A stretch of DNA of 64,000 bases from Vicingaceae bacterium (GCA_018402765.1 JAGYIE010000001.1:868001-932000); one strand, 5' to 3'; positions 1 to 64,000 are shown, counted from the first letter of the stretch. A program made the numbers and translations. Notes: generated by a model not told the origin, from the letters alone.

Positions 1-911
1 AAAACATCTGCTTTTTGACGAATAGCTTGAGATAAAAGAAAGCTACCTGAGCCACCACAAAGCGCAACACTGCTTATTTCTGACGTTGTTGGTTTAGTAA
101 AACGAATAGCGTCAGTTTTAAAAACTTCTTTTAATTGATATAGAAATTGCATCGTTTCAATTGGATTCTCGTACTCTCCAATTGCGCCACTGCCAAGGTC
201 CTGATTAATATTTTCTATGCTAATACATTCGTATGCAACCTCCTCATAAGGATGAGCAGTTTTCAAAGCTGCCAAAATTTTTGACTCATCAACAGACGAA
301 TAAATTACCTCTAATTTCACCTCTTCTTCTTCGTGCCTTTTCCCTTTTTCTCCTACTACGGGATTTGCAGCCGTTCCCGCTTTGAATGAACCTATACCGT
401 TCGTTTCAAAAGCGCATTCACTGTAATTTCCAATATTTCCTGCTCCTGCAAGAAACAAAGCATCTTTAACCACAGCAGCATGACCTAAGGGAATGTAAGT
501 AAACAATTTTCTTAGGTAGTTTTTTTTAGGTGAAAGCACTTTCACATTGGTTAAACCTAAAACCTCAGCTATTTTAAAATTAACGCCACCTTTTACATGA
601 TCAATATTGGTATGCATAGCATAAATAGCAATATCATTTTTAATGGCTTTAATTATAGCCCTTTCAATATAATTATTGCCGGTTAACCCTTTCAATCCTT
701 TAAATACTATTGGATGGTGCGCTATTATTAAATTACATCCTTTGGATATTGCCTCATCGATTACATCCTCCGTGCTATCTAATGTTAGTAAAGCACCGTT
801 CGCATCCCAATTCGAATCGCCTACAATTAATCGAGCGTTATCGTAACTTTCTTGAAAGCCCGGATTAGCAAACTCTTCTAAAATGGCAATTACTTCTTTT
901 ATTTGTATCAT
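1..911 (-). CDS. Nif3-like dinuclear metal center protein (3' end outside window)
   Basis: The minus strand is open from an ATG at 909-911 to the window edge, giving 303 codons without a stop. The protein starts MIQIKEVIAILEEF and carries the metal-site motifs of the Nif3/YbgI family: IIAHHPIVFKGLKGLTG near residues 59-75 and YAMHTNIDHVKGGVN near residue 100. A conserved CGGSGS motif lies near the cut end. Family members in Bacteroidota are about 365 aa, so roughly 60 residues, including the last His/Glu metal ligands, are missing here. Members form hexameric toroids with two metal ions per subunit; the physiological role is poorly defined (GTP cyclohydrolase type 1-like has been proposed). 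It is divergent from lpxK. Identity is confident from the motifs; function is not. Confidence 0.9.
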   Translation of the reverse strand, partial: MIQIKEVIAILEEFANPGFQESYDNARLIVGDSNWDANGALLTLDSTEDVIDEAISKGCNLIIAHHPIVFKGLKGLTGNNYIERAIIKAIKNDIAIYAMHTNIDHVKGGVNFKIAEVLGLTNVKVLSPKKNYLRKLFTYIPLGHAAVVKDALFLAGAGNIGNYSECAFETNGIGSFKAGTAANPVVGEKGKRHEEEEVKLEVIYSSVDESKILAALKTAHPYEEVAYECISIENINQDLGSGAIGEYENPIETMQFLYQLKEVFKTDAIRFTKPTTSEISSVALCGGSGSFLLSQAIRQKADV

Positions 912-953
912 TTCTTTCTTATTGATTCTATTTTATTCAGCCCTTTTAATTAT

Positions 954-961
954 TAAATTTG
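954..961 (+). promoter_or_regulatory. Candidate -7 box TAAATTTG for lpxK
   Basis: The sequence matches the Bacteroidota -7 consensus TAnnTTTG. It lies 23 nt before the TTG start at 985 and downstream of the ATG at 883, so it argues for the later start. No well-placed -33 TTG is obvious. Confidence 0.4.
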
Positions 962-984
962 TAAAAAAAACAAACAAATCCAAG

Positions 985-2079
985 TTGATTAAATTTCTAA
1001 AGCTTTTCCTTTTTCCCTTTTCAATAGCCTATTGGATTATAACAAGTATTAGAAACAAGCTTTTTGATATCAACATACTCTCCACCACTTCTTTTTCTAT
1101 TCCGATCATATCTGTTGGAAATTTAAGTACCGGTGGCACAGGAAAATCTCCCCACATCGAGTATCTCGTCTCAAAGTTATCGGATAAATACAAAATAGCA
1201 ACTTTAAGTAGAGGATATAAAAGAAAAACAAAAGGATTTATTTTGGCAAAATCTAAACATACTGCGAATGACGTAGGAGATGAACCACTTCAATTCAAAA
1301 CAAAATTCCCAAATTTAACAGTAGCAGTAGATGCTGATCGTGTAAATGGGTTATCCTCTTTGCTAAAACAAGAAGCTAATTTGGATATGATTTTATTGGA
1401 TGATGCCTACCAGCATAGAAAAATAGACCGTTCAATAAATATTCTTTTGACAGAATACTCAAACCCATTCTATAAGGACCATATTCTTCCTGTTGGAAAT
1501 CTCAGAGAGTCAAGATCAGGATTCAATAGAGCCAACGTTATTATCGTAACTAAAAGTCCAATTGTTTTATCTCCTTTGGATATACGTCGAGTAAAAGCTG
1601 AAATAAAGCCCAAACCATACCAAAAGATATATTTCTCCTACATTAAATATGGAAAGCCTTTAGCACATACAGAAGCTGCAAAATCTTTAGGGGAAATAAA
1701 TCTATCAGACTTTGCTATAACCGTAATTAGTGGCATTGCAAATCCAGAAGGATTAAAATTTTATGTAAATCGGTATGCTAAAGAAATGAACAGTTTAACT
1801 TTCGCTGATCATCATGCATTTTCTCAAAAAGACGTTGATAAGATCAATAAAAAGTTCGACGATTTAATTTCACAGAAAAAAATAATTATCACAACGGAAA
1901 AAGACTCAATGCGATTAGACAAATTGGCATACAAACATTTACCTATATTTTATATACCTATAAAAATAAAGTTTCATCTAACCGATGGGGAAGAGTTAAT
2001 AGATCAAATTACAGACTATGTTACAGCAAATTCAAACAACAGCCAAATATATACAAAGCAAATTAGCAAACACTCCTAA
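985..2079 (+). CDS. lpxK: Tetraacyldisaccharide 4'-kinase
   Basis: LpxK phosphorylates the 4' position of the lipid A disaccharide precursor at the inner membrane. The N-terminus has the membrane-anchoring hydrophobic stretch FLKLFLFPFSIAYWI, followed by the P-loop GNLSTGGTGKSP at residues 45-56 and the conserved LDDAYQHRKI motif. A longer reading from an ATG at 883 (398 aa) exists. I chose TTG at 985 (364 aa) because family proteins begin at about this point, the longer form overlaps the divergent Nif3 gene by 29 nt, and a TAAATTTG box lies between the two starts. The 3' end overlaps the nucleoside phosphorylase gene by 62 nt in another frame, suggesting one transcript. Function is confident; the start is moderately supported. 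Confidence 0.92.
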   Translation: MIKFLKLFLFPFSIAYWIITSIRNKLFDINILSTTSFSIPIISVGNLSTGGTGKSPHIEYLVSKLSDKYKIATLSRGYKRKTKGFILAKSKHTANDVGDEPLQFKTKFPNLTVAVDADRVNGLSSLLKQEANLDMILLDDAYQHRKIDRSINILLTEYSNPFYKDHILPVGNLRESRSGFNRANVIIVTKSPIVLSPLDIRRVKAEIKPKPYQKIYFSYIKYGKPLAHTEAAKSLGEINLSDFAITVISGIANPEGLKFYVNRYAKEMNSLTFADHHAFSQKDVDKINKKFDDLISQKKIIITTEKDSMRLDKLAYKHLPIFYIPIKIKFHLTDGEELIDQITDYVTANSNNSQIYTKQISKHS

Positions 2080-2842
2080 AGTTGCCATTATTCTAGGCTC
2101 AGGACTAGGCGATTTTGAGAAAGAAATCGACGATTTAATTTCAATACCATATACCGATATTCCAAATTTCCCAGAAAGCAGCGTTGAAGGCCACAAAGGT
2201 CATTTGTTAATTGGAAAAGTGAATGGAATAGATATGATAGCATTACAAGGGCGATTCCATTATTATGAAGGCCATAATCTGCAAGAAACAACTTTTCCTG
2301 TTCGAGTATTTAAAGCTTTAGGAGTTTCAAATCTTTTATTGTCAAATGCCAGCGGAGGTTTAAACCCTGAGCAGTCAATTGGTGACCTTATGGTTATTAA
2401 TGACCATATTCATCTCTTTCCAGATAATCCACTAAGAGGTATCAATATCGATGAACTCGGACCTCGATTTCCCGATATGAGCGAACCTTACAGCCTAGAA
2501 TTTATTAATTGGGCTAAGGATATAAACAAAAAACACAATCTTTCGTTAAAATATGGTGTTTATGCCGGTGTTCAAGGACCTACCTATGAAACCAAAGCAG
2601 AGTACAAATACCTGAGAATAATTGGAGCAGATGCTGTAGGTATGTCTACTACATCGGAAACTATTGTAGCAGTGCACAGCGGAATGAAAGTTTTTGGAGT
2701 CTCGATTATATCAGATTTAGGAGTTGAAGGAAAAATAGTCGAAATTAGTCATGAAGAAGTGCAAGAAATTGCAAAACAAGCAGGACCAAAAATGAATATT
2801 TTGTTTAAAGAATTAATAACCCGAATAGGTCATGAAAAGTAA
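2018..2842 (+). CDS. Purine nucleoside phosphorylase (PNP-I, trimeric family)
   Basis: This enzyme cleaves purine nucleosides with phosphate to base and ribose-1-phosphate in the cytoplasmic salvage pathway. At 274 aa it has the family length. Visible motifs are the phosphate loop GSGLGD (27-32), LQGRFHYYEGH (76-86), NASGG (110-114) and the base-site QGPTYET (186-192), with E191 matching Glu201 of human PNP and M209 matching Met219. The position matching human Asn243, a determinant of 6-oxopurine preference, is aspartate here (D233, in SIISDLG). That raises the possibility of broader base specificity. The gene begins inside lpxK and its end overlaps the following secreted-protein gene by 11 nt, so the three are probably co-transcribed. 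The symbol (punA or deoD-like) is uncertain. Confidence 0.93.
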   Translation: MLQQIQTTAKYIQSKLANTPKVAIILGSGLGDFEKEIDDLISIPYTDIPNFPESSVEGHKGHLLIGKVNGIDMIALQGRFHYYEGHNLQETTFPVRVFKALGVSNLLLSNASGGLNPEQSIGDLMVINDHIHLFPDNPLRGINIDELGPRFPDMSEPYSLEFINWAKDINKKHNLSLKYGVYAGVQGPTYETKAEYKYLRIIGADAVGMSTTSETIVAVHSGMKVFGVSIISDLGVEGKIVEISHEEVQEIAKQAGPKMNILFKELITRIGHEK

Positions 2843-4196
2843 AATACTAATTATGCTTATCACAATACAAAGTATTGTTTTAGCACAAACAAGCTCTAAT
2901 GTAAGTGTATTATCTAATTGGAAAGCAAATAGCCTCCTTAATGATAATTCTTTCAATACCTACAATGAAATATGGGGTTATGCTCAAAACGGCAGAGAAT
3001 ATGCAATTATTGGCTCAATACTCGGTGTTCACTTTGTTGATATTACATCTCCAAGCAGTCCTGTGGAGGTTGATTTTGAGCAGGGAGCTGAATTTGGATC
3101 ATTTATAATTCATAGAGATTACCACAATTATGGTCAGTATTTATATGCGGTCTGTGATCAAGGCAATGGGAGTACATTGCAGATTTTTGATATGAGCTTT
3201 TTACCTGACTCGGTTCACAAGGTTTATGACTCCAACAATCTTTTTACAAATTCACATAACATATTTATAGATACCACATCAGCACGACTATATGTTTGTT
3301 ATGCAAGAAAAATAGGGAGCTCACTAAACAGTAATGTAGCTGTGTATAGCCTAGCCAATCCGACTAGCCCTTCGTTCATAGGTACCATAAATCAGCGAGC
3401 TCATGATGTATTCGTACAAGGCGATACGGTGTATCTAAATAATGAAGGTAGAGGTCAATATTTCTATGATGCAAGAAATATTAACAATCCTGTTTTATTA
3501 GGTCTTTTAGGTAACTATCCTGACAAAGGATATAATCATAGCGGCTGGTTAGACGATGACGGCAAGCACTATTATTTCGCAGATGAAACGCATGGAATGC
3601 AAATGAAGTCTGTAGATGTCAGTAACTTTAACAACCTTCAAGTATTGGACGTATTTGGAGCAAATTATTCAAATACCTCTATTGCACATAATCTAATCTC
3701 AAAGGGAGATTTTTTGTATGTAAGCCACTATTATGATGGCTTGAGAATATACAATACTTCCGATCCTTCAAACGTAACAGTTGCCGGATTTTACGACACC
3801 TATTTAGGTCCAGATGCAGCAAGTTTCAAAGGCATGTGGGGAGTTTATCCGTTTCTACCATCAGGAAATGTTATTGCTTCAGATATGCAAGAAGGGCTTT
3901 TTGTATTTGATGTTAGTTTGATTACGACAGGAATTCGTTCAAATAAGCTTTTCGAAAAAATAGCTATTTTTCCAAACCCCATTCAAAACACAATACATAT
4001 TACTAATCCTGATCAATTGACTTTAGAAGGCTATCAAGTAATCGATTTACAAGGACGTATTGTAGATTCAGGTAGCCTTAGCTTTGGGCAAGATCAAATT
4101 GAATTAAATAAAGAAATTGGTGAAGGAATATATCTTTTGAAGTTATTTAATCAAAAGGAATCTACTCGTATAAAAATAGTTAAAAGCGGAAGATAG
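2832..4196 (+). CDS. Choice-of-anchor B family secreted protein with T9SS sorting tail
   Basis: A 454-aa protein with a signal peptide (ILIMLITIQSIVLAQ, cleavage near residue 19). The central part, about 30-365, has the choice-of-anchor B / LVIVD pattern: YNEIWGYAQNGREYAIIGS, repeated VHFVDITSPSSP and IYNTSDPSNV motifs, and RAHDVF/HNLISKGDFLYVSHY segments, which suggest a beta-propeller. The last 80 residues form a type A T9SS sorting domain with IFPNP, a GRIVDSG turn and EGIYLLKLF near the end. It is therefore predicted to cross the outer membrane through T9SS and be attached or released. The specific function is unknown. The start overlaps the end of the PNP gene by 11 nt. Codon use and base composition resemble the neighbours. 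Confidence 0.88.
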   Translation: MKSKILIMLITIQSIVLAQTSSNVSVLSNWKANSLLNDNSFNTYNEIWGYAQNGREYAIIGSILGVHFVDITSPSSPVEVDFEQGAEFGSFIIHRDYHNYGQYLYAVCDQGNGSTLQIFDMSFLPDSVHKVYDSNNLFTNSHNIFIDTTSARLYVCYARKIGSSLNSNVAVYSLANPTSPSFIGTINQRAHDVFVQGDTVYLNNEGRGQYFYDARNINNPVLLGLLGNYPDKGYNHSGWLDDDGKHYYFADETHGMQMKSVDVSNFNNLQVLDVFGANYSNTSIAHNLISKGDFLYVSHYYDGLRIYNTSDPSNVTVAGFYDTYLGPDAASFKGMWGVYPFLPSGNVIASDMQEGLFVFDVSLITTGIRSNKLFEKIAIFPNPIQNTIHITNPDQLTLEGYQVIDLQGRIVDSGSLSFGQDQIELNKEIGEGIYLLKLFNQKESTRIKIVKSGR

Positions 4197-4233
4197 CGAT
4201 GTATTCATTGTCTATATAAGCTTAAAATTTTAC

Positions 4234-4241
4234 TAATTTTG
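4234..4241 (+). promoter_or_regulatory. Candidate -7 box TAATTTTG for gatB
   Basis: It matches TAnnTTTG and ends only 6 nt before the ATG at 4248. A TTG at 4208-4210 lies 23 nt upstream and could be the -33 element. If used, the mRNA would be nearly leaderless. Confidence 0.55.
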
Positions 4242-4247
4242 AGCGCA

Positions 4248-5708
4248 ATGAAAAATGAATCAATTTACGATAAGTACGAAGCAGTTATTGGACTAGAGGT
4301 GCATGCTCAGTTAATGACTGATAGCAAAATGTATTGCGCGGACTCTACAGAATTTGGACTTGCTCCGAATTCGAATATTAGTCCAATATCCTTAGGTCAT
4401 CCCGGCACCCTACCTACATTTAATACCAGAGCCATGGAGTTTGGAGTAAAAATTGGCTTAGCTTGTGGCTGCAAAATTACTTACGAAAATCAGTTTGCTC
4501 GGAAGAATTATTTCTATGCCGATTTACCAAAAGGATATCAAATCACGCAAGACAAAACACCAATCTGCACAGGCGGGCACATAATGATTAAGGATGATGA
4601 GGGTAATCCTAAAAAAATTGGACTTACCCGTATCCATATGGAAGAAGATTCAGGAAAATCGAATCATGATATGGATCCATTCAAAACATTAATTGACCTA
4701 AACAGAGCAGGAGTTCCTCTACTTGAAATTGTAAGCGAGCCTGATCTAAGAACGCCTCAAGAAGCATATAATTATCTAACCGAAGTTCGTCAGTTAGTTC
4801 GTTACTTAGAAATATGTGATGGAAACATGGAAGAAGGTAGCATGCGTTGTGATGCCAACGTTTCTGTGAGATTGAAAGGTTCTAAAGAATTTGGACAACG
4901 AACAGAAACAAAAAACCTTAACTCTATCCGTAATGTATTTCGTGCGATTAGTTATGAAATAAAGAGACAGGTAGAAGCTATAGAAGCAGGAGAAAAAATC
5001 ACACAACAAACGATGAATTTTGATGCTGTTTCAGGAAAGACTTCTGTTATGAGAAGTAAAGAAATGGCTCACGATTACCGTTATTTTCCAGAGCCTGATT
5101 TGCAAGCAGTTTTCGTTGAACAAGGCTACATAGAAGATGTAAAACGCATGCTTCCTAAGTTACCTGCTGAACTAATCGAAAAGTATACAAAAGAATTATC
5201 CTTATCAACCTACGATGCAGAATTAATAACTGAAGATAAAGCTATTGCACTGTATTATGAAGATATTATTCAGCATACTAAAAATTACAAGGGAGCAGCA
5301 AATTGGCTAATGGGAAGTATAAAATCCTATTTAAATGAAAATGCACTCACAATCGATCATTTCAAAGTGCCTGCTGAAAAAATAGCAGGACTGATTGATT
5401 TAATAGACTCCAATAAAATCAACAATTCTATCGCCGCTCAAAAAGTTTTTCCTGAAATGGTAAAAACTCCTGAACTATCAGCTAAAGAAATTGCTAAAAA
5501 CAATAACTGGATTCAAGATTCCGATTCCACTTCATTAGAAGGTTTTATTCAAGAAGCCATTTCTAAATATCCCGATAAAGTAGCTGCATATAAAGCTGGG
5601 AATAAAAACCTCTTAGGGTTATTTATGGGGGAAGTGATGAAAATATCGAAAGGGAAAGCAGATCCTAAAATTTCAAATCAATTGCTTAAGGAAGCACTAG
5701 AAAAATAA
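4248..5708 (+). CDS. gatB: Asp-tRNA(Asn)/Glu-tRNA(Gln) amidotransferase subunit B
   Basis: GatB is the kinase/tRNA-binding subunit of the GatCAB complex. It activates misacylated Glu-tRNA(Gln) or Asp-tRNA(Asn) so that ammonia from GatA can amidate it. The 486-aa product starts with the family motif VIGLEVHAQL and has FARKNYFYADLPKGYQI, the IHMEEDSGKS segment, DLNRAGVPLLEIVSEPDL and EGSMRCDANVSV. The C-terminal GatB/YqeY tail ends the protein (KADPKISNQLLKEALE). A TTG codon three codons upstream also reads in frame, but it overlaps the TAATTTTG promoter box, so ATG 4248 is preferred. gatA and gatC are not in the window. It is followed 4 nt later by the TlpA-like gene. Confidence 0.97.
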   Translation: MKNESIYDKYEAVIGLEVHAQLMTDSKMYCADSTEFGLAPNSNISPISLGHPGTLPTFNTRAMEFGVKIGLACGCKITYENQFARKNYFYADLPKGYQITQDKTPICTGGHIMIKDDEGNPKKIGLTRIHMEEDSGKSNHDMDPFKTLIDLNRAGVPLLEIVSEPDLRTPQEAYNYLTEVRQLVRYLEICDGNMEEGSMRCDANVSVRLKGSKEFGQRTETKNLNSIRNVFRAISYEIKRQVEAIEAGEKITQQTMNFDAVSGKTSVMRSKEMAHDYRYFPEPDLQAVFVEQGYIEDVKRMLPKLPAELIEKYTKELSLSTYDAELITEDKAIALYYEDIIQHTKNYKGAANWLMGSIKSYLNENALTIDHFKVPAEKIAGLIDLIDSNKINNSIAAQKVFPEMVKTPELSAKEIAKNNNWIQDSDSTSLEGFIQEAISKYPDKVAAYKAGNKNLLGLFMGEVMKISKGKADPKISNQLLKEALEK

Positions 5709-5712
5709 TACT

Positions 5713-6816
5713 ATGAAATATATTCTATTAGCGATATCAACACTTGCAGTTCTTTCGTCTTGTAATCAGGGAAGTAAGGAAGAAAAAGACATCTCCGCAA
5801 CTATTCAAAATTACAATCAACCACAAGTTATTTTAGAACTACTTTCAGAAGGTAAAATTATTCCTATTGATACCTCAACGGTAGATCCTCAAGGTAACTT
5901 TTCATTCGATGGCAGTATTAAAGAGAAATCATTCTACAGATTAAATTTCAGCAACCAAGGTTTTGTATTTTTTATCAGCTCTCCAGAAGAAAAGCTTTCT
6001 ATTAACTTAGATGCGAATAATTATAGAGAATATAGTATTTCTGGATCAAAAGATGCCGAGGTATTAAAATCATTTAATGATGGAATGTTGACCTACTTCA
6101 ATTTTCAAGATAGCCTTAATAAGGCTTTTAGCCCTTATCAAACTCATCCTAAAAAGGATTCGATTATAGTTGAATTTAGAAATAAATTCCAAAATTCAGA
6201 AGACCAAAAACAAAAATTTATAAAAGAATTTATTGACGAAAACACTGATAGTTATGCCTCTATGGCAATTGCAGAGCAGTTAGATAAGGACAATGCAACA
6301 GATTACTACATCAAAGTGAAGAATGCACTAGAAAGTAAATATTCAGATAATCCTACATATAGAATTTTTGCAGAACGTGTTATAGGCTTTACTAAACTAG
6401 CAGTTGGTCAACCTATACCTGATATCGTTTTGCCAAATCCTACAGGCAGAAAAGTCGCTTTATCTTCATTAAGAGGACAGTATGTTTTAGTTGATTTTTG
6501 GGCTTCTTGGTGTAAGCCTTGCCGAATAGAAAACCCAAACATTGTAGCTGAATACAATAAATTCCAATCTCAGGGCTTTACAGTATTCGGGGTTTCTCTT
6601 GACAGGGAAAAAGACGCATGGACAAGTGCGATAGCTGCAGATAATTTAAATTGGGAGCATGTTAGTGATTTAAGTTTCTGGAACTCTTCTGTTGTTCCTC
6701 AATTTGGCATTGAAGGAATTCCTTTTTCAATACTAGTTGATAAAGAAGGCAAAATAGTCGCGAAAAATTTACGTGGACCTGCATTAGGTCGTAAATTAGA
6801 AGAAATTTTTAACTAA
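5713..6816 (+). CDS. TlpA-family thioredoxin-like lipoprotein with DUF4369 N-terminal domain
   Basis: A 367-aa lipoprotein: the signal peptide ends in the lipobox LSSC with Cys17 as the lipidation site. Residues 25-120 fit the DUF4369 beta domain often found ahead of TlpA-like domains in Bacteroidota. Residues 125-225 are helical and charged. Residues 231-367 form an AhpC/TSA-Redoxin fold beginning VGQPIPDIVLPNPTG, with the redox motif WASWCKPC (Cys267 and Cys270) and the cis-Pro region GIEGIPFSIL. It is likely a membrane-anchored disulfide reductase or thiol-disulfide exchange protein acting in the periplasm; the substrate is unknown. It lies 4 nt after gatB and 6 nt before lpxH, so it is probably co-transcribed with them. 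Confidence 0.9.
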   Translation: MKYILLAISTLAVLSSCNQGSKEEKDISATIQNYNQPQVILELLSEGKIIPIDTSTVDPQGNFSFDGSIKEKSFYRLNFSNQGFVFFISSPEEKLSINLDANNYREYSISGSKDAEVLKSFNDGMLTYFNFQDSLNKAFSPYQTHPKKDSIIVEFRNKFQNSEDQKQKFIKEFIDENTDSYASMAIAEQLDKDNATDYYIKVKNALESKYSDNPTYRIFAERVIGFTKLAVGQPIPDIVLPNPTGRKVALSSLRGQYVLVDFWASWCKPCRIENPNIVAEYNKFQSQGFTVFGVSLDREKDAWTSAIAADNLNWEHVSDLSFWNSSVVPQFGIEGIPFSILVDKEGKIVAKNLRGPALGRKLEEIFN

Positions 6817-6822
6817 CGTTTA

Positions 6823-7614
6823 GTGAATTCGTCTATTCCATTAGCTGCCGGCAAAAAACTATATTTCGCCTCTGACTTCCATTTGGGTGCCCCAAATGCT
6901 GACGAAAGTCTTAAACGAGAAAAATTAATCGTTAAATGGCTAGATGAAATAAAAAAAGACGCTCAAGAAATTTTCTTGGTTGGTGATTTATTTGACTTTT
7001 GGTTTGAATACAAATACAGCGTACCTAAAGGTTTTGTGAGGCTCCAAGGAAAAATGGCTGAGATAGTTGATAGCGGCATTCCAATTACCATCTTCATAGG
7101 CAACCATGATATGTGGATGTTTGATTACCTCCCAAAAGAAATTGGCGTAACGCTGTATAGAGAGCCAATTAGAAGAACCATTAATGGCAAAGAATTTCTT
7201 ATTGGTCATGGAGATGGATTAGGCCCTGGAGACCATGGATATAAATTTATAAAGAAGGTATTTGCAAACCCTTTCTGTCAATGGCTTTTCGCTAGGATTC
7301 ATCCAAACTTAGGAATTGGCATGGCTAATTTTTGGTCGCAGAAAAGTAGAAATGCAAACCGGGAAACAGATGAAATATACCTCGGTAAAGAGAATGAATG
7401 GTTAGCAATCTACAGCGACGAATACCTTAAAAAAGAACATATCGATTATTTCATTTTTGGCCATAGGCACTTGCCTCTTGATCTTAAAGTTGGAGATAAT
7501 AGCAGATACATCAATCTAGGAGAATGGATAAACTTCAACTCATATGGTGTTTTTGATGGCAATCAATTTGAACTGAAATCATATGGTGAGCCAAAAAAGG
7601 CTATCCGCCAATAA
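6823..7614 (+). CDS. lpxH: UDP-2,3-diacylglucosamine diphosphatase (LpxH-type metallophosphoesterase)
   Basis: LpxH hydrolyses UDP-2,3-diacylglucosamine to lipid X and UMP in lipid A synthesis. The 263-aa product shows all the metal-site blocks of a calcineurin-like phosphoesterase: SDFHLG (D18, H20), GDLFDFW (D55), GNHD (N94-D96), GHGDG (H129) and the LpxH-type GHRHLP (H214, H216). The start is GTG at 6823, the first in-frame start after the TlpA-like gene, 6 nt downstream of its stop. Together with lpxK it gives two lipid A genes within 6 kb, not in the same transcript block. A small minus-strand ORF overlaps its last 14 nt. Confidence 0.93.
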   Translation: MNSSIPLAAGKKLYFASDFHLGAPNADESLKREKLIVKWLDEIKKDAQEIFLVGDLFDFWFEYKYSVPKGFVRLQGKMAEIVDSGIPITIFIGNHDMWMFDYLPKEIGVTLYREPIRRTINGKEFLIGHGDGLGPGDHGYKFIKKVFANPFCQWLFARIHPNLGIGMANFWSQKSRNANRETDEIYLGKENEWLAIYSDEYLKKEHIDYFIFGHRHLPLDLKVGDNSRYINLGEWINFNSYGVFDGNQFELKSYGEPKKAIRQ

Positions 7615-7729
7615 AATCCAAGTAATTTTCTTGAGAAATTACCTCAAATATAGCCGAAGAATAATTTTCCGTCCATGCTCTAGGAGCCTTTACTTTTTTC
7701 GTCGGTCTCCATTTAAATTGACACTCCAT
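7601..7729 (-). CDS. Possible small protein, 42 aa, unknown
   Basis: An ORF on the minus strand from ATG 7727-7729 to TAG 7601-7603 encodes 42 residues, starting MECQFKWRPTKKVKAPRAW and ending YLDFIGG. I do not recognise a family. Support comes from a good TATCTTTG promoter box that ends 10 nt upstream of the ATG, a spacing seen before real genes in this window. Its 3' end overlaps the end of lpxH. There is no signal peptide or membrane segment; the first half is basic and the second half acidic. It could be a chance ORF, as 42 codons is not statistically compelling. Confidence 0.35.
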   Translation of the reverse strand: MECQFKWRPTKKVKAPRAWTENYSSAIFEVISQENYLDFIGG

Positions 7730-7739
7730 CAATTTACTT

Positions 7740-7747
7740 CAAAGATA
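7740..7747 (-). promoter_or_regulatory. Candidate -7 box TATCTTTG for the 42-aa ORF
   Basis: Reading on the minus strand, TATCTTTG matches TAnnTTTG exactly and ends 10 nt before the ATG at 7729. No clear -33 element was found at the usual spacing. Confidence 0.4.
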
Positions 7748-7770
7748 CGTCATCATATATCCAAATGAAA

Positions 7771-7784
7771 AATTAACGTTAATT
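7771..7784. repeat. Perfect 14-bp palindrome AATTAACGTTAATT
   Basis: The two halves AATTAAC and GTTAATT are exact reverse complements with no spacer. It lies between the end of gapA and the promoter box of the 42-aa ORF, about 24 nt upstream of the box on the minus strand. An operator site is possible; it is too short and T/A rich to act as a terminator. Confidence 0.4.
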
Positions 7785-7810
7785 CGTTGAACAGAATGAA
7801 AAAATTTAAA

Positions 7811-8797
7811 CTATCCAATCCGCTTAACTAATTCAATAATTCGGTTAGAATAACCCATTTCATTGTCATACCAACCAACAACTTTTACCAAATTCCCAAT
7901 TACAGAAGTAAGTTGTGCGTCAAAAACACAAGAAAAAGAACTTCCAATAATATCTACGGATACAATTGGGTCTTCGGTATATTCTAGAATGCCTTTTAAG
8001 CTAGTTTCAGCAGCATGCTTAAAGGCTGAATTGATTTCTTGGATACTTTTTGGATTCTTAACCAAACATGTAAAATCAGTCAATGAACCATCAGAAACAG
8101 GAACTCTTAGTCCTGCGCCTCCCAATTGACCGTCTAACTTTGGGAATATTTTTGTAATCGCCTTAGCTGCGCCTGTTGTAGTTGGCACTATTGAAACTGC
8201 AGCGGCTCTTGCTCTTCTTAGGTCTTTATGTGGTGAATCATGCAAACGCTGGTCTCCGGTATACGAATGAATGGTGGTTATATAACCACTTTCTATTTCA
8301 CAAACCTCGTCTAGAATCTTCACCAAAGGAGCTAAGGAATTCGTAGTACAAGAAGCATTGGAAAATATCGGTTGATCTTTAATAATTTCATCGTTGATTC
8401 CTAAAACAACGGTTGGTACATCTTCTGAGCTCGCTGGTGCAGAAATAATCACTTTCTTCGCTCCTGCTTCAATGTGCAAATTAGCATCTTCTCGTTTTCT
8501 AAAAAAGCCTGTAGCCTCAATCACCACATCAATATTGAGTTCTTTCCAAGGTAAATCTTTTGGTGATTTCTGAGAAAATAATTTCACTTCAGATCCGTTA
8601 ATAATCAACCCATTACCAGAAGACTCAACAGTTCCATTAAATCGTCCATGAACTGAATCATATTTGAACAAATGACCTAATGTCTTCACATCAGCTAAAT
8701 CATTAATTGCCACCAACTCTATACTTTCATGTTGTTGAACTACACGGGCTGCCATTCTACCTATTCTACCAAATCCATTTATCGCTAATCGTATCAT
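7811..8797 (-). CDS. gapA: Glyceraldehyde-3-phosphate dehydrogenase, type I
   Basis: This cytoplasmic glycolytic enzyme converts glyceraldehyde-3-phosphate, NAD(P) and phosphate to 1,3-bisphosphoglycerate. The 328-aa product begins MIRLAINGFGRIGR with the Rossmann loop. The catalytic SNASCTTN gives Cys150, with His177 in TTIHSYT as the general base. The type I signatures RRARAAAVSIVPTTTGAAKA and the C-terminal WYDNEMGYSNR are present. An in-frame extension to 8830 exists, but it would cross the TAATTTTG promoter box, so ATG 8797 is preferred. It lies downstream of the rpmH terminator and appears to be its own transcription unit. No hairpin terminator is visible after it. Confidence 0.96.
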   Translation of the reverse strand: MIRLAINGFGRIGRMAARVVQQHESIELVAINDLADVKTLGHLFKYDSVHGRFNGTVESSGNGLIINGSEVKLFSQKSPKDLPWKELNIDVVIEATGFFRKREDANLHIEAGAKKVIISAPASSEDVPTVVLGINDEIIKDQPIFSNASCTTNSLAPLVKILDEVCEIESGYITTIHSYTGDQRLHDSPHKDLRRARAAAVSIVPTTTGAAKAITKIFPKLDGQLGGAGLRVPVSDGSLTDFTCLVKNPKSIQEINSAFKHAAETSLKGILEYTEDPIVSVDIIGSSFSCVFDAQLTSVIGNLVKVVGWYDNEMGYSNRIIELVKRIG

Positions 8798-8815
8798 TTC
8801 TCTTGGGTTTTTTCT

Positions 8816-8823
8816 CAAAATTA
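8816..8823 (-). promoter_or_regulatory. Candidate -7 box TAATTTTG for gapA
   Basis: The minus-strand TAATTTTG lies 18 nt upstream of the ATG at 8797 and just downstream of the rpmH terminator, which fits a fresh promoter for gapA. Confidence 0.55.
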
Positions 8824-8828
8824 AGCAC

Positions 8829-8857
8829 AAAAAAAAGGTCTCAGTAAAACTGAGACC
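8829..8857 (-). terminator. Rho-independent terminator of rpmH
   Basis: A perfect 9-bp stem (GGTCTCAGT / ACTGAGACC) with a 3-nt loop spans 8837-8857. On the minus strand it is followed by eight T residues. It lies 23 nt after the rpmH stop. Confidence 0.85.
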
Positions 8858-8880
8858 CTAAATTATTAAATTAAATTCAA

Positions 8881-9039
8881 TTAATCTTTATATGTTTTTT
8901 CACTTGAAACAGTTAAGTTATGTCTTCCCTTAGCTCTTCTTCTAGCCAATACTTTTCTACCGTTAGCAGTTGCCATTCTGCTTCTGAAACCGTGCTTGTT
9001 CTTTCTTTTTCTTCTTGATGGCTGATAAGTCCTTTTCAT
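8881..9039 (-). CDS. rpmH: 50S ribosomal protein L34
   Basis: A 52-aa, strongly basic protein beginning [18 protein letters not shown] and continuing [20 protein letters not shown], which is the L34 signature. Bacteroidota L34 is usually 50-53 aa, so the length is normal. It is a structural component of the large ribosomal subunit. The gene runs from ATG 9037-9039 to TAA 8881-8883. It has its own promoter box about 80 nt upstream and an adjacent strong terminator, so it is monocistronic. dnaA and rnpA, its neighbours in many other phyla, are not present here. Confidence 0.97.
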
Positions 9040-9119
9040 CTTTATGTTTTATTTTGTAGCGTCCAATATATCGGGTTAACCCTATTAAATGCCCGCTGAG
9101 AGTTTTCTCAAACGGAGAG

Positions 9120-9127
9120 CAAAAGTA
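9120..9127 (-). promoter_or_regulatory. Candidate -7 box TACTTTTG for rpmH
   Basis: The minus-strand TACTTTTG lies 80 nt upstream of the rpmH ATG, giving a leader of roughly 75 nt. The leader holds the 10-bp palindrome GGGTTAACCC at 9073-9082, a possible site for control of the ribosomal protein gene. Confidence 0.45.
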
Positions 9128-9223
9128 TAACTTTTTTGAATAGTAATAAAACTTTCTAGAAAATATTTTCAGAAAATTTCCATTTGTTTTCCCTTTCTCT
9201 TGACTGCAAATTTATATAATACT

Positions 9224-9231
9224 TACTTTTG
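9224..9231 (+). promoter_or_regulatory. Candidate -7 box TACTTTTG for the ABC exporter
   Basis: It matches TAnnTTTG, with a TTG at 9200-9202 placed 21 nt upstream as a -33 element. It overlaps the TTG codon at 9229, so that codon cannot be the start. The ATG at 9247 follows 15 nt later. Confidence 0.6.
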
Positions 9232-9246
9232 TCGCAAATAAAAGTA

Positions 9247-11043
9247 ATGGCTGGATTTAAAAGAAAAAAGGGAGACCAAACAGACACCCCAAAAAAGAAA
9301 ATTACCAAGCAAGACCTTAAAAAATCTATGCGTCTTTTTAAATATGTGAAGCCTTATAGAGGAACATTTGCTATTGGATTTATATTTCTATTGCTTTCCA
9401 GTGTAACTTCTATGGTTTTTCCATATCTCACAGGACAATTAGTTGATTCCGCAAATTCAGAAATGCTAAAAGAAATTAACACCATTGCTTTAGCCCTTTT
9501 AGGCGTTTTTGCAGCAAATGCTGTCTTCTCTTATTTTAGAATTTACCTTTTTGCTATTGTTACACAAAAAACATTGGCCGATCTTAGACAAAGTACTTAT
9601 AATCATTTAATCAAATTGCCGATGCACTTCTTCTCTGAGCGAAGAGTTGGAGAGCTAAACAGTCGGATCGCATCGGACATTTCATTACTTCAAGAAACGC
9701 TAACAACAACGATTGCTGAATTGATTCGACAGATTTTAACAATCATAATTGGGATAGCATTATTAAGTTACATTTCAGTTAAGTTGACTTTATTGATGTT
9801 GTGTTTGGTACCAGTTGTAGTCGTTATCGCGATCATCTTTGGGAAACACATTAAGAAATTATCGAAAGAAGCGCAATCTAAAGTAGCTGATTCAAACACC
9901 ATTGTAGAAGAAACTTTGCAAGGAATTACGACTGTAAAAGCTTTCGCGAATGAGTTTTTCGAAAACATGCGTTACGGCGAAAAAACCAATGAAATAGTCG
10001 GTATTTCCTTAAAAGGAGCAAAATGGAGAGGTGCATTTGCTTCATTTATTATCTTCGCTTTGTTTGGTTCTATAATAGGAGTAATATGGTACGGTGTAAT
10101 TCTAGTCAATCAAAATGGACTAAGCGTCGGTGATTTATTTACTTTTATATTGTACTCTGTGTTCGTTGGTGCTTCCATGGGCGGAATTGCAGACTTATAT
10201 TCTCAATTGCAAAAAGCGATTGGAGCAACTGAGAACCTAATGGAAATTTTAGACGAGACCCCTGAAGATATTTCAGACATACAATTGACTTCGTTGACCA
10301 GAGTAAATGGAAACGTATCTTTTGATAACGTAAATTTCTCCTACCCAAGCCGAAAAGATATTCAGGTACTAAAATCAGTGAGTTTTACCGCAAATAGTGG
10401 GGAGCAAATCGCTATCGTAGGACCTTCAGGAGCTGGTAAATCTACGATTACCAACCTATTACTTCGCTTTTACAACACAAACTCGGGAACTATTTCAATA
10501 GATGGAAAGCCAATTCAGGAATTTTCGCTTTCTGAATTGCGTTCACAGATGTCCATTGTTCCACAAGATGTATTATTGTTTGGTGGAACAATCAAAGAAA
10601 ACATTGGCTATGGAAAAATTGGAGCGACAGACGAAGAAATTATGGATGCAGCTAAACAAGCAAATGCCCATTTATTTGTAGAAGGATTTCCTGATCAGTA
10701 CGAAACCATTGTTGGTGAAAGAGGAATTCAATTGTCTGGTGGACAACGTCAGCGAATTGCCATAGCTAGAGCTATCTTAAAAAATCCAACCATATTGATT
10801 TTAGATGAAGCTACAAGTGCTTTGGATTCAGAATCGGAAAAACTAGTTCAAGAGGCGCTAGAAACGTTGATGAAAGGACGAACTTCAATTGTAATTGCAC
10901 ACCGTTTAAGTACGATTCGCAAAGCAGATAAAATATTGGTGATGAATGAAGGTCAATTGGTAGAATCCGGCACTCACGAAGAGCTTTCTAATTTAGAAAA
11001 TGGTATCTACCAAAACTTGTCCAATCTGCAATTAGAAGTATAA
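9247..11043 (+). CDS. ABC exporter, fused permease-ATPase (MsbA-like)
   Basis: A 598-aa half-transporter that should work as a homodimer in the inner membrane. Residues 1-30 are basic and cytoplasmic. The six-helix ABC type 1 exporter domain covers about 35-335. The ATPase domain covers about 355-590, with Walker A GPSGAGKST (392-400), the signature LSGGQRQR (497-504), Walker B ILILDEATSALD (from 517) and the H-loop IVIAHRLST. Single-chain exporters of this kind in Bacteroidota include lipid flippases of the MsbA type and drug exporters, and sequence alone does not separate them. MsbA would fit the lpx genes nearby, but that is only suggestive. The start is ATG 9247, since the upstream TTG lies in the promoter. 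Confidence 0.9.
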   Translation: MAGFKRKKGDQTDTPKKKITKQDLKKSMRLFKYVKPYRGTFAIGFIFLLLSSVTSMVFPYLTGQLVDSANSEMLKEINTIALALLGVFAANAVFSYFRIYLFAIVTQKTLADLRQSTYNHLIKLPMHFFSERRVGELNSRIASDISLLQETLTTTIAELIRQILTIIIGIALLSYISVKLTLLMLCLVPVVVVIAIIFGKHIKKLSKEAQSKVADSNTIVEETLQGITTVKAFANEFFENMRYGEKTNEIVGISLKGAKWRGAFASFIIFALFGSIIGVIWYGVILVNQNGLSVGDLFTFILYSVFVGASMGGIADLYSQLQKAIGATENLMEILDETPEDISDIQLTSLTRVNGNVSFDNVNFSYPSRKDIQVLKSVSFTANSGEQIAIVGPSGAGKSTITNLLLRFYNTNSGTISIDGKPIQEFSLSELRSQMSIVPQDVLLFGGTIKENIGYGKIGATDEEIMDAAKQANAHLFVEGFPDQYETIVGERGIQLSGGQRQRIAIARAILKNPTILILDEATSALDSESEKLVQEALETLMKGRTSIVIAHRLSTIRKADKILVMNEGQLVESGTHEELSNLENGIYQNLSNLQLEV

Positions 11044-11044
11044 A

Positions 11045-11905
11045 CTACTTCGTAGCTTTAATCATTCGGTCATTTCCATTGATGTCTTGCCTTAATTCGA
11101 CTTGAGTATAACCTGTGGAGTGAAATAATTCAACGGTCTGCTTACTCAAGTATTGATTTATCTCGACATAAATGGCTCCGTCTTTTGCTAAATGCCGCAG
11201 TCCGATCTCTGCAATTTTTCGATAAAACACTAAAGGATCCTCATCACTAACAAATAAAGCTAGATGGGGCTCATAGTCGGTCACATTTTTATCCATAGCA
11301 TCAAACTCCTGTTGAGCAATGTATGGAGGATTACTTACTATAAGATCCCATATCTTGCTTTCATCAAGAACTGCAGTTAAAATATTGACTTCTTGAAAAT
11401 TTACTTCTACGTTATTGTAAGCTCCATTTTTTATCGCAATCGCTAATGCTTCCTCAGAAACGTCATAGGTAGTAATCGCTGCTTGAGGTAAATTCTTTTT
11501 CAATGCAATCGGAATGCAGCCGCTACCTGTCCCAATTTCTAAAATGTTTGGTGCTTGATCATTCCAATCACTAAGAACCCACTCCACCAATTCTTCAGTT
11601 TCTGGTCTTGGGATCAACGTATGTTGACTAACATAGAATTTCAAACCATAAAATTCGGTCTCCCCTATTATATGAGCAAATGGCTCATGCTTTAGTAAAC
11701 GCTTAACACAACGAATCACTTTCACCAGCTCAGATTCCGTAAACCGATGGTCTCGCTTAAGCGCCAAATCTGTTGCAGAAAAATCAAAATAATAGTTCAT
11801 CATTAAGCGATATGTCACTCTTATCTCTGCATCATCCATAAATGGACTCAGCTGCTGCTTTACATAAGTTGAAACGGCTTGTATGGTATTGTCTGCGATC
11901 TTCAC
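11045..11905 (-). CDS. prmC: Peptide chain release factor N5-glutamine methyltransferase
   Basis: PrmC (HemK) methylates the glutamine of the GGQ motif in release factors RF1 and RF2, using S-adenosylmethionine. The 286-aa protein has the N-terminal helical release-factor-binding domain (1-85), the IPRPETEELVEW segment (98-109), the SAM-binding EIGTGSGC (123-130) and the catalytic SNPPYI (191-196). All key residues are present and the length is normal. It converges with the ABC exporter gene with 1 nt between stops, and is divergent from ribD. Confidence 0.95.
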   Translation of the reverse strand: MKIADNTIQAVSTYVKQQLSPFMDDAEIRVTYRLMMNYYFDFSATDLALKRDHRFTESELVKVIRCVKRLLKHEPFAHIIGETEFYGLKFYVSQHTLIPRPETEELVEWVLSDWNDQAPNILEIGTGSGCIPIALKKNLPQAAITTYDVSEEALAIAIKNGAYNNVEVNFQEVNILTAVLDESKIWDLIVSNPPYIAQQEFDAMDKNVTDYEPHLALFVSDEDPLVFYRKIAEIGLRHLAKDGAIYVEINQYLSKQTVELFHSTGYTQVELRQDINGNDRMIKATK

Positions 11906-11946
11906 AATTGGAGGAGGTTTGAGCTGCTAAAAGTAAATAAAAAAAC

Positions 11947-11954
11947 TACTTTTG
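11947..11954 (+). promoter_or_regulatory. Candidate -7 box TACTTTTG for ribD
   Basis: The box ends 5 nt before the ATG at 11960. With a start point about 4-6 nt after the box, the ribD mRNA would be leaderless. Confidence 0.6.
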
Positions 11955-11959
11955 AGGGC

Positions 11960-13000
11960 ATGAATGTACATGAAAAGTATATCCAACGATGCTTAGAAAT
12001 CGCACAAAAAGGACTTGGTAACGTAAGCCCCAATCCAATGGTGGGATCAGTAATCGTGTACAATGACAAAATAATAGGCGAAGGTTATCATCAGCAATAT
12101 GGTGGCCCGCATGCAGAGGTCAATGCCATCAATTCAGTTTCTGATAAATCACTACTCAACAAATCAACTATTTATGTAAGTCTAGAACCCTGCAATCATT
12201 TTGGAAAAACACCGCCTTGCTCCCATTTAATTGTAAAACATCAGATTCCAAAAGTTGTGGTGGCGAATATCGACCCTTTCGCAGCGGTAAATGGAACAGG
12301 AATTAAATATTTAGAAGAAAATGGCATAGAAGTTATCGTAGGAATTTTAGAACAAGAAGCTGCAGTTATCAATCGACGTTTTTTTACTTACCACACAAAG
12401 AAACGACCGTATATTATTCTGAAATGGGCACAAACTCAAGATGGATTTATGGATATTGACCGGACTGACAATCCAAACACATCCTATTGGATTACCACCC
12501 CGGCATCTAAACGATTGAGCCACCAATGGAGAAGTGAAGAAGACGGAATCTTAGTCGGTTTTAACACAGTTAGAAACGACAACCCTAGTTTGACGACTCG
12601 TGAAGTGACAGGCAAAAACCCCATTCGAATTGTAATCGATAGACAGCTAGACCTTCAAAAAGACTGTGTTATTTTTGATGAATCGAGTAAAACGATTGTC
12701 ATCAATGAGCAAATCGAAAAAGCAGAAAAAAACATCCACTATAAGAAGGTCAATTCCACTCACTCAATTCATGAAATACTAACCGCATTGCATGAAGAAA
12801 ACATACAAAGTGTGATTATTGAAGGTGGAAAAGCCACTTTACAACAATTCATTGATGCTAATTTATGGGATGAAGCTAGAGTGTTGACTGCAGATAAAAC
12901 ATTTAATCTAGGGTTAAAAGCCCCATTATTACAACAAAAAGCCTTTGTAACTGCAAAAGTAGATTCCGATACACTTCACCTTTTTTATTCGGGAGAATGA
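11960..13000 (+). CDS. ribD: Bifunctional riboflavin biosynthesis deaminase/reductase
   Basis: RibD carries out two successive riboflavin steps: deamination of the diaminopyrimidine intermediate and NADPH reduction of its ribosyl side chain. The 346-aa product has the CDA-type zinc deaminase domain in the first 145 residues, with HAE (51-53) and SLEPCNHFGKTPPC (C78 and C87 bind zinc). The reductase domain covers about 155-346 (PYIILKWAQTQDGF, EEDGILVGFNTVRNDNPSLT, IIEGGKATLQQF). An in-frame extension back to 11879 overlaps prmC and crosses the promoter box, so ATG 11960 is the start. The stop overlaps the next gene as ATGA. No FMN riboswitch is visible upstream. Confidence 0.95.
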   Translation: MNVHEKYIQRCLEIAQKGLGNVSPNPMVGSVIVYNDKIIGEGYHQQYGGPHAEVNAINSVSDKSLLNKSTIYVSLEPCNHFGKTPPCSHLIVKHQIPKVVVANIDPFAAVNGTGIKYLEENGIEVIVGILEQEAAVINRRFFTYHTKKRPYIILKWAQTQDGFMDIDRTDNPNTSYWITTPASKRLSHQWRSEEDGILVGFNTVRNDNPSLTTREVTGKNPIRIVIDRQLDLQKDCVIFDESSKTIVINEQIEKAEKNIHYKKVNSTHSIHEILTALHEENIQSVIIEGGKATLQQFIDANLWDEARVLTADKTFNLGLKAPLLQQKAFVTAKVDSDTLHLFYSGE

Positions 13001-13860
13001 TCTACTTATTGCTTAGTATCCTTTTCGCTTCTTTAATCTTCGTGATTTTCAGAAGCTATTCTAACTATTCGGTAGATACCTTTACCGCAATTGTAATCAA
13101 CTATACCGCAGCTGCTATTATAGGGTTTAATGTTCCAAGTGAACCAATAGAAAGCAGTACAATCATTTCGGAAAGCTGGATTTACAATGCCATAATTTTA
13201 GGTTGTAGTTTTATTGGCGCATTCTACCTTATGGGAATCACAGCGCAACGATTAGGCCCTTCGGTAGCCTCTGTAGCCAACAAAATGTCTGTGATTATTC
13301 CCGTACTATTTGCATTTATTCTTTACGATGATTCTCTTAACTCGTACAAGGTAATAGGAATTATCTTAGCCCTATTTGGCTTATTCTTCGCAACTAAAAA
13401 AGAAAAAGCAATCAATGTGAAACGCCAATGGCTACTGCCAGTTTCTCTTTTCATTGTAAGCGGCTTGTTAGATTCTTTTGTAAAACACACTCAACACGTA
13501 CACTTTACGGCAAACAACAATGCAACTTTTTTTATTCCCACACTATTTGCTGTTGCTGCAGCTTTGGGTTGGATTATCTTACTATTTAATTCAACTAAGC
13601 TAAAAACACTTTCAGTCTCCACTCTAGTAGGAGGAATTATATTAGGTGGAATAAACTATCTAAGTATTGTGTTTATTTTCAAAGCACTTGCGCATGACAA
13701 TATGGAAAGCTCTGTAGTTTTTCCAATCAACAATATGGGCGTGGTTTTATTTACCAGTTTATTCTCGTTTGTAATTTTTAAAGAACGCCTTAGTAAACTT
13801 AATTTAGTGGGATTAGTAATTTGCTTTATTGCAATTGCATTAATAGCCTGGGGTATTTGA
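12997..13860 (+). CDS. EamA/DMT-family membrane transporter
   Basis: A 287-aa integral membrane protein with about ten hydrophobic segments in two halves, typical of the drug/metabolite transporter superfamily with two EamA repeats. The second repeat ends with the characteristic VLFTSLFSFVIFKERLSKLN segment followed by a terminal helix. The segment GITAQRLGPSVASVANKMSV in the first half is also typical. The substrate cannot be told from sequence. It overlaps the end of ribD by 4 nt (ATGA) and its TGA overlaps the ATG of the YigZ gene, so the three are translationally coupled. That suggests, but does not show, transport of a metabolite linked to riboflavin. Confidence 0.85.
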   Translation: MIYLLLSILFASLIFVIFRSYSNYSVDTFTAIVINYTAAAIIGFNVPSEPIESSTIISESWIYNAIILGCSFIGAFYLMGITAQRLGPSVASVANKMSVIIPVLFAFILYDDSLNSYKVIGIILALFGLFFATKKEKAINVKRQWLLPVSLFIVSGLLDSFVKHTQHVHFTANNNATFFIPTLFAVAAALGWIILLFNSTKLKTLSVSTLVGGIILGGINYLSIVFIFKALAHDNMESSVVFPINNMGVVLFTSLFSFVIFKERLSKLNLVGLVICFIAIALIAWGI

Positions 13861-14462
13861 TGGATTATTTTTTAACTATATCGGCAGAAAGCGAAAGCTT
13901 GTATAAAGAAAAAGGAAGTAAATTTATTGGCTACGCCCTTCCGGTGACGAATGAAGAAGAAGTAAAGGCACATTTAGAGCGCTTAGCCGGATTACATCAT
14001 CAAAGCCGACACGTATGTTACGCTTATCGATTAGGAGCCGATCTAGAGATCTACCGCATCAATGATGATGGAGAACCTTCTGGATCCGCAGGGCAACCTA
14101 TTTTTGGGCAAATCCGCTCTTTTGAACTCACCAATGTATTGGTAGCCGTGGTTCGATATTTTGGAGGAACAAAACTAGGGGTAGGCGGATTAATTCACGC
14201 CTATAAAACGGCCGCATCTGATGCGCTATCTGCTGCAAAAATTATCAAAGAATTCATACCGGTTATTTATACCGCCAAATTTGAATATGCCCGCATGGGG
14301 GATGTAATGAGCACGGTAGAAAAATACAATTGGAATGTGGTAGAAACGGATTTTCAATTGAGTTGCCAACTCACTTTTAGCTGTAAAATTTCAGAACAAG
14401 AACAGGTACTGCAAGCTTTTGAGCCGTTGCATGATGTAGAGTTGGAAGGAGTTGACGAGTAA
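13860..14462 (+). CDS. YigZ/IMPACT family protein
   Basis: A 200-aa protein of the UPF0029 (Impact) family. The N-terminal domain (about 1-115) has GSKFIGYALPV, the family signature HHQSRHVCYAYRL, the NDDGEPSGSAGQPI motif and VVRYFGGTKLGVGGLIHAY. The C-terminal DUF1949-like domain (about 135-195) has a ferredoxin-like fold. The bacterial role is unclear; the eukaryotic relative binds the GCN1 translation regulator. The ATG at 13860 shares a base with the stop of the EamA gene (TGATG). An upstream in-frame reading from 13821 would lie inside that gene and is rejected. About 880 nt without an intact gene follow. Confidence 0.92.
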   Translation: MDYFLTISAESESLYKEKGSKFIGYALPVTNEEEVKAHLERLAGLHHQSRHVCYAYRLGADLEIYRINDDGEPSGSAGQPIFGQIRSFELTNVLVAVVRYFGGTKLGVGGLIHAYKTAASDALSAAKIIKEFIPVIYTAKFEYARMGDVMSTVEKYNWNVVETDFQLSCQLTFSCKISEQEQVLQAFEPLHDVELEGVDE

Positions 14463-14641
14463 GTGAAAATACTACTGCAGTTTACAAGTCCGGCGGAGCA
14501 AGAGTAAATGAACATTCTGCTATAGGATAACAAATTCGGAGGAGATAGTTACGTCCTTTTCGGTACAATTTAAAACAGAAGACCGGAAATATAATTTAAC
14601 TCTTTTCCGCCATAATTAATATGAACTGCTATACGTATTTT

Positions 14642-15079
14642 TTACTTTTTAATCAATGAGGGCTCTTTCCAATAATCACCTTTAGCATTTTTTTGATGTA
14701 AGCCTTCTTTAGTCACGATAAACTTAAACTCTGTTTTGTCCAAGGATCTTTTAACAACACCTTGCCCCTCAATAATATCCATTAATTTCTCAGAAACGAC
14801 TGAATCAGAAACAAGTATTAAGCGATTTTCGATTAATGTGTGTGACCCAGTATGATAGCCCCTAGAGCCACTATTGCCGTAATCGTATCGAAATTTTTTT
14901 TCGCTGTCAAGAGTATTTATTGAATAATGTCCCCTTAGTAGCCACTCATAAATCCCAAGAATTTAGCTGTCGATCGGCACTTCCAACTTACTCAAATCTA
15001 ATGTTCTCATTGTTCCGCAAGAAGTATTCAGCGTAAGCAACCAAATAAGCAGCATTATATTTCTAATAGGAGATCTCAT
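14642..15079 (-). pseudogene. Lipoprotein gene interrupted by an in-frame TAA
   Basis: The minus strand reads ATG at 15079 for 38 codons (MRSPIRNIMLLIWLLTLNTS then Cys21, a plausible lipobox), then TAA at 14963-14965, then 106 further open codons in the same frame to a TAA at 14642-14644. The downstream part reads ILGIYEWLLRGHYSINTLDS and later RYDYGNSGSRGYHTGSHTLI, the beta-meander pattern seen in small lipocalin-like lipoproteins of Bacteroidota. The in-frame stop needs one change, such as CAA to TAA. No frameshift is present. It is either a young pseudogene or a sequencing error. The family is not identified. Confidence 0.7.
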
Positions 15080-15157
15080 TTTTTTCAATTTCCAACTCTT
15101 TTTGATAATGTCTTATTACTAAGGTTTTCTTTTAGTTTAATACAAGCTAACAATTGA

Positions 15158-15200
15158 ATATGACGCATTCTCCAAAGGCGAGACAAGCTTTGCGTCATAT
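15158..15200. repeat. 10-bp inverted repeat with 23-nt spacer
   Basis: ATATGACGCA at 15158-15167 pairs perfectly with TGCGTCATAT at 15191-15200. A short inner TCTC/GAGA pairing is also possible, giving a bulged hairpin. No T-run follows on either strand, so it is a poor terminator. It lies between the ABC-F stop and the broken lipoprotein gene, on the opposite side of that gene from the CTGCTATA repeats. A recombination site or an RNA structure is possible. Confidence 0.6.
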
Positions 15201-15340
15201 CCATATTCTATTTTTTACACAACCGAAGATAAGAGAAATAGTTGAAATACGAACATAGACATATTATCTATTAATGAGTTAACTGTCGAACAAAATCATC
15301 GCTAAATAAATCGCTAAAAAAATATAACAAGATGATTCTC

Positions 15341-17212
15341 CTAAACCAGCTCCGATAATTCCAACCAACGCATTTCTTGTTCTTCCAAGTCATTGTTAAT
15401 AATTGCCATCTCTTTAAAAAGCTCAGTGATTTGATCCGCATCAGAAATTCCGCTTAGCATCAATTGATTTATCTCTGTTTTCCGTTTTTCCAGAGCAGCC
15501 ATCGACTTTTCCAACCCGTCAAACTCTCGTTGCTCATTGAAGCTTAGTTTCTTTTTCTCTTTTGGCTTTTCAGCCACAGGAGTTACTTTTTTGGCTTGCT
15601 CTGCTTTTGCCAATTGAGCTGCCTCTTTTGCCTCTCGTTTTGTTTCTTCTTTATAGTCGGTGTATTTTCCATTAAAGTCTTTGATTACTCCTTCACCTTT
15701 AAAAACAAACAAATGATCCACAATCTTATCCATGAAGAAACGATCGTGAGTAACCACCATCACGCAACCTTCAAATTCCATCAAGAAATCCTCCAGTACA
15801 TTTAGCGTCATAATGTCCAAGTCGTTGGTTGGCTCATCCAGAATCAAAAAGTTAGGGTTATCCATCAATACGGTCAATAGATACAACCGTCTTTTTTCCC
15901 CACCACTTAGCTTAGAAACATAAGTATACTGTTGCTTTGGAGGAAATAAGAAACGCTCCAGAAATTGTGAAGCCGTGATTTTTCGCCCTTTTGCTAATGG
16001 AATAATCTCAGCAATATCCTTTACCACGTCAATGATTCTCTTGTCTTCATCTAGGTTCATCCCATCTTGAGCGTAGTGTCCTACGACTACCGTCTCTCCT
16101 TGTACGATTTTACCTCCATCAGATTCTAATTCCCCAGTAATTAACTTAATAAAAGAGGACTTCCCCACTCCATTTGGCCCAACAATTCCCACACGATCTC
16201 CTCGCTTAAAGGTATAATTGAAATCCGCCACAATTTTCTTTTCTCCGAAACTCTTTTTTAAATGATGGAATTCAAGAATCTTTCCACCCATACGTTGACC
16301 AACCACTTCGAGCTTAACTTCTTCTTTCTTTATCCTTCTCTTTGCTGACTTTTCTACTTCATAGAATGCATCTTGCCTCGATTTCGCTTTTGTAGCTCTA
16401 GCTTGCGGCATTCGGCGCATCCACTCCAATTCTTTTTTATATAAATTCTTCGCTTTCTCGATTTCACTCATCGTAATCGACTCACGCTCTTGCTTCTTCT
16501 CAATGTAATAGGCATAACTCCCCTTATACGAATACAACTGTCCATTGTCAATTTCAATAATTGAATCACATACACGCTCTAAGAAATAACGGTCGTGAGT
16601 AACCATCAGCAGCGTCATGTTCTCTGTAGCCAAATAATTCTCTAACCACTCTATCATTTCTAAATCCAAATGGTTGGTAGGCTCATCTAGAATGATAAAC
16701 TCTGGCTGCTCAATTAAAACCTTTGCTAAGGCCAAACGCTTTTTCTGTCCACCTGAAAGCGTATTTACTCGCTGTTCCAATTCATGCAATTGAAGTGAAC
16801 CTAAAATTTGCTTTAATTTAGCTTCATAATCCCAAGCTTGCAAACTATCCATTTGGTCCATAGCTTGCTGAAATTCATCTCCGTCAGCTCCATTATTGAT
16901 TGCGTCATTGTAGGAATTAATGGCTTGCATAAAGGCATTATCTGCCTTAAATATTTCCTCATTAATACTATGCGTCGCATCAAAAATTTGCTCTTGATTT
17001 AAATAACCAACAGTGATGTTGTTTCTCCAAACAACACGACCCTCACTTACAGGCTCCTTGCCTGTTAAACAATTTAAGAAAGTGGTCTTTCCTGCTCCAT
17101 TTTTTGCGATTAAAGCAACTTTCTGCCCTTTCTCAACACCGAATGAAATTTTATCAAATAAAACTCTGTCTCCAAAGTTTTTACTAAGCTCTTCTACTGA
17201 TAAGTAATTCAT
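15341..17212 (-). CDS. ABC-F family ATPase (Uup-like)
   Basis: A 623-aa soluble protein with two ABC ATPase domains and no membrane segments. The first has Walker A AKNGAGKTT, signature LSGGQKKR and Walker B FIILDEPTNHLDLE. The second has GPNGVGKSS, LSGGEKRR and FLILDEPTNDLD. The interdomain linker is charged and basic, as expected for the P-site tRNA interaction motif. The last 85 residues are a Lys/Glu-rich coiled coil, which places it with Uup-type members; E. coli Uup binds DNA through such a tail and is linked to ribosome and precise-excision phenotypes. The ATG overlaps the stop of the upstream TPR gene by 4 nt, so the two are coupled. Confidence 0.9.
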   Translation of the reverse strand: MNYLSVEELSKNFGDRVLFDKISFGVEKGQKVALIAKNGAGKTTFLNCLTGKEPVSEGRVVWRNNITVGYLNQEQIFDATHSINEEIFKADNAFMQAINSYNDAINNGADGDEFQQAMDQMDSLQAWDYEAKLKQILGSLQLHELEQRVNTLSGGQKKRLALAKVLIEQPEFIILDEPTNHLDLEMIEWLENYLATENMTLLMVTHDRYFLERVCDSIIEIDNGQLYSYKGSYAYYIEKKQERESITMSEIEKAKNLYKKELEWMRRMPQARATKAKSRQDAFYEVEKSAKRRIKKEEVKLEVVGQRMGGKILEFHHLKKSFGEKKIVADFNYTFKRGDRVGIVGPNGVGKSSFIKLITGELESDGGKIVQGETVVVGHYAQDGMNLDEDKRIIDVVKDIAEIIPLAKGRKITASQFLERFLFPPKQQYTYVSKLSGGEKRRLYLLTVLMDNPNFLILDEPTNDLDIMTLNVLEDFLMEFEGCVMVVTHDRFFMDKIVDHLFVFKGEGVIKDFNGKYTDYKEETKREAKEAAQLAKAEQAKKVTPVAEKPKEKKKLSFNEQREFDGLEKSMAALEKRKTEINQLMLSGISDADQITELFKEMAIINNDLEEQEMRWLELSELV

Positions 17213-18270
17213 TCATTAATAGTTCTAGTATCATTAACTCTGCTCAACCCATTCGCAGCGGCAGTATAATCAGGCTTTACACTTAAGGCCTTTTTGTAAA
17301 TTTTTTCAGCATTTTGAATGTCTCCTAAAAGTTCAAAACAATAGCCATAATTATAATATGCTTCGTGATATCTTGGATCTACCTTAATAGCTTTCTCAAA
17401 ATAACCCTTTGCTTCATTATACAATTTCAGATAAACTAAATGGATATACCCCAAATTATAAGGAGCTTCTCTCATTTGAGGATTAATCTTCATTATCTTA
17501 GTATAATTCTTCATTGCCTCATTCAATAGGTCATTTTCTTGCTGATACATTGCCTGTGTGTATAATGCTTCAACATTTGAAGAGTCTATATCCAGAATAT
17601 TATTGGTATAATCCATCACTAGCGGATCATTCTTATCAGCATAGGTCAGCGCTAGTCTTAGGTAAGACTTAATATGATTCGGATTTTGCTCAACAGCGGT
17701 CTGCCATGAGCTAATTGCTCGCTCTTCATTTCCTTTCGACTCAAAAATTAATCCTTTCAAAAAATAAGCTTCAGAGTTATACAAATCATCTTTAAGCGCT
17801 AAATCTGCATAATCTAATGCTTTGTCGTAATCTTGAATAACATAGTAGATTTCTCCAATTTTTTGATTTGCTAAAGATTGTTCCTTATCTGATGTTGCGA
17901 CCCTATTGGCCAATTCAAATGCGTATTTGGTTGGTTCAAACTGACCTTGTATGGCTTGTAAGTCTCCAAGAGCTATGTATGCATTAAAATTAGTAGAATC
18001 GATTCGTAGTGCCCGTTGAATATCAGACGATGAGGAAGCTAAATCATTCATAATTAGAAATAAATTAGCTCGTTCTACATATAAATTAGCATTATCTAAA
18101 TCCTCTTTTATCTTTCCGTTTAACTCTTTTAATTGGACATCAATCGGGTTTACATTTGGTGCTTGCTTAGGTGCAATCGACTCATTAACAGATTCATTAA
18201 CAGCTACTTCTTGTCCGCAAGAGAGCAACATTGCTGTGGCTCCAATCAATAGTAAATTAATTTTCTTCAT
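17209..18270 (-). CDS. TPR-repeat lipoprotein
   Basis: A 353-aa lipoprotein: the signal peptide MKKINLLLIGATAMLLSC puts the lipidated Cys at residue 18. A Ser/Asn/Pro-rich linker follows to about 45, then a run of tetratricopeptide repeats to the end. Examples are NLYVERANLFLIMNDLASS, AYIALGDLQAIQGQFEPT, SEAYFLKGLIFESKGNEE, APYNLGYIHLVYLKLYNEA and AYYNYGYCFELLGDIQNA. Such proteins are scaffolds; the partner is unknown. It is co-transcribed with the downstream ABC-F gene (ATGA overlap) and separated from recA by a strong terminator. No promoter box was found at a convincing position. Confidence 0.85.
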   Translation of the reverse strand: MKKINLLLIGATAMLLSCGQEVAVNESVNESIAPKQAPNVNPIDVQLKELNGKIKEDLDNANLYVERANLFLIMNDLASSSSDIQRALRIDSTNFNAYIALGDLQAIQGQFEPTKYAFELANRVATSDKEQSLANQKIGEIYYVIQDYDKALDYADLALKDDLYNSEAYFLKGLIFESKGNEERAISSWQTAVEQNPNHIKSYLRLALTYADKNDPLVMDYTNNILDIDSSNVEALYTQAMYQQENDLLNEAMKNYTKIMKINPQMREAPYNLGYIHLVYLKLYNEAKGYFEKAIKVDPRYHEAYYNYGYCFELLGDIQNAEKIYKKALSVKPDYTAAANGLSRVNDTRTINE

Positions 18271-18282
18271 ACTTCAATAAAT

Positions 18283-18316
18283 TAAAAATGCCCTACTTAA
18301 CTTCTAAGTAGGGCAT
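18283..18316 (-). terminator. Rho-independent terminator after recA
   Basis: A perfect 12-bp stem (ATGCCCTACTTA / TAAGTAGGGCAT) with loop 18300-18304 is followed on the minus strand by a run of T. It begins 22 nt after the recA stop and precedes the TPR gene. Confidence 0.85.
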
Positions 18317-18338
18317 AAAATTAATTATTTAAATGCGG

Positions 18339-19361
18339 TTAAACACCTAGCATTTTCTCTTTGATTTTAGTTTCTAACTCATCCATCAATTCTGGGTTGT
18401 CAGCTATTAATAACTTAACAGCATCACGACCTTGACCTAATCGTGTTTCGCCATAACTAAACCAGCTTCCACTTTTCTTAATAATATCAAAATCAACGCC
18501 CATATCAATAACTTCACCGACTTTAGAAATCCCTTCTCCATACATAATGTCAAATTCTGCCTTTCTGAAAGGTGGTGCAATCTTGTTTTTTACAATTTTT
18601 ACCTTAACTCGGTTACCCAGCACCTCTTCACCATTCTTAATTTGTGAACTTCTTCTGATATCCACACGAACCGATGAGTAAAATTTAAGTGCATTTCCAC
18701 CAGTAGTTGTCTCAGGATTACCAAACATAACACCAATCTTTTCTCTTAGTTGGTTAATGAAAATACAACAGCATCCTGTTCTATTAATCGTACCTGTTAA
18801 CTTTCTAAGCGCTTGGGACATTAGTCGAGCTTGTAAACCCATTCTAGAATCTCCCATTTCTCCTTCTATCTCTGCTTTTGGTGTTAAAGCTGCTACTGAA
18901 TCAATTACGATTAAATCAATTGCTCCTGATCGAATTAAATTTTCTGCAATTTCTAATGCCTGCTCACCATTATCAGGCTGAGAAATAAATAAATTCTCTG
19001 TGTCAACTCCTAAATTTTCCGCGTAGGTTTTGTCAAATGCATGCTCTGCATCAATAAATGCAGCGATACCGCCTTGTTTTTGTACTTCTGCAATTGCATG
19101 AATCGCCAAGGTTGTCTTACCTGAAGATTCCGGGCCATAAATTTCTACGATTCTTCCTCTTGGAAAACCACCAACTCCCAGCGCGACATCTAGGGCAATA
19201 GAGCCCGAAGGAATCGATTCTACATTTTCAACCGGGCGATCACCCAATTTCATTATAGAACCTTTACCATAGGTTTTTTCTAATTTGTCTATTGTTAATT
19301 GCAGTGCCTTTAACTTTTGTAATTGTTCACTATTCTCTTTTGGTTCTTTTTCCTTTGCCAT
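18339..19361 (-). CDS. recA: RecA recombinase
   Basis: RecA forms ATP-dependent filaments on single-stranded DNA, drives homologous recombination and activates SOS cleavage where LexA exists. The 340-aa product has Walker [10 protein letters not shown] (76-84), Walker [11 protein letters not shown], the MAW-type motif [15 protein letters not shown] near the C-terminus and the L1/L2 regions ([35 protein letters not shown]). Length and motifs are normal. It lies 11 nt after bcp on the same strand and is followed by a terminator, so bcp-recA is probably one transcript. No LexA-like operator was recognised. Confidence 0.98.
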
Positions 19362-19372
19362 AACTTTAATTT

Positions 19373-19834
19373 TTATACAAACAGCTCTAAAATCTGCTCA
19401 GTGTGATTCTTTGTTTTTACTTTTTCTATAATATGTTCGATAATGCCATTTTCATCAATAACAAACGTAGTTCTAATTATCCCTTCATATTCTTTTCCCA
19501 TAAACTTTTTAGGGCCCCAAACACCAAAAGATTTAATCACTTCATGATTTGTATCCGCTAACAATGCAAATGGCAATTCATACTTCTCAATAAACTTAAG
19601 GTGTCTAGATTCATCATCAGCACTTACACCTAATATTTCAAACCCTTTTTGTTTTAGCTCGTCATAATTCTCCTTCAAATTACAAGCTTGAGCAGTACAT
19701 CCCGGGGTTAAATCTTTAGGATAAAAGTAGATAACTAACTTTTTTTCTTTATAATCTGATAGAGCAACTTGCTCTCCATTTTGATTTAAACCTTTAAAAT
19801 CAGGTGCTTTATCACCAATTTTTAATTTCGACAT
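19373..19834 (-). CDS. bcp: Thioredoxin-dependent thiol peroxidase (BCP/PrxQ type)
   Basis: This peroxiredoxin reduces H2O2 and organic hydroperoxides with electrons from thioredoxin, in the cytoplasm. The 153-aa product begins [13 protein letters not shown]. It has [16 protein letters not shown], with peroxidatic Cys46 and resolving Cys51 in the C-x4-C arrangement of atypical 2-Cys BCP proteins. The [14 protein letters not shown] and [12 protein letters not shown] segments are typical. A reading from 19846 adds only MLKI and is less likely. A TACTTTTG box lies 32 nt upstream. It is followed after 11 nt by recA. Confidence 0.94.
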
Positions 19835-19866
19835 AATTTTCAACATTATATTGACGATATTTTCAT

Positions 19867-19874
19867 CAAAAGTA
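19867..19874 (-). promoter_or_regulatory. Candidate -7 box TACTTTTG for bcp-recA
   Basis: The minus-strand box lies 32 nt upstream of the bcp ATG at 19834. It would drive the bcp-recA pair. Confidence 0.5.
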
Positions 19875-19955
19875 ACAATTACAAAATACTTTTTAATTTT
19901 AAATCACCAAAATTTATAGCATTTTTTTTAAGTAGAATTTCAAACAGAATAGCAC

Positions 19956-19963
19956 TACTTTTG
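19956..19963 (+). promoter_or_regulatory. Candidate -7 box TACTTTTG for nth
   Basis: The box ends 10 nt before the nth ATG at 19974, giving a very short leader. Confidence 0.55.
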
Positions 19964-19973
19964 TTTTTTTGTT

Positions 19974-20606
19974 ATGAATAAGAAAGATAAAGTAGAATTT
20001 GTAATTACTAAACTAGAAGAACTGTATCCGGTTATTCCGATTCCTCTTGACCATAAAGATGCGTATACACTGCTTGTAGCTGTGCTATTATCTGCACAAT
20101 GCACTGACGTTCGTGTAAATCAAGTTACACCTACTCTTTGGGATTTAGCTGATAATCCTTTTGATATGGCTAAACAAAAAGTGGAAGATATTAAAGCTAT
20201 TATTCGCCCTTGTGGTTTATCCCCTCAAAAGTCGAAGGCTATTTCAGTACTTTCCTCTATGTTAGTGGAAAAATATAATGGTGAAGTTCCCCAATCGTTC
20301 GAGCAGTTAGAAGAGCTTCCGGGAGTTGGACATAAAACAGCCTCTGTAGTCATGTCACAAGCATTTGGAGTACCTGCATTTCCTGTAGATACGCATATAC
20401 ATCGATTAATGTATAGATGGAATTTAACCAATGGTAAAAATGTAGTGCAGACTGAAAAAGATGCAAAACGTCTTTTCCCTGAAGACTTGTGGAATAGGCT
20501 TCACCTTCAGATTATTTTCTTCGGAAGAGAATATTGTCCTGCAAGAGGCCACAAAGTGGAAACTTGCCCCATATGCCAACATATAGGTAGAAAAACCTTA
20601 AAATAA
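19974..20606 (+). CDS. nth: Endonuclease III-type DNA glycosylase lacking a full 4Fe-4S cysteine set
   Basis: This enzyme removes oxidised pyrimidines and nicks the abasic site in base excision repair. The 210-aa product has the helix-hairpin-helix LPGVGHKTA with the catalytic lysine K121, and the catalytic aspartate D139 in PVDTHIHR. Both active-site residues are intact. In E. coli the cluster motif is C-x6-C-x2-C-x5-C. Here the tail has only Cys188, Cys198 and Cys201 (C-x9-C-x2-C) and no fourth Cys in the final nine residues. The cluster is therefore probably absent or altered, as is reported for some members of the family. A bidirectional hairpin follows. Confidence 0.93.
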   Translation: MNKKDKVEFVITKLEELYPVIPIPLDHKDAYTLLVAVLLSAQCTDVRVNQVTPTLWDLADNPFDMAKQKVEDIKAIIRPCGLSPQKSKAISVLSSMLVEKYNGEVPQSFEQLEELPGVGHKTASVVMSQAFGVPAFPVDTHIHRLMYRWNLTNGKNVVQTEKDAKRLFPEDLWNRLHLQIIFFGREYCPARGHKVETCPICQHIGRKTLK

Positions 20607-20632
20607 AAAAGAGAAGCATGCTCCTCTTTCTT
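20605..20632. terminator. Bidirectional hairpin terminator between nth and the sigma-factor operon
   Basis: AAAGAG at 20608-20613 and CTCTTT at 20624-20629 flank the self-complementary AGCATGCT at 20615-20622, with one A-C mismatch. A-rich sequence on the left and T-rich sequence on the right suit termination from both sides of the convergent genes. Confidence 0.7.
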
Positions 20633-20638
20633 ATTTAA

Positions 20639-20845
20639 TCAATTCATTAAATTTTCTATCGCTCCGATCTGCTTAGATGGTTGAACTTCTAGCGCTCTTG
20701 AAAACAATAAAATTGCACTAACCGCTCTTTTTGATGGATTTTTTAATGGCATTTCTTCGAAATTTGATGAAACTTCTAATCGTTCCACATTTCTTTTTTC
20801 TTCACTTAAATATTCGTTTAGATCAAAAGTAGTATTATTACTCAT
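20639..20845 (-). CDS. Small conserved-type protein downstream of ECF sigma factor
   Basis: A 68-aa protein from ATG 20845 (MSNNTTFDLNEYLSEEKRNV) ending SKQIGAIENLMN. A reading from 20890 begins with a TTG and is less likely. It has no signal peptide or clear membrane helix; the middle, PSKRAVSAILLFSRALEV, could be one amphipathic helix. Small proteins of this type, with a conserved Pro-Ser-Lys helix near the end, commonly follow an ECF sigma gene in Flavobacteria, from memory. It lies 65 nt after the sigma gene on the same strand. It might modulate the sigma factor, but there is no direct evidence, and it does not look like a classic transmembrane anti-sigma factor. Confidence 0.75.
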   Translation of the reverse strand: MSNNTTFDLNEYLSEEKRNVERLEVSSNFEEMPLKNPSKRAVSAILLFSRALEVQPSKQIGAIENLMN

Positions 20846-20910
20846 TCGCTTTGTTTTTAATTGTTTCAGTAAAAACGACAAACAAAACAAATTATTGCAG
20901 ACTGATTTAT

Positions 20911-21495
20911 TTAATTTGTTAAAATAATATTATTCTCTTTTATCAGCTTTCTCAAATTTATTAAGGCATATCGCATTCTGCCCAAAGCGGTATTGATACT
21001 AACACCCGTGCGATCCGCAATTTCTTTAAAGCTCATATCAAAATACATGCGCATCATTAGAACTTCTTTCTGATCTTCAGGTAAATGTTTCACCAATGCT
21101 TTTACATCTTTTAGCATCTGTGACCTAACTATGTCATCAGCAACATTATCATCATGAGAAGGAATAACTTCAAAAATATCAAAATCATCACCTCCACTAG
21201 TTGTAGGCATTTTCTTTAATCGTCTAAAATGATCAATCACCAAATTATGTGCAATACGGTTTACCCAAGGAAGGAATTTCCCTTCTTCATTATATTTTCC
21301 GCGCTTTAACGTTCGAACTACTTTTATAAACGTATCCTGAAAAATATCATTTGCGATATCTTCATCCTTTACGGTATAAAGTATGTATGAGAAAACTTTA
21401 GCTTGATGTCTTTTAAGTAACATTTCGAACGCTACTTCATTGCCTTCTAAATATTGTCTAATTAGATTTTGATCTGATGCCTTTAATAGATTCAT
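20911..21495 (-). CDS. ECF-type RNA polymerase sigma factor
   Basis: A 194-aa sigma-70 family protein with regions 2 and 4 only. Region 2 includes AFEMLLKRHQAKVFSYILY, DIFQDTFIKV and PWVNRIAHNLVIDHFRR. Region 4 is VKHLPEDQKEVLMMRMYFDM followed by SFKEIADRTGVSINTALGRM. It would direct RNA polymerase to a specific promoter set; the regulon is unknown. ATG 21495 is preferred over the TTG-initiated reading from 21513. It heads a probable two-gene unit with the 68-aa protein and is divergent from uvrA. No membrane anti-sigma gene is adjacent. Confidence 0.92.
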   Translation of the reverse strand: MNLLKASDQNLIRQYLEGNEVAFEMLLKRHQAKVFSYILYTVKDEDIANDIFQDTFIKVVRTLKRGKYNEEGKFLPWVNRIAHNLVIDHFRRLKKMPTTSGGDDFDIFEVIPSHDDNVADDIVRSQMLKDVKALVKHLPEDQKEVLMMRMYFDMSFKEIADRTGVSINTALGRMRYALINLRKLIKENNIILTN

Positions 21496-21648
21496 AAATC
21501 TTATCTTTTTCAATTGGTTAATAAAGAAATAATTGATTAAAAAAGTAAAATTTATACGATAGGCAAATATGTTTTTAAGGTTGATATACGAAAGATAACG
21601 TAAGGAGGATTTAATTATTGTGTAATCTCCTTATCTCATCTTTACATC

Positions 21649-21656
21649 CAAAGTTA
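21649..21656 (-). promoter_or_regulatory. Candidate -7 box TAACTTTG for the ECF sigma gene
   Basis: The minus-strand TAACTTTG lies about 153 nt upstream of ATG 21495. It is only 13 nt from the uvrA box on the other strand, so the two promoters would be back to back. Confidence 0.35.
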
Positions 21657-21669
21657 ACAAAAGAAAAGT

Positions 21670-21677
21670 AATTTTGT
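21670..21677 (+). promoter_or_regulatory. Candidate -7 box TAATTTTG for uvrA
   Basis: It matches TAnnTTTG and ends 28 nt before the GTG start at 21706. Confidence 0.5.
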
Positions 21678-21705
21678 TAGGTTCCAAAATAAAAGAAAAA
21701 AATCT

Positions 21706-24510
21706 GTGTACGATATCGACAAGCTAGATCCTAAAAAATACATCATTATTAAAGGTGCAAGAATGCACAATCTGAAGAATATAAATGTCGCCATTCCACG
21801 AAATAAACTGGTGGTTGTTACAGGTTTATCGGGGTCTGGAAAGTCTTCTTTAGCTTTTGATACACTCTATGCTGAAGGTCAGAGAAGGTACGTTGAAAGT
21901 CTATCGTCGTATGCACGACAATTCCTAGGAAAGGTGAATAAGCCTGATGTGGATTATATTAAAGGAGTAGCTCCTGCTATAGCAATCGAACAGAAAGTTA
22001 GTAGTAGTAATGCTAGATCTACTGTGGGCACAGTCACTGAGATTTATGATTACCTTAAGCTACTATTTGCAAGGATAGGAAGAACAATTTCCCCAATATC
22101 AGGTGAAGAGGTTAAAAAGAATACAGTTAAGGATATTCTTGCACTATTTGAAAATATAGACGAAGGAAGCAAGGGTTTAATATTGACTCCTGTAATAAAT
22201 AAAAAAGGTAGGTCGTTAAAAGAACAGTTGGATTTATTGTTACAGCAAGGATACAGCAGAATTTTTATTGAGAATACACTTGAAAAAATTGAAGATTTCG
22301 ATGTTCAAAATTATGAGAAAAAGACTCCTATCTATCTGGTGATTGACCGATTCGTTTATAAAAATGAAGAAGAAACGTTAACTCGACTGGCAGATTCTGC
22401 TGAAACAGCTTTTTTTGAAGGTGATGGGGATGCTATTGTTGCATTGGTTGATTCTAAAAAGCAATATATATTTCATTCTTTTTCAAATAGATTCGAAGCT
22501 GACCAGACACCATTTACTGAACCAAATGTTCATTTTTTTAGTTTTAACAATCCTATCGGTGCTTGTCCAAAATGTGAAGGCTATGGCAAAGTAATAGGAA
22601 TCGATGAGTTTTTAGTTATTCCAAATAAAGAACTCTCGGTTTATCAGGATGGAATCGCTCCTTGGGTTGGGGAAAAGATGTCTGAATGGAAAGACCAATT
22701 AATGTATACTGCTGAAAAGTTTGACTTCCCCATTCACAAACCCATTGAACAACTTACAGCCAATCAGTATGAGCTTTTATGGACAGGAAATAAATACTTT
22801 AAAGGATTAAATTACTTTTTTTCATACCTAGAAAAGAAAACCTATAAAATACAGTATCGAGTAATGCTAGCTAGGTATAGAGGAAAAACAACTTGCCCTG
22901 ACTGCAAAGGGAAAAGACTTCGTCAGGAAACGAACTATGTAAAAATAGATGGATATTCTCTTTCTGATTTAGTTGCTCTTCCAATAAATGAGCTACTACC
23001 GGCTTTTCAAAACTTATCGCTGAATGAGTATGATAAACAAGTAGCCAAGCGTTTGCTAATTGAAATAAAAAATAGGTTAAAGTACCTCAATGATGTTGGG
23101 GTTGGGTATTTAGATTTAAATAGAAATTCAGCAACCTTATCAGGTGGAGAATCTCAACGAATTAATTTAGCTACTTCTTTAGGGAGCTGCTTAGTCGGCT
23201 CCATGTACATATTGGATGAGCCAAGCATTGGACTGCACCCTAAAGATACTGAACGACTTATTGGCATTCTTAAGTTATTACGTGACTTGGGCAATACAGT
23301 TTTGGTTGTTGAGCATGATGAAGAAATCATTAAAGCTGCTGACGAAGTAATCGATTTGGGTCCGCTAGCAGGAACGTACGGTGGAGAATTAATCTTTCAA
23401 GGAAATCAAGCGGCTTTATTAAAAGACACCAAAAGCTTAACCGCACAATATATAAATGGGTTATTATCTATTGAAACACCTAAAAAAATCAGAAAGTGGA
23501 AAGAATCAATTCAATTATTGGGAGTCAAACATCATAATTTAAAAGGATTTGATGTAACTATTCCTTTAGATTGCATGGTAGTAGTAACAGGAGTCAGTGG
23601 CTCGGGAAAATCTACTTTAGTTAAATCTATTTTATACCCATCGCTCAAAAAGCTTAAAGGTGGCATTGCTGAAAAAACAGGAGCCTTTTCAGGTTTAAAA
23701 GGGAATCATGAATCTATAAAACAGATAGAATTTATTGACCAAAATCCAATTGGAAAGTCTTCGCGAAGTAATCCTGTAACCTACGTAAAAGCATTTGATG
23801 ATATTCGGGCATTATATACGTCACTTCCACTCGCTAAATCTAGAGGGTATAAGCCTGGAGTTTTTTCATTTAATATAGAAGGCGGAAGATGTGATACTTG
23901 TCAAGGTGAGGGTGAAGTTACTATTGAAATGCAATTTATGGCTGACATTCATTTACAGTGTGAAGAATGTAAAGGCCAAAGATTTAAAGAAGATATACTA
24001 GAAATAAAATATAACAATAAGAATATTTCTGATATTCTGGAGATGACAATAGAGGATGCTCTTCTCTTTTTTAAAGAGAATGAAAAAAATAGAATTGCCA
24101 AAAAAATAATGGAAAAATTAACTCCTCTTTTTGAAGTTGGTTTAGGTTATGTGAAATTAGGCCAATCTTCTAATACGCTAAGTGGTGGCGAAGCTCAACG
24201 CATTAAGCTTGCTTCATACCTAGCAAAAGGGGACCGTCATCAAAAAACATTGTTCCTTTTTGATGAACCGACTACAGGACTTCACTTTCATGACATCAAT
24301 AAATTACTTTATGCGTTTAATGCATTAATTGATCAAGGTCACTCTTTATTAATTATTGAACATAATCCTGATGTTATTAAATGTGCTGATTGGGTAATCG
24401 ATTTAGGGCCTGAAGGGGGAAAAAATGGTGGAAATTTACTATTTGAGGGCACCCCACAAGATTTGGTTAAAAGTAAGAAGTCAATCACAGCCAAATACAT
24501 TAAATTGTAG
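21706..24510 (+). CDS. uvrA: Excinuclease ABC subunit A
   Basis: UvrA is the damage-sensing ATPase dimer of nucleotide excision repair; it loads UvrB. The 934-aa protein has two ABC modules. Module one has Walker [21 protein letters not shown], the insertion domain, a CPDCKGKRL zinc element and [12 protein letters not shown] with [12 protein letters not shown]. Module two has [14 protein letters not shown], the zinc finger [10 protein letters not shown]...[21 protein letters not shown] and [12 protein letters not shown]. The extra [10 protein letters not shown] motif lies near residue 290. The start is GTG at 21706, which opens directly into [20 protein letters not shown]. The protein is full length. 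Species of this phylum often have a second UvrA, not in this window. Confidence 0.96.
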
Positions 24511-24545
24511 ACTTAGCTGCTGATTTCGTGTATTCTGATGTAAAA

Positions 24546-24576
24546 AAAGCCCGACACGTTAAACGTATCGGGCTTT
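24546..24576. terminator. Bidirectional terminator between uvrA and giant protein 1
   Basis: AAAGCCCGA at 24546-24554 pairs with TCGGGCTTT at 24568-24576, with an inner ACGT/ACGT pairing. A-rich sequence on the left and T-rich sequence on the right flank the stem between convergent genes. Confidence 0.8.
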
Positions 24577-24598
24577 CTGTTTATTTAGGAGGTAATGC

Positions 24599-27500
24599 CT
24601 ATTTAATAATCAACTTCTGAGTAGAGATTTGATCTCCATTCATCGTTCTTACAAAATAAACGCCTGCTTCTAGAGTTGATACATTAACCGTTTTCGTCTC
24701 TGATGAGCTTCCCACTGTCAATACTTCTTCTTGTACAACTTGACCTCTTGCATTTATAATACTTACTTGGTAATCACCTTTCGCAAAGTTTCCAAAAGTC
24801 ATATTCAATAGATCTTTCGTTGGGTTTGGTGTTAACCCTAACACTGAGGTGCCTCCCAGTTGCTGATCTGCTACTCCTACTATGGTTCCTACTTGGAATT
24901 CATCGATTGCAAATCCATCGTTCTCAATGGTGCCATTCGATACAAATGCAAATCTAAATTTCACTTTAGAGTTGCCGCCTAATCCTTGCAAGTCATTCAA
25001 TACCGGAATCCAGGTTCCTACTCCTCCTATTGAAAAGCCTTCCCATACGTTATCCGTTGTATTGTTGTAGAAGTTCACTGAGGCCATTGATGGAAGTACT
25101 TTAGACCAATTACGCCCATTATCAATAGAATACTCCATCCACACTTGATCAAATCCGATTTCCGTTTTGAATAACGTTCGGAAGTTTAACAGAATCGGAG
25201 TGGTTGGTGCTATTGTTGATAAATCATAGCACGAACTTTCTAAGTATGACATCTCATTGGCATTGTGATTTCCAGCCGCTGATGTAACCCATGCTTTACT
25301 ACCGATGGCTCCATTGATATAAAAGGAACTTGGTGTTCCCCACTCCCATGAAGAATTTGTTCCTGAGGCTACAAAGTTTCCATCGTTACTCTCAAAGGTG
25401 TAATACTTCGTTGGTGAGTTTGCACTGATGGAATCAGAGAAACTACCGATAAATGTATATCCGGTTGATGTATTATTCGATGGATCTCCATCTGCTGCTA
25501 ATGCTATGCTTGCATCTAAGGTGTAACTCTTTATCGCTGATGCATTCACTTTTGCGGCAAACGTAAAGTTATACGTTGTTCCTGGGTTTATCGTCACAGG
25601 GACTGTTTCTGTTACGGGTGCACCTCCATCAAAAATGTAAGTGGCACTTATTCCACTTGCGGGAGATAAGCCTCTGTTCTCTATAGCTATCGTTACATCC
25701 GCTTGATTCGACAGTCCACAGTCTGACGTTGGAGATACTATCGTATCTAAAGCTACATCTACTGCAACAGTGTCATATAAACGTACTTCATCGATTGATA
25801 TATCACCGGTAAAGCTACTTCCGCGAACGCCTAAGAAGGTCAATTGAATTGACTTTCCTTGATAGCCAACTAGCAATCCTGTGGTATCTCTCCATGGATC
25901 AGATTGTACAGTTTGTTGCTGACCTGAAATGGTCAATACCGTATCGGATACATTATTGGTATCTATCAATACATGTAAATCGCCTGTGGTCGCTCCATAC
26001 ATATGGTAGGAGAATTCTAACACTACTCCGCCTGCTGTTGCAGGAACAAATATGGATGGACTTGTAAAGGTATTAGAACTTCCTAAACTTCCCCCTGAGG
26101 TTTCTAAATACATATACTTCCCGCCGGCAGAAGTTGGTGTTGTTGCATCAAACAAAGGTCCTGTAGAAAATGAATTAATGTTAGACCCAGTTGATGTTTC
26201 TGACTCCCATCGTGGGGTTGTTGTTGATCCTGCTGTCCATCCATTGGTAAAGGTTGGGCCGATTTCTCCTGAGTTAAATGTCTCAAAATCCTCATTCAAG
26301 GGAATTGAATAGGCTGTGGCAAAACGATATGGTCCTACCACAGGAGATGAATCGGTTGCTGAACACAGTTCTCTTGCATACAATTCATACGTTGTTCCTG
26401 AAGTCAAACCTGTTATTGACGATGTCGCAGTCGTTGACAATACCGTTGTTCCATTTCCAGGGGTAAAACCAAAGGTTCCGTATTCATACCTAAAGTTACT
26501 TCCTGTTGCTAGTGTACTAAAGGTAACATCTGCTGAGTTGATAGAAACATTCGTAAAGACTGTTGCCGTTGGCGGCACACAGCTTGGTGGATCAAACTCA
26601 TCTGCACCCATATCTACAGTTGTAGAGCCAGGCATAGGGCGTGTGTCCCCGTCTATATCTACAATAATTCCAACACTATTATCACCAACATCATTCGCTA
26701 AACTACCTAGAACATGAAGATCTAATGGGTAATTAATGAATATTGGATCACCTTCAACTGAGTTTGCGTTGAAGGCAGCATTTGCACTTGTATAGGCTCC
26801 CAAGTTAGCGTATGTTGCACCATTCATGCTAAATAATGATGATCCTGAGCTATAATAGCCATTGTAGTCCATTTTTTGGAATACAGTATCAGGCATATTG
26901 GTGCGCAATGCAAAACTTCCATTTGAATAGAAAATGTTATTACGCATATCATAATTACCTATTGCCCTTGAGGTTGATGTGTAAATCTGTACTGCAGGAA
27001 TAGTTGTTCCATTGGTCACAATTGTATTGTGGAAGATCTCTGTGCTATCTATATAGTACATATATAACCCGTAATCTGTAGCTGAATAGATCATGTTATT
27101 CGCTAATCTGTTCTTTCGTGTCTGAGTAAATGCGCCGGTAAAGTCATATATATAAATTCCATAATCCAACGCTCTTAATATGTTGCGAGATATGTCAAAG
27201 TTGGTGGTGTAATAGATATACGCTCCATCTGCATTTACATTCGCCCGTGCTTCCATATCGATTACGTTATCTATAAATGTTAACGTATCTGCATAATAAA
27301 TATAGGCACCATAATAGTACGCCTTTTCAAAGTTATTATTCTCTACTACTAATCCATTTACAGGATCTGTTACGGATCCATATGCACGAATTCCATAATA
27401 CCCTCCCTTGATTGTGTTATCTCTTAATACAACATCGTCTGTTCGTGCTCCCGTTGAATGGCTATTAGAGGCTCCTGATAAGGATACTCCATAAACTAAA

Positions 27501-29878
27501 GAAGAGGTCGAATTTGTATCTGCAATAAGCTCGCAACTACTTATTTCTATATGATTTGAGTTCGATAATATTGCGCCTGCTCCGCTTGATCCTGTGTAAT
27601 TAAACGTAATATTTCTTACTGTTACATAGTCCGCATTATTTAACGATAAGGCTGCATACGCAATCGTTCCATCTTCTGAAATTATGGTCAGACTCGAGTC
27701 TCCTCCATCTATTGTTAATGTATTTGTTGAATTTGCTCCAACTATACCGTTTATTGCTAATGGTTCTAAATATACTCCATTGGCAACATTAACTGTCACA
27801 GCTCCACATACGCCATAATTACTCAACTGCGTTGTTAATTCAACTAATGACGAAAAGTTAGTTGCTGATGGTGCCAAATTGGCATCTACAGTATATGTCC
27901 CCGACAAGCCAGTCCGAACGCCTAAAAATGATAACGTATCATCTACAGGAATTGGATCTGCTATTGTATTTGGGTCCTTGGTGTAGAAAAGAATATCGTA
28001 TACCTGAGTTGAACTAACCGTAAAGGTCGGCAAGGTAACCGAAACTGTATCGCCGGGGTTAATACCTGAGGTATACAATAATGAATCCAATACTCCATTG
28101 ATATCCCACATTACTTTTACGGAAGTCAATGTATCGGATCCGAAATTCTTAACGCCCAATACTGGAGTTAAACTACCAGGACACAATGCGCCGGATGGGC
28201 TTTGAAGCTCAACTACCCCTGCATTAACAGGAGCTACTTGAGTGATACTAATATCATCAATTGACATATCACTGTTAAATGAACTTCCACTTATTCCACG
28301 GAATCTAAGAATTACTGAAGTGCCTTGATAGCCCACTAAATTTGCAGCAAACAAATTAAACGGATCACTTCCTGCTGTTTGTTGTTGTCCTGATATTGTT
28401 GTTAATGGATTCGATACTCCATTGGTGTCTATAAATACTTTTAGGTTCCCCATTGTTGCTCCATACATATGGTAGTAAAACTCAAACAAGACATTCGTCA
28501 TGTTAGTGTCTATATATATTGGTGGACTAACAAAGTCGGCTGAATCTCCTGAACCTCCTGATGTCTCTAAGAACATATACATACCACCTGTAGTCGATGG
28601 AGTCGTATTGTCATAAAATGGGCCTGTATTTGAAGAGTTCTCATTTGCTCCAGTAGCGTCTTCTGACTCCCAACGCGGAGCTGTTGCTCCATTAGTAGAA
28701 CTCCAACCATTTGGCCAAGGGTTATTTATAATACCAGGAGTAAAGCTGGTGAAATCTTCAAAATAAGGAACACCATAAGAGGTGTTAAACGTTACAGGTC
28801 CTACCCATGATGAGGAATCTCCTACTCCACATACAGAACGAACATACACATTATATGTTGATCCTTGGGCTAATCCAGTTAAAGGAATTAAAGAGGTTCC
28901 TGAGGTGCTTGTAGTTCCTGTCCCTAAAGTAAAACCTTGTAAACCATACTCGTATACTAAAGTCCCTAAGTAACCATTCACCTGTATATCTACAGATGTT
29001 AGGCGCTGGTTCACAGGAATCACAGATTGTGGGGGAGTTGCAGTGGTGGGGAATGCAATTGCTGTATCATTAGCAGAAACAGTATCTACAACACCATTTG
29101 GCATCGACGTATAAGCAATTACAGTATTTACACCTGCATTAAACATAGCTGATCCAAGTAATACTTGTGCACTGTAGTTTCCTATACCTGGAATTGTATC
29201 TAATGTTTGATTATATAAAACTGGTGTTTGTAATACTCCATTAACTTCCCAATTAACAGTCACAGAATCAATTTGATTTAAACCAAGATTTGCAATAGTA
29301 GCATACACGTCTTGCATTCCACCACAAAAAACGGCAGGCGAATCTACTGATAAAACCGCTGCATCATTAGTCCCATTAGGAGCTGAAATAATCTCAATCT
29401 CTCTAAAATTAGGGTTAGATAACTGACCCGTACCTTGCATAAGAAAAGAAGTTATTCTAAAAATATCTGTTGTTAACTTTGGAATAGCTATTCTACTTAC
29501 ACATTGCATTGGAAGATTAGAGAATGTCGCATGTGTTATCCAACTAACTCCATCAAAATATTGAATCGTACCTCCACTTAAAAACCGCGTTGTTGAACTA
29601 CCATGATGAATAACTATGGTATCAAAAGTTTCAGGATTTGGAAAATCAAATCTGATGTAATCAACGCCAACTGCATTTGGTGGAGAGGTGCTGATCCACA
29701 TTTGTTGGGTTCCACAAGAACCAAAATTTAAATCGTTTAATGTAGAACATGCTCCTGTTCTGCAACCGCCTCCGCCGGACCCATCTGCAGAAGCTACTGC
29801 CAGTGGCGCAATATTATTTTGTGCTGATGCAAAAATAATAACGACTAGCATTTTGAACAATAATAGCGTTTTTTTCAT
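24599..29878 (-). CDS. Giant T9SS-secreted beta-helix adhesin-like protein 1 (1759 aa)
   Basis: The signal peptide ends near residue 20 (VVIIFASAQ). Modules in order, approximate: F5/8 type C-like domain 25-170 (IRFDFPNPETFDTIVIHHGS); CARDB-like 172-275; fibronectin III-like 285-368; MAM-like 370-550; CARDB-like 552-650; right-handed beta-helix 660-1090; fibronectin III-like 1095-1190; MAM-like 1198-1375; CARDB-like 1378-1480; a MAM-like domain 1495-1680; and a type A T9SS sorting tail 1683-1759 (LTPNPTKDLL, EAGVYFVRT, final KLIIK). It should be exported through T9SS to the surface or medium. It is paralogous to the next gene upstream. Enzyme activity is not evident; adhesion or polysaccharide binding is possible. 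Both genes have their own terminator. Confidence 0.85.
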   Translation of the reverse strand: MKKTLLLFKMLVVIIFASAQNNIAPLAVASADGSGGGGCRTGACSTLNDLNFGSCGTQQMWISTSPPNAVGVDYIRFDFPNPETFDTIVIHHGSSTTRFLSGGTIQYFDGVSWITHATFSNLPMQCVSRIAIPKLTTDIFRITSFLMQGTGQLSNPNFREIEIISAPNGTNDAAVLSVDSPAVFCGGMQDVYATIANLGLNQIDSVTVNWEVNGVLQTPVLYNQTLDTIPGIGNYSAQVLLGSAMFNAGVNTVIAYTSMPNGVVDTVSANDTAIAFPTTATPPQSVIPVNQRLTSVDIQVNGYLGTLVYEYGLQGFTLGTGTTSTSGTSLIPLTGLAQGSTYNVYVRSVCGVGDSSSWVGPVTFNTSYGVPYFEDFTSFTPGIINNPWPNGWSSTNGATAPRWESEDATGANENSSNTGPFYDNTTPSTTGGMYMFLETSGGSGDSADFVSPPIYIDTNMTNVLFEFYYHMYGATMGNLKVFIDTNGVSNPLTTISGQQQTAGSDPFNLFAANLVGYQGTSVILRFRGISGSSFNSDMSIDDISITQVAPVNAGVVELQSPSGALCPGSLTPVLGVKNFGSDTLTSVKVMWDINGVLDSLLYTSGINPGDTVSVTLPTFTVSSTQVYDILFYTKDPNTIADPIPVDDTLSFLGVRTGLSGTYTVDANLAPSATNFSSLVELTTQLSNYGVCGAVTVNVANGVYLEPLAINGIVGANSTNTLTIDGGDSSLTIISEDGTIAYAALSLNNADYVTVRNITFNYTGSSGAGAILSNSNHIEISSCELIADTNSTSSLVYGVSLSGASNSHSTGARTDDVVLRDNTIKGGYYGIRAYGSVTDPVNGLVVENNNFEKAYYYGAYIYYADTLTFIDNVIDMEARANVNADGAYIYYTTNFDISRNILRALDYGIYIYDFTGAFTQTRKNRLANNMIYSATDYGLYMYYIDSTEIFHNTIVTNGTTIPAVQIYTSTSRAIGNYDMRNNIFYSNGSFALRTNMPDTVFQKMDYNGYYSSGSSLFSMNGATYANLGAYTSANAAFNANSVEGDPIFINYPLDLHVLGSLANDVGDNSVGIIVDIDGDTRPMPGSTTVDMGADEFDPPSCVPPTATVFTNVSINSADVTFSTLATGSNFRYEYGTFGFTPGNGTTVLSTTATSSITGLTSGTTYELYARELCSATDSSPVVGPYRFATAYSIPLNEDFETFNSGEIGPTFTNGWTAGSTTTPRWESETSTGSNINSFSTGPLFDATTPTSAGGKYMYLETSGGSLGSSNTFTSPSIFVPATAGGVVLEFSYHMYGATTGDLHVLIDTNNVSDTVLTISGQQQTVQSDPWRDTTGLLVGYQGKSIQLTFLGVRGSSFTGDISIDEVRLYDTVAVDVALDTIVSPTSDCGLSNQADVTIAIENRGLSPASGISATYIFDGGAPVTETVPVTINPGTTYNFTFAAKVNASAIKSYTLDASIALAADGDPSNNTSTGYTFIGSFSDSISANSPTKYYTFESNDGNFVASGTNSSWEWGTPSSFYINGAIGSKAWVTSAAGNHNANEMSYLESSCYDLSTIAPTTPILLNFRTLFKTEIGFDQVWMEYSIDNGRNWSKVLPSMASVNFYNNTTDNVWEGFSIGGVGTWIPVLNDLQGLGGNSKVKFRFAFVSNGTIENDGFAIDEFQVGTIVGVADQQLGGTSVLGLTPNPTKDLLNMTFGNFAKGDYQVSIINARGQVVQEEVLTVGSSSETKTVNVSTLEAGVYFVRTMNGDQISTQKLIIK

Positions 29879-29927
29879 ATACTTAGTTTTAATTAGTTTA
29901 TTGACCCAATTTACTTAAAAAAAGATC

Positions 29928-29962
29928 AAAAAAAAAGTCCCTTACGCTAAGCGTAAGGGACT
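29928..29962 (-). terminator. Terminator of giant protein 2 gene
   Basis: A perfect 12-bp stem (AGTCCCTTACGC / GCGTAAGGGACT, loop TAA) is followed on the minus strand by nine T residues. It lies 25 nt after the stop of the 2272-aa gene and 50 nt before the start of the 1759-aa gene, so the paralogs are separate transcripts or only read-through coupled. Confidence 0.85.
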
Positions 29963-29987
29963 AAGTCAATTAAAATTTACTAATCAA

Positions 29988-32900
29988 TTATTTGATAATT
30001 AACTTTTGAGTAGTTAATGTTTCACCGTTTACAATTCTCACAAAGTACACACCCGCCTCGATTCCTTCAAGGTTGATGGTCTTCGTATCGAAACTTGAAC
30101 CGATACTCATTACATTGTTGCTCACCATTTGTCCATTCATATTAACAATATCCACTTGGTAATCTCCATTATTGTAGTTTCCAAAGGTTATGTTTACTAA
30201 ACCACTTGTTGGGTTTGGCTGAATTGATAAACTTGTTGCACCATTGAATAATTCATTGTTGCCTACTGCCAAGTTAATCTTGAAGTCGTCAATTCCAAAT
30301 CCATCATTTTCTATCGTTCCATTTGAACTAAATACAAATCTGAATTTAACTTTTGCATTTCCGCCTAAGCCCACTACATCATTCAATACAGGTATCCATG
30401 TTCCTACTCCTCCATTAGAGAAGCCTTCCCATACATTGTCTGTTGTGTTGTTGTAGAAGTTAATTGAGCTTCCTGATGGCATCACTTTGCTCCATGATCC
30501 TCCATTGTTGGTTGAATATTCTAACCACACTTGGTCTGCTGCTATTTCTGTTTTGAACAACGTGTAGAACGACATAAACAACGGCTCTGTTGCTGAGAAT
30601 CCTGACATATCAAAACACTGTGTCTCTAAATATGACAGTTCGTTTGCATTGTGATTCGTTGCCAAGCCTGTTACCCACGCTTTTGTTCCTGATCGTGCTG
30701 CGTTGATATAGAACGTATTTGGTGTTCCATATGCCCATGAACTATTCGCGCCATATGCTGAGAAGTCTCCATTGTTGGCCTCAAAGTCATACGATACGAT
30801 TGCACTTGTACTATCAATTGTGGTTGATGGTGATCGTACAATGTTTACAGATAATGAATCATTTGATGGTATACTATCTGCAGGACTCTGAGATACATAT
30901 ACATCTAATGCATAACCACCTGCTACGCTAAAGTTAGCTTGTGTATTAAAGGTATATGCATAGCTTGTACCTCCTCTAATCGTATCGGTAATTGTTTCCG
31001 TTACAGGTGTTCCTCCATTCAATACATACGTAATTGGTGTATTGATGTATGGAGTTGATCCTGCATTGGTCAAACTTACAATGATATCCTCATTCGCATT
31101 CAAGCCACAGTCTGACAATAAAGTAAGCATAGAGTCTATTTGGATGTTTGTTTGGATAGAGTCATATAATCTAAAGTTATCCATTCCAAATCCGTCTCCG
31201 TTTTGAACTGATCCATCTGATCCAAATGCAAATCGGAACAATACAGATGGCTCTCCTGCCAAAGTATCTACCAATCGTCTTACTGGTACCCATGATCCAC
31301 TTCCAGGGGTTCCTGTCCATCCTTCTTGACTAGGCTCTAATGCAGCCAAAGCATTCACCGAATTATCAGTATACCAGTTACCAGGATCTCCAAATGCACC
31401 TAATTTAGTCCATGTAGCTCCTCCGTCTAATGAATATTGCAATACTGCTCCATCCCACGAAAACTCACAATTCCACCATACATCAAATTCCAAAATTGGA
31501 ATACCTAAGGAGGACATATCCATACATGGGGATTGAATCCAACCTGCTTCGTTTGCATTATAGATTCCTGTTAGGTTTGTTACCCACGCTTGTGTTCCGT
31601 CTGATGCAGTATCTATGGTTGTTCCACCAGGTACTCCATGTGCAAATGTTGTAGCTCCATTAGCTGTCCAACCTCCATTACCTGTTTCAAAACTCTCCAC
31701 ATACGGGAAACTTGAAATTAATGGAATACTTGTTACTGACTTAAAGATACTGTCATTTGTCTGTACAGGGTCTCCTGCTAATACAACATAAGCGTCAACT
31801 GTATGTGCGCCTGCTGCTGATAAATTGGCTGTAGCTGTAAACGTATAGCTTAGCGTTGCTGCAGGAGCGATTGATGCAGTTACTGTTTCTGTTACAGTTG
31901 CTCCTCCATCTACGATTAAGTTTGCAGTAAAGCCTGTCGCTGCTGCTAATCCAAAGTTGGTAATGTCAATGGTTACTGCCTCTGTTGATGTTAACCCACA
32001 TTGAGTAACCGGCGCTGTCATTGCTGTGATACCAATCTCTTGTGCTGATGGCTCAAACAATGCTACTTCATCAATTGCCATATCACCTGTAAAACTAGAA
32101 CCTCTTACGCCAATAAATCGAAGCACGATGGACTTTCCAGCATAACCTGTTAATGGAGTAGTAGAGGTTAAAAAGGGATCTGATCCCGCTGTCTGCTGCT
32201 GTCCTATAATGGTCACTACTGTGTCAGATACATTATTGGTATCAACAACGACATATAGCTCCCCCATGGTAGCACCATACATATGATAGTCAAACTCCAA
32301 GGTTAATGCATTTGCCGCTGCTGGAACAAACACTGCAGGACTTGACAATACATTCTGAGAACCTAAAGATCCCCCTGAAGTTTCTAAATACATGTACTTT
32401 CCACCTGCAACTCCCGGAGTTGTTGCATCGTAAAAAGGTCCTGTAGAAAAAGAATTCTTATCCGCTCCTGATGCATCTTCTACTTCCCATCTTGGAGTAG
32501 TAGCACTATTGTTGGACCATCCATTCGCAAAGGATGTTCCACCGTTACCTACAACAAATGTTTCAAAATCTTCATTCAATGGAATTGAAAACGCTGTTCC
32601 AAATGCATACGGCCCTACAATTGGAGAGGCACTTGTTGGAGAACACAATTCCCTAACATACACATCATACGTTGTTCCTGAAGATAACCCAGTAATAGCA
32701 ATCGATGCTGTCAAAGCAGTATCCAATTGACCAGTCCCTTGTGTAAATCCTACAGGACCATACTCATATTCCCAACTAGAACCTACCCCACCTACAAAAT
32801 TAATGTCAGCAGAAGTAATCGTTATATTGGTAAATGTTACAGCTGTTGGTGGTACACATGAAGGTGGTGTATACTCATCTGCTCCCATATCTACTACTGT

Positions 32901-35900
32901 AGAACCTGAAGCAGGTCGTGCATCCCCATCAATATCAATAACAATACCTACTGTATTGTCACCCATATCGTTTACTAAGCCACCCAATACATGGAAATCT
33001 AATGGGTAATTCAAAAACTGTGGATCTCCCTCTAATGAATTAGCATTAAATGCTGAATTTGCTGTTATGTAAGCACCAAGAGTTGAGTAAGAAGTTAAAT
33101 TTATGCTTAACATCTCCGTACCTGAAGTGTAATAGTTATTGTAATCCAATGCTGCAAACATCGTATCAGCATAGTTCGTTCGCATAGCAAAAGACCCATT
33201 TGAATAAAAGATGTTGTTACGTAAATCATATCCTGACATTGGATAAGTAGTCGTACTGTAAATTTGTACAGCAGGAATAGATGAACTATTCGACACTACT
33301 GTGTTGTGGAACATATCTATACTATTTAAATAGTACGTATACAATCCATAATCTGAATCAGAATAAATCATGTTATTCGCAATTACATTTCTTCGTGTAG
33401 AAGGGAAATAATTACCAAAATCATAGAAATACATTCCGTAATCAGGTGCTTTTATTAAGTTCTCAGTAAATACAAAGTTATTGGTGTAATAAATATACCC
33501 CCCGTCTGCAAACGCATTTGCACGGTCTGTTATATCTACTGTATTACCAATAATATCTACTGAGTCAGTATAATAGAAGTATAATCCATAATAGTATTGT
33601 TTAGTAAACTCATTGTTCACTAAAGAAACTCCTTTAACAGGATTTCCTGTAGACCCATAGGCTCTAATTCCATAATACCCTCCTTTAACGATACTGTTCG
33701 ATACATTAAAGAAATCAGAAGACGATGCCGTTGAATGTGAAGTAGTAGACGAAGAAATTGATATTGGATACAATAGAGAAGACGTACTGTTGGTATCAAC
33801 TGTTAAAATACTACTTTGGATACTGATATGATTAGTATTTGAAACAATCACTGATGCCCCTGAAGCTCCAGTGTAATCAATTGACATATTCTTGATTGTT
33901 ACATAATCAACTCTATCTAGCGATACAGTACCGAAGCTTGATGTTCCATCATGTGACAATAAAGTTGCTGAAGAATCACCACCATCTATCGTAATGGTAT
34001 TTGTTGAACTTGCTCCAATTACATTATTCAAGGTTAAACTCTCTAGATATGCGCCAGGTGTAACGTTTACCGTTACAGGGCCACAAACACCAAATGAGTT
34101 TAACGCCAATGATAAATCAGCAAATGTTACAAAGTTAGTTGCACTTGGCGATATATTTGGATCTAAAGTAAATGTTCCTGAAATAGAAGCTCCTGCTGCA
34201 ATAGAAGTCGTGTCATTGCCTGGGAATGCATCTGGAACTACTGTTCCATTCGCTCCACTTACTACTGCTTCAAATACTACTGGTGTATTGGCTGCGAATG
34301 CGTAATTCGTCAACAATATTTGTGCAGAATTTCCTCCTGTTGAACCAATGGTATCAATTAAAGTAGTGTAGCTAATTGGTGTTTGACCAACTCCGTTGAT
34401 CGACCAATTAATAGTTAAACTATTTACTTGAGATGTCCCATTGTTTGATACCGTTACAAATACATTTTCGCTCCCTACACAGAATGGTGTAGCAATGTCT
34501 ATTGAACTAGCAGCAATGTCCAATGCAGGAGACGCAACGTTAAATGCACCGATGTCATTAGCTGATACAACACGAGCCACTCCATTAAAGTCTTCTACTA
34601 CCTGTGATGCAGGAAATCCTGCTGCATTTAGTGAAAGATTTGCCGGTTGGTAGTCATCAGCTGCTATATTTGCATATAAAGGATCGGCCTCAACGTCATT
34701 TGCTCCGTAACCTGCAGCTTGAAAATCAGCTAAAGTGGTTCTATTTGAACCCACATAACCATAACTATTCGTTCCCGTTGTTGAGCCAATAAATACATTA
34801 TTATTCGTGGCTGCATCAATTGAGCCATTCAAATAAATACCATGTTTAGCTCCTGAACCACCTCTCGTAATGGTGATGATGTTGTTTCTAAATTCAGAAC
34901 CTGCAGATGTTGACGACTGATAGTATCCTCTTGTAATTCCTGCCGTTGAGCCTGCATTATCTAATGAAATAATGTTGTTGTAATACAAGTTGTTATCACT
35001 ACCTAAATCATAAATACCATAAATAGTACCATTATGATTGATGTTATAAATCAAGTTATTCATGATAACAGCCTCTTTTCCTACAGGAACATCGTTACTG
35101 TTGTAAATTGGATAACATGTACTGGTAGATGTAGTGATGCCATCAAATAAATTGTGAATCGCATTTCTGTTCATCACCATTGATTGGTTCCCTAAACTGT
35201 ATACACCATAAGTAGTAGTTGATGCCGTTCTATTGGCTCTAGTAATATCATTTCGCTGCAAAGACAATCCATCTGTGTAGGAAATTCGTGGACCATAGAA
35301 ATACCAATCTTGAAATACGTTATCTTCAATAACGATATTATTTAGAAGGGAAGCAGAACTGCCTGCCATTGATAAAGAATAGTATCCACCCGATACCGTA
35401 TTACCAGTAAAAGTAAAGTTACTAAGACTTGCAGCAGTAAATGCTGAAGTCATCGATCCACTTACCAAAACACCTGTAAAGAAAGATGAGGTAGATGTCG
35501 CATCTGTTGAGATAAGTGAGTTGGTAATGGATATATCATTCGAACCATTTACAAAAACTCCATATCCGTATGTACCACCCGTAGCATCTATAATTAAACT
35601 ATCGACACTGATAAATGATGAATTAACGATACTAATTACTGCGCGATCAGTTGAAGAGCTACTTGCAAAAGATAAAATTTCATTATTACCATTAATGGTA
35701 ATAGAACGATTTGGCGCTCCATTAATGCCATTAAAATTAACCTGCTCAATGTAAGGCCCTGAACCTGTTGCAACATTTACCGTGACGTTACCACAAATAC
35801 CAAATTGACTTACCGCATTAGCAAAGTCAGTAAAGGAAACATACGTTGACGCAGATGGAGTTCCATTAGCATCAATAGTATACGCGCCTCCTGCTAAGGA

Positions 35901-36806
35901 AGCTGCCTTTACAGAAGAAATTGTATCATTAAAATTAGATGTATCAGCAACACCATTTGGCATTGATGTCCACACTTTGATTGTATTAGGGGAACCTGCT
36001 GTAAACATTTTTGTTCCCAAAAATAAAGAAGCTGTATTACCAGATGAGGAATTTAATGTGTCGATTAATGTGGTGTAATTAATTGACGTTTGTGCAACTC
36101 CATTAAACTCCCAGTTAACAATCACCGAATCTAATTGATTAGAACCAAAATTGGCAATTGTTGCATAAATATCTTCCATACCTGCACAAAAAACTGAGGG
36201 CGAATCAACTGATAGCACTGCAGCGTCATTCGCACCTCCTAGTATAGAATAACGAATTCCTCCATTAAATTGGCGAGGGTGAAAAGTTGGATTAGGGGCA
36301 CCACCACCGTAACCTACAAGATTACCTGTTTCAATAGTTGCTATACCATCGGTAAAAGGCGCCGAAACACCTGCAGTACCTGTCGTATATCTTAAACTTC
36401 CGCCACCTACAAAAAATCCATAAGTTTGACCTGCTGGTATTAGTAATCCAAAATTTGCAGGAAGAGCCGTTATAGACCCATCGGTTACACCTGTTGAAAC
36501 TGTTAGACCTGTCCCGATTTGTGTCCAACCAGAAGCAGAAGAAATGGTAGGAGGTCCTGAAATAGCAGTTGGTGTATACCATACATCAAAAGAACCTGCT
36601 GCAGCAGTTACTAAGATTGAATCTAATAACATTGTTTGACCTGCAGTTATGTTAAATGTTACACCTGCACTGCCATTCCCTCCATTCAATGGGGGAACAG
36701 TATTTAGTGCAAATTGGGCCGAAGCCGATGTCGATAAAAGAATTATTAAAGCAAGCATTAAAAACTTACCTCTATCTTTAATCGATGAAGTTGTAGTTTT
36801 CATCAT
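29988..36806 (-). CDS. Giant T9SS-secreted beta-helix adhesin-like protein 2 (2272 aa)
   Basis: The signal peptide ends near residue 30 (LLSTSASAQ). Modules, approximate: unique N-terminal beta domain 32-190; CARDB-like 195-300; first right-handed beta-helix 303-758, ending in ANDIGAFNV; CARDB-like 760-870; second beta-helix 877-1310; fibronectin III-like 1312-1405; MAM-like 1410-1588; CARDB-like 1590-1697; MAM-like 1699-1885 (EFSWDGAVLQYSLDGGATW); CARDB-like 1890-1995; MAM-like 2005-2185; T9SS tail 2192-2272 (IQPNPTSGLV, EAGVYFVRI, KLIIK). From 877 onward it follows the order of protein 1, with one extra MAM-CARDB pair. The first helix and the N-terminal domain have no counterpart there. Likely a secreted or surface protein; the ligand is unknown. 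Confidence 0.85.
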   Translation of the reverse strand: MMKTTTSSIKDRGKFLMLALIILLSTSASAQFALNTVPPLNGGNGSAGVTFNITAGQTMLLDSILVTAAAGSFDVWYTPTAISGPPTISSASGWTQIGTGLTVSTGVTDGSITALPANFGLLIPAGQTYGFFVGGGSLRYTTGTAGVSAPFTDGIATIETGNLVGYGGGAPNPTFHPRQFNGGIRYSILGGANDAAVLSVDSPSVFCAGMEDIYATIANFGSNQLDSVIVNWEFNGVAQTSINYTTLIDTLNSSSGNTASLFLGTKMFTAGSPNTIKVWTSMPNGVADTSNFNDTISSVKAASLAGGAYTIDANGTPSASTYVSFTDFANAVSQFGICGNVTVNVATGSGPYIEQVNFNGINGAPNRSITINGNNEILSFASSSSTDRAVISIVNSSFISVDSLIIDATGGTYGYGVFVNGSNDISITNSLISTDATSTSSFFTGVLVSGSMTSAFTAASLSNFTFTGNTVSGGYYSLSMAGSSASLLNNIVIEDNVFQDWYFYGPRISYTDGLSLQRNDITRANRTASTTTYGVYSLGNQSMVMNRNAIHNLFDGITTSTSTCYPIYNSNDVPVGKEAVIMNNLIYNINHNGTIYGIYDLGSDNNLYYNNIISLDNAGSTAGITRGYYQSSTSAGSEFRNNIITITRGGSGAKHGIYLNGSIDAATNNNVFIGSTTGTNSYGYVGSNRTTLADFQAAGYGANDVEADPLYANIAADDYQPANLSLNAAGFPASQVVEDFNGVARVVSANDIGAFNVASPALDIAASSIDIATPFCVGSENVFVTVSNNGTSQVNSLTINWSINGVGQTPISYTTLIDTIGSTGGNSAQILLTNYAFAANTPVVFEAVVSGANGTVVPDAFPGNDTTSIAAGASISGTFTLDPNISPSATNFVTFADLSLALNSFGVCGPVTVNVTPGAYLESLTLNNVIGASSTNTITIDGGDSSATLLSHDGTSSFGTVSLDRVDYVTIKNMSIDYTGASGASVIVSNTNHISIQSSILTVDTNSTSSLLYPISISSSTTSHSTASSSDFFNVSNSIVKGGYYGIRAYGSTGNPVKGVSLVNNEFTKQYYYGLYFYYTDSVDIIGNTVDITDRANAFADGGYIYYTNNFVFTENLIKAPDYGMYFYDFGNYFPSTRRNVIANNMIYSDSDYGLYTYYLNSIDMFHNTVVSNSSSIPAVQIYSTTTYPMSGYDLRNNIFYSNGSFAMRTNYADTMFAALDYNNYYTSGTEMLSINLTSYSTLGAYITANSAFNANSLEGDPQFLNYPLDFHVLGGLVNDMGDNTVGIVIDIDGDARPASGSTVVDMGADEYTPPSCVPPTAVTFTNITITSADINFVGGVGSSWEYEYGPVGFTQGTGQLDTALTASIAITGLSSGTTYDVYVRELCSPTSASPIVGPYAFGTAFSIPLNEDFETFVVGNGGTSFANGWSNNSATTPRWEVEDASGADKNSFSTGPFYDATTPGVAGGKYMYLETSGGSLGSQNVLSSPAVFVPAAANALTLEFDYHMYGATMGELYVVVDTNNVSDTVVTIIGQQQTAGSDPFLTSTTPLTGYAGKSIVLRFIGVRGSSFTGDMAIDEVALFEPSAQEIGITAMTAPVTQCGLTSTEAVTIDITNFGLAAATGFTANLIVDGGATVTETVTASIAPAATLSYTFTATANLSAAGAHTVDAYVVLAGDPVQTNDSIFKSVTSIPLISSFPYVESFETGNGGWTANGATTFAHGVPGGTTIDTASDGTQAWVTNLTGIYNANEAGWIQSPCMDMSSLGIPILEFDVWWNCEFSWDGAVLQYSLDGGATWTKLGAFGDPGNWYTDNSVNALAALEPSQEGWTGTPGSGSWVPVRRLVDTLAGEPSVLFRFAFGSDGSVQNGDGFGMDNFRLYDSIQTNIQIDSMLTLLSDCGLNANEDIIVSLTNAGSTPYINTPITYVLNGGTPVTETITDTIRGGTSYAYTFNTQANFSVAGGYALDVYVSQSPADSIPSNDSLSVNIVRSPSTTIDSTSAIVSYDFEANNGDFSAYGANSSWAYGTPNTFYINAARSGTKAWVTGLATNHNANELSYLETQCFDMSGFSATEPLFMSFYTLFKTEIAADQVWLEYSTNNGGSWSKVMPSGSSINFYNNTTDNVWEGFSNGGVGTWIPVLNDVVGLGGNAKVKFRFVFSSNGTIENDGFGIDDFKINLAVGNNELFNGATSLSIQPNPTSGLVNITFGNYNNGDYQVDIVNMNGQMVSNNVMSIGSSFDTKTINLEGIEAGVYFVRIVNGETLTTQKLIIK

Positions 36807-37143
36807 AAAATAGTTTAATTGGTTTTAAATAAATAATTTAATAATGTAATTAACGAAAAGTTATCTCAACGTTAAAAAACAGATTAGAAAATTAAGCATT
36901 TGTTATGAATTATTCTCAATATCTTATATTTTTTGTGCATAAATACGTAGGTAAATTAGCAATGAATAACTAACGGACAATAAAAAAATGTTTGACATGT
37001 TATTTTAATGAATTTCAGATTTCATTTAAAATAGAAAATTAACGGTTAAAAAGTTAAATTTCCAACCCTAGCCATAACAACAACTGCCAAATCTTTTAAT
37101 AGTAAACACCAAACAAAACTATCACGATGAGGATATAAAATAG
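36807..37143. other. AT-rich upstream region of giant protein 2, no gene
   Basis: No ORF above 22 codons with good signals is present on either strand. The only match to the -7 consensus for the giant gene is TAGTTTTG on the minus strand at 37114-37121, about 308 nt upstream of the ATG. A short palindrome TACGTA lies in the middle, around 36944-36949. A long leader is possible. Confidence 0.4.
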
Positions 37144-37175
37144 AAATGCCAAGAAAGAAATCCTTCTTGGCATTT
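37144..37175 (-). terminator. Hairpin terminator of the pyrG-yidC-DUF6438 unit
   Basis: AAATGCCAAGAA at 37144-37155 pairs with TTCTTGGCATTT at 37164-37175. It begins 24 nt after the DUF6438 stop on the minus strand, followed by moderately T-rich sequence. Confidence 0.7.
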
Positions 37176-37198
37176 TTACTTTATCACGAATACTGTGA

Positions 37199-37783
37199 TT
37201 AGTACGTTTGCAATTCTTTATAATCCAACTTTAACAGTAAATTATCCATTTCCATTTCAAACTGCTTTAACTCCTGTGGACCTTTAACTCGATCTACCAC
37301 AACCTTTATATTGTCATCGTACTGAATTAACATTATCGTAGATGGCACATCTGTCATATTCCCGTCATATCGATCATTTAATTTAAAAAAGTTAATCTGA
37401 TTTGCCTTCTTCAATATAGTATCCATATCATCTTGACTAACTCTGCTCTCAAAAAAACCAATTAACTCAACATTTCTTTTGCCATGATACATAACATAGC
37501 CACTTTTAAAAACTGAAATATTATAAGTAGGACATCGACCAAAACAAGACGTCCTTTCAATTTTAAAAAATAAAGAATCAGATACCCCTTTAAGAATCCT
37601 ATTTTGCTGCTCCTTTGACTCATCAGGCCAATTTTCTGAATAGGTGGTATCAGCGATAGGGACGCTACTTTCAGATTTTTTAACTTCTGACTTTATTGAA
37701 CTTTTAGAACTTGACTCCTTTTTACTTTTACAAGAAAAAATTGATGTCAAAACTATGAGTGAAATAACTACTAATTTATTCAT
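37199..37783 (-). CDS. DUF6438 lipoprotein
   Basis: A 194-aa lipoprotein: the signal peptide MNKLVVISLIVLTSIFSC makes Cys18 the lipidation site. A Ser/Lys-rich linker runs to about 45. The region from about 70 to 190 matches the DUF6438 pattern, with IERTSCFGRCPTYNISVFKS near residue 76 (two Cys in CFGRC), GYVMYHGKRNV and ending in a helix. The function of the domain is unknown. It starts 4 nt after the yidC stop, so it is co-transcribed with pyrG and yidC, and a hairpin follows it. Confidence 0.82.
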   Translation of the reverse strand: MNKLVVISLIVLTSIFSCKSKKESSSKSSIKSEVKKSESSVPIADTTYSENWPDESKEQQNRILKGVSDSLFFKIERTSCFGRCPTYNISVFKSGYVMYHGKRNVELIGFFESRVSQDDMDTILKKANQINFFKLNDRYDGNMTDVPSTIMLIQYDDNIKVVVDRVKGPQELKQFEMEMDNLLLKLDYKELQTY

Positions 37784-37787
37784 TGGT

Positions 37788-39704
37788 CTATTTTTTGCCA
37801 GTTTTAGCTTGTTGTTCCTTCGCCATCTGCTCTAATCGCTGAGCAAACTTGGATTTCTTATTTGCCTTAGGGCGTTTTTTGTTAGCTTCAAGCTTAGCTC
37901 TAATTGCATCTTCGTTTATAAATACCTTTTGTATCAAAAGTGTTTGCAATAAAGAAATAACGTTAGCTAAGAAATAATAGTAACTCAATCCTGCAGGATA
38001 GCTATTGAAGAAAAACAGCATCATTACGGGCATAAGATACATCATAATTTTCATCTGAGCAGCCATTGGACCCTCAGCTGTTGCACCCATACCCATTTGA
38101 CTATTGAACTTGGTATAAAAAGCCAATGAAATTGCCATTAAAATGGTAAATAAACTAACGTGATCACCATAAAATGGAATACTAAAACCAAGATCTAAAA
38201 CTGAGTCAAATGTAGATAAGTCTGTTGCCCATAAAAAGGATTCTTGCCTTAGCTCAATAGATGCAGGGAAGAACTTAAACATCGCAATCAAAATTGGCAT
38301 TTGAATCAACATAGGAATGCATCCTGCCAAAGGATTCACACCTGTCTGTCGATACAAAGCCATTGTTGCCTGTTGCTTTTTCATTGCATCGTCACCATGT
38401 TTAGCATTTATTTCTGCAATCTCGGGCTTTAGAACTCTCATTTTTGCACCTGACATATAGGTCTTATAGGTAATAGGAAAGAGCACTAATTTTAATAATA
38501 TGGTCAATATTAGTATAATAACGCCATAACTAAGCGCCGTACTATCCAAAACATTAAAAACAGGAATAACCGCATACTCGTTAATCCATCCTAAAATCCA
38601 CCAACCTAAATCGATAATCTGTTCGAGTCCAATACCATAAGATTGAAGCAAATCATGCTTATTAGGGCCAAAAAAGAAAGACAAACCGAATGTTTCGTTA
38701 TCTCCACCTCCGAAAGGCACACTTAAGGAAGTACTTAACGCCTTAATGTATTTTGAAGAATCTTCATAAGTCTCCGTTTCACCATATGCATTGTATTTAG
38801 AGAAAGCATTATCGGCAATTATTGTGGTATTAAAAAATTGTTGTTTTAACGACACCCATTTAATGTCGGCGTCAAAGGTCTCCTTCTCGTCACTTCTTTC
38901 AGAAATATAATCAACATCTTGTTCATCATATTTATAATAAACTGTTGATTTTTCAACCTGACTTTGTCTACTTTTCTCTAGACTCGGTGTGCTAACCTTC
39001 CAGTCTAACAGAAGCTCTGAGGTCCTTGGTGCTAATACCTTCTCCAAGCCAACCATATTAATATCCGCACCAATTAAATAGTCATCTCCTTTAATACTGT
39101 ATTTATATTCTAGATAGCTTCCGTCTGTCGTATTTAATCTAAACGATATATTTTTTTCGTTATCCCCTGTAACTGTAAAGCCATCACTACTGGCGATAAA
39201 ACCAAGCTCTTCTGTTACAATATTCTTGTTTGAACGAGTAAAAAAGTTCAACCCAAACCTTGACCTTTCATCTAATAAAATTAGCGGCATGGAGTCAAAG
39301 GTCTGATAGCCTTTTAACTCAACGCGTTTTACAGATCCTCCTTTGGTAGAAAAAGTAACGATCATTACATCATTTTCTATTACAATATCCTTTTCCTTAA
39401 CTTGTGCTGAAGAACTAAACTCTCCATAAGCAGCGGACATTTGTATTTGTGCAATAGAATCTCTATAGAATTGGGTTGCAGAATCAAGTGGAATAATTTC
39501 CTCTGAAACAACATTACTTACCTCCATTGCAACCTTAGACGACTGTTCAATAAGATCTTGTGATCTTTCTGATTTTACTAATGCTATTGAGTCGTTTCTA
39601 AGCTTAGCTGCATCAATTTCTTCTTGTGAGGGTTGGTTTAAGATTCCGAAACCAATAATAATGGCTCCGATTAATAACAACCCAATCAGTGAATTCTTAT
39701 CCAT
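37788..39704 (-). CDS. yidC: Membrane protein insertase YidC
   Basis: YidC inserts inner membrane proteins with or without SecYEG. The 638-aa protein has an N-terminal anchor (SLIGLLLIGAIIIGFGIL), a large periplasmic domain about 60-370, and the conserved five-helix Oxa1 core about 375-600. The core has LGWWILGWINEYAVIPVFNV, the cytoplasmic loop MRVLKPEIAEINAKHGDDAM and QQATMALYRQTGVNPLAGCI. The C-tail is basic (KKRPKANKKSKFAQRLEQ), consistent with ribosome contact. It follows pyrG by 6 nt and precedes the DUF6438 gene by 4 nt. The rpmH-rnpA-yidC order of other phyla is not kept. Confidence 0.96.
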   Translation of the reverse strand: MDKNSLIGLLLIGAIIIGFGILNQPSQEEIDAAKLRNDSIALVKSERSQDLIEQSSKVAMEVSNVVSEEIIPLDSATQFYRDSIAQIQMSAAYGEFSSSAQVKEKDIVIENDVMIVTFSTKGGSVKRVELKGYQTFDSMPLILLDERSRFGLNFFTRSNKNIVTEELGFIASSDGFTVTGDNEKNISFRLNTTDGSYLEYKYSIKGDDYLIGADINMVGLEKVLAPRTSELLLDWKVSTPSLEKSRQSQVEKSTVYYKYDEQDVDYISERSDEKETFDADIKWVSLKQQFFNTTIIADNAFSKYNAYGETETYEDSSKYIKALSTSLSVPFGGGDNETFGLSFFFGPNKHDLLQSYGIGLEQIIDLGWWILGWINEYAVIPVFNVLDSTALSYGVIILILTILLKLVLFPITYKTYMSGAKMRVLKPEIAEINAKHGDDAMKKQQATMALYRQTGVNPLAGCIPMLIQMPILIAMFKFFPASIELRQESFLWATDLSTFDSVLDLGFSIPFYGDHVSLFTILMAISLAFYTKFNSQMGMGATAEGPMAAQMKIMMYLMPVMMLFFFNSYPAGLSYYYFLANVISLLQTLLIQKVFINEDAIRAKLEANKKRPKANKKSKFAQRLEQMAKEQQAKTGKK

Positions 39705-39710
39705 TTGAAT

Positions 39711-41321
39711 TTATTTCTTATTTTTAATAGAAGCCTTAATAAACTTCACAAACAAAGGATGTGGATTTACCACAGTACTTTTATACTCAGGGTGGAATTG
39801 AACACCCACAAACCATGGGTGATTGGCTACCTCAACAATTTCTACTAACCCTCCGTTAGGATTAATTCCAGTTGCTACCATTCCATTTTTTTCAAAGTCA
39901 GCCATGTACTTGTTATTAAACTCATATCGGTGACGATGACGCTCTGTAATTAATTCGGTTCCATAAGCATCATGCGCTTTAGTCCCCTGTGTAATCGCAC
40001 ATGGATAAGCACCTAAACGCATAGTACCACCCTTATCAGAAACACCCTCTTGGTCTTTCATTAAGTAAATTACAGGGTTAGCTGTTGCATTATTCATTTC
40101 TGTTGAATGAGCGTCCTTTAGGCCTACAACATTTCTTGCAAACTCTATTACTGCGCATTGCATACCTAAACAAATTCCTAAAAATGGAATATTATTTACT
40201 CTTGCGTATCGAACAGCACAAATCTTGCCTTCAATTCCTCTCTCTCCAAAACCGGGTGCTACTATCAAACCATCCAAATTATCAAGTTCCTCAGCACAAT
40301 TTTCAGCATTTAGTGACTCGGAATGAATCCACTTAACTTCTACTTTCGCTTTATTCGAAACACCTGAATGAATAAGGGATTCATTGATAGAAATATATGA
40401 ATCCCTCAGCTCTATGTACTTACCGATTAAGCCAATGGTAACCGTTTCAACTGGATTCTTCAAATCGGTGAGGAAAGAACGCCACTTTTTTAATTTAGGC
40501 GTTTCTCCATGAGGAAGATTTAATTTATTTAAAACAACTAAATCAAGCTGCTCTTCTTGCATTTTTAATGGAACTTCATAAATTGTATCTACATTAATCG
40601 ACTCGATAACAGCATCTTTAGAAATGTTACAGAACAAAGCTACTTTATGCTTAACATCTGATGTAAGATGATGCTCTGTTCTAAGCACTAATACATCAGC
40701 TTGAACTCCACTCTCCAAGAGTTGTTTTACTGAGTGTTGTGTAGGCTTAGTTTTTAATTCTCCCGATGAAGCTAAATAAGGAACTAATGTTAAATGTATA
40801 ACAATACAATCTACTTCGGTGTCCCATTTTAATTGTCTTACAGCTTCTATGTAAGGCAATGACTCAATATCTCCTACAGTACCCCCAATCTCTGTAATAA
40901 CAATATCATGCTGATTATCTATACCTAATATTTGAATTCGTCGTTTAATTTCATCTGTAATGTGAGGAATTACCTGAACTGTTTTGCCTAAAAACTCCCC
41001 TGCTCTCTCCTTGTTAATGACAGACTGATAAATTCTACCAGTAGTAACATTGTTACCTTGAGAGGTATTTACATTTAAATACCGCTCATAATGACCTAAG
41101 TCCAAATCTGTTTCTGCACCATCTTCTGTAACAAAACATTCACCGTGTTCATAAGGATTTAAAGTACCCGGATCTATATTGATGTAAGGATCCAGTTTCT
41201 GAATAGTTACTGAATAACCTCTTGCTTGTAAAAGCTTTGCTAAGGATGCTGAGATAATACCTTTACCTAATGAAGATGTTACGCCTCCGGTAACGAAGAC
41301 ATATTTAGTGGACGAAGCCAT
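39711..41321 (-). CDS. pyrG: CTP synthase
   Basis: CTP synthase aminates UTP to CTP with glutamine and ATP. The 536-aa product has the N-terminal synthetase domain (YVFVTGGVTSSLGKGI, DPYINIDPGTLNPYEHGE, ITEIGGTVGDIES) and a C-terminal class I glutamine amidotransferase domain. That domain has PFLGICLGMQ (nucleophile Cys near 380) and VGVQFHPEYKS (His and Glu of the triad). Length and motifs are normal. It heads a probable pyrG-yidC-DUF6438 unit. No TAnnTTTG box was found at a convincing position upstream. Confidence 0.97.
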   Translation of the reverse strand: MASSTKYVFVTGGVTSSLGKGIISASLAKLLQARGYSVTIQKLDPYINIDPGTLNPYEHGECFVTEDGAETDLDLGHYERYLNVNTSQGNNVTTGRIYQSVINKERAGEFLGKTVQVIPHITDEIKRRIQILGIDNQHDIVITEIGGTVGDIESLPYIEAVRQLKWDTEVDCIVIHLTLVPYLASSGELKTKPTQHSVKQLLESGVQADVLVLRTEHHLTSDVKHKVALFCNISKDAVIESINVDTIYEVPLKMQEEQLDLVVLNKLNLPHGETPKLKKWRSFLTDLKNPVETVTIGLIGKYIELRDSYISINESLIHSGVSNKAKVEVKWIHSESLNAENCAEELDNLDGLIVAPGFGERGIEGKICAVRYARVNNIPFLGICLGMQCAVIEFARNVVGLKDAHSTEMNNATANPVIYLMKDQEGVSDKGGTMRLGAYPCAITQGTKAHDAYGTELITERHRHRYEFNNKYMADFEKNGMVATGINPNGGLVEIVEVANHPWFVGVQFHPEYKSTVVNPHPLFVKFIKASIKNKK

Positions 41322-41395
41322 AGAACAAAAATTTACAGTTTGCTTGTGAAAAAACTGTGAGTAAAATTAAGATAATAAATGTGTCTACAAAAGCA

Positions 41396-41421
41396 AAAAT
41401 GCGGCTAAGCCGCATTTTTTT
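41396..41421 (-). terminator. Terminator overlapping the end of the TonB receptor gene
   Basis: ATGCGGCT / AGCCGCAT form a perfect 8-bp stem, extended by A/T pairs, with a single-base loop in the symmetric reading. On the minus strand a run of T follows. It directly abuts the stop at 41420. Confidence 0.8.
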
Positions 41422-43768
41422 AAAAGGTCAAACTAATTCCTATACTTGGTAGAATCGGTAATTGATCTACACGTTCGTTTGTGGTTCTATTTACATAGAA
41501 GATATTTTTTCGGTCATATACATTGGTAACGCTTGCTGTAGCCTCCAAAATTGAATTTTCTGAAAGTGTAAACTTTCGTTTCAAACTTATATCAAGTCGA
41601 TGGTAATAGGGCAATCGACCTCCGTTTAACTCACCGTATTTAATCCCTAATTCACCATTTTGAGAAACATAATCTACTCCTAAACCATTTTGGAAGCTTG
41701 ATTGCTCATAAAATCCGGCGGTTTGGGTAAATGGAAATCCTGATCCAAAATTCCACCTTGTATCAAACGACCACTCCCGATCTTCTCCAAAGGCATATGT
41801 TCCAACTAAATTAATATTATGTCTTCTGTCAAATATTGGTGCATAAGTCTGAACACCATCCCATCGAGTAACTTTTCCTAATGAATATACTGCCCATAAA
41901 CTAATTTGTTTTTTCTCATACTTAAAAACAATATCAACACCGTAAGCATCGCCTGTTTCTACGACGTAATCTGAGCGTAAAACCTCAGGAACAAAGTCAT
42001 CGCTATTTTCATCATTATAAGGAGCTTCATCTTTAAATGCCTTATTTCTGTTCAAGTTTGTTACTTGATTAAATCGCTTGAAATATCCTTCCACATTTAC
42101 ATTTAAATTTGGTGTGATATCATACTCAAATCCCACAATAAGGTGTCTTGCTTTTTGCAGTCTACTATCGATTGAAGTTGTTGAACCGTCTTCATTTACA
42201 ATATTATCAGGAAGGTTTGTAGGTCCTGACAAGAAACCGTAAAATAAATTTACGACATCTCTATCAGATGAAGCTGACATTAGGTTTTGAGCATAAATAC
42301 CGGATGCTGCTTTAATTCTAAACCTATCTGTGGCATTGAATTTAACTCCTAGCCTTGGCTCAGGTGAAAGCTCTGATAAAGAGGCAAAGTAATGAAGTCT
42401 TAAACCAGGCTCGAAAACGAATTTACCTTTATTAATGGTATAGGTAAAATATCCTGCTATTTCTGTTGTATTCTCAACTTGCTCGATTAGGTTTTTAGAA
42501 GCGTTAACAAATGAGAAGTCGGTTTTAAATCCATTTATTTCAAAACCGTATTTTGCCTCATTTGCTCCGTTAAAAGAGGTAAAGTTCATTCCCATATTAA
42601 AGCCATTGATTGCACTTCGCCTATCAGTTATTCCTGATGTAAGATCACTCTCATCTATACTCGTTTCATATTTAGAGTACGCAAACACCCCCTCCATTAA
42701 CAATTGAGAACGAGCGGGAATCAACACAAAGTTAGATCCAAAACCGACTGAATTCCATTGAATTGCAGCTAAATCGGGATAATTAACACCATCGGTAAAA
42801 TTGAAACCAAAAAAGTTAATTTTTGAACCATTATCAGCATTTAGTGAAACTTTTCCATATAAATCTCTCCACTCAAAAGGTAAACCTTCATCATTTACAT
42901 AAGAATACAGTTCTTTTGATGTTCGGTCTATATATGAGCTCTTAGCAGAAAACAAGAATGAACTACTTCCACCACCATCAGTCGAGGATTTTTTTAAAGG
43001 ACCTTCTAAAAGCGCTTTAGCTCCAAATGTAGTCGAAGAAATTTTTCCGGCCAATCTTTTCTTATTTCCATCTCTTGTAGAAATATCCATTATTGATGAA
43101 ATCCTTCCACCGTATTCTGCTCCATAACCTCCTGTATAAACGTCAGCGCTCTTCATTATATCCGTATCAAAAACTGAAAATAAACCGATAGAGTGAAATG
43201 GATTATAAATGATCATACCATCCAAAAGGACTTTATTTTGGATTGGTGATCCACCTCTTATGTAAAGCTGTCCTCCTTGATCTCCTGTAAATACGACTCC
43301 AGGAAGCACTTGTAAATACTGCGCTAAGTCAGGCTCTCCTCCAATTGAAGGCATTTTACTAATTTCTTTAGGCGTAAGCTTCGTCACAGACATCTTCACT
43401 GTTGTTTGCGACTCAATTCTATCGGCAGAAATGGTTACACCACCAAGGTTTACACTTGCTTCTTCTATGTATAGTTTAACACTTTCAATACCGTTTTTTC
43501 GAAGCTCAACTTTAGCATAAGCTGTATCGTATCCTAAACCTGTAGCCATAACAGTGTATGAGCCTTCTGCTAATCGTGTTATAGTAAAATAACCATTATC
43601 ATTTGTTGGAGCTCCAAATGTTGTTCCTTTTAGGATTACATTGGTATACATAATTGGCTCTCCAGACTTTTTGTTATAAACAAAGCCTCTAATATTCCCA
43701 GATTGAGCTAAAACAGTTAGTGTAGAACTTGCAAAAACAATTGCAAGCATTAATAGATACTTTCGCAT
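41420..43768 (-). CDS. TonB-dependent outer membrane receptor with CarboxypepD-regulatory-like N-terminus
   Basis: A 782-aa outer membrane protein. The signal peptide runs to about residue 21 (TLTVLAQ). Residues 23-110 form a carboxypeptidase-regulatory-like beta domain (GNIRGFVYNKKSGEPIMYTN). The plug domain covers about 120-230 (LAQYLQVLPGVVFTGDQGGQ, LYIRGGSPIQNKVLLDGMII, YGAEYGGRIS). The rest is a beta barrel ending in the typical terminal Phe (IGISLTF). It would import a bulky substrate with energy from TonB-ExbBD; the substrate is unknown. No SusD-like lipoprotein gene is adjacent, so it is not part of a polysaccharide utilisation locus. It has a promoter box 30 nt upstream and its own terminator. 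Confidence 0.92.
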   Translation of the reverse strand: MRKYLLMLAIVFASSTLTVLAQSGNIRGFVYNKKSGEPIMYTNVILKGTTFGAPTNDNGYFTITRLAEGSYTVMATGLGYDTAYAKVELRKNGIESVKLYIEEASVNLGGVTISADRIESQTTVKMSVTKLTPKEISKMPSIGGEPDLAQYLQVLPGVVFTGDQGGQLYIRGGSPIQNKVLLDGMIIYNPFHSIGLFSVFDTDIMKSADVYTGGYGAEYGGRISSIMDISTRDGNKKRLAGKISSTTFGAKALLEGPLKKSSTDGGGSSSFLFSAKSSYIDRTSKELYSYVNDEGLPFEWRDLYGKVSLNADNGSKINFFGFNFTDGVNYPDLAAIQWNSVGFGSNFVLIPARSQLLMEGVFAYSKYETSIDESDLTSGITDRRSAINGFNMGMNFTSFNGANEAKYGFEINGFKTDFSFVNASKNLIEQVENTTEIAGYFTYTINKGKFVFEPGLRLHYFASLSELSPEPRLGVKFNATDRFRIKAASGIYAQNLMSASSDRDVVNLFYGFLSGPTNLPDNIVNEDGSTTSIDSRLQKARHLIVGFEYDITPNLNVNVEGYFKRFNQVTNLNRNKAFKDEAPYNDENSDDFVPEVLRSDYVVETGDAYGVDIVFKYEKKQISLWAVYSLGKVTRWDGVQTYAPIFDRRHNINLVGTYAFGEDREWSFDTRWNFGSGFPFTQTAGFYEQSSFQNGLGVDYVSQNGELGIKYGELNGGRLPYYHRLDISLKRKFTLSENSILEATASVTNVYDRKNIFYVNRTTNERVDQLPILPSIGISLTF

Positions 43769-43797
43769 AGAAGTTCTTATGTTTTTTTAAGAAGGGT

Positions 43798-43805
43798 CAA
43801 ATATA
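43798..43805 (-). promoter_or_regulatory. Candidate -7 box TATATTTG for the TonB receptor
   Basis: The minus-strand TATATTTG matches TAnnTTTG and lies 29 nt before the ATG at 43768. Confidence 0.45.
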
Positions 43806-43858
43806 CATAAATGACTCGTTAATCGAATTTGTAGACACCAAACTGTTTAAAATGTTGC

Positions 43859-44857
43859 TCAGTGAAGAATTTTAAATATCATCTCTCGTAAAATCTCACC
43901 CTTAGTAATTCCTGCAGCTCCAACACCTTTTGATTTTAGATCTGCTTCATAAAGGCAATCAACTGCATATACTAATTGCCTAATGGAAAAGTTATTGGCA
44001 GCTCTGACAATATCTTTGACAAAAAAAGGATTGATTTTAAGAGCAGATGCTACCATTCTTTCAGATTTATTTTCTAAATAGTGATATTTAATTAATTGTG
44101 AAAAATTTCTATACATCATAGGAAAAACCAATACTAATGGATTCGCCTTAGGGTTGGCTGAAATGTGATTAATAATCTTATTACACTTTAAAATATCGCG
44201 TTCTCCAATGGCTTTATTTAGCTCAAATACATTGTAATCTTTGCTGATTCCAATGTTCTTTTGAACCATATCCTCATTAATTGTTGAGCCAGGCGATTCC
44301 GTAATCATTACCTTATCTAATTCGTTTACCAAACGAGATAAATTAGTACCTATGGACTCCGAAATTAATCGCTTGGCAGGAGCATTTATTGTGTAACCTT
44401 TAAATTTTAAGTAGCTCTCAATCCAACCTTCGACTTCACTATCGTAAAGTACCTTAGATTCAAATACAACTCCTAACTTGGATGCAAACTTTGCAAAAGC
44501 TTTTCGACCATCAAACTTTTTATGCTTATAACAAATTACCAAAACAGTCGATGTTAGCGGATTTTTTGCATACTCATCTAATGCATGAAAATTTCTGATA
44601 TTTTGGGCTTCCTTAACTAAGACTACGTTATGGTTAGCCATCATAGGATAGCGTTTCGCTTGAGAAACAATCGTCAAATCATCTGTTTCCTTTCCATAAA
44701 GAATTGCTTGATTAAATTCTCTTTCTCCTTCATCTAACACACTCGTTTCTATAAGATCAGAAATTTGATCAATAAAATACTCTTCTTCTCCATGAAGTAA
44801 GTAGATTGGATAAAATACATTTCTTTTAATATCCGCTATAATCTGATTAAAAGTCAT
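43859..44857 (-). CDS. holA: DNA polymerase III subunit delta
   Basis: HolA is the delta subunit of the clamp loader, which opens the beta clamp. The 332-aa product begins with the conserved FYPIYLLHGEEEYFIDQISD segment and continues EREFNQAILYGKETDD, AKRYPMMANHNVVLVKEAQN and LVNELDKVMI. The C-terminal collar domain holds NPLVLVFPMMYRNFSQLIKY. Length is normal for Bacteroidota. It is divergent from the HsdR-N gene, with the two -7 boxes overlapping the other gene's start region. Confidence 0.93.
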   Translation of the reverse strand: MTFNQIIADIKRNVFYPIYLLHGEEEYFIDQISDLIETSVLDEGEREFNQAILYGKETDDLTIVSQAKRYPMMANHNVVLVKEAQNIRNFHALDEYAKNPLTSTVLVICYKHKKFDGRKAFAKFASKLGVVFESKVLYDSEVEGWIESYLKFKGYTINAPAKRLISESIGTNLSRLVNELDKVMITESPGSTINEDMVQKNIGISKDYNVFELNKAIGERDILKCNKIINHISANPKANPLVLVFPMMYRNFSQLIKYHYLENKSERMVASALKINPFFVKDIVRAANNFSIRQLVYAVDCLYEADLKSKGVGAAGITKGEILREMIFKILH

Positions 44858-44872
44858 AAAAGAATCTAGTTA

Positions 44873-44880
44873 CTTTTGTA
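44873..44880 (+). promoter_or_regulatory. Candidate -7 box TACTTTTG for the HsdR-N gene
   Basis: The box ends 5 nt before the first ATG at 44886, again suggesting a leaderless or near-leaderless mRNA. Confidence 0.55.
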
Positions 44881-44885
44881 ATTAA

Positions 44886-45350
44886 ATGATGACAAAATTA
44901 AATCTTCCAGAATACCAATTTCGTCTTAAAGAAGAAGACAAAAAAACTAAAATTTTCGATAGTATACGAAAGAAATATGTAGTATTAACTCCTGAAGAAT
45001 GGGTTCGTCAAAACTTGATAAACTACCTAGCAGAAGAAAAAGGTTATCCTAAAGGTCTTATAGCAATAGAAACCAGTCTCAAGCATAATGGACGATCTAG
45101 AAGATCTGATATTCTTTGCTATCATAGTAACAATTGCCCTGTATTATTGGTAGAATGCAAAGCACCTGAAGTAAAGATTAGTCAAGATGCTTTTGACCAA
45201 ATAAGTCGGTATAACATTACTTACAAAGTTCCTTTTTTGCTCATCTCAAATGGAATAAATCATTATGTATGTAAAATAAACTTTGATACCAAATCTTATA
45301 CGTATTTACAAGAGTTACCCCATTACACTGAGCTCTTTAAAAATGAGTAA
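44886..45350 (+). CDS. Stand-alone HsdR N-terminal-like (PD-(D/E)XK) protein
   Basis: A 154-aa protein matching the N-terminal nuclease domain of type I restriction HsdR subunits (HSDR_N_2 type). Catalytic-type residues are visible: Glu62 in AIETSLK, Asp75 in RRSDILCY, then Glu90 and Lys92 in VLLVECKAPE, followed by ISQDAFDQISRYN with the conserved Gln. There is no helicase domain and no methylase or specificity gene nearby. It is therefore not a restriction system as such, but a small solo nuclease-like protein, which is common beside holA in this phylum from memory. The start could be either of two adjacent ATG codons (44886 or 44889). The subtilase genes follow on the same strand. Confidence 0.85.
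   Translation: MMTKLNLPEYQFRLKEEDKKTKIFDSIRKKYVVLTPEEWVRQNLINYLAEEKGYPKGLIAIETSLKHNGRSRRSDILCYHSNNCPVLLVECKAPEVKISQDAFDQISRYNITYKVPFLLISNGINHYVCKINFDTKSYTYLQELPHYTELFKNE
44893..44900 (-). promoter_or_regulatory. Candidate -7 box TAATTTTG for holA
   Basis: The minus-strand box lies 35 nt upstream of the holA ATG (44857). It falls inside the first codons of the divergent HsdR-N gene. Confidence 0.45.
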
Positions 45351-45371
45351 TTTTACTTAATACCAACTGAG

Positions 45372-47969
45372 ATGAAAAACTTTAGTGTAACCTTCTTACT
45401 TATTTTAATTCTGTGCTTTACTTCTTTTGCACAAGAACTGCATACTGTAATAAACTTGCAGTTAAATGAGTATTTATTAGCCACACAAGGAGAGGAAAAA
45501 ATTCACTTACTTATTGAGGCAAATAATCCCCAATTTGAAGAAGATGCGCTAATACTTGGAGCAAAAATAAAAGTAAAACAAGGACGATATTATTCAATAA
45601 TTCTGAAGTGCAAAGATGTACGGCAATTGGCGGCGTCTAAATTTATTAAGCGAATTGATTTCAGCATTGATCAACCGCACTACCTTGGTGATACAATGCT
45701 AATAAACAATAATATCGTAAAAATACATCAAGCTGCAGCTCCTCTTACCCGAGCTTATAACGGTGAAGGAGTTTTAATTGGAATTATTGACAGCGGAATA
45801 GACTACAACCATCCTGATTTTCAAGATAGTTTAGGAAGAACAAAAATTCTAGCGATTTGGGATCAAAATAAACCAATAAATGCGAGCACCCCATTAAAAT
45901 ATGGGTATGGGCAGCAATGGGATAGCACAGCTATAAACGCTAATATTGCTAATCATGATGACCCTGCAAATCAATTTGGACACGGCTCGATGGTTTCTGG
46001 AGCGGCTGCATCAACTGGATTAGCCACAGGTAATTTTAAAGGAATTGCGCCAAAAGCAAACCTAGTAGTGGTGTCTAGCAATTTTGGCTCGACTAGCTTT
46101 TTATCCAATATTGCTGATGCTACCGACTACATTTATTCAATTGCAGATAGTCTTGGAATGCCGTGTGTAATTAATGCGAGTTTAGGAACCTATGTAGGCT
46201 CTCATGATGGAAAAGATGTATCCGCTCAACTTATTGACCAAATGATAAAAGCCAAAAGAGGCAGAGCATTTGTAGCAGCTAACGGTAATGCAGGAGATGT
46301 CAAATTTCACTTGGGATATCAAGTTAATGCTGACACTAACTTTACATGGTTTAAGGCTGCACCAAACGTTTTTAACCCATTTGTCTATTTTAGATTATAT
46401 GCAGATACTGCAGATTTCGATAACGTTAGATTTTCACTTGGAGCTGACCAAATTTCTCCAAGCTATAAATTTAGAGGACGTACAGACTTTAAATCAATTA
46501 AACCATCTCTTAATACATACCAATACGATACAATATATAGCCCCACCAATGGAAATGTAATCACGGAAATAAGAACATTTGCCGAGGAGTCAAATGGAAC
46601 CTATATGCTAGAGGTATATATGAATCGACCTGATTCCAATAATTACAATTTTAGGTTTGAAACCACAGGTTCAGGTAAATTTGACCTATGGTCTTCAAAT
46701 ACATTGATGCCTTATTCTGACATGGTAAGTACTGGCCTTCCGAGTGTAGCTCAATTTCCTGACATTATCAATTACAAACGCCCAGACAGTCTATCTACCA
46801 TGGTAAGCAGTTTTACATGCCTCCCAAGTGTTGTAAGTGTTGGAAATTATCAAAATAGGAAAAGCTACCTTGCTGTAAATAATGTACTACAAATAATGCC
46901 AGGAACACCAGGCAGAATATCTCCAAAATCTAGCCTAGGCCCTAACAGATTAGGAGTAATAAAACCAGATATTTCAGCGTCAGGAGACTACACCCTAGCT
47001 GCAGGAAGACTAGCTACAATTCAACAAATTATTCAATCCGATCCTGCAAAAATAAGCGCTGACTCAATGCACATGAGAAATGGAGGAACGTCAATGGCGA
47101 GCCCTGTGGTAGCAGGTTTATTTGCTTTATACCTACAGAAGTGCCCAAACGCCTCCTACTTAGAACTAAGTCAAGCAATTATCAATCAAGCTAAAGTTGA
47201 TAATTTCACAGGAGTTGTACCTAACTTTACTTATGGATTCGGTAAAGTTGATGGCTTCGAAGCTTTAATTAACTCTATACAAAAACCAACTTTAGCTCCC
47301 ATAACACTACAAAACCTTTGTCTAGGTGATTCTGTATTGCTATATCCAATACCTGCAAATTATAACCAATACCTATGGAGTAATGGTGATACCAATGGAT
47401 TTAGTTTTGCAAAAAGTGATGGTCGCTATTTTTTAGCAGTTCACGATCAACAAGGTTGTAAAGTCAATAGTGATACATTAAATCTAGTATTTAACCCAAC
47501 CCCACCTAAACCAAATTTATTTCAAAATTACGATACACTATACACCACTACTAATGGATTATTCAATTGGTATAGAGATGGATTTAAAATAAATGGTGTT
47601 ATTGATTCCTTTTTGGTTGTTAATCAAAATGGGAATTATTGGACTAGATTAATTAACCCTAATACCTCTTGTGGTAAGAATTCCGATACCATTTATTACT
47701 CAGCAACCTATACAGACAATAATTCACCAGGTAGTTTTTACATTTATCCAAACCCGGCAAAAGACGAGGTAAACCTTGTTAATATACCTTACAATGCGAC
47801 TTCTGTAAAACTATATAACCACATAGGAAAACTTATACTTGATATTCCGTATCATAGCGCAGACAACAAAAAATCAATTAATACGTCTTATTTAAGTAAT
47901 GGAGTTTTCATCTTACAAATAAAAACAAAGGCAGGAAGCATTAACAACAAATTAATTATCAGCAAATGA
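45372..47969 (+). CDS. Subtilisin-like serine protease with T9SS tail, 865 aa
   Basis: A secreted S8 peptidase. The signal peptide ends near residue 20 (LCFTSFAQ). A propeptide-like segment covers about 25-105. The catalytic triad is visible: Asp140 in GIIDSGIDYNHPDF, His204 in FGHGSMVSG and Ser574 in GGTSMASPVVAG. About 370 residues separate His and Ser, because a beta-rich domain is inserted there. Residues 640-780 are Ig-like (LCLGDSVLLYPIP). The last 75 residues are a T9SS sorting tail (IYPNPAKDEVN, SNGVFILQI, KLIISK). It is probably exported and active outside the cell. Its end overlaps the start of the second subtilase by 4 nt. Confidence 0.92.
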   Translation: MKNFSVTFLLILILCFTSFAQELHTVINLQLNEYLLATQGEEKIHLLIEANNPQFEEDALILGAKIKVKQGRYYSIILKCKDVRQLAASKFIKRIDFSIDQPHYLGDTMLINNNIVKIHQAAAPLTRAYNGEGVLIGIIDSGIDYNHPDFQDSLGRTKILAIWDQNKPINASTPLKYGYGQQWDSTAINANIANHDDPANQFGHGSMVSGAAASTGLATGNFKGIAPKANLVVVSSNFGSTSFLSNIADATDYIYSIADSLGMPCVINASLGTYVGSHDGKDVSAQLIDQMIKAKRGRAFVAANGNAGDVKFHLGYQVNADTNFTWFKAAPNVFNPFVYFRLYADTADFDNVRFSLGADQISPSYKFRGRTDFKSIKPSLNTYQYDTIYSPTNGNVITEIRTFAEESNGTYMLEVYMNRPDSNNYNFRFETTGSGKFDLWSSNTLMPYSDMVSTGLPSVAQFPDIINYKRPDSLSTMVSSFTCLPSVVSVGNYQNRKSYLAVNNVLQIMPGTPGRISPKSSLGPNRLGVIKPDISASGDYTLAAGRLATIQQIIQSDPAKISADSMHMRNGGTSMASPVVAGLFALYLQKCPNASYLELSQAIINQAKVDNFTGVVPNFTYGFGKVDGFEALINSIQKPTLAPITLQNLCLGDSVLLYPIPANYNQYLWSNGDTNGFSFAKSDGRYFLAVHDQQGCKVNSDTLNLVFNPTPPKPNLFQNYDTLYTTTNGLFNWYRDGFKINGVIDSFLVVNQNGNYWTRLINPNTSCGKNSDTIYYSATYTDNNSPGSFYIYPNPAKDEVNLVNIPYNATSVKLYNHIGKLILDIPYHSADNKKSINTSYLSNGVFILQIKTKAGSINNKLIISK

Positions 47970-50722
47970 TGAAAAACATTTTTCTTTATACATTCTTTTG
48001 CTTTTTTACACTTAATTCTTTCGGCCAGCTATCTAAGCTAAAAAATCAGGAGAATAGTATCATTTTTAAGCTAAAAGACCTTGAAATAAATAAAGATGGA
48101 ACTTTCCAAGACGAATCTATTCAAGAGTTATTGAATAAATTACCAAATCAAGTGGTTCAGCTTTTCCCTGCTAGAAAAATAATAAATAAAAATGGGGGTA
48201 TTAAAAGTGACCTTTCAACAATTTTTGGGATAGAGGTAGCTAATGATAAGCAACTAAAAATTCTAATCAATCGATTGAATAATAATAAAGGAATACTTTA
48301 TGCAGAAAAACTAGTCATTCCTGAACTATGCTACCTACCTTCAGATACCTTTTTACCTAGACAATATCAACTTTCAATTATTAAAGCGTTCGAAGCTTGG
48401 GATATAGAGAAAGGAGATTCCTCCGTTGTGATTGCGATTACTGACACAGGAATTGACATTGACCATGAAGACTTGGAAGGAAATATTGCCTATAACTACA
48501 ATGATCCAATAAATGGAATTGATGACGATAACGACGGCTATATCGATAATTTTAGAGGATGGGACACAGGGGACAATGATAACGATCCGTCAACATTCAG
48601 CAGTAATCATGGAAATAACGTTGCCGGTCTAGCGGGGGCTCAAACAGACAACCAAAAAGGAATAGCGGGCACAGGATTTAATTGCAAATTCTTGCCGATA
48701 AAAATTGACACTGACCTAGGAGGCAGATTAGTAGGAGCATATGACGCCATTATCTATGCAGCAGATCACCATGCAGATATAATAAACTGCTCTTGGGGTA
48801 GCTATACTTTTGGTAATCTTGGAAATGATATCATAAATTACGCCACGAACAAAGGTAGCTTAGTTATTGCTGCTGTAGGAAATGATGGACGAAATGACCC
48901 TTTTTATCCTGCTGCTTATACCAACGCCTTAGCAGTTGGAATGTCGGACAGTTCAGACTTCATAAGGGATAATTCCAATTATGGGACTTATCTGGATTTA
49001 GTGGCTATTGGGCAAGGCATGTGGACCACAGGGAATAATAATATTTACAACTATAATGGCGGTACGAGCATGGCCAGCCCTTTAGTAGCAGGTGCAGCAG
49101 GAATAGTAAAATCTAAGTATCCAAACTTTGAACCATTACAAATTGCTGAGCACATTAGAAACACTACCGATAATATCAATAATAAGCAGGCAGCTAAATA
49201 CAAAGATAAAATCGGAACAGGGCGACTTAATATGTTTAAATCAGTAAGTCAATCGCTTAAACCAGGTTTAAGGATGGAACTTATATCGATAAACGATGGA
49301 AATGATTCAGTTTTTGTAGAGGGAGATACACTTAGATTTAGTATAAAATTTAAAAATTACTTAGCATCGACAGATAATTTAAAAGCCAAAATATCCTCTC
49401 CTTCGAATAGCTTAATCTTTATCAAAGATGAAATCAATTTAGGTACATTAAATACGCTAGAGGATAAATCAAATAGTGGGACGCCGTTTATGGCAATCGT
49501 TCGAAAGGCAAGTGAGTACAATGAAATTGTGCAATTTAAAATAAGGGTAGAGAATAATACCTATGTAAGGGATGCATGGTTCTCTACTACCGTGAACTTA
49601 AATTATATTAACGTCTCAAATAATTTAATTTCAACCACAATAAGTAGTAACGGACGATTAGGATATAATGATTTAGCCAACAATCAAGGTATCGGTTTTT
49701 TATATAAAAATTCAAATTCCACACTCTATGAGGGTAGCTTGCTAATCGGTAATGCATCTTCTATTACTGACGGATTTAGAGGTAATCCGGGAGAAACGGA
49801 TTTAGACTTTTTGAGCATCCAAAATGTCAAAAGCATAGAAGCAGTAAAGGCAAATCAAGAATTTGAAGGAATCATTGCACCAAAAAACAGTCAATATAAA
49901 GTAGAACAAAAAAGCTATTTATTTAACGACAGTACTAAAAAAAATTACATTATACATGCCTATAAAATAACAGCCAATCAACAGCTAAACCAATTTTATG
50001 CAGGCTTTTTAATCGATTGGGATATTCTTAACTTCTCTAAAAATAAAACAGACTTTGATCCCGTTAATGAATTAGCTTACAGCTTTTCTACGGAAACAAA
50101 CTCTCCATACTTTGGATCACAACTACTATCTCATACTAACGCAATTAGCTTTGGGATTGACAATATTTCAGGTGGGAACAATGGAATAGATCTGAGCAAT
50201 GGATTTAGCGACCAAGAAAAGTTCCTCGTTCTGTCTACAAAAAATGAAAAAGCAGGACTAACTTCACCAAGTGGAAATGATATTTTACAAACAGTTAGCT
50301 ATGGCCCCTTCAATCTAGATAAGGATAGCTCTATCGTTCTTGCATTTTCAATTTTAGCAGCTGATAGCTTATCTGAACTTAGAAACTATGCAAATAGCGC
50401 AAAGCAGACTTACCAAAATTTAAACCTAGGTGACTTTTGGGTAGATCGAATAGTACCAACTGTTCCAATTTTCGACAGTAAAGTGTATCCAAATCCGGCG
50501 CAAGAAGCGTTAACTATTGAAATAAAGCTAAGTTATTCAGACCATATTGTAGTTAGTTTGCAGAATTACTTAGGGCAAGAATTATTAGTGAACCAATATC
50601 AAGGTTTTGAAGGGTTAAACTTGTTAACAATGGATGCTTTAAATGCAAGACCAGGTTTATATTTTTTAATCATTAAAACAAATGGTAAGGAGAAACTTCA
50701 TAAAATTGTGCTCCAATATTAA
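47966..50722 (+). CDS. Subtilisin-like serine protease with T9SS tail, 918 aa
   Basis: A second secreted S8 peptidase, translationally coupled to the first (ATGA overlap). The signal peptide ends near residue 20 (LNSFGQ). A propeptide-like region runs to about 125. The triad is Asp160 in AITDTGIDIDHEDL, His215 in NHGNNVAG and Ser368 in GGTSMASPLVAG. The segment IDDDNDGYIDN (184-195) looks like a calcium loop. Residues 430-830 are beta-rich, of unknown function. The T9SS tail covers the last 80 residues (VYPNPAQEAL, ARPGLYFLII). The catalytic domain is compact, unlike that of the upstream protease, so the two are distant relatives rather than a fresh duplication. Confidence 0.92.
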   Translation: MMKNIFLYTFFCFFTLNSFGQLSKLKNQENSIIFKLKDLEINKDGTFQDESIQELLNKLPNQVVQLFPARKIINKNGGIKSDLSTIFGIEVANDKQLKILINRLNNNKGILYAEKLVIPELCYLPSDTFLPRQYQLSIIKAFEAWDIEKGDSSVVIAITDTGIDIDHEDLEGNIAYNYNDPINGIDDDNDGYIDNFRGWDTGDNDNDPSTFSSNHGNNVAGLAGAQTDNQKGIAGTGFNCKFLPIKIDTDLGGRLVGAYDAIIYAADHHADIINCSWGSYTFGNLGNDIINYATNKGSLVIAAVGNDGRNDPFYPAAYTNALAVGMSDSSDFIRDNSNYGTYLDLVAIGQGMWTTGNNNIYNYNGGTSMASPLVAGAAGIVKSKYPNFEPLQIAEHIRNTTDNINNKQAAKYKDKIGTGRLNMFKSVSQSLKPGLRMELISINDGNDSVFVEGDTLRFSIKFKNYLASTDNLKAKISSPSNSLIFIKDEINLGTLNTLEDKSNSGTPFMAIVRKASEYNEIVQFKIRVENNTYVRDAWFSTTVNLNYINVSNNLISTTISSNGRLGYNDLANNQGIGFLYKNSNSTLYEGSLLIGNASSITDGFRGNPGETDLDFLSIQNVKSIEAVKANQEFEGIIAPKNSQYKVEQKSYLFNDSTKKNYIIHAYKITANQQLNQFYAGFLIDWDILNFSKNKTDFDPVNELAYSFSTETNSPYFGSQLLSHTNAISFGIDNISGGNNGIDLSNGFSDQEKFLVLSTKNEKAGLTSPSGNDILQTVSYGPFNLDKDSSIVLAFSILAADSLSELRNYANSAKQTYQNLNLGDFWVDRIVPTVPIFDSKVYPNPAQEALTIEIKLSYSDHIVVSLQNYLGQELLVNQYQGFEGLNLLTMDALNARPGLYFLIIKTNGKEKLHKIVLQY

Positions 50723-50731
50723 ATACACCAA

Positions 50732-51424
50732 ATGCCTAAACATCTCTTTATACCTATTCAGGCAAATAGCAGAAGATTTGCTATTAGTGATATACACGGT
50801 TGCAATAAAACCTTTATACGTCTACTTGAAAAGATAAAGCTAACGCCTGAAGATCAATTATTTCTTTTGGGAGATTTTATTAACAGAGGTGGAGATAGTT
50901 TAGGAGTAATTAAAACAATAAGATCTCTACAAGACGAGGGATTACATATTTTCTGCTTAAGAGGAAACCACGAACAAATGGTACTTGATGTGCTGAGGAG
51001 ATGGCCTTTACAGTTAAAACCTTATCTAAAAAAATATGGTTCGGCAGACCTACTTAATAAAGAAGAAAGACTTAGATTAAAAGTGTTTGAATTTCTTCAA
51101 GAGGGTTTGTATTACATAGAGCTAGATAAATTTTATTTAGTTCATGCAGGATTTGACTTCAAAGCCGAAAAACCACTCAAAACGTATAACAAAATGCTTT
51201 CAATAAGAAGGTTTACACCAACTTATGAAAAAGTTTCTCAGAAACTAATTATACACGGACATGTTCGTCATTCCTTAGAGAAAATTCAAGCCAACATTTT
51301 AACCAACAAAAGTCATTTTTCAATTGACAATGGTTGCGCCTCCCACAGAATAGCAGGACAAGGCAACTTGGTATGCCTAAACTTAGATACAAAAGAATTA
51401 ATCGTACAACCAAATATCGAGTAA
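50732..51424 (+). CDS. PPP-family metallophosphatase (serine/threonine phosphatase-like)
   Basis: A 230-aa cytoplasmic calcineurin-like phosphoesterase of the PPP type. The three metal-site blocks are visible: SDIHGC (19-24), LGDFINRGGDS (46-56) and LRGNHEQM (76-83). HAGFDF and HGHV follow, ending with an SIDNGCA motif. This pattern is shared by bacterial protein phosphatases and diadenosine tetraphosphatases such as ApaH or PrpE, and sequence does not decide the substrate. It lies 9 nt after the second subtilase and before a terminator, so it ends the + strand run. Linkage to the proteases is positional only. Confidence 0.88.
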   Translation: MPKHLFIPIQANSRRFAISDIHGCNKTFIRLLEKIKLTPEDQLFLLGDFINRGGDSLGVIKTIRSLQDEGLHIFCLRGNHEQMVLDVLRRWPLQLKPYLKKYGSADLLNKEERLRLKVFEFLQEGLYYIELDKFYLVHAGFDFKAEKPLKTYNKMLSIRRFTPTYEKVSQKLIIHGHVRHSLEKIQANILTNKSHFSIDNGCASHRIAGQGNLVCLNLDTKELIVQPNIE

Positions 51425-51461
51425 ACGGTATTCATCGATCTACCACACTTCATTTCAAACC

Positions 51462-51489
51462 AAAAAAGCCTCGATTTTATCGAGGCTTT
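51462..51489. terminator. Bidirectional terminator between phosphatase gene and rpsT
   Basis: AAAGCCTCGAT pairs with ATCGAGGCTTT around a 3-nt loop. The stem is perfect; a run of six A residues on the left serves as the T-run for the minus strand. Confidence 0.85.
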
Positions 51490-51511
51490 AAAATTTCATT
51501 TAAAAATATAC

Positions 51512-51763
51512 TTACAATGAAGCAACGTGCTTAGTCAACTTTGACTTAAGGTTTGACGCTTTATTATTGTGAATGATATTGTTTTTCGCTAAACGATCAA
51601 TCATAGACGAAACTTTCGGCAACATAGCTTCCGCATCTTTCTTCTCAGTAGTTGCTCTAAGCTTACTAATAGCATTTCTAGTAGTTTTACCTTGATAACG
51701 GTTACGCTCGTTTCGTACTTTAGTTTGTCTGATTCTCTTTAATGCTGACTTATGATTAGCCAT
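51512..51763 (-). CDS. rpsT: 30S ribosomal protein S20
   Basis: An 83-aa basic protein starting [20 protein letters not shown] and containing [20 protein letters not shown] with a Lys-rich end ([14 protein letters not shown]). It is the S20 family, which binds 16S rRNA early in small-subunit assembly. The gene lies 24 nt downstream of tRNA-Glu on the same strand, with no promoter box in between, so tRNA and mRNA may come from one precursor. A strong hairpin follows. Confidence 0.97.
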
Positions 51764-51787
51764 AGTTATTATTTCTTTAAAAATTTG

Positions 51788-51859
51788 CAGTCCGTAGGGG
51801 AATCGAACCCCTGTTACCAGGATGAAAACCTGGCGTCCTAACCCCTAGACGAACGGACC
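51788..51859 (-). tRNA. tRNA-Glu (anticodon UUC)
   Basis: On the minus strand the gene starts GGTCCGTTCGTCTAGGGG and ends TTCGATTCCCCTACGGACT plus the discriminator base G. The anticodon stem CCAGG/CCTGG encloses the loop TTTTCAT, with anticodon TTC at 51824-51826. The T arm contains GGTTCGATTCC. The acceptor stem is complete, with one G-U pair at its end. The CCA end is not encoded. It lies directly upstream of rpsT. Confidence 0.96.
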
Positions 51860-51888
51860 GTTATATATTTCCCATTGTTTTGGGACGA

Positions 51889-51896
51889 CAAAAGTA
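51889..51896 (-). promoter_or_regulatory. Candidate -7 box TACTTTTG for tRNA-Glu/rpsT
   Basis: The minus-strand box lies 29 nt upstream of the tRNA 5' end. It is the only such box upstream of both the tRNA and rpsT. Confidence 0.5.
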
Positions 51897-51952
51897 CTAC
51901 CATTTTTTAATTCTGCAATACTTTTCCTAAAACTTTTTTATTTTTTTTCGGC

Positions 51953-52648
51953 CTATTCTTCATCTTCCTCTTGGGAAAACTTATAACCCATTCTTTTGGC
52001 AGTTTTTACTCGCATAACACTAGACTCATGCACCATTTCTCCTACAGAAATCTCCTTCACGTCATTATAATGAGGGGTATATAAGTCAAATTCCATTGCA
52101 TACAAAATTGCAGTTTCTAAAATCGAACGAACTGATAAAGCATTTATGTTACTAGTAGAAAAATTATTGAATAAGAACCCCAATTGCCTTTTCCCCTCAA
52201 CGAAGAAATGCCCCTCTTTATTAATAAATATTCTTGCAATTAAGTATCCACTGTCATGCCTACGATCGTATTTAAATGAGTCCGATAAGAAGTTATAAAT
52301 GTTGATCATGCCGCAGTATGAGCGCTCTGAATCCTCTTTAACATAACTTGTGTTCCAAATCGCATGAGAACGTTCAAATTCAAATACATTGGTATGCATG
52401 TAGCAAATCAGAACATCACCAGCGAACTTAATCCGCATTTCATAAGCACCATTATCGATAAAAAGAACTTCTATATTATCGTCTAATTTCCCTTTAGTGC
52501 GCTCATTAATCTCTTCTACAACTATCTTCGCTACTTTCTTAAGCTGTTTAAATTGTTCTTTAGTTTCACGATATACTTTTTGCTTTAGATTAGCCTTCGA
52601 TTCTAAGGCTAAAGCAATTTGATTGATTTTTGGTTGTTTGTTTGCCAT
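51953..52648 (-). CDS. Conserved-type hypothetical protein, 231 aa
   Basis: A soluble protein with no signal peptide, starting MANKQPKINQIALALESKAN. The first 60 residues are a Lys/Glu-rich helix, probably a coiled coil. The rest is mixed alpha/beta (VLFIDNGAYEMRIKFAGDVL, YLIARIFINKEGHFFVEGKR, GFLFNNF) and ends in an acidic EEDEE tail. I do not recognise a named family; Bacteroidota relatives seem to sit next to proS, from memory. The ATG at 52646-52648 follows the proS stop by 1 nt, so it is co-transcribed. A longer reading from 52666 overlaps proS and is less likely. Function is unknown. Confidence 0.75.
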   Translation of the reverse strand: MANKQPKINQIALALESKANLKQKVYRETKEQFKQLKKVAKIVVEEINERTKGKLDDNIEVLFIDNGAYEMRIKFAGDVLICYMHTNVFEFERSHAIWNTSYVKEDSERSYCGMINIYNFLSDSFKYDRRHDSGYLIARIFINKEGHFFVEGKRQLGFLFNNFSTSNINALSVRSILETAILYAMEFDLYTPHYNDVKEISVGEMVHESSVMRVKTAKRMGYKFSQEEDEE

Positions 52649-52649
52649 A

Positions 52650-54128
52650 TTAATATGCTTTTGCAAAAATTACTTTTCCTTTAGAAGGATTTCCTGTATA
52701 CATACACTTCCCTTCTACTTGCTTCTCATCTAGAGGTATACAACGAATAGTTGCTTTTGTTTCTTGTTTAATTTTTTCTTCGGTCTCTACAGTTCCATCC
52801 CAATGTGCATATATAAAGCCACCTTTGCTTTCTAGCACCTCTTTAAACTCTTCGTATGCATCAACATGATGCGTATTCTCAGATCTAAAATCAATTGACT
52901 TTTGGTACAAATTATCTTGAATGTTCTTCAATAAATTTTCAATCTTGTTTTCTATATCTTGTATCTGCAGAACTTCTTTCTCCAAAGTATCTCTTCTCGC
53001 TACTTCTACAGTTCCATTTTCAAGATCTCTTGGACCTATTGCTATTCTAATAGGAATGCCCTTAAACTCATACTCAGCAAATTTCCAACCAGGCTTGTGA
53101 GTATCTCTATTGTCAAATTTCACAGAGATTCCTTTCGCTTCTAAGTTGTTCTTAATTGTTAATGCCGTTTCAGAAATAGCAGCTAATTGATCCACCCCTT
53201 TGTATATTGGCACTATAGCTACCTGAATAGGCGCTAAATTAGGAGGTAAAACCAATCCATTATCATCAGAATGTGTCATTATCAATCCGCCAATTAACCG
53301 AGTTGAAACTCCCCACGAAGTCGCCCAAACGTAATCTAACTTACCTTCTTTATTGGCAAACTTAACATCAAATGCTTTAGCAAAGTTTTGTCCTAAAAAA
53401 TGAGAAGTGCCTGCCTGAAGTGCTTTACCATCTTGCATTAAAGCCTCAATACAGAAAGTTTCCTCCGCTCCTGCAAATCGTTCGCTTTCTGTTTTAATGC
53501 CTTTTACAACAGGCATAGCCATAAACTTCTCTGCAAATTCAGAATATACATCTAACATTGTTTTAGACTCAATCAATGCTTCTTCTTTAGTTGCATGTGC
53601 AGTATGGCCTTCTTGCCATAAAAATTCAGCCGTCCTTAAAAACAATCTTGTACGCATTTCCCATCTAACAACATTTGCCCATTGATTAACTAAAATAGGT
53701 AAATCTCTATAGGATTGAATCCAACCTTTATAAGTATTCCATATAACGGCCTCAGAAGTTGGTCTAACGATAAGCTCTTCCTCTAGCTTTGCTTCAGGGT
53801 CAACAATTAGTTTCGTTTTATCATTTGGATCAGTTTTTAGTCGGTAATGCGTTACCACAGCGCACTCCTTTGCAAAACCTTCTGCATTCTTCTCTTCTGC
53901 TTCAAACAAACTTTTGGGCACAAATAATGGAAAGTAAGCGTTCACATGTCCAGTTTCTTTAAACATTTTATCCAACTGGGCTTGCATTTTTTCCCAAATT
54001 GCGTAACCATATGGCTTTATTACCATACAACCTCTTACAGCAGAATGCTCGGCAAGGTCGGCCTTTGAAACTATTTCGTTATACCATTGCGAATAATTTT
54101 CTTTTCTTGAGGTAAAATCTTTAGCCAT
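52650..54128 (-). CDS. proS: Prolyl-tRNA synthetase
   Basis: A 492-aa class II synthetase of the short, archaeal/eukaryote-like type, without the YbaK editing insert. It has [20 protein letters not shown], motif 2 [43 protein letters not shown], and the anticodon-binding domain from about 285 ([10 protein letters not shown]). The C-terminal domain contains [12 protein letters not shown]; its zinc-binding cysteines are only partly kept. It charges tRNA-Pro in the cytoplasm. A TATTTTTG box lies 41 nt upstream. It is followed by a 231-aa hypothetical gene. Confidence 0.96.
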
Positions 54129-54169
54129 AATAATTGGTATAGTATTTGATATTTTATACAGTTAGGCTG

Positions 54170-54177
54170 CAAAAATA
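54170..54177 (-). promoter_or_regulatory. Candidate -7 box TATTTTTG for proS
   Basis: The minus-strand TATTTTTG lies 41 nt upstream of the proS ATG at 54128. Confidence 0.4.
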
Positions 54178-54242
54178 AAGAAATTATGGCCGCTAAAATC
54201 AATAATAATAAAGACAATTCTACGTTAAAAAATCAATATATC

Positions 54243-55433
54243 ATGAAAAAGCTCCATTGGATACTCTCGCTAAGTGCAATCAGTATTTTAAGTGCCTGCA
54301 CAAGTAGCTTTCAGTCGTCAAGCACACTTTCAGCTTATGACGATATCTACTATTCACCAAATGACAATCCACGTTATCCCGTTGCTAACTCTAACACTAA
54401 TCAAGCATCAAAAAATGATGCCTATACTGACGATTACGCACTAGAGGAACCTATTAATCAAGGCAATAATTACTCAGATGTCAATTCTCAAAATTTCGAC
54501 TACGACGAATATTATGATTATGGATATGCTGCAAGGCTAAGAAGATTTCACGGGCCAACCATTGGAATTGGTTATTATGATCCTTACTTCGTCGACCCCT
54601 ATTTTTACAATAGAAATTCTGCTTTTATAGGCACAAGTATTTATGATCCATTTTATCAACCTTTTGGTGGTTGGAACATTGGAGTTGGAATAGGATTTGG
54701 CTGGAACAACGGATTTGGGTACAACCCATATAACCCTTGGGGTTGGAATTCAGGTTTTGGATTGAATAATGGATTTGGATATAATCCATGGGGCTGGAAC
54801 AATGGTTATTGGTCAGGTTACAACCAAGGATTTTATAATGGATTTAACAGTGCTGGCGGTTATGATAATTTTGGAAGACCAGGCAATAGAAACAATGTAT
54901 ACTATGGACCTAGAGGTGGTGGAATTAGTTCTCCTTACCAATCTGGCAGCAGATCTGAGAACAATATCATTAGAGGTGAAGGAGGTAAAATTAGCTCACC
55001 AACAAATAATTCAAGTGAAACATTAAGAACCTCGGAGAGTCCCGGGTCTGGAACTACCAGATCAACTACCAGACCAACTATGAATGAATCTGTAAGACCT
55101 AGTCAACCGTCTAGTATTCCTAATACACGACCAAATATAAATCAAGCAATACCACAAAACTCAAGACCTCAAGTACCGAGCAATGCTACAGCCGTGCCAA
55201 AAGAAAACACACGCCCAACTAGAACCAATACTTACAATAGGCCAAATAAGGGTGGTAGCTATAACCAGTCAAGCTCACCTCAGCGATCAGCACCTACTAG
55301 AACTGTGCCGAGAACTAGCAGCCCAAGTCGCTCTCCATCTTTTAACAGCACTCCTTCATATAACAGAAGTTCGGGAGGAAATAGTGGCGGAGGCTCCAGA
55401 AGTAGTAGTCCAAGATCAAGAAGTCCTAGATAA
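54243..55433 (+). CDS. Low-complexity lipoprotein with Gly/Asn/Trp repeats and Ser/Arg/Pro tail
   Basis: The 396-aa product starts MKKLHWILSLSAISILSACT, a lipoprotein signal with the lipidated Cys at residue 19. Residues 20-100 are polar. From about 140 to 210 aromatic-glycine-asparagine repeats follow (WNNGFGYNP, GWNSGFGLN, NGFGYNPWGWNN). Residues 230-396 are disordered and rich in Ser, Pro, Arg, Asn and Thr, ending SPRSRSPR. ATG 54243 is chosen because an upstream in-frame ATG at 54186 would hide the lipobox. It is probably a cell-envelope protein; no enzyme domain is visible. It lies 10 nt before the FadL-like gene, so both may be co-transcribed. Confidence 0.8.
   Translation: MKKLHWILSLSAISILSACTSSFQSSSTLSAYDDIYYSPNDNPRYPVANSNTNQASKNDAYTDDYALEEPINQGNNYSDVNSQNFDYDEYYDYGYAARLRRFHGPTIGIGYYDPYFVDPYFYNRNSAFIGTSIYDPFYQPFGGWNIGVGIGFGWNNGFGYNPYNPWGWNSGFGLNNGFGYNPWGWNNGYWSGYNQGFYNGFNSAGGYDNFGRPGNRNNVYYGPRGGGISSPYQSGSRSENNIIRGEGGKISSPTNNSSETLRTSESPGSGTTRSTTRPTMNESVRPSQPSSIPNTRPNINQAIPQNSRPQVPSNATAVPKENTRPTRTNTYNRPNKGGSYNQSSSPQRSAPTRTVPRTSSPSRSPSFNSTPSYNRSSGGNSGGGSRSSSPRSRSPR
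54676..54840 (+). repeat. In-gene degenerate repeats coding Gly/Asn/Trp motifs
   Basis: Short units coding GFG(W/Y/L)N and NPWGWN recur within this stretch, such as the pair NPYNPWGWNSGFG and NPWGWNNGYW. They are imperfect at the DNA level, so drift or selection has acted on them. Confidence 0.6.
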
Positions 55434-55443
55434 AAATAATTTT

Positions 55444-56940
55444 ATGAAAAAATATGTTACAATACTTTTGCTTACAGGCTTTCAATTAAGTATTAATGCT
55501 CAAAACCAATTGGATGCACTTCGATATTCAAACTTAAATTACAGTGGCTCTGCTCGATTTAATGCGATGGGTGGAGCGTTTACAGGTATTGGTGGTGATT
55601 TTTCATCAACGATTTTAAACCCTGCCTCTGTTGCTATTTATAGGTCATCAGAAATTACATTCTCTCCTACCTTTTTATACACTCAAAATGATGCTCGATT
55701 TTATAATAACTCATTTAGCGAAGGTCGACTAAACTTTAACGTAGGAAGTATTGGCTATGTTGGCGTAATGCCTCAAATACACAAAGGAGGATGGAAATCT
55801 TTCAACTTTGGGGTCGGCTACAGCCGAACTAACAGTTTTAGTAGAGAATATAGTTTTAAAAGCGGATTTGAAGATAACAATTCTTTAATATACAATCATG
55901 TAAATACTTTGAATAGATTCTCTCCTGCATTAAATCAAGACGAAATAACACCAACTTTTCCCAGCGATGTCGGTTTAGCTTATGAGACAGGGCTAATCGA
56001 TCAACTAAGTAATGGTGAATACGATGTTCGTTTTTTTGATGCCGATGGAATTGCTAAGTCTTATGATGTTATTGACAGAGGAGGATCAGGTGATTTCAAT
56101 ATTAGTTTAGGTGGAAATTATCAGGACAAATTGTACATTGGTGGAGCTTTAGCATTTAGTATTGTAAACTACAATCAGCAAACCACATACAAGGAAGAGA
56201 TGAATTACACTTCTCTAGAAGATTCTAGTCTAGCGCAAGACTTTCCAAGATCTACCAATTTTACACGTAGAACTTCACTAGACGTAAGTGGAGCAGGCGT
56301 GAATTTAAAGGTTGGATTTATCTACAGACCTGTAGATTTCATAAGGGTTGGTGCATCTATTCAATCGCCAACATGGCTTTCCTTAGATGAAAAATTCTCG
56401 ACTTCATATGAAGCAAATTTTGTAAACGGTAGTAGCACATTTAGAGAATATTTTTCAGAATTTTCTTATAGAATACATACGCCTTGGAGAACAAATGCAG
56501 GAGTTGGGATTATCTTGGGAAAGAAAGCAATCTTATCGGCTGATTACGAATACATAAATTATCCAAAAGCAAAAATAAAAGATGCTATTGACCCACTTTT
56601 TAACTATGGATTCGAAGTAGAAAACGAAACAATAAGACAAGACTTTTCAAAGGCACACAATGTACGCTTTGGACTAGAGTATCGCATTAATGTTCCATAC
56701 AGCATAAGAGCAGGCTTTAGATATGATGATAATCCACTTAGTAACCAAATTGCAGACAATCTTTCATCCAAAACTTATTCAATGGGTGTTGGTTATAAAA
56801 ATGAAAATGGCGTTTTTGTAGATGCGGCTTATTCTTTACGGCAATATGGAGAAACTCAAGATTTATCTTTCACTAACCAAACTGCACGATTAGAACAGAT
56901 TAGTCATTTAATTCAGTTTACATTAGGTGTTAGATTCTAA
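55444..56940 (+). CDS. OmpP1/FadL-type outer membrane transport protein
   Basis: A 498-aa beta-barrel protein with a signal peptide cut near residue 19 (LSINAQ). Its mature start is typical of the FadL/TodX family in Bacteroidota: LDALRYSNLNYSGSARFNAM, then GGAFTGIGGDFSSTILNPAS. Later features are GFIYRPVDFIRVGASIQSPT and ADYEYINYPKAKI, with a C-terminal Phe (LGVRF) for barrel insertion. Members pass hydrophobic compounds such as fatty acids across the outer membrane; the ligand here is unknown. ATG 55444 is used; an in-frame reading from 55183 runs through the previous gene and is rejected. A terminator follows. Confidence 0.88.
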   Translation: MKKYVTILLLTGFQLSINAQNQLDALRYSNLNYSGSARFNAMGGAFTGIGGDFSSTILNPASVAIYRSSEITFSPTFLYTQNDARFYNNSFSEGRLNFNVGSIGYVGVMPQIHKGGWKSFNFGVGYSRTNSFSREYSFKSGFEDNNSLIYNHVNTLNRFSPALNQDEITPTFPSDVGLAYETGLIDQLSNGEYDVRFFDADGIAKSYDVIDRGGSGDFNISLGGNYQDKLYIGGALAFSIVNYNQQTTYKEEMNYTSLEDSSLAQDFPRSTNFTRRTSLDVSGAGVNLKVGFIYRPVDFIRVGASIQSPTWLSLDEKFSTSYEANFVNGSSTFREYFSEFSYRIHTPWRTNAGVGIILGKKAILSADYEYINYPKAKIKDAIDPLFNYGFEVENETIRQDFSKAHNVRFGLEYRINVPYSIRAGFRYDDNPLSNQIADNLSSKTYSMGVGYKNENGVFVDAAYSLRQYGETQDLSFTNQTARLEQISHLIQFTLGVRF

Positions 56941-56956
56941 TTAGATAATATTTAAA

Positions 56957-56988
56957 AAAGGAGCATAAAATTCAATTTATACTCCTTT
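56957..56988. terminator. Bidirectional hairpin between FadL-like and glucosaminidase genes
   Basis: AAAGGAG and ATAAA on the left pair with TTTAT and CTCCTTT on the right, with one C-A mismatch. The stem lies between convergent genes, with T- and A-rich flanks. Confidence 0.7.
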
Positions 56989-57014
56989 CTTATTTATAAA
57001 CCAAACTGTTATTT

Positions 57015-57965
57015 TTATCTCGGCCTTTTACCTTGCAAATAGATCTTCTCTCCAACCTTAGGTTGATATCCATCCTTCACTCTATTTCTTTTATAAAGCT
57101 TCTTCAATTTTATACCGTGCATTTGAGATATCTCATACATGGATTCACCTGTACTTGCAGAATGAAACTCTTTCTTCGCTTTTCCTCTTTTAGGCTGTAA
57201 ATAAATGATGTCGCCCAACTCGGGTGAATAATTCTCATTTAAATCATTGTATTTAGTAATCTGCCACAACCCCATATTAAACTCATCAGCTATAGCATTC
57301 AGTTGATCTCCGGGCTTAGCAATGATATATTTAATATTATTTTCATGGGTAGCTACTTTGTGAGCGCCGGTATTACTTCTATATTGAGTTGATGCTGTTG
57401 TTCGCTTAGGCGCATCTTTCTTATCAGCCTCCTTAACTTTCGTAGATTTTTTATAAGATTTAGGATCGTCAAATTTATAGAGTTCATTTTTCTCAATGAT
57501 TCCAATCAATAAATCAGGGTATTTTGGATTCGTGGCATAACCGGCTTTTTTCAGCCCTTTAGCCCACCCTTTATAATCTGTAATCTTTAATTCGAATAGA
57601 AAAGCATAACGGTTTCTACCCGTTAAAAACTCAGAATGATCTTTATAGCTCTCAATTACTTTTCGATACTTCCTAAAACATTCATCTTTAGCATCATCAT
57701 CCATTGTATAGGTAGGACCCTTCCAGTCGGAATGACACTTTATTCCAAAATGGTTATTTGCCTTACGTGCCAAATCACTATTCCCATCACCAGACTCTAA
57801 TATTCCTTGGGCCAATGTTATACTAGCAGGGATGCCAGTTCGTTGCATTTCTTCAATTGCATCATCTTTATACGTGGCGATGTACTCTGCCCTTGTCATC
57901 CGCTTGCTTTGAGCCAATAGCGTTACTTGGATCACAATTAAAAAAGTTACTATCAAAAATCTCAT
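57015..57965 (-). CDS. Glucosaminidase-domain (GH73-like) peptidoglycan hydrolase with two LysM domains
   Basis: A 316-aa secreted protein. The signal peptide ends near residue 19 (VTLLAQ). Residues 25-165 form an FlgJ-type glucosaminidase domain with catalytic Glu57 in LAQGILESGDGNS and the following ANNHFGIKCHSDW and GLKKAGYATNPKYPD. A Lys/Ser/Thr linker runs 165-205. Two LysM domains follow (about 210-256: YIIAKPGDQLNAIADEF; about 267-312: STGESMYEISQMHGI). It should cleave the glycan strand of the cell wall in the periplasm during growth or division. A TAATTTTG box lies 30 nt upstream. Confidence 0.93.
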   Translation of the reverse strand: MRFLIVTFLIVIQVTLLAQSKRMTRAEYIATYKDDAIEEMQRTGIPASITLAQGILESGDGNSDLARKANNHFGIKCHSDWKGPTYTMDDDAKDECFRKYRKVIESYKDHSEFLTGRNRYAFLFELKITDYKGWAKGLKKAGYATNPKYPDLLIGIIEKNELYKFDDPKSYKKSTKVKEADKKDAPKRTTASTQYRSNTGAHKVATHENNIKYIIAKPGDQLNAIADEFNMGLWQITKYNDLNENYSPELGDIIYLQPKRGKAKKEFHSASTGESMYEISQMHGIKLKKLYKRNRVKDGYQPKVGEKIYLQGKRPR

Positions 57966-57995
57966 TTATAAACAGCTGTTAATAAGTTTTGACTC

Positions 57996-58003
57996 CAAAA
58001 TTA
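57996..58003 (-). promoter_or_regulatory. Candidate -7 box TAATTTTG for the glucosaminidase gene
   Basis: The minus-strand box lies 30 nt upstream of the ATG at 57965. Confidence 0.5.
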
Positions 58004-58067
58004 ACGGTAGTTTAGAAAGATTTATTTGAGAATACCAACAAGATATTAACAGAAAAAAATGAAGAAG

Positions 58068-58982
58068 TTAATCCAATTCAACCCCTAACCTCTCAATCAA
58101 ACCAATATTGCCCTGAACACCGCCAGTGTGAACCGCTAACAGGGAAGTTTCTCTTGGAAAATAATCCTTTTCAATTAAATCATAAAGACCAAAAAGCATT
58201 TTGCCGTTATAAATTAAATCCAATTGTATCTGATGAGTATTTTTAAACGCATTCACAAAATCGACTAACTCAGGTTTTACTTTTGCATAACCGCCAAAAT
58301 GATATTGATTTATCATCATCCAACTGCCGCTGTCAACAATAGTATTTTGAATCAGAATTGACGTAAACTCTTCACTTACTAAATCGCCCTTTAAAGCAGA
58401 AAAAATAAGCAGTTTTTGTTTTTCTCCAAGCACTGAATAAATCCCTGCCGATGTACCTCCGCTTCCAAAAGGCACAGCAATAAAGTCATAGTCTTGTTGC
58501 CAATCACCCTTCATTTCAGCTATTCCTTTTATCGCTAATTCATTGGTTCCACCTTCAGGAATAATGAAAACTTCTCCGAATTGCTTTTTTATTCTATCTA
58601 AAAAAATAGGCTGTTCCTTGAGTTTATAATCGCTTCTGCTGATGTAATGCAACTCCATTCCATTATTCACAGCAGTTTGCAGTGTGACATTTAGAGGTTG
58701 GTGCTCTTCACCTCTAATAATACCAATCGACTTTAAATTCGAAAGTCTAGCCGCTGCTGCAGTGGCCGCAATATGGTTAGAATACGCACCTCCAAAAGTT
58801 AGTATGGTATCATATCGACTTTCTAAAGCGTGCTTAATATTGTACTTTAGCTTTCTAAACTTATTGCCACTAACTTCAGGATGTAACAAGTCATCTCGTT
58901 GCAAAAACAAACGCACCTTTTTTTCTAAGCAAAGGGGAGAAAATAATTCTTGAACAATCGCTGTTTGTTGTGCGTTAATCAT
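58068..58982 (-). CDS. PLP-dependent ACC deaminase/D-cysteine desulfhydrase-like enzyme
   Basis: A 304-aa fold-type II PLP enzyme. The lysine that should carry PLP is Lys41 in VSGNKFRKLKYN. TFGGAYSNHIAATAAAA follows, and the phosphate loop FGSGGTSAG lies near residue 172. The family includes 1-aminocyclopropane-1-carboxylate deaminase and D-cysteine desulfhydrase; the Bacteroidota members are usually of the desulfhydrase-like group and their substrate is not settled. The start lies about 50 nt from the DUF5522 promoter box on the other strand. It may be monocistronic. Confidence 0.9.
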   Translation of the reverse strand: MINAQQTAIVQELFSPLCLEKKVRLFLQRDDLLHPEVSGNKFRKLKYNIKHALESRYDTILTFGGAYSNHIAATAAAARLSNLKSIGIIRGEEHQPLNVTLQTAVNNGMELHYISRSDYKLKEQPIFLDRIKKQFGEVFIIPEGGTNELAIKGIAEMKGDWQQDYDFIAVPFGSGGTSAGIYSVLGEKQKLLIFSALKGDLVSEEFTSILIQNTIVDSGSWMMINQYHFGGYAKVKPELVDFVNAFKNTHQIQLDLIYNGKMLFGLYDLIEKDYFPRETSLLAVHTGGVQGNIGLIERLGVELD

Positions 58983-59028
58983 TATTCAAAGTTACTCGAA
59001 TTCGTTTCAAAATTGTTCCGTTGTTGAT

Positions 59029-59036
59029 TAACTTTG
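59029..59036 (+). promoter_or_regulatory. Candidate -7 box TAACTTTG for DUF5522-hutU
   Basis: The box ends 17 nt before the ATG at 59054. The TTG at 59021, which would extend the ORF, lies upstream of the box and is therefore unlikely to be the start. Confidence 0.5.
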
Positions 59037-59053
59037 TAAATTACAATAATGGT

Positions 59054-59230
59054 ATGGATGGATTTTCACCTTTTAATAAAATAGACCCTGAGGATTATTA
59101 CACCTCAAAAGAAGGGTATTTGGTCTTTACTGAAAAGTACCATTTAAAGCGCGGATACTGCTGTAAAAATGGCTGTAGACATTGTCCATATGGATTTAAT
59201 AAAACCAATAAAAAAAGATTTCAGAAATGA
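59054..59230 (+). CDS. DUF5522 cysteine-rich mini-protein
   Basis: A 58-aa protein starting MDGFSPFNKIDPEDYYTSKE, with the DUF5522 signature KRGYCCKNGCRHCPYGF. Four cysteines (C36, C37, C41, C44) suggest a metal or Fe-S site. The tail is basic (KTNKKRFQK). The function of the domain is unknown. Its TGA overlaps the ATG of hutU (ATGA), so the two genes are translationally coupled. It is found across Bacteroidota. Confidence 0.88.
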   Translation: MDGFSPFNKIDPEDYYTSKEGYLVFTEKYHLKRGYCCKNGCRHCPYGFNKTNKKRFQK

Positions 59231-61245
59231 TTACGATGCAATTAGAAGATTTGAAAAAATCAATTTTAGAAGGAATTCCTGCAGCTATTCCACAAAAAAA
59301 AAATTATGATTCATCTATAAATCATGCCCCAAAGCGAAAAGATATTCTAAATGCTGATGAAAAAAAATTAGCCTTAAAAAATGCTTTGCGCTATTTTCCC
59401 AAAGAGCAGCATAAGAAGCTTGCTGTAGAATTTGCAGAAGAATTAAAAACGTTCGGAAGAATATACATGTATCGCTACCGTCCAGATTATGAAATCAAAG
59501 CAAGAAACTATACTGATTTCCCTCATCAATCAAAACAAGCTGCAGGTATTATGCTCATGCTTAGCAATAATCTCGACTATGCAGTAGCACAGCATCCACA
59601 TGAATTAATCACTTATGGTGGTAATGGAGCAGTATTTCAAAATTGGGCGCAGTATCGCCTAACTATGAAATATCTAGCTGAAATGACAGATGATCAAACA
59701 TTGGCGCTATACTCTGGTCACCCTATGGGTTTATTCCCATCACATAAAGATGCACCGCGAGTGGTTGTAACCAACGGCATGGTAATCCCAAATTACAGTA
59801 AACCTGACGATTGGGAAAAGTTTAATGCCCTAGGTGTTAGTCAATACGGTCAGATGACTGCGGGTTCTTTTATGTACATTGGCCCGCAAGGTATTGTTCA
59901 TGGAACAACCATTACCGTTTTAAATGCAGGCAGAATGATTTCCAAAACTCCTGACGAAGGATTAGGTGGGAAACTTTTTGTAACCGCAGGACTAGGTGGT
60001 ATGTCAGGAGCACAACCAAAAGCAGCAAAAATAGCAGGAGCAGTGAGCATTACCGCGGAAATAAACGCTAAGGCCACACACACGCGACACGCTCAAGGAT
60101 GGGTAGATGAAGTGTATACTAATTTAGATGTGTTATTAGCTCGAACAAGACAAGCTCAAAATAATAAAGAAGCAGTTTCTTTGGTTTATCAGGGAAACAT
60201 AGTTGACTTATGGGAAAAACTAGTGAAAGAAGATTTTCACGTGGATTTAGGTTCAGACCAAACCTCTTTGCATAATCCATGGGCCGGTGGATATTATCCT
60301 GCAGGCATGACCTTAGAAGAGGCTAATCAGATGATGGCTGAAGAGCCTGCAGCATTCAAAACTGCCATACAAGACACGCTTAAGCGACACGCCACAGCTA
60401 TCAACAAAATGGCTGCAAAAGGAATGTATTTCTTTGATTACGGAAATGCATTTTTATTGGAAGCATCGAGAGCAGGTGCAGATATTATGAAAAATGAGGT
60501 TGAATTTAAGTATCCGTCCTACATTCAAGATATACTAGGGCCCATGTGTTTTGATTATGGATTTGGCCCATTTAGATGGGTTTGTGCATCAAATGATCCA
60601 AAAGACTTAGAAATAACCGATAGAATAGCAACAGAGGTGTTAGAAGAAATAGCTAGAACTGCTCCAGCTGAAATTTCTCAACAAATGCAAGACAACATTA
60701 CTTGGATTAAAGCAGCAGGAGAAAACAAACTAGTAGTCGGTTCTCAAGCTAGAATTTTATACGCTGACGCAGAAGGACGAATGAAAATCGCAGAAGCATT
60801 TAACAATGCTGTAGCTTCAGGTGAATTATCCGCTCCTATTATTTTGGGTAGAGACCATCACGATGTATCAGGAACAGACTCTCCATATAGAGAGACTTCT
60901 AATATTTATGACGGCTCTCGCTTTACAGCAGATATGGCTATCCAAAATGTAATTGGCGATTCGTTTAGAGGTGCGACCTGGGTTTCGATCCACAATGGTG
61001 GTGGAGTAGGCTGGGGAGAAGTTATCAATGGTGGCTTTGGCATGATGCTCGATGGCTCTGCAGATAGTGACAGACGATTAAAATCAATGTTGCACTGGGA
61101 TGTAAATAATGGAATTGCAAGAAGAAACTGGGCGAGAAATGACGAAGCTATTTTCGCTATCAAACGCGCCATGGCCGCAGAACCTTTATTGAAAGTTACA
61201 CTTCCAAACATTGCAGATGATGCAGATTTGGAAGGTTTGTTTTAA
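59227..61245 (+). CDS. hutU: Urocanate hydratase
   Basis: Urocanase converts urocanate to imidazolonepropionate in histidine breakdown, using NAD as an electrophile. The 672-aa protein carries YGGNGAVFQNWAQYRLTMKY, YSGHPMGLFPSHKDAPRVVV, the NAD-binding region LFVTAGLGGMSGAQPKAAKI and, near the C-terminus, HNGGGVGWGEVINGGFGM. Bacteroidota members are longer than the about 555-aa E. coli-type enzymes, so the length is normal here. The first ATG (59227) overlaps the DUF5522 stop; an ATG three codons on (59236) is also possible. No other hut gene (hutH, hutI, hutG) is in the window. A hairpin terminator follows. Confidence 0.95.
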   Translation: MITMQLEDLKKSILEGIPAAIPQKKNYDSSINHAPKRKDILNADEKKLALKNALRYFPKEQHKKLAVEFAEELKTFGRIYMYRYRPDYEIKARNYTDFPHQSKQAAGIMLMLSNNLDYAVAQHPHELITYGGNGAVFQNWAQYRLTMKYLAEMTDDQTLALYSGHPMGLFPSHKDAPRVVVTNGMVIPNYSKPDDWEKFNALGVSQYGQMTAGSFMYIGPQGIVHGTTITVLNAGRMISKTPDEGLGGKLFVTAGLGGMSGAQPKAAKIAGAVSITAEINAKATHTRHAQGWVDEVYTNLDVLLARTRQAQNNKEAVSLVYQGNIVDLWEKLVKEDFHVDLGSDQTSLHNPWAGGYYPAGMTLEEANQMMAEEPAAFKTAIQDTLKRHATAINKMAAKGMYFFDYGNAFLLEASRAGADIMKNEVEFKYPSYIQDILGPMCFDYGFGPFRWVCASNDPKDLEITDRIATEVLEEIARTAPAEISQQMQDNITWIKAAGENKLVVGSQARILYADAEGRMKIAEAFNNAVASGELSAPIILGRDHHDVSGTDSPYRETSNIYDGSRFTADMAIQNVIGDSFRGATWVSIHNGGGVGWGEVINGGFGMMLDGSADSDRRLKSMLHWDVNNGIARRNWARNDEAIFAIKRAMAAEPLLKVTLPNIADDADLEGLF

Positions 61246-61265
61246 AAAATAGAAACTAAATAATG

Positions 61266-61297
61266 AAAGGGCTTTAGGAAACTGAAGTCCTTTTTTT
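61266..61297 (+). terminator. Terminator of DUF5522-hutU
   Basis: AAAGGGCTTTAG and CTGAAGTCCTTT form a stem with two G-T pairs around a GAAA loop, followed by a T run (61291-61297). It begins 20 nt after the hutU stop. Confidence 0.8.
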
Positions 61298-61424
61298 GTT
61301 TTCTACTGATCTTTTACCGCAAAATTCACAAAGGAAAAGAATTCCAACAACCGATAAAAACAAGAATTGCAGTGCAATTCTTCATTGACAAATGGTTATA
61401 TTAAAGAAATGATTCATTGATGCA

Positions 61425-63854
61425 TTATCTCAACTCCGCTCCCAACTCCCTCTGATACGTCTTAATCAACTTGTCCATTACCTTTTCAATTTGGACATCT
61501 GTCAAGGTTTTGTCATCATCTCCGAAAGTAAAACTAACTCCGTAAGATTTCTTTCCTTCAGTTAAGTTCTTTCCTTGGTAAACGTCGAATAAGTTTACTT
61601 CTTTCAATAGCTTTCGTTCTTGTTTTTGAGCTAGTTGTTCAATTTGTTCAAACCTTACAGCATGGTCAATTAGTAACGCCAGATCTCTTCTAACTGTTGG
61701 GAATTTTGAAATTGGGGCATACTGAACTGACTTGGTTGAAACTAATTTTAAGATAGAGTCCCAGTTAAAGTCAGCATAAAAAATCTCTTGAGAAATATCA
61801 AATTTCTTAAGCATTTCACTGTTTAAAGCACCAAATTCTACCAATGGTCGTTTGTTTAATTTATATAAAATACCATAAGCAAATTGGTTATTCATCACCT
61901 CTACAGTTTCTAATCGTCCTTTTAATTTTAGTTTTTGAATAATTAACTCTACTTGATTTTTTAAATTTGAGAAATTAACGTTCCCTGTTTTTGATTGCCA
62001 ATTTTCCGGCTGATTCAACCCGGTTACTAAAAGACTTAATCGCTTAATTTCTTTGTATTTTCCTTCTTCAGTTCTAAAATAAGTCTTACCGAATTCGTAC
62101 ATTTTCAATCGATCAGACTTTCGGTTGATGTTGTACCTCAACGTATCTAAACCGCCAAACAACAAATTTTGACGCAACACACTCAAGTCTCCACTTAATG
62201 GATTCAGTATTTCTACGACATCATCACCTAATTTATTATCAATCTTATAAAAACTAGCAGCAGTTAAAGAATTGTTCCAAATCTCGTAAAATCCATTATC
62301 GGTCATTAAATTAGAGACACTGTTTTGCAACTCTTCCGCATCAGGTTTTGGTGCATACGATAAAGAAGATTTTAAGAAATCTGGCATCTCGATATGGTTA
62401 TACCCATACACTCTTAATACATCTTCGATCACATCGATTTCTCGCTGTACATCTACTCGGTATGGAGGAACAGACAAACTTAATACGCTGTTATTATCAG
62501 CCGTAATCTTTATTTCTAAGTCTATTAAAATCTGCTTAATCCGCTCCTCTCCAATCTCCTGACCAATGATTCTATTACAGTTAGCGATAGAAAAATCGAA
62601 CTCGAAGTTAGCAATAGGGTTAGGGTAAATGTCATTAATTTCACTAGAAATTTCCCCTCCTGCCAATTCTTGAATCAATAAAGCAGCTCTTTTCAACGCA
62701 TAAACCGTACTATCTGGATCGGTTCCTCTTTCGTATCGAAAAGAGGCATCTGTGTTTAATCCCTGCCCTTTCGCTGTTTTACGAACAGAAACAGGATTAA
62801 AGTAGGCACTTTCTAGAAATACGTTCGTAGTTGAAGTTTTTACTCCACATTTTTCTCCTCCAAAAACTCCGGCAATGCACATTCCTTCATCTGCATTACA
62901 AATCATCAGGTCTTTGTCAGATAACTTTCTTTCTACGCCGTCTAAGGTTACAAAAGTACTGCCTTCAGGCAGTTGCTTTACGACTACTTTATCTCCAACA
63001 ATTTTATCGGCATCGAATGCATGAAGTGGTTGCCCAATTTCGTGCAACACATAATTGGTTACATCTACCACATTATTAATCGGCTTAACTCCAATGGTTA
63101 ATAAGTTATTTTTTAACCAATTTGGACTATCTTTCACTTCAACACCTGAAATGGTTACTGAAGAATATCGCGGACAAGCATCTTGATCTTTTATACTAAC
63201 AGCAATCGTTCTAGACGTATTTGCTACTTTAAAATCCTCTACAGAAGGCTTTATTAATTCAGCGGTTTTATCATACCTCTTCAAAACAGCTACTAAATCT
63301 CTAGCTACTCCAAAATGTGATGCAGCATCGGCTCTATTTGGCGTTAGGCCAATTTCAAGCATCCAATCGCTTTCAACTTTAAAGTATTCAGCGGCTGCAG
63401 TTCCAACCTTTGCTTTTGGATCTAATACCATAATGCCATCGTGTCCTTTTCCTAACCCGATTTCATCTTCGGCACAAATCATCCCTTCCGAAACTTGACC
63501 TCTAATTTTTGATTTCTTAATCACAAATGATTCTCCATCTATGGGAAATAATTCTGCCCCAACAGTTGACACGACAACTTTTTGTCCGACTTCTACATTT
63601 GGTGCACCACAGACAATACTTAATGGCTCTGTACCTCCAACATTTACTGTAGTGCAACTTAGTTTATCCGCATCAGGATGCTTTTCTTTGGTTAAAACCT
63701 CCCCAATTACAATACCTTTTAAACCACCTTTTATGGTTTCTACCTCTTCCATCCCTTCTACTTCTAACCCACAATCGGTTAAATAAATAGAAGTTTCTTG
63801 AGGAGTAATATCAGCTTTGATGTAATTGCGTAACCAACTGTATGCTATCTTCAT
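61425..63854 (-). CDS. pheT: Phenylalanine-tRNA ligase beta subunit
   Basis: PheT forms the alpha2-beta2 enzyme with PheS; it binds tRNA and edits Tyr-tRNA(Phe). The 809-aa protein has the N-terminal start MKIAYSWLRNYIKADITPQE, the tRNA-binding EMAP-like domain 40-150 (GKGHDGIMVL), the B3/4 editing domain 210-400 (DVTNYVLHEIGQPLHAFDAD), the B5 domain (about 405-475), the catalytic-like domain (LSGDLSVLRQNLLFGGLDTL) and the C-terminal anticodon-binding FDX-ACB domain (FPTVRRDLALLID). Length is normal. pheS is not in the window. A TATCTTTG box lies 28 nt upstream. Confidence 0.96.
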   Translation of the reverse strand: MKIAYSWLRNYIKADITPQETSIYLTDCGLEVEGMEEVETIKGGLKGIVIGEVLTKEKHPDADKLSCTTVNVGGTEPLSIVCGAPNVEVGQKVVVSTVGAELFPIDGESFVIKKSKIRGQVSEGMICAEDEIGLGKGHDGIMVLDPKAKVGTAAAEYFKVESDWMLEIGLTPNRADAASHFGVARDLVAVLKRYDKTAELIKPSVEDFKVANTSRTIAVSIKDQDACPRYSSVTISGVEVKDSPNWLKNNLLTIGVKPINNVVDVTNYVLHEIGQPLHAFDADKIVGDKVVVKQLPEGSTFVTLDGVERKLSDKDLMICNADEGMCIAGVFGGEKCGVKTSTTNVFLESAYFNPVSVRKTAKGQGLNTDASFRYERGTDPDSTVYALKRAALLIQELAGGEISSEINDIYPNPIANFEFDFSIANCNRIIGQEIGEERIKQILIDLEIKITADNNSVLSLSVPPYRVDVQREIDVIEDVLRVYGYNHIEMPDFLKSSLSYAPKPDAEELQNSVSNLMTDNGFYEIWNNSLTAASFYKIDNKLGDDVVEILNPLSGDLSVLRQNLLFGGLDTLRYNINRKSDRLKMYEFGKTYFRTEEGKYKEIKRLSLLVTGLNQPENWQSKTGNVNFSNLKNQVELIIQKLKLKGRLETVEVMNNQFAYGILYKLNKRPLVEFGALNSEMLKKFDISQEIFYADFNWDSILKLVSTKSVQYAPISKFPTVRRDLALLIDHAVRFEQIEQLAQKQERKLLKEVNLFDVYQGKNLTEGKKSYGVSFTFGDDDKTLTDVQIEKVMDKLIKTYQRELGAELR

Positions 63855-63882
63855 GGATAAATGAAATCAAAAATTAAAAAAA

Positions 63883-63890
63883 CAAAGATA
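63883..63890 (-). promoter_or_regulatory. Candidate -7 box TATCTTTG for pheT
   Basis: The minus-strand box lies 28 nt upstream of the pheT ATG, between pheT and the stop of the WD40 gene. Confidence 0.45.
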
Positions 63891-63925
63891 AAAAAACACT
63901 TAGATAGTAAAGGATTGAGAGCCGA

Positions 63926-64000
63926 TTAAATATGATTTACTTGCCACACTTTCACTCTTCGGTCGTCTCCTGTGCTGATCAAGATACCGTTTGAAGCTAA
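63926..64000 (-). CDS. C-terminal end of a WD40-repeat protein (5' part outside window)
   Basis: The last 24 codons read LASNGILISTGDDRRVKVWQ followed by VNHI and TAA at 63926-63928. The pattern STGDDRRVKVW is a typical WD40 blade ending, so this is the end of a WD40 beta-propeller protein or a related repeat protein. Nothing more can be said about its domains. It is upstream of pheT on the same strand, with 38 nt and a promoter box between the pheT box and its stop region. Confidence 0.6.
   Translation of the reverse strand, partial: LASNGILISTGDDRRVKVWQVNHI

Follow-up and report, generated by a model that had tools for sequence, protein, structure and literature searches.

The two giant proteins encoded side by side in the window, a 64,000-nucleotide stretch of DNA from a Vicingaceae bacterium, are probably paralogous binding proteins that are displayed or released by the T9SS and that have been diversified by the exchange of modules between paralogs. 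The source genome, which belongs to Flavobacteriales, comprises 3.1 Mb in 16 contigs. Both ORFs were intact and real and were located on the minus strand, and their coordinates and lengths agreed with those given in an earlier description made from the DNA alone (the sequence-only reading). The genes, delimited by ORF and module comparison, are as follows.

24599..29878, minus strand, protein A, 1759 aa
29988..36806, minus strand, protein B, 2272 aa

The locus has the order yidC-DUF6438-B-A-uvrA. A CTP synthase gene, together with DUF6438 and yidC, was found on the 5′ side of B, and the 3′ side of A is occupied by a convergent uvrA, followed by a sigma-70-family (ECF-type) factor and recA. The annotated neighbours of the pair are housekeeping genes, and no polysaccharide-utilisation genes were present among them.

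An all-against-all comparison of the modules gave the order head (CBM32-like)-CARDB-FN3-MAM-CARDB-beta-helix-FN3-MAM-CARDB-MAM-sorting tail for A, and head (beta-sandwich)-CARDB-beta-helix 1-CARDB-beta-helix 2-FN3-MAM-CARDB-MAM-CARDB-MAM-sorting tail for B. The modules behind the heads and before the tails were delimited by this comparison or by the evidence named in parentheses.

29045..29380, minus strand, first CARDB of A, aa 167-278 (61% identity to the first CARDB of B)
27914..29044, minus strand, FN3-MAM-CARDB block found only in A, aa 279-655
26588..27913, minus strand, beta-helix of A, aa 656-1097 (Pfam Beta_helix; 58% identity to beta-helix 2 of B)
25445..26587, minus strand, FN3-MAM-CARDB of A, aa 1098-1478 (module comparison and Pfam MAM, whole protein)
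24875..25444, minus strand, terminal (InhA-like) MAM of A, aa 1479-1668 (Pfam InhA-like_MAM; 67% identity to that of B)
35907..36242, minus strand, first CARDB of B, aa 189-300 (identity to that of A; fold match to 3idu, Z 12.4)
34185..35906, minus strand, beta-helix 1-CARDB block found only in B, aa 301-874
32865..34184, minus strand, beta-helix 2 of B, aa 875-1314
32049..32864, minus strand, FN3-MAM of B, aa 1315-1586 (module comparison and Pfam MAM)
31155..32048, minus strand, extra CARDB-MAM pair of B, internal-MAM subclass, aa 1587-1884 (tree, AU test, and paralog DNA matches)
30267..30818, minus strand, terminal (InhA-like) MAM of B, aa 1997-2180 (module comparison and MAM tree)

In a BLASTP search, A and B were aligned with E = 0 at 49% identity over approximately 1180 aa, and a second block of 435 aa showed 51% identity. 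In addition to the values listed above, the identities between corresponding modules were 59% for FN3, 67% for MAM, 41% for the later CARDB, and 53% for the tail. The beta-helix, FN3, MAM, CARDB, MAM, and tail common to the two proteins are homologous at 41-67% identity and do not represent unrelated folds, and the collinear series proposed in the sequence-only reading was correct. One of the near-identical motifs that it had pointed out, FYNNTTDNVWEGFS, was found in both proteins, at about aa 1602 of A and aa 2116 of B. The extra beta-helix and the extra MAM-CARDB pair that it had assigned to B were also present; however, it had missed the FN3-MAM-CARDB block of A (aa 279-655), which stands opposite the beta-helix 1-CARDB block of B. 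The two beta-helices of B are only 34% identical to each other and represent two old subfamilies.

The MAM family PF00629 scored 111.8 bits with A and 47.4 bits with B (cut-off, 26.4), and the InhA-like MAM family PF20773 scored 28.5 and 30.5 bits in the two proteins (cut-off, 26.9). Pfam Beta_helix scored 67.2 bits with A (cut-off, 25.9) and also matched six of nine relatives. CARDB and FN3 remained under the Pfam and NCBIfam cut-offs in the whole proteins, CARDB just under. The model of the first CARDB of B nevertheless aligned with the solved CARDB domain 3idu, which indicates a CARDB fold.

Both C-termini carry the sorting tails that had been proposed for them, and both tails matched the type A sorting-domain families as well as solved C-terminal domains (CTDs).

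24599..24874, minus strand, T9SS type A sorting tail of A (PF18962/TIGR04183; solved CTD matches)
29988..30266, minus strand, T9SS type A sorting tail of B (PF18962/TIGR04183; solved CTD matches)

PF18962 scored 56.5 bits on A and 51.6 bits on B (cut-off, 27), and TIGR04183 scored 45.6 and 44.1 bits, respectively (cut-off, 23). The tail profile matched the solved T9SS sorting domains 8glk and 8qb1. Hydrophobic, signal-peptide-like N-termini ending in FASAQ and SASAQ were recognised by eye in A and B. Furthermore, the genome encodes SprA (2638 bits) and PorU (1344 bits), and 91 type A tails in it exceeded the cut-off; A and B are therefore two among many cargoes. In the published model of type A cargo, recognition of the tail is followed by passage through SprA and cleavage by PorU, and the protein is then attached to the surface or released (PMC10202324). 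A and B share with such cargo the CTD-like tail and the presence of SprA and PorU in the genome, along with an N-terminal stretch that may be a signal; they differ from typical members in being unusually long and multi-modular. Their export by the T9SS is a well-supported prediction from these sequence features.

The two proteins differ most visibly in their heads.

29381..29824, minus strand, head of A, F5/8 type C/CBM32-like fold, aa 19-166 (AF2, structure comparison, and weak Pfam matches)
36243..36716, minus strand, head of B, lectin-like/PHR-like beta-sandwich, aa 31-188 (AF2 and structure comparison)

The AF2 model of the A head (pLDDT 87) matched many CBM32 and galactose-binding modules with VIA Z scores of 13.6-15 over about 130 residues. 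This agreement with CBM32 chains identifies the modelled head as a discoidin-like jelly-roll, and the F5/8 type C-like domain named in the sequence-only reading was thus borne out by fold. The scores of the A head itself with the Pfam F5/8C models, 17.2 and 17.5 bits, were below the curated cut-offs of 28.2 and 27.8; weak F5_F8_type_C matches were obtained for 6 to 8 of the 16 A-head members, with E values down to 6e-6 among the relatives. The A head is accordingly described here as having a predicted CBM32-like fold and is not filed as a curated family member. The model of the B head (pLDDT 86) was nearest to PHR domains and to the lectin-like region of Cwp84, with VIA Z scores of 10.4-10.9 over about 136 residues, values that exceed the usual background yet fix no family for the modelled domain. 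The B head had been called unique, but it was found in 44 of the 247 genomes from the class, at many positions of many proteins and often internally. Fewer genomes, 11 of 247, have the A head, and six of these 11 also have the B head; the hypergeometric p value of 0.005 ignores kinship and was not leaned on. Alignments A2 and A3 hold the two heads with their relatives. The A3 profile weakly matched antibody light chains, mostly in the Ig-like CARDB part of the range, and this match was dismissed as fold-level noise.

The history of the pair was read from substitutions and module trees. Protein identity between A and its ortholog in the congener G002 is 82%, whereas that at four-fold sites is only 35%, and synonymous sites between A and B are likewise saturated. 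The near-identical motifs, which lie mostly in the terminal MAM, therefore reflect selection on the protein and give no sign of recent copying. A recent conversion between the two genes was ruled out by the low identity at four-fold sites, only 26-51%, and by the lack of any exact match longer than 19 bases. In a MAM tree, one group was made up of the terminal copies from A, from B, and from the congeners, and within it the terminal MAM of A paired with that of A′, the A-type protein of the congener G001, with support of 99/99. The extra MAM of B clustered with internal MAMs from paralogs that are encoded on other contigs, and its CARDB-MAM pair had DNA matches to the G000:C10 paralog. Forcing the extra and last MAMs of B together cost 116 log-likelihood units (AU p = 0.0002), which rules out a duplication in place. 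In the beta-helix tree, a grouping of A with A′ was rejected only marginally (p = 0.04), and this group had been chosen once the quick trees were in view. On the strength of these two tests, the separate origin of the extra MAM of B, other than by local duplication, is firm, and it is likely that A itself is a mosaic. That A lacks the extra MAM might reflect a loss in A instead of a gain in B, because A-like proteins of G022 and G030 have an internal MAM.

The B-A pair was kept at the locus in both congeners. In G002, A and B are adjacent in the order uvrA-A-B, with recA and uvrA adjoining A; B leaves the contig, so that its head lies outside the assembled sequence. In G001 (Acidiluteibacter), the pair stands beside yidC-DUF6438, in the order yidC-DUF6438-B′-A′-third copy, the last running into a scaffold gap. 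B′ is of the B type with three beta-helices and without the extra MAM, and A′, a single gap-free ORF, has an A-type head on a B-type two-helix body and lacks the FN3-MAM block. Copies C and D of G001 contain scaffold gaps or sit at contig ends, and parts of them may be mis-assembled; they have A-like front halves whose beta-helix, itself A-like, is followed directly by CARDB-MAM modules of another paralog, and the head of copy D is 83% identical to that of A. The possibility that the G001 copies are pseudogenes was set aside because their breaks coincide with N runs. In the more distantly related family member G009, uvrA likewise adjoins a beta-helix giant, and G022 and G030 have an A-like order that includes an internal MAM. 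In the genomes examined, the A-like module order was confined to a few Vicingaceae genera. The different module orders at the corresponding locus of a congener, together with the module trees and the AU test, support the duplication followed by gain, loss, or exchange of modules that the sequence-only reading had suggested.

Hairpins were found behind both genes.

29936..29962, minus strand, predicted intrinsic terminator separating the two genes, 12-pair stem with T tail (hairpin search and fold)
24546..24576, minus strand, terminator-like hairpin in the gap from A to uvrA (fold)

The stem between B and A has a near-identical counterpart in G002, and different strong hairpins were observed between tandem copies in G001, G009, L127, and L142. 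These features suggest that the tandem copies are separate transcription units, or nearly so, unless read-through occurs.

As to function, right-handed beta-helices are frequent in polysaccharide lyases, and this fact, together with the CBM32-like fold of the A head, would suit secreted polysaccharide-active enzymes, with the beta-helix as the lyase or hydrolase and the remaining modules as accessory domains for binding. Such a role is quite unlikely. Family matches of the beta-helix were confined to two generic models, Beta_helix and NosD, no catalytic model of Pfam or NCBIfam matched in the whole proteins A and B, a search of the beta-helix profile against solved structures by sequence returned no match at E values up to 0.1, and the genes beside the pair are housekeeping genes. 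The family and sequence-to-structure searches thus lend the beta-helix no support as an enzyme, although it could be a divergent one. RemA of Flavobacterium johnsoniae is likewise a large T9SS type A surface protein, a lectin involved in gliding, and its proposed role is of a similar class (PMC10202324). The likeness is one of general description; the CBM32-like head of A and the beta-helix-containing stalk set the pair apart from RemA. There is a small chance, favoured by the head of A and by the type A export of RemA itself, that A and B are gliding or biofilm adhesins moved by the T9SS motor; against it, the same kind of tail is present on about 90 cargoes of the genome, and we know of no motility in the source organism.

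As to origin, the adjacency of A and B, their collinearity over most of their length, and the saturated synonymous sites without visible recent A-B conversion would all follow from a simple tandem duplication with independent divergence and no exchange with paralogs. This account is improbable, because the extra MAM of B falls in a different subclass, A′ of G001 combines an A head with a B-type body, and the order of modules at a single locus varies between members of one genus. At the other extreme, a dedicated antigenic variation in which silent cassettes feed expressed copies might explain the fragmentary near-identical tracts (93.6-98.8%) between the G001 copies; those tracts, however, adjoin scaffold gaps or contig ends. 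Within the source genome, stretches of paralogous DNA longer than 50 bases are only about 65-73% alike, and therefore no silent or recent donor cassette was seen among the paralogs compared. We regard this mechanism as extremely improbable. A further proposal, that tandem giant arrays are a head-swapping system with a common stalk and tail in which heads and stalk blocks are traded with other loci, is unlikely; if true, it would provide each species with a combinatorial set of surface binders.

In the reading that we prefer, namely exported binding proteins reshaped by module exchange, the A or B chain would be taken across the inner membrane by the Sec pathway and pass the outer membrane via SprA with the type A tail as guide, and would then be cut by PorU and shown on the cell or released. 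The CARDB, FN3, MAM, and beta-helix repeats would form an extended stalk bearing a head that may bind carbohydrates or surfaces; A would carry a CBM32-like head and B a lectin-like beta-sandwich. The pair would derive from an old duplication, after which whole modules were gained, lost, and exchanged, presumably by recombination, among paralogs, including those elsewhere in the genome. The role of surface adhesin or sugar-binding protein with diverged ligand specificity raised in the sequence-only reading is consistent with the predicted fold classes.

Giants composed of beta-helix, FN3, MAM, and CARDB modules occur in a variety of orders, frequently as tandem copies, in Flavobacteriales, Saprospiraceae, and Chitinophagales, whereas the exact orders of A and B are restricted. 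In G040, from another family, the A-type and the B-type head occur in adjacent genes whose common body is a different one. Tandem genes with similar stalks but dissimilar heads are therefore not peculiar to the window, and A and B belong to a large and unremarkable family of probable surface-binding proteins. None of the papers searched was useful on the occurrence of MAM or CARDB modules in T9SS cargoes. The known picture of T9SS export is unchanged by the pair. Giant modular T9SS cargoes are widespread in Bacteroidota and mostly uncharacterised, and one stalk with two heads at a conserved locus offers a clean entry to the ligands of the heads and to the re-assortment of the modules.

Two genes of the window outside the giant pair are listed below.

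37199-37783, gene for a DUF6438 protein, adjoining yidC
2832-4196, gene for a protein with a T9SS sorting tail, flanked by a phosphorylase-superfamily gene and gatB

The DUF6438 gene and yidC were kept together in Acidiluteibacter, where they also adjoined the giant-gene array. No Pfam match besides the tail was found for the product of 2832-4196. T9SS sorting tails were also present on each product of two subtilase (S8) genes, which are arranged in tandem and overlap at 45372-50722.

The ends of two Acidiluteibacter contigs had in common a 1043-base tract with 93.6% identity (L061, 1512-2554; L058, 6594-7636), which represents either an assembly-breaking repeat or a recent copy.

In a genome of another family, three genes lying in tandem encode bodies that resemble one another and heads that differ (L188 from G040:C14, 77-5648), and two of the three heads were of the A type and the B type. 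Two short tandem ORFs in the stretch L063 (7306-9966) were composed solely of CARDB-MAM-tail, a minimal version of the terminal cassette.
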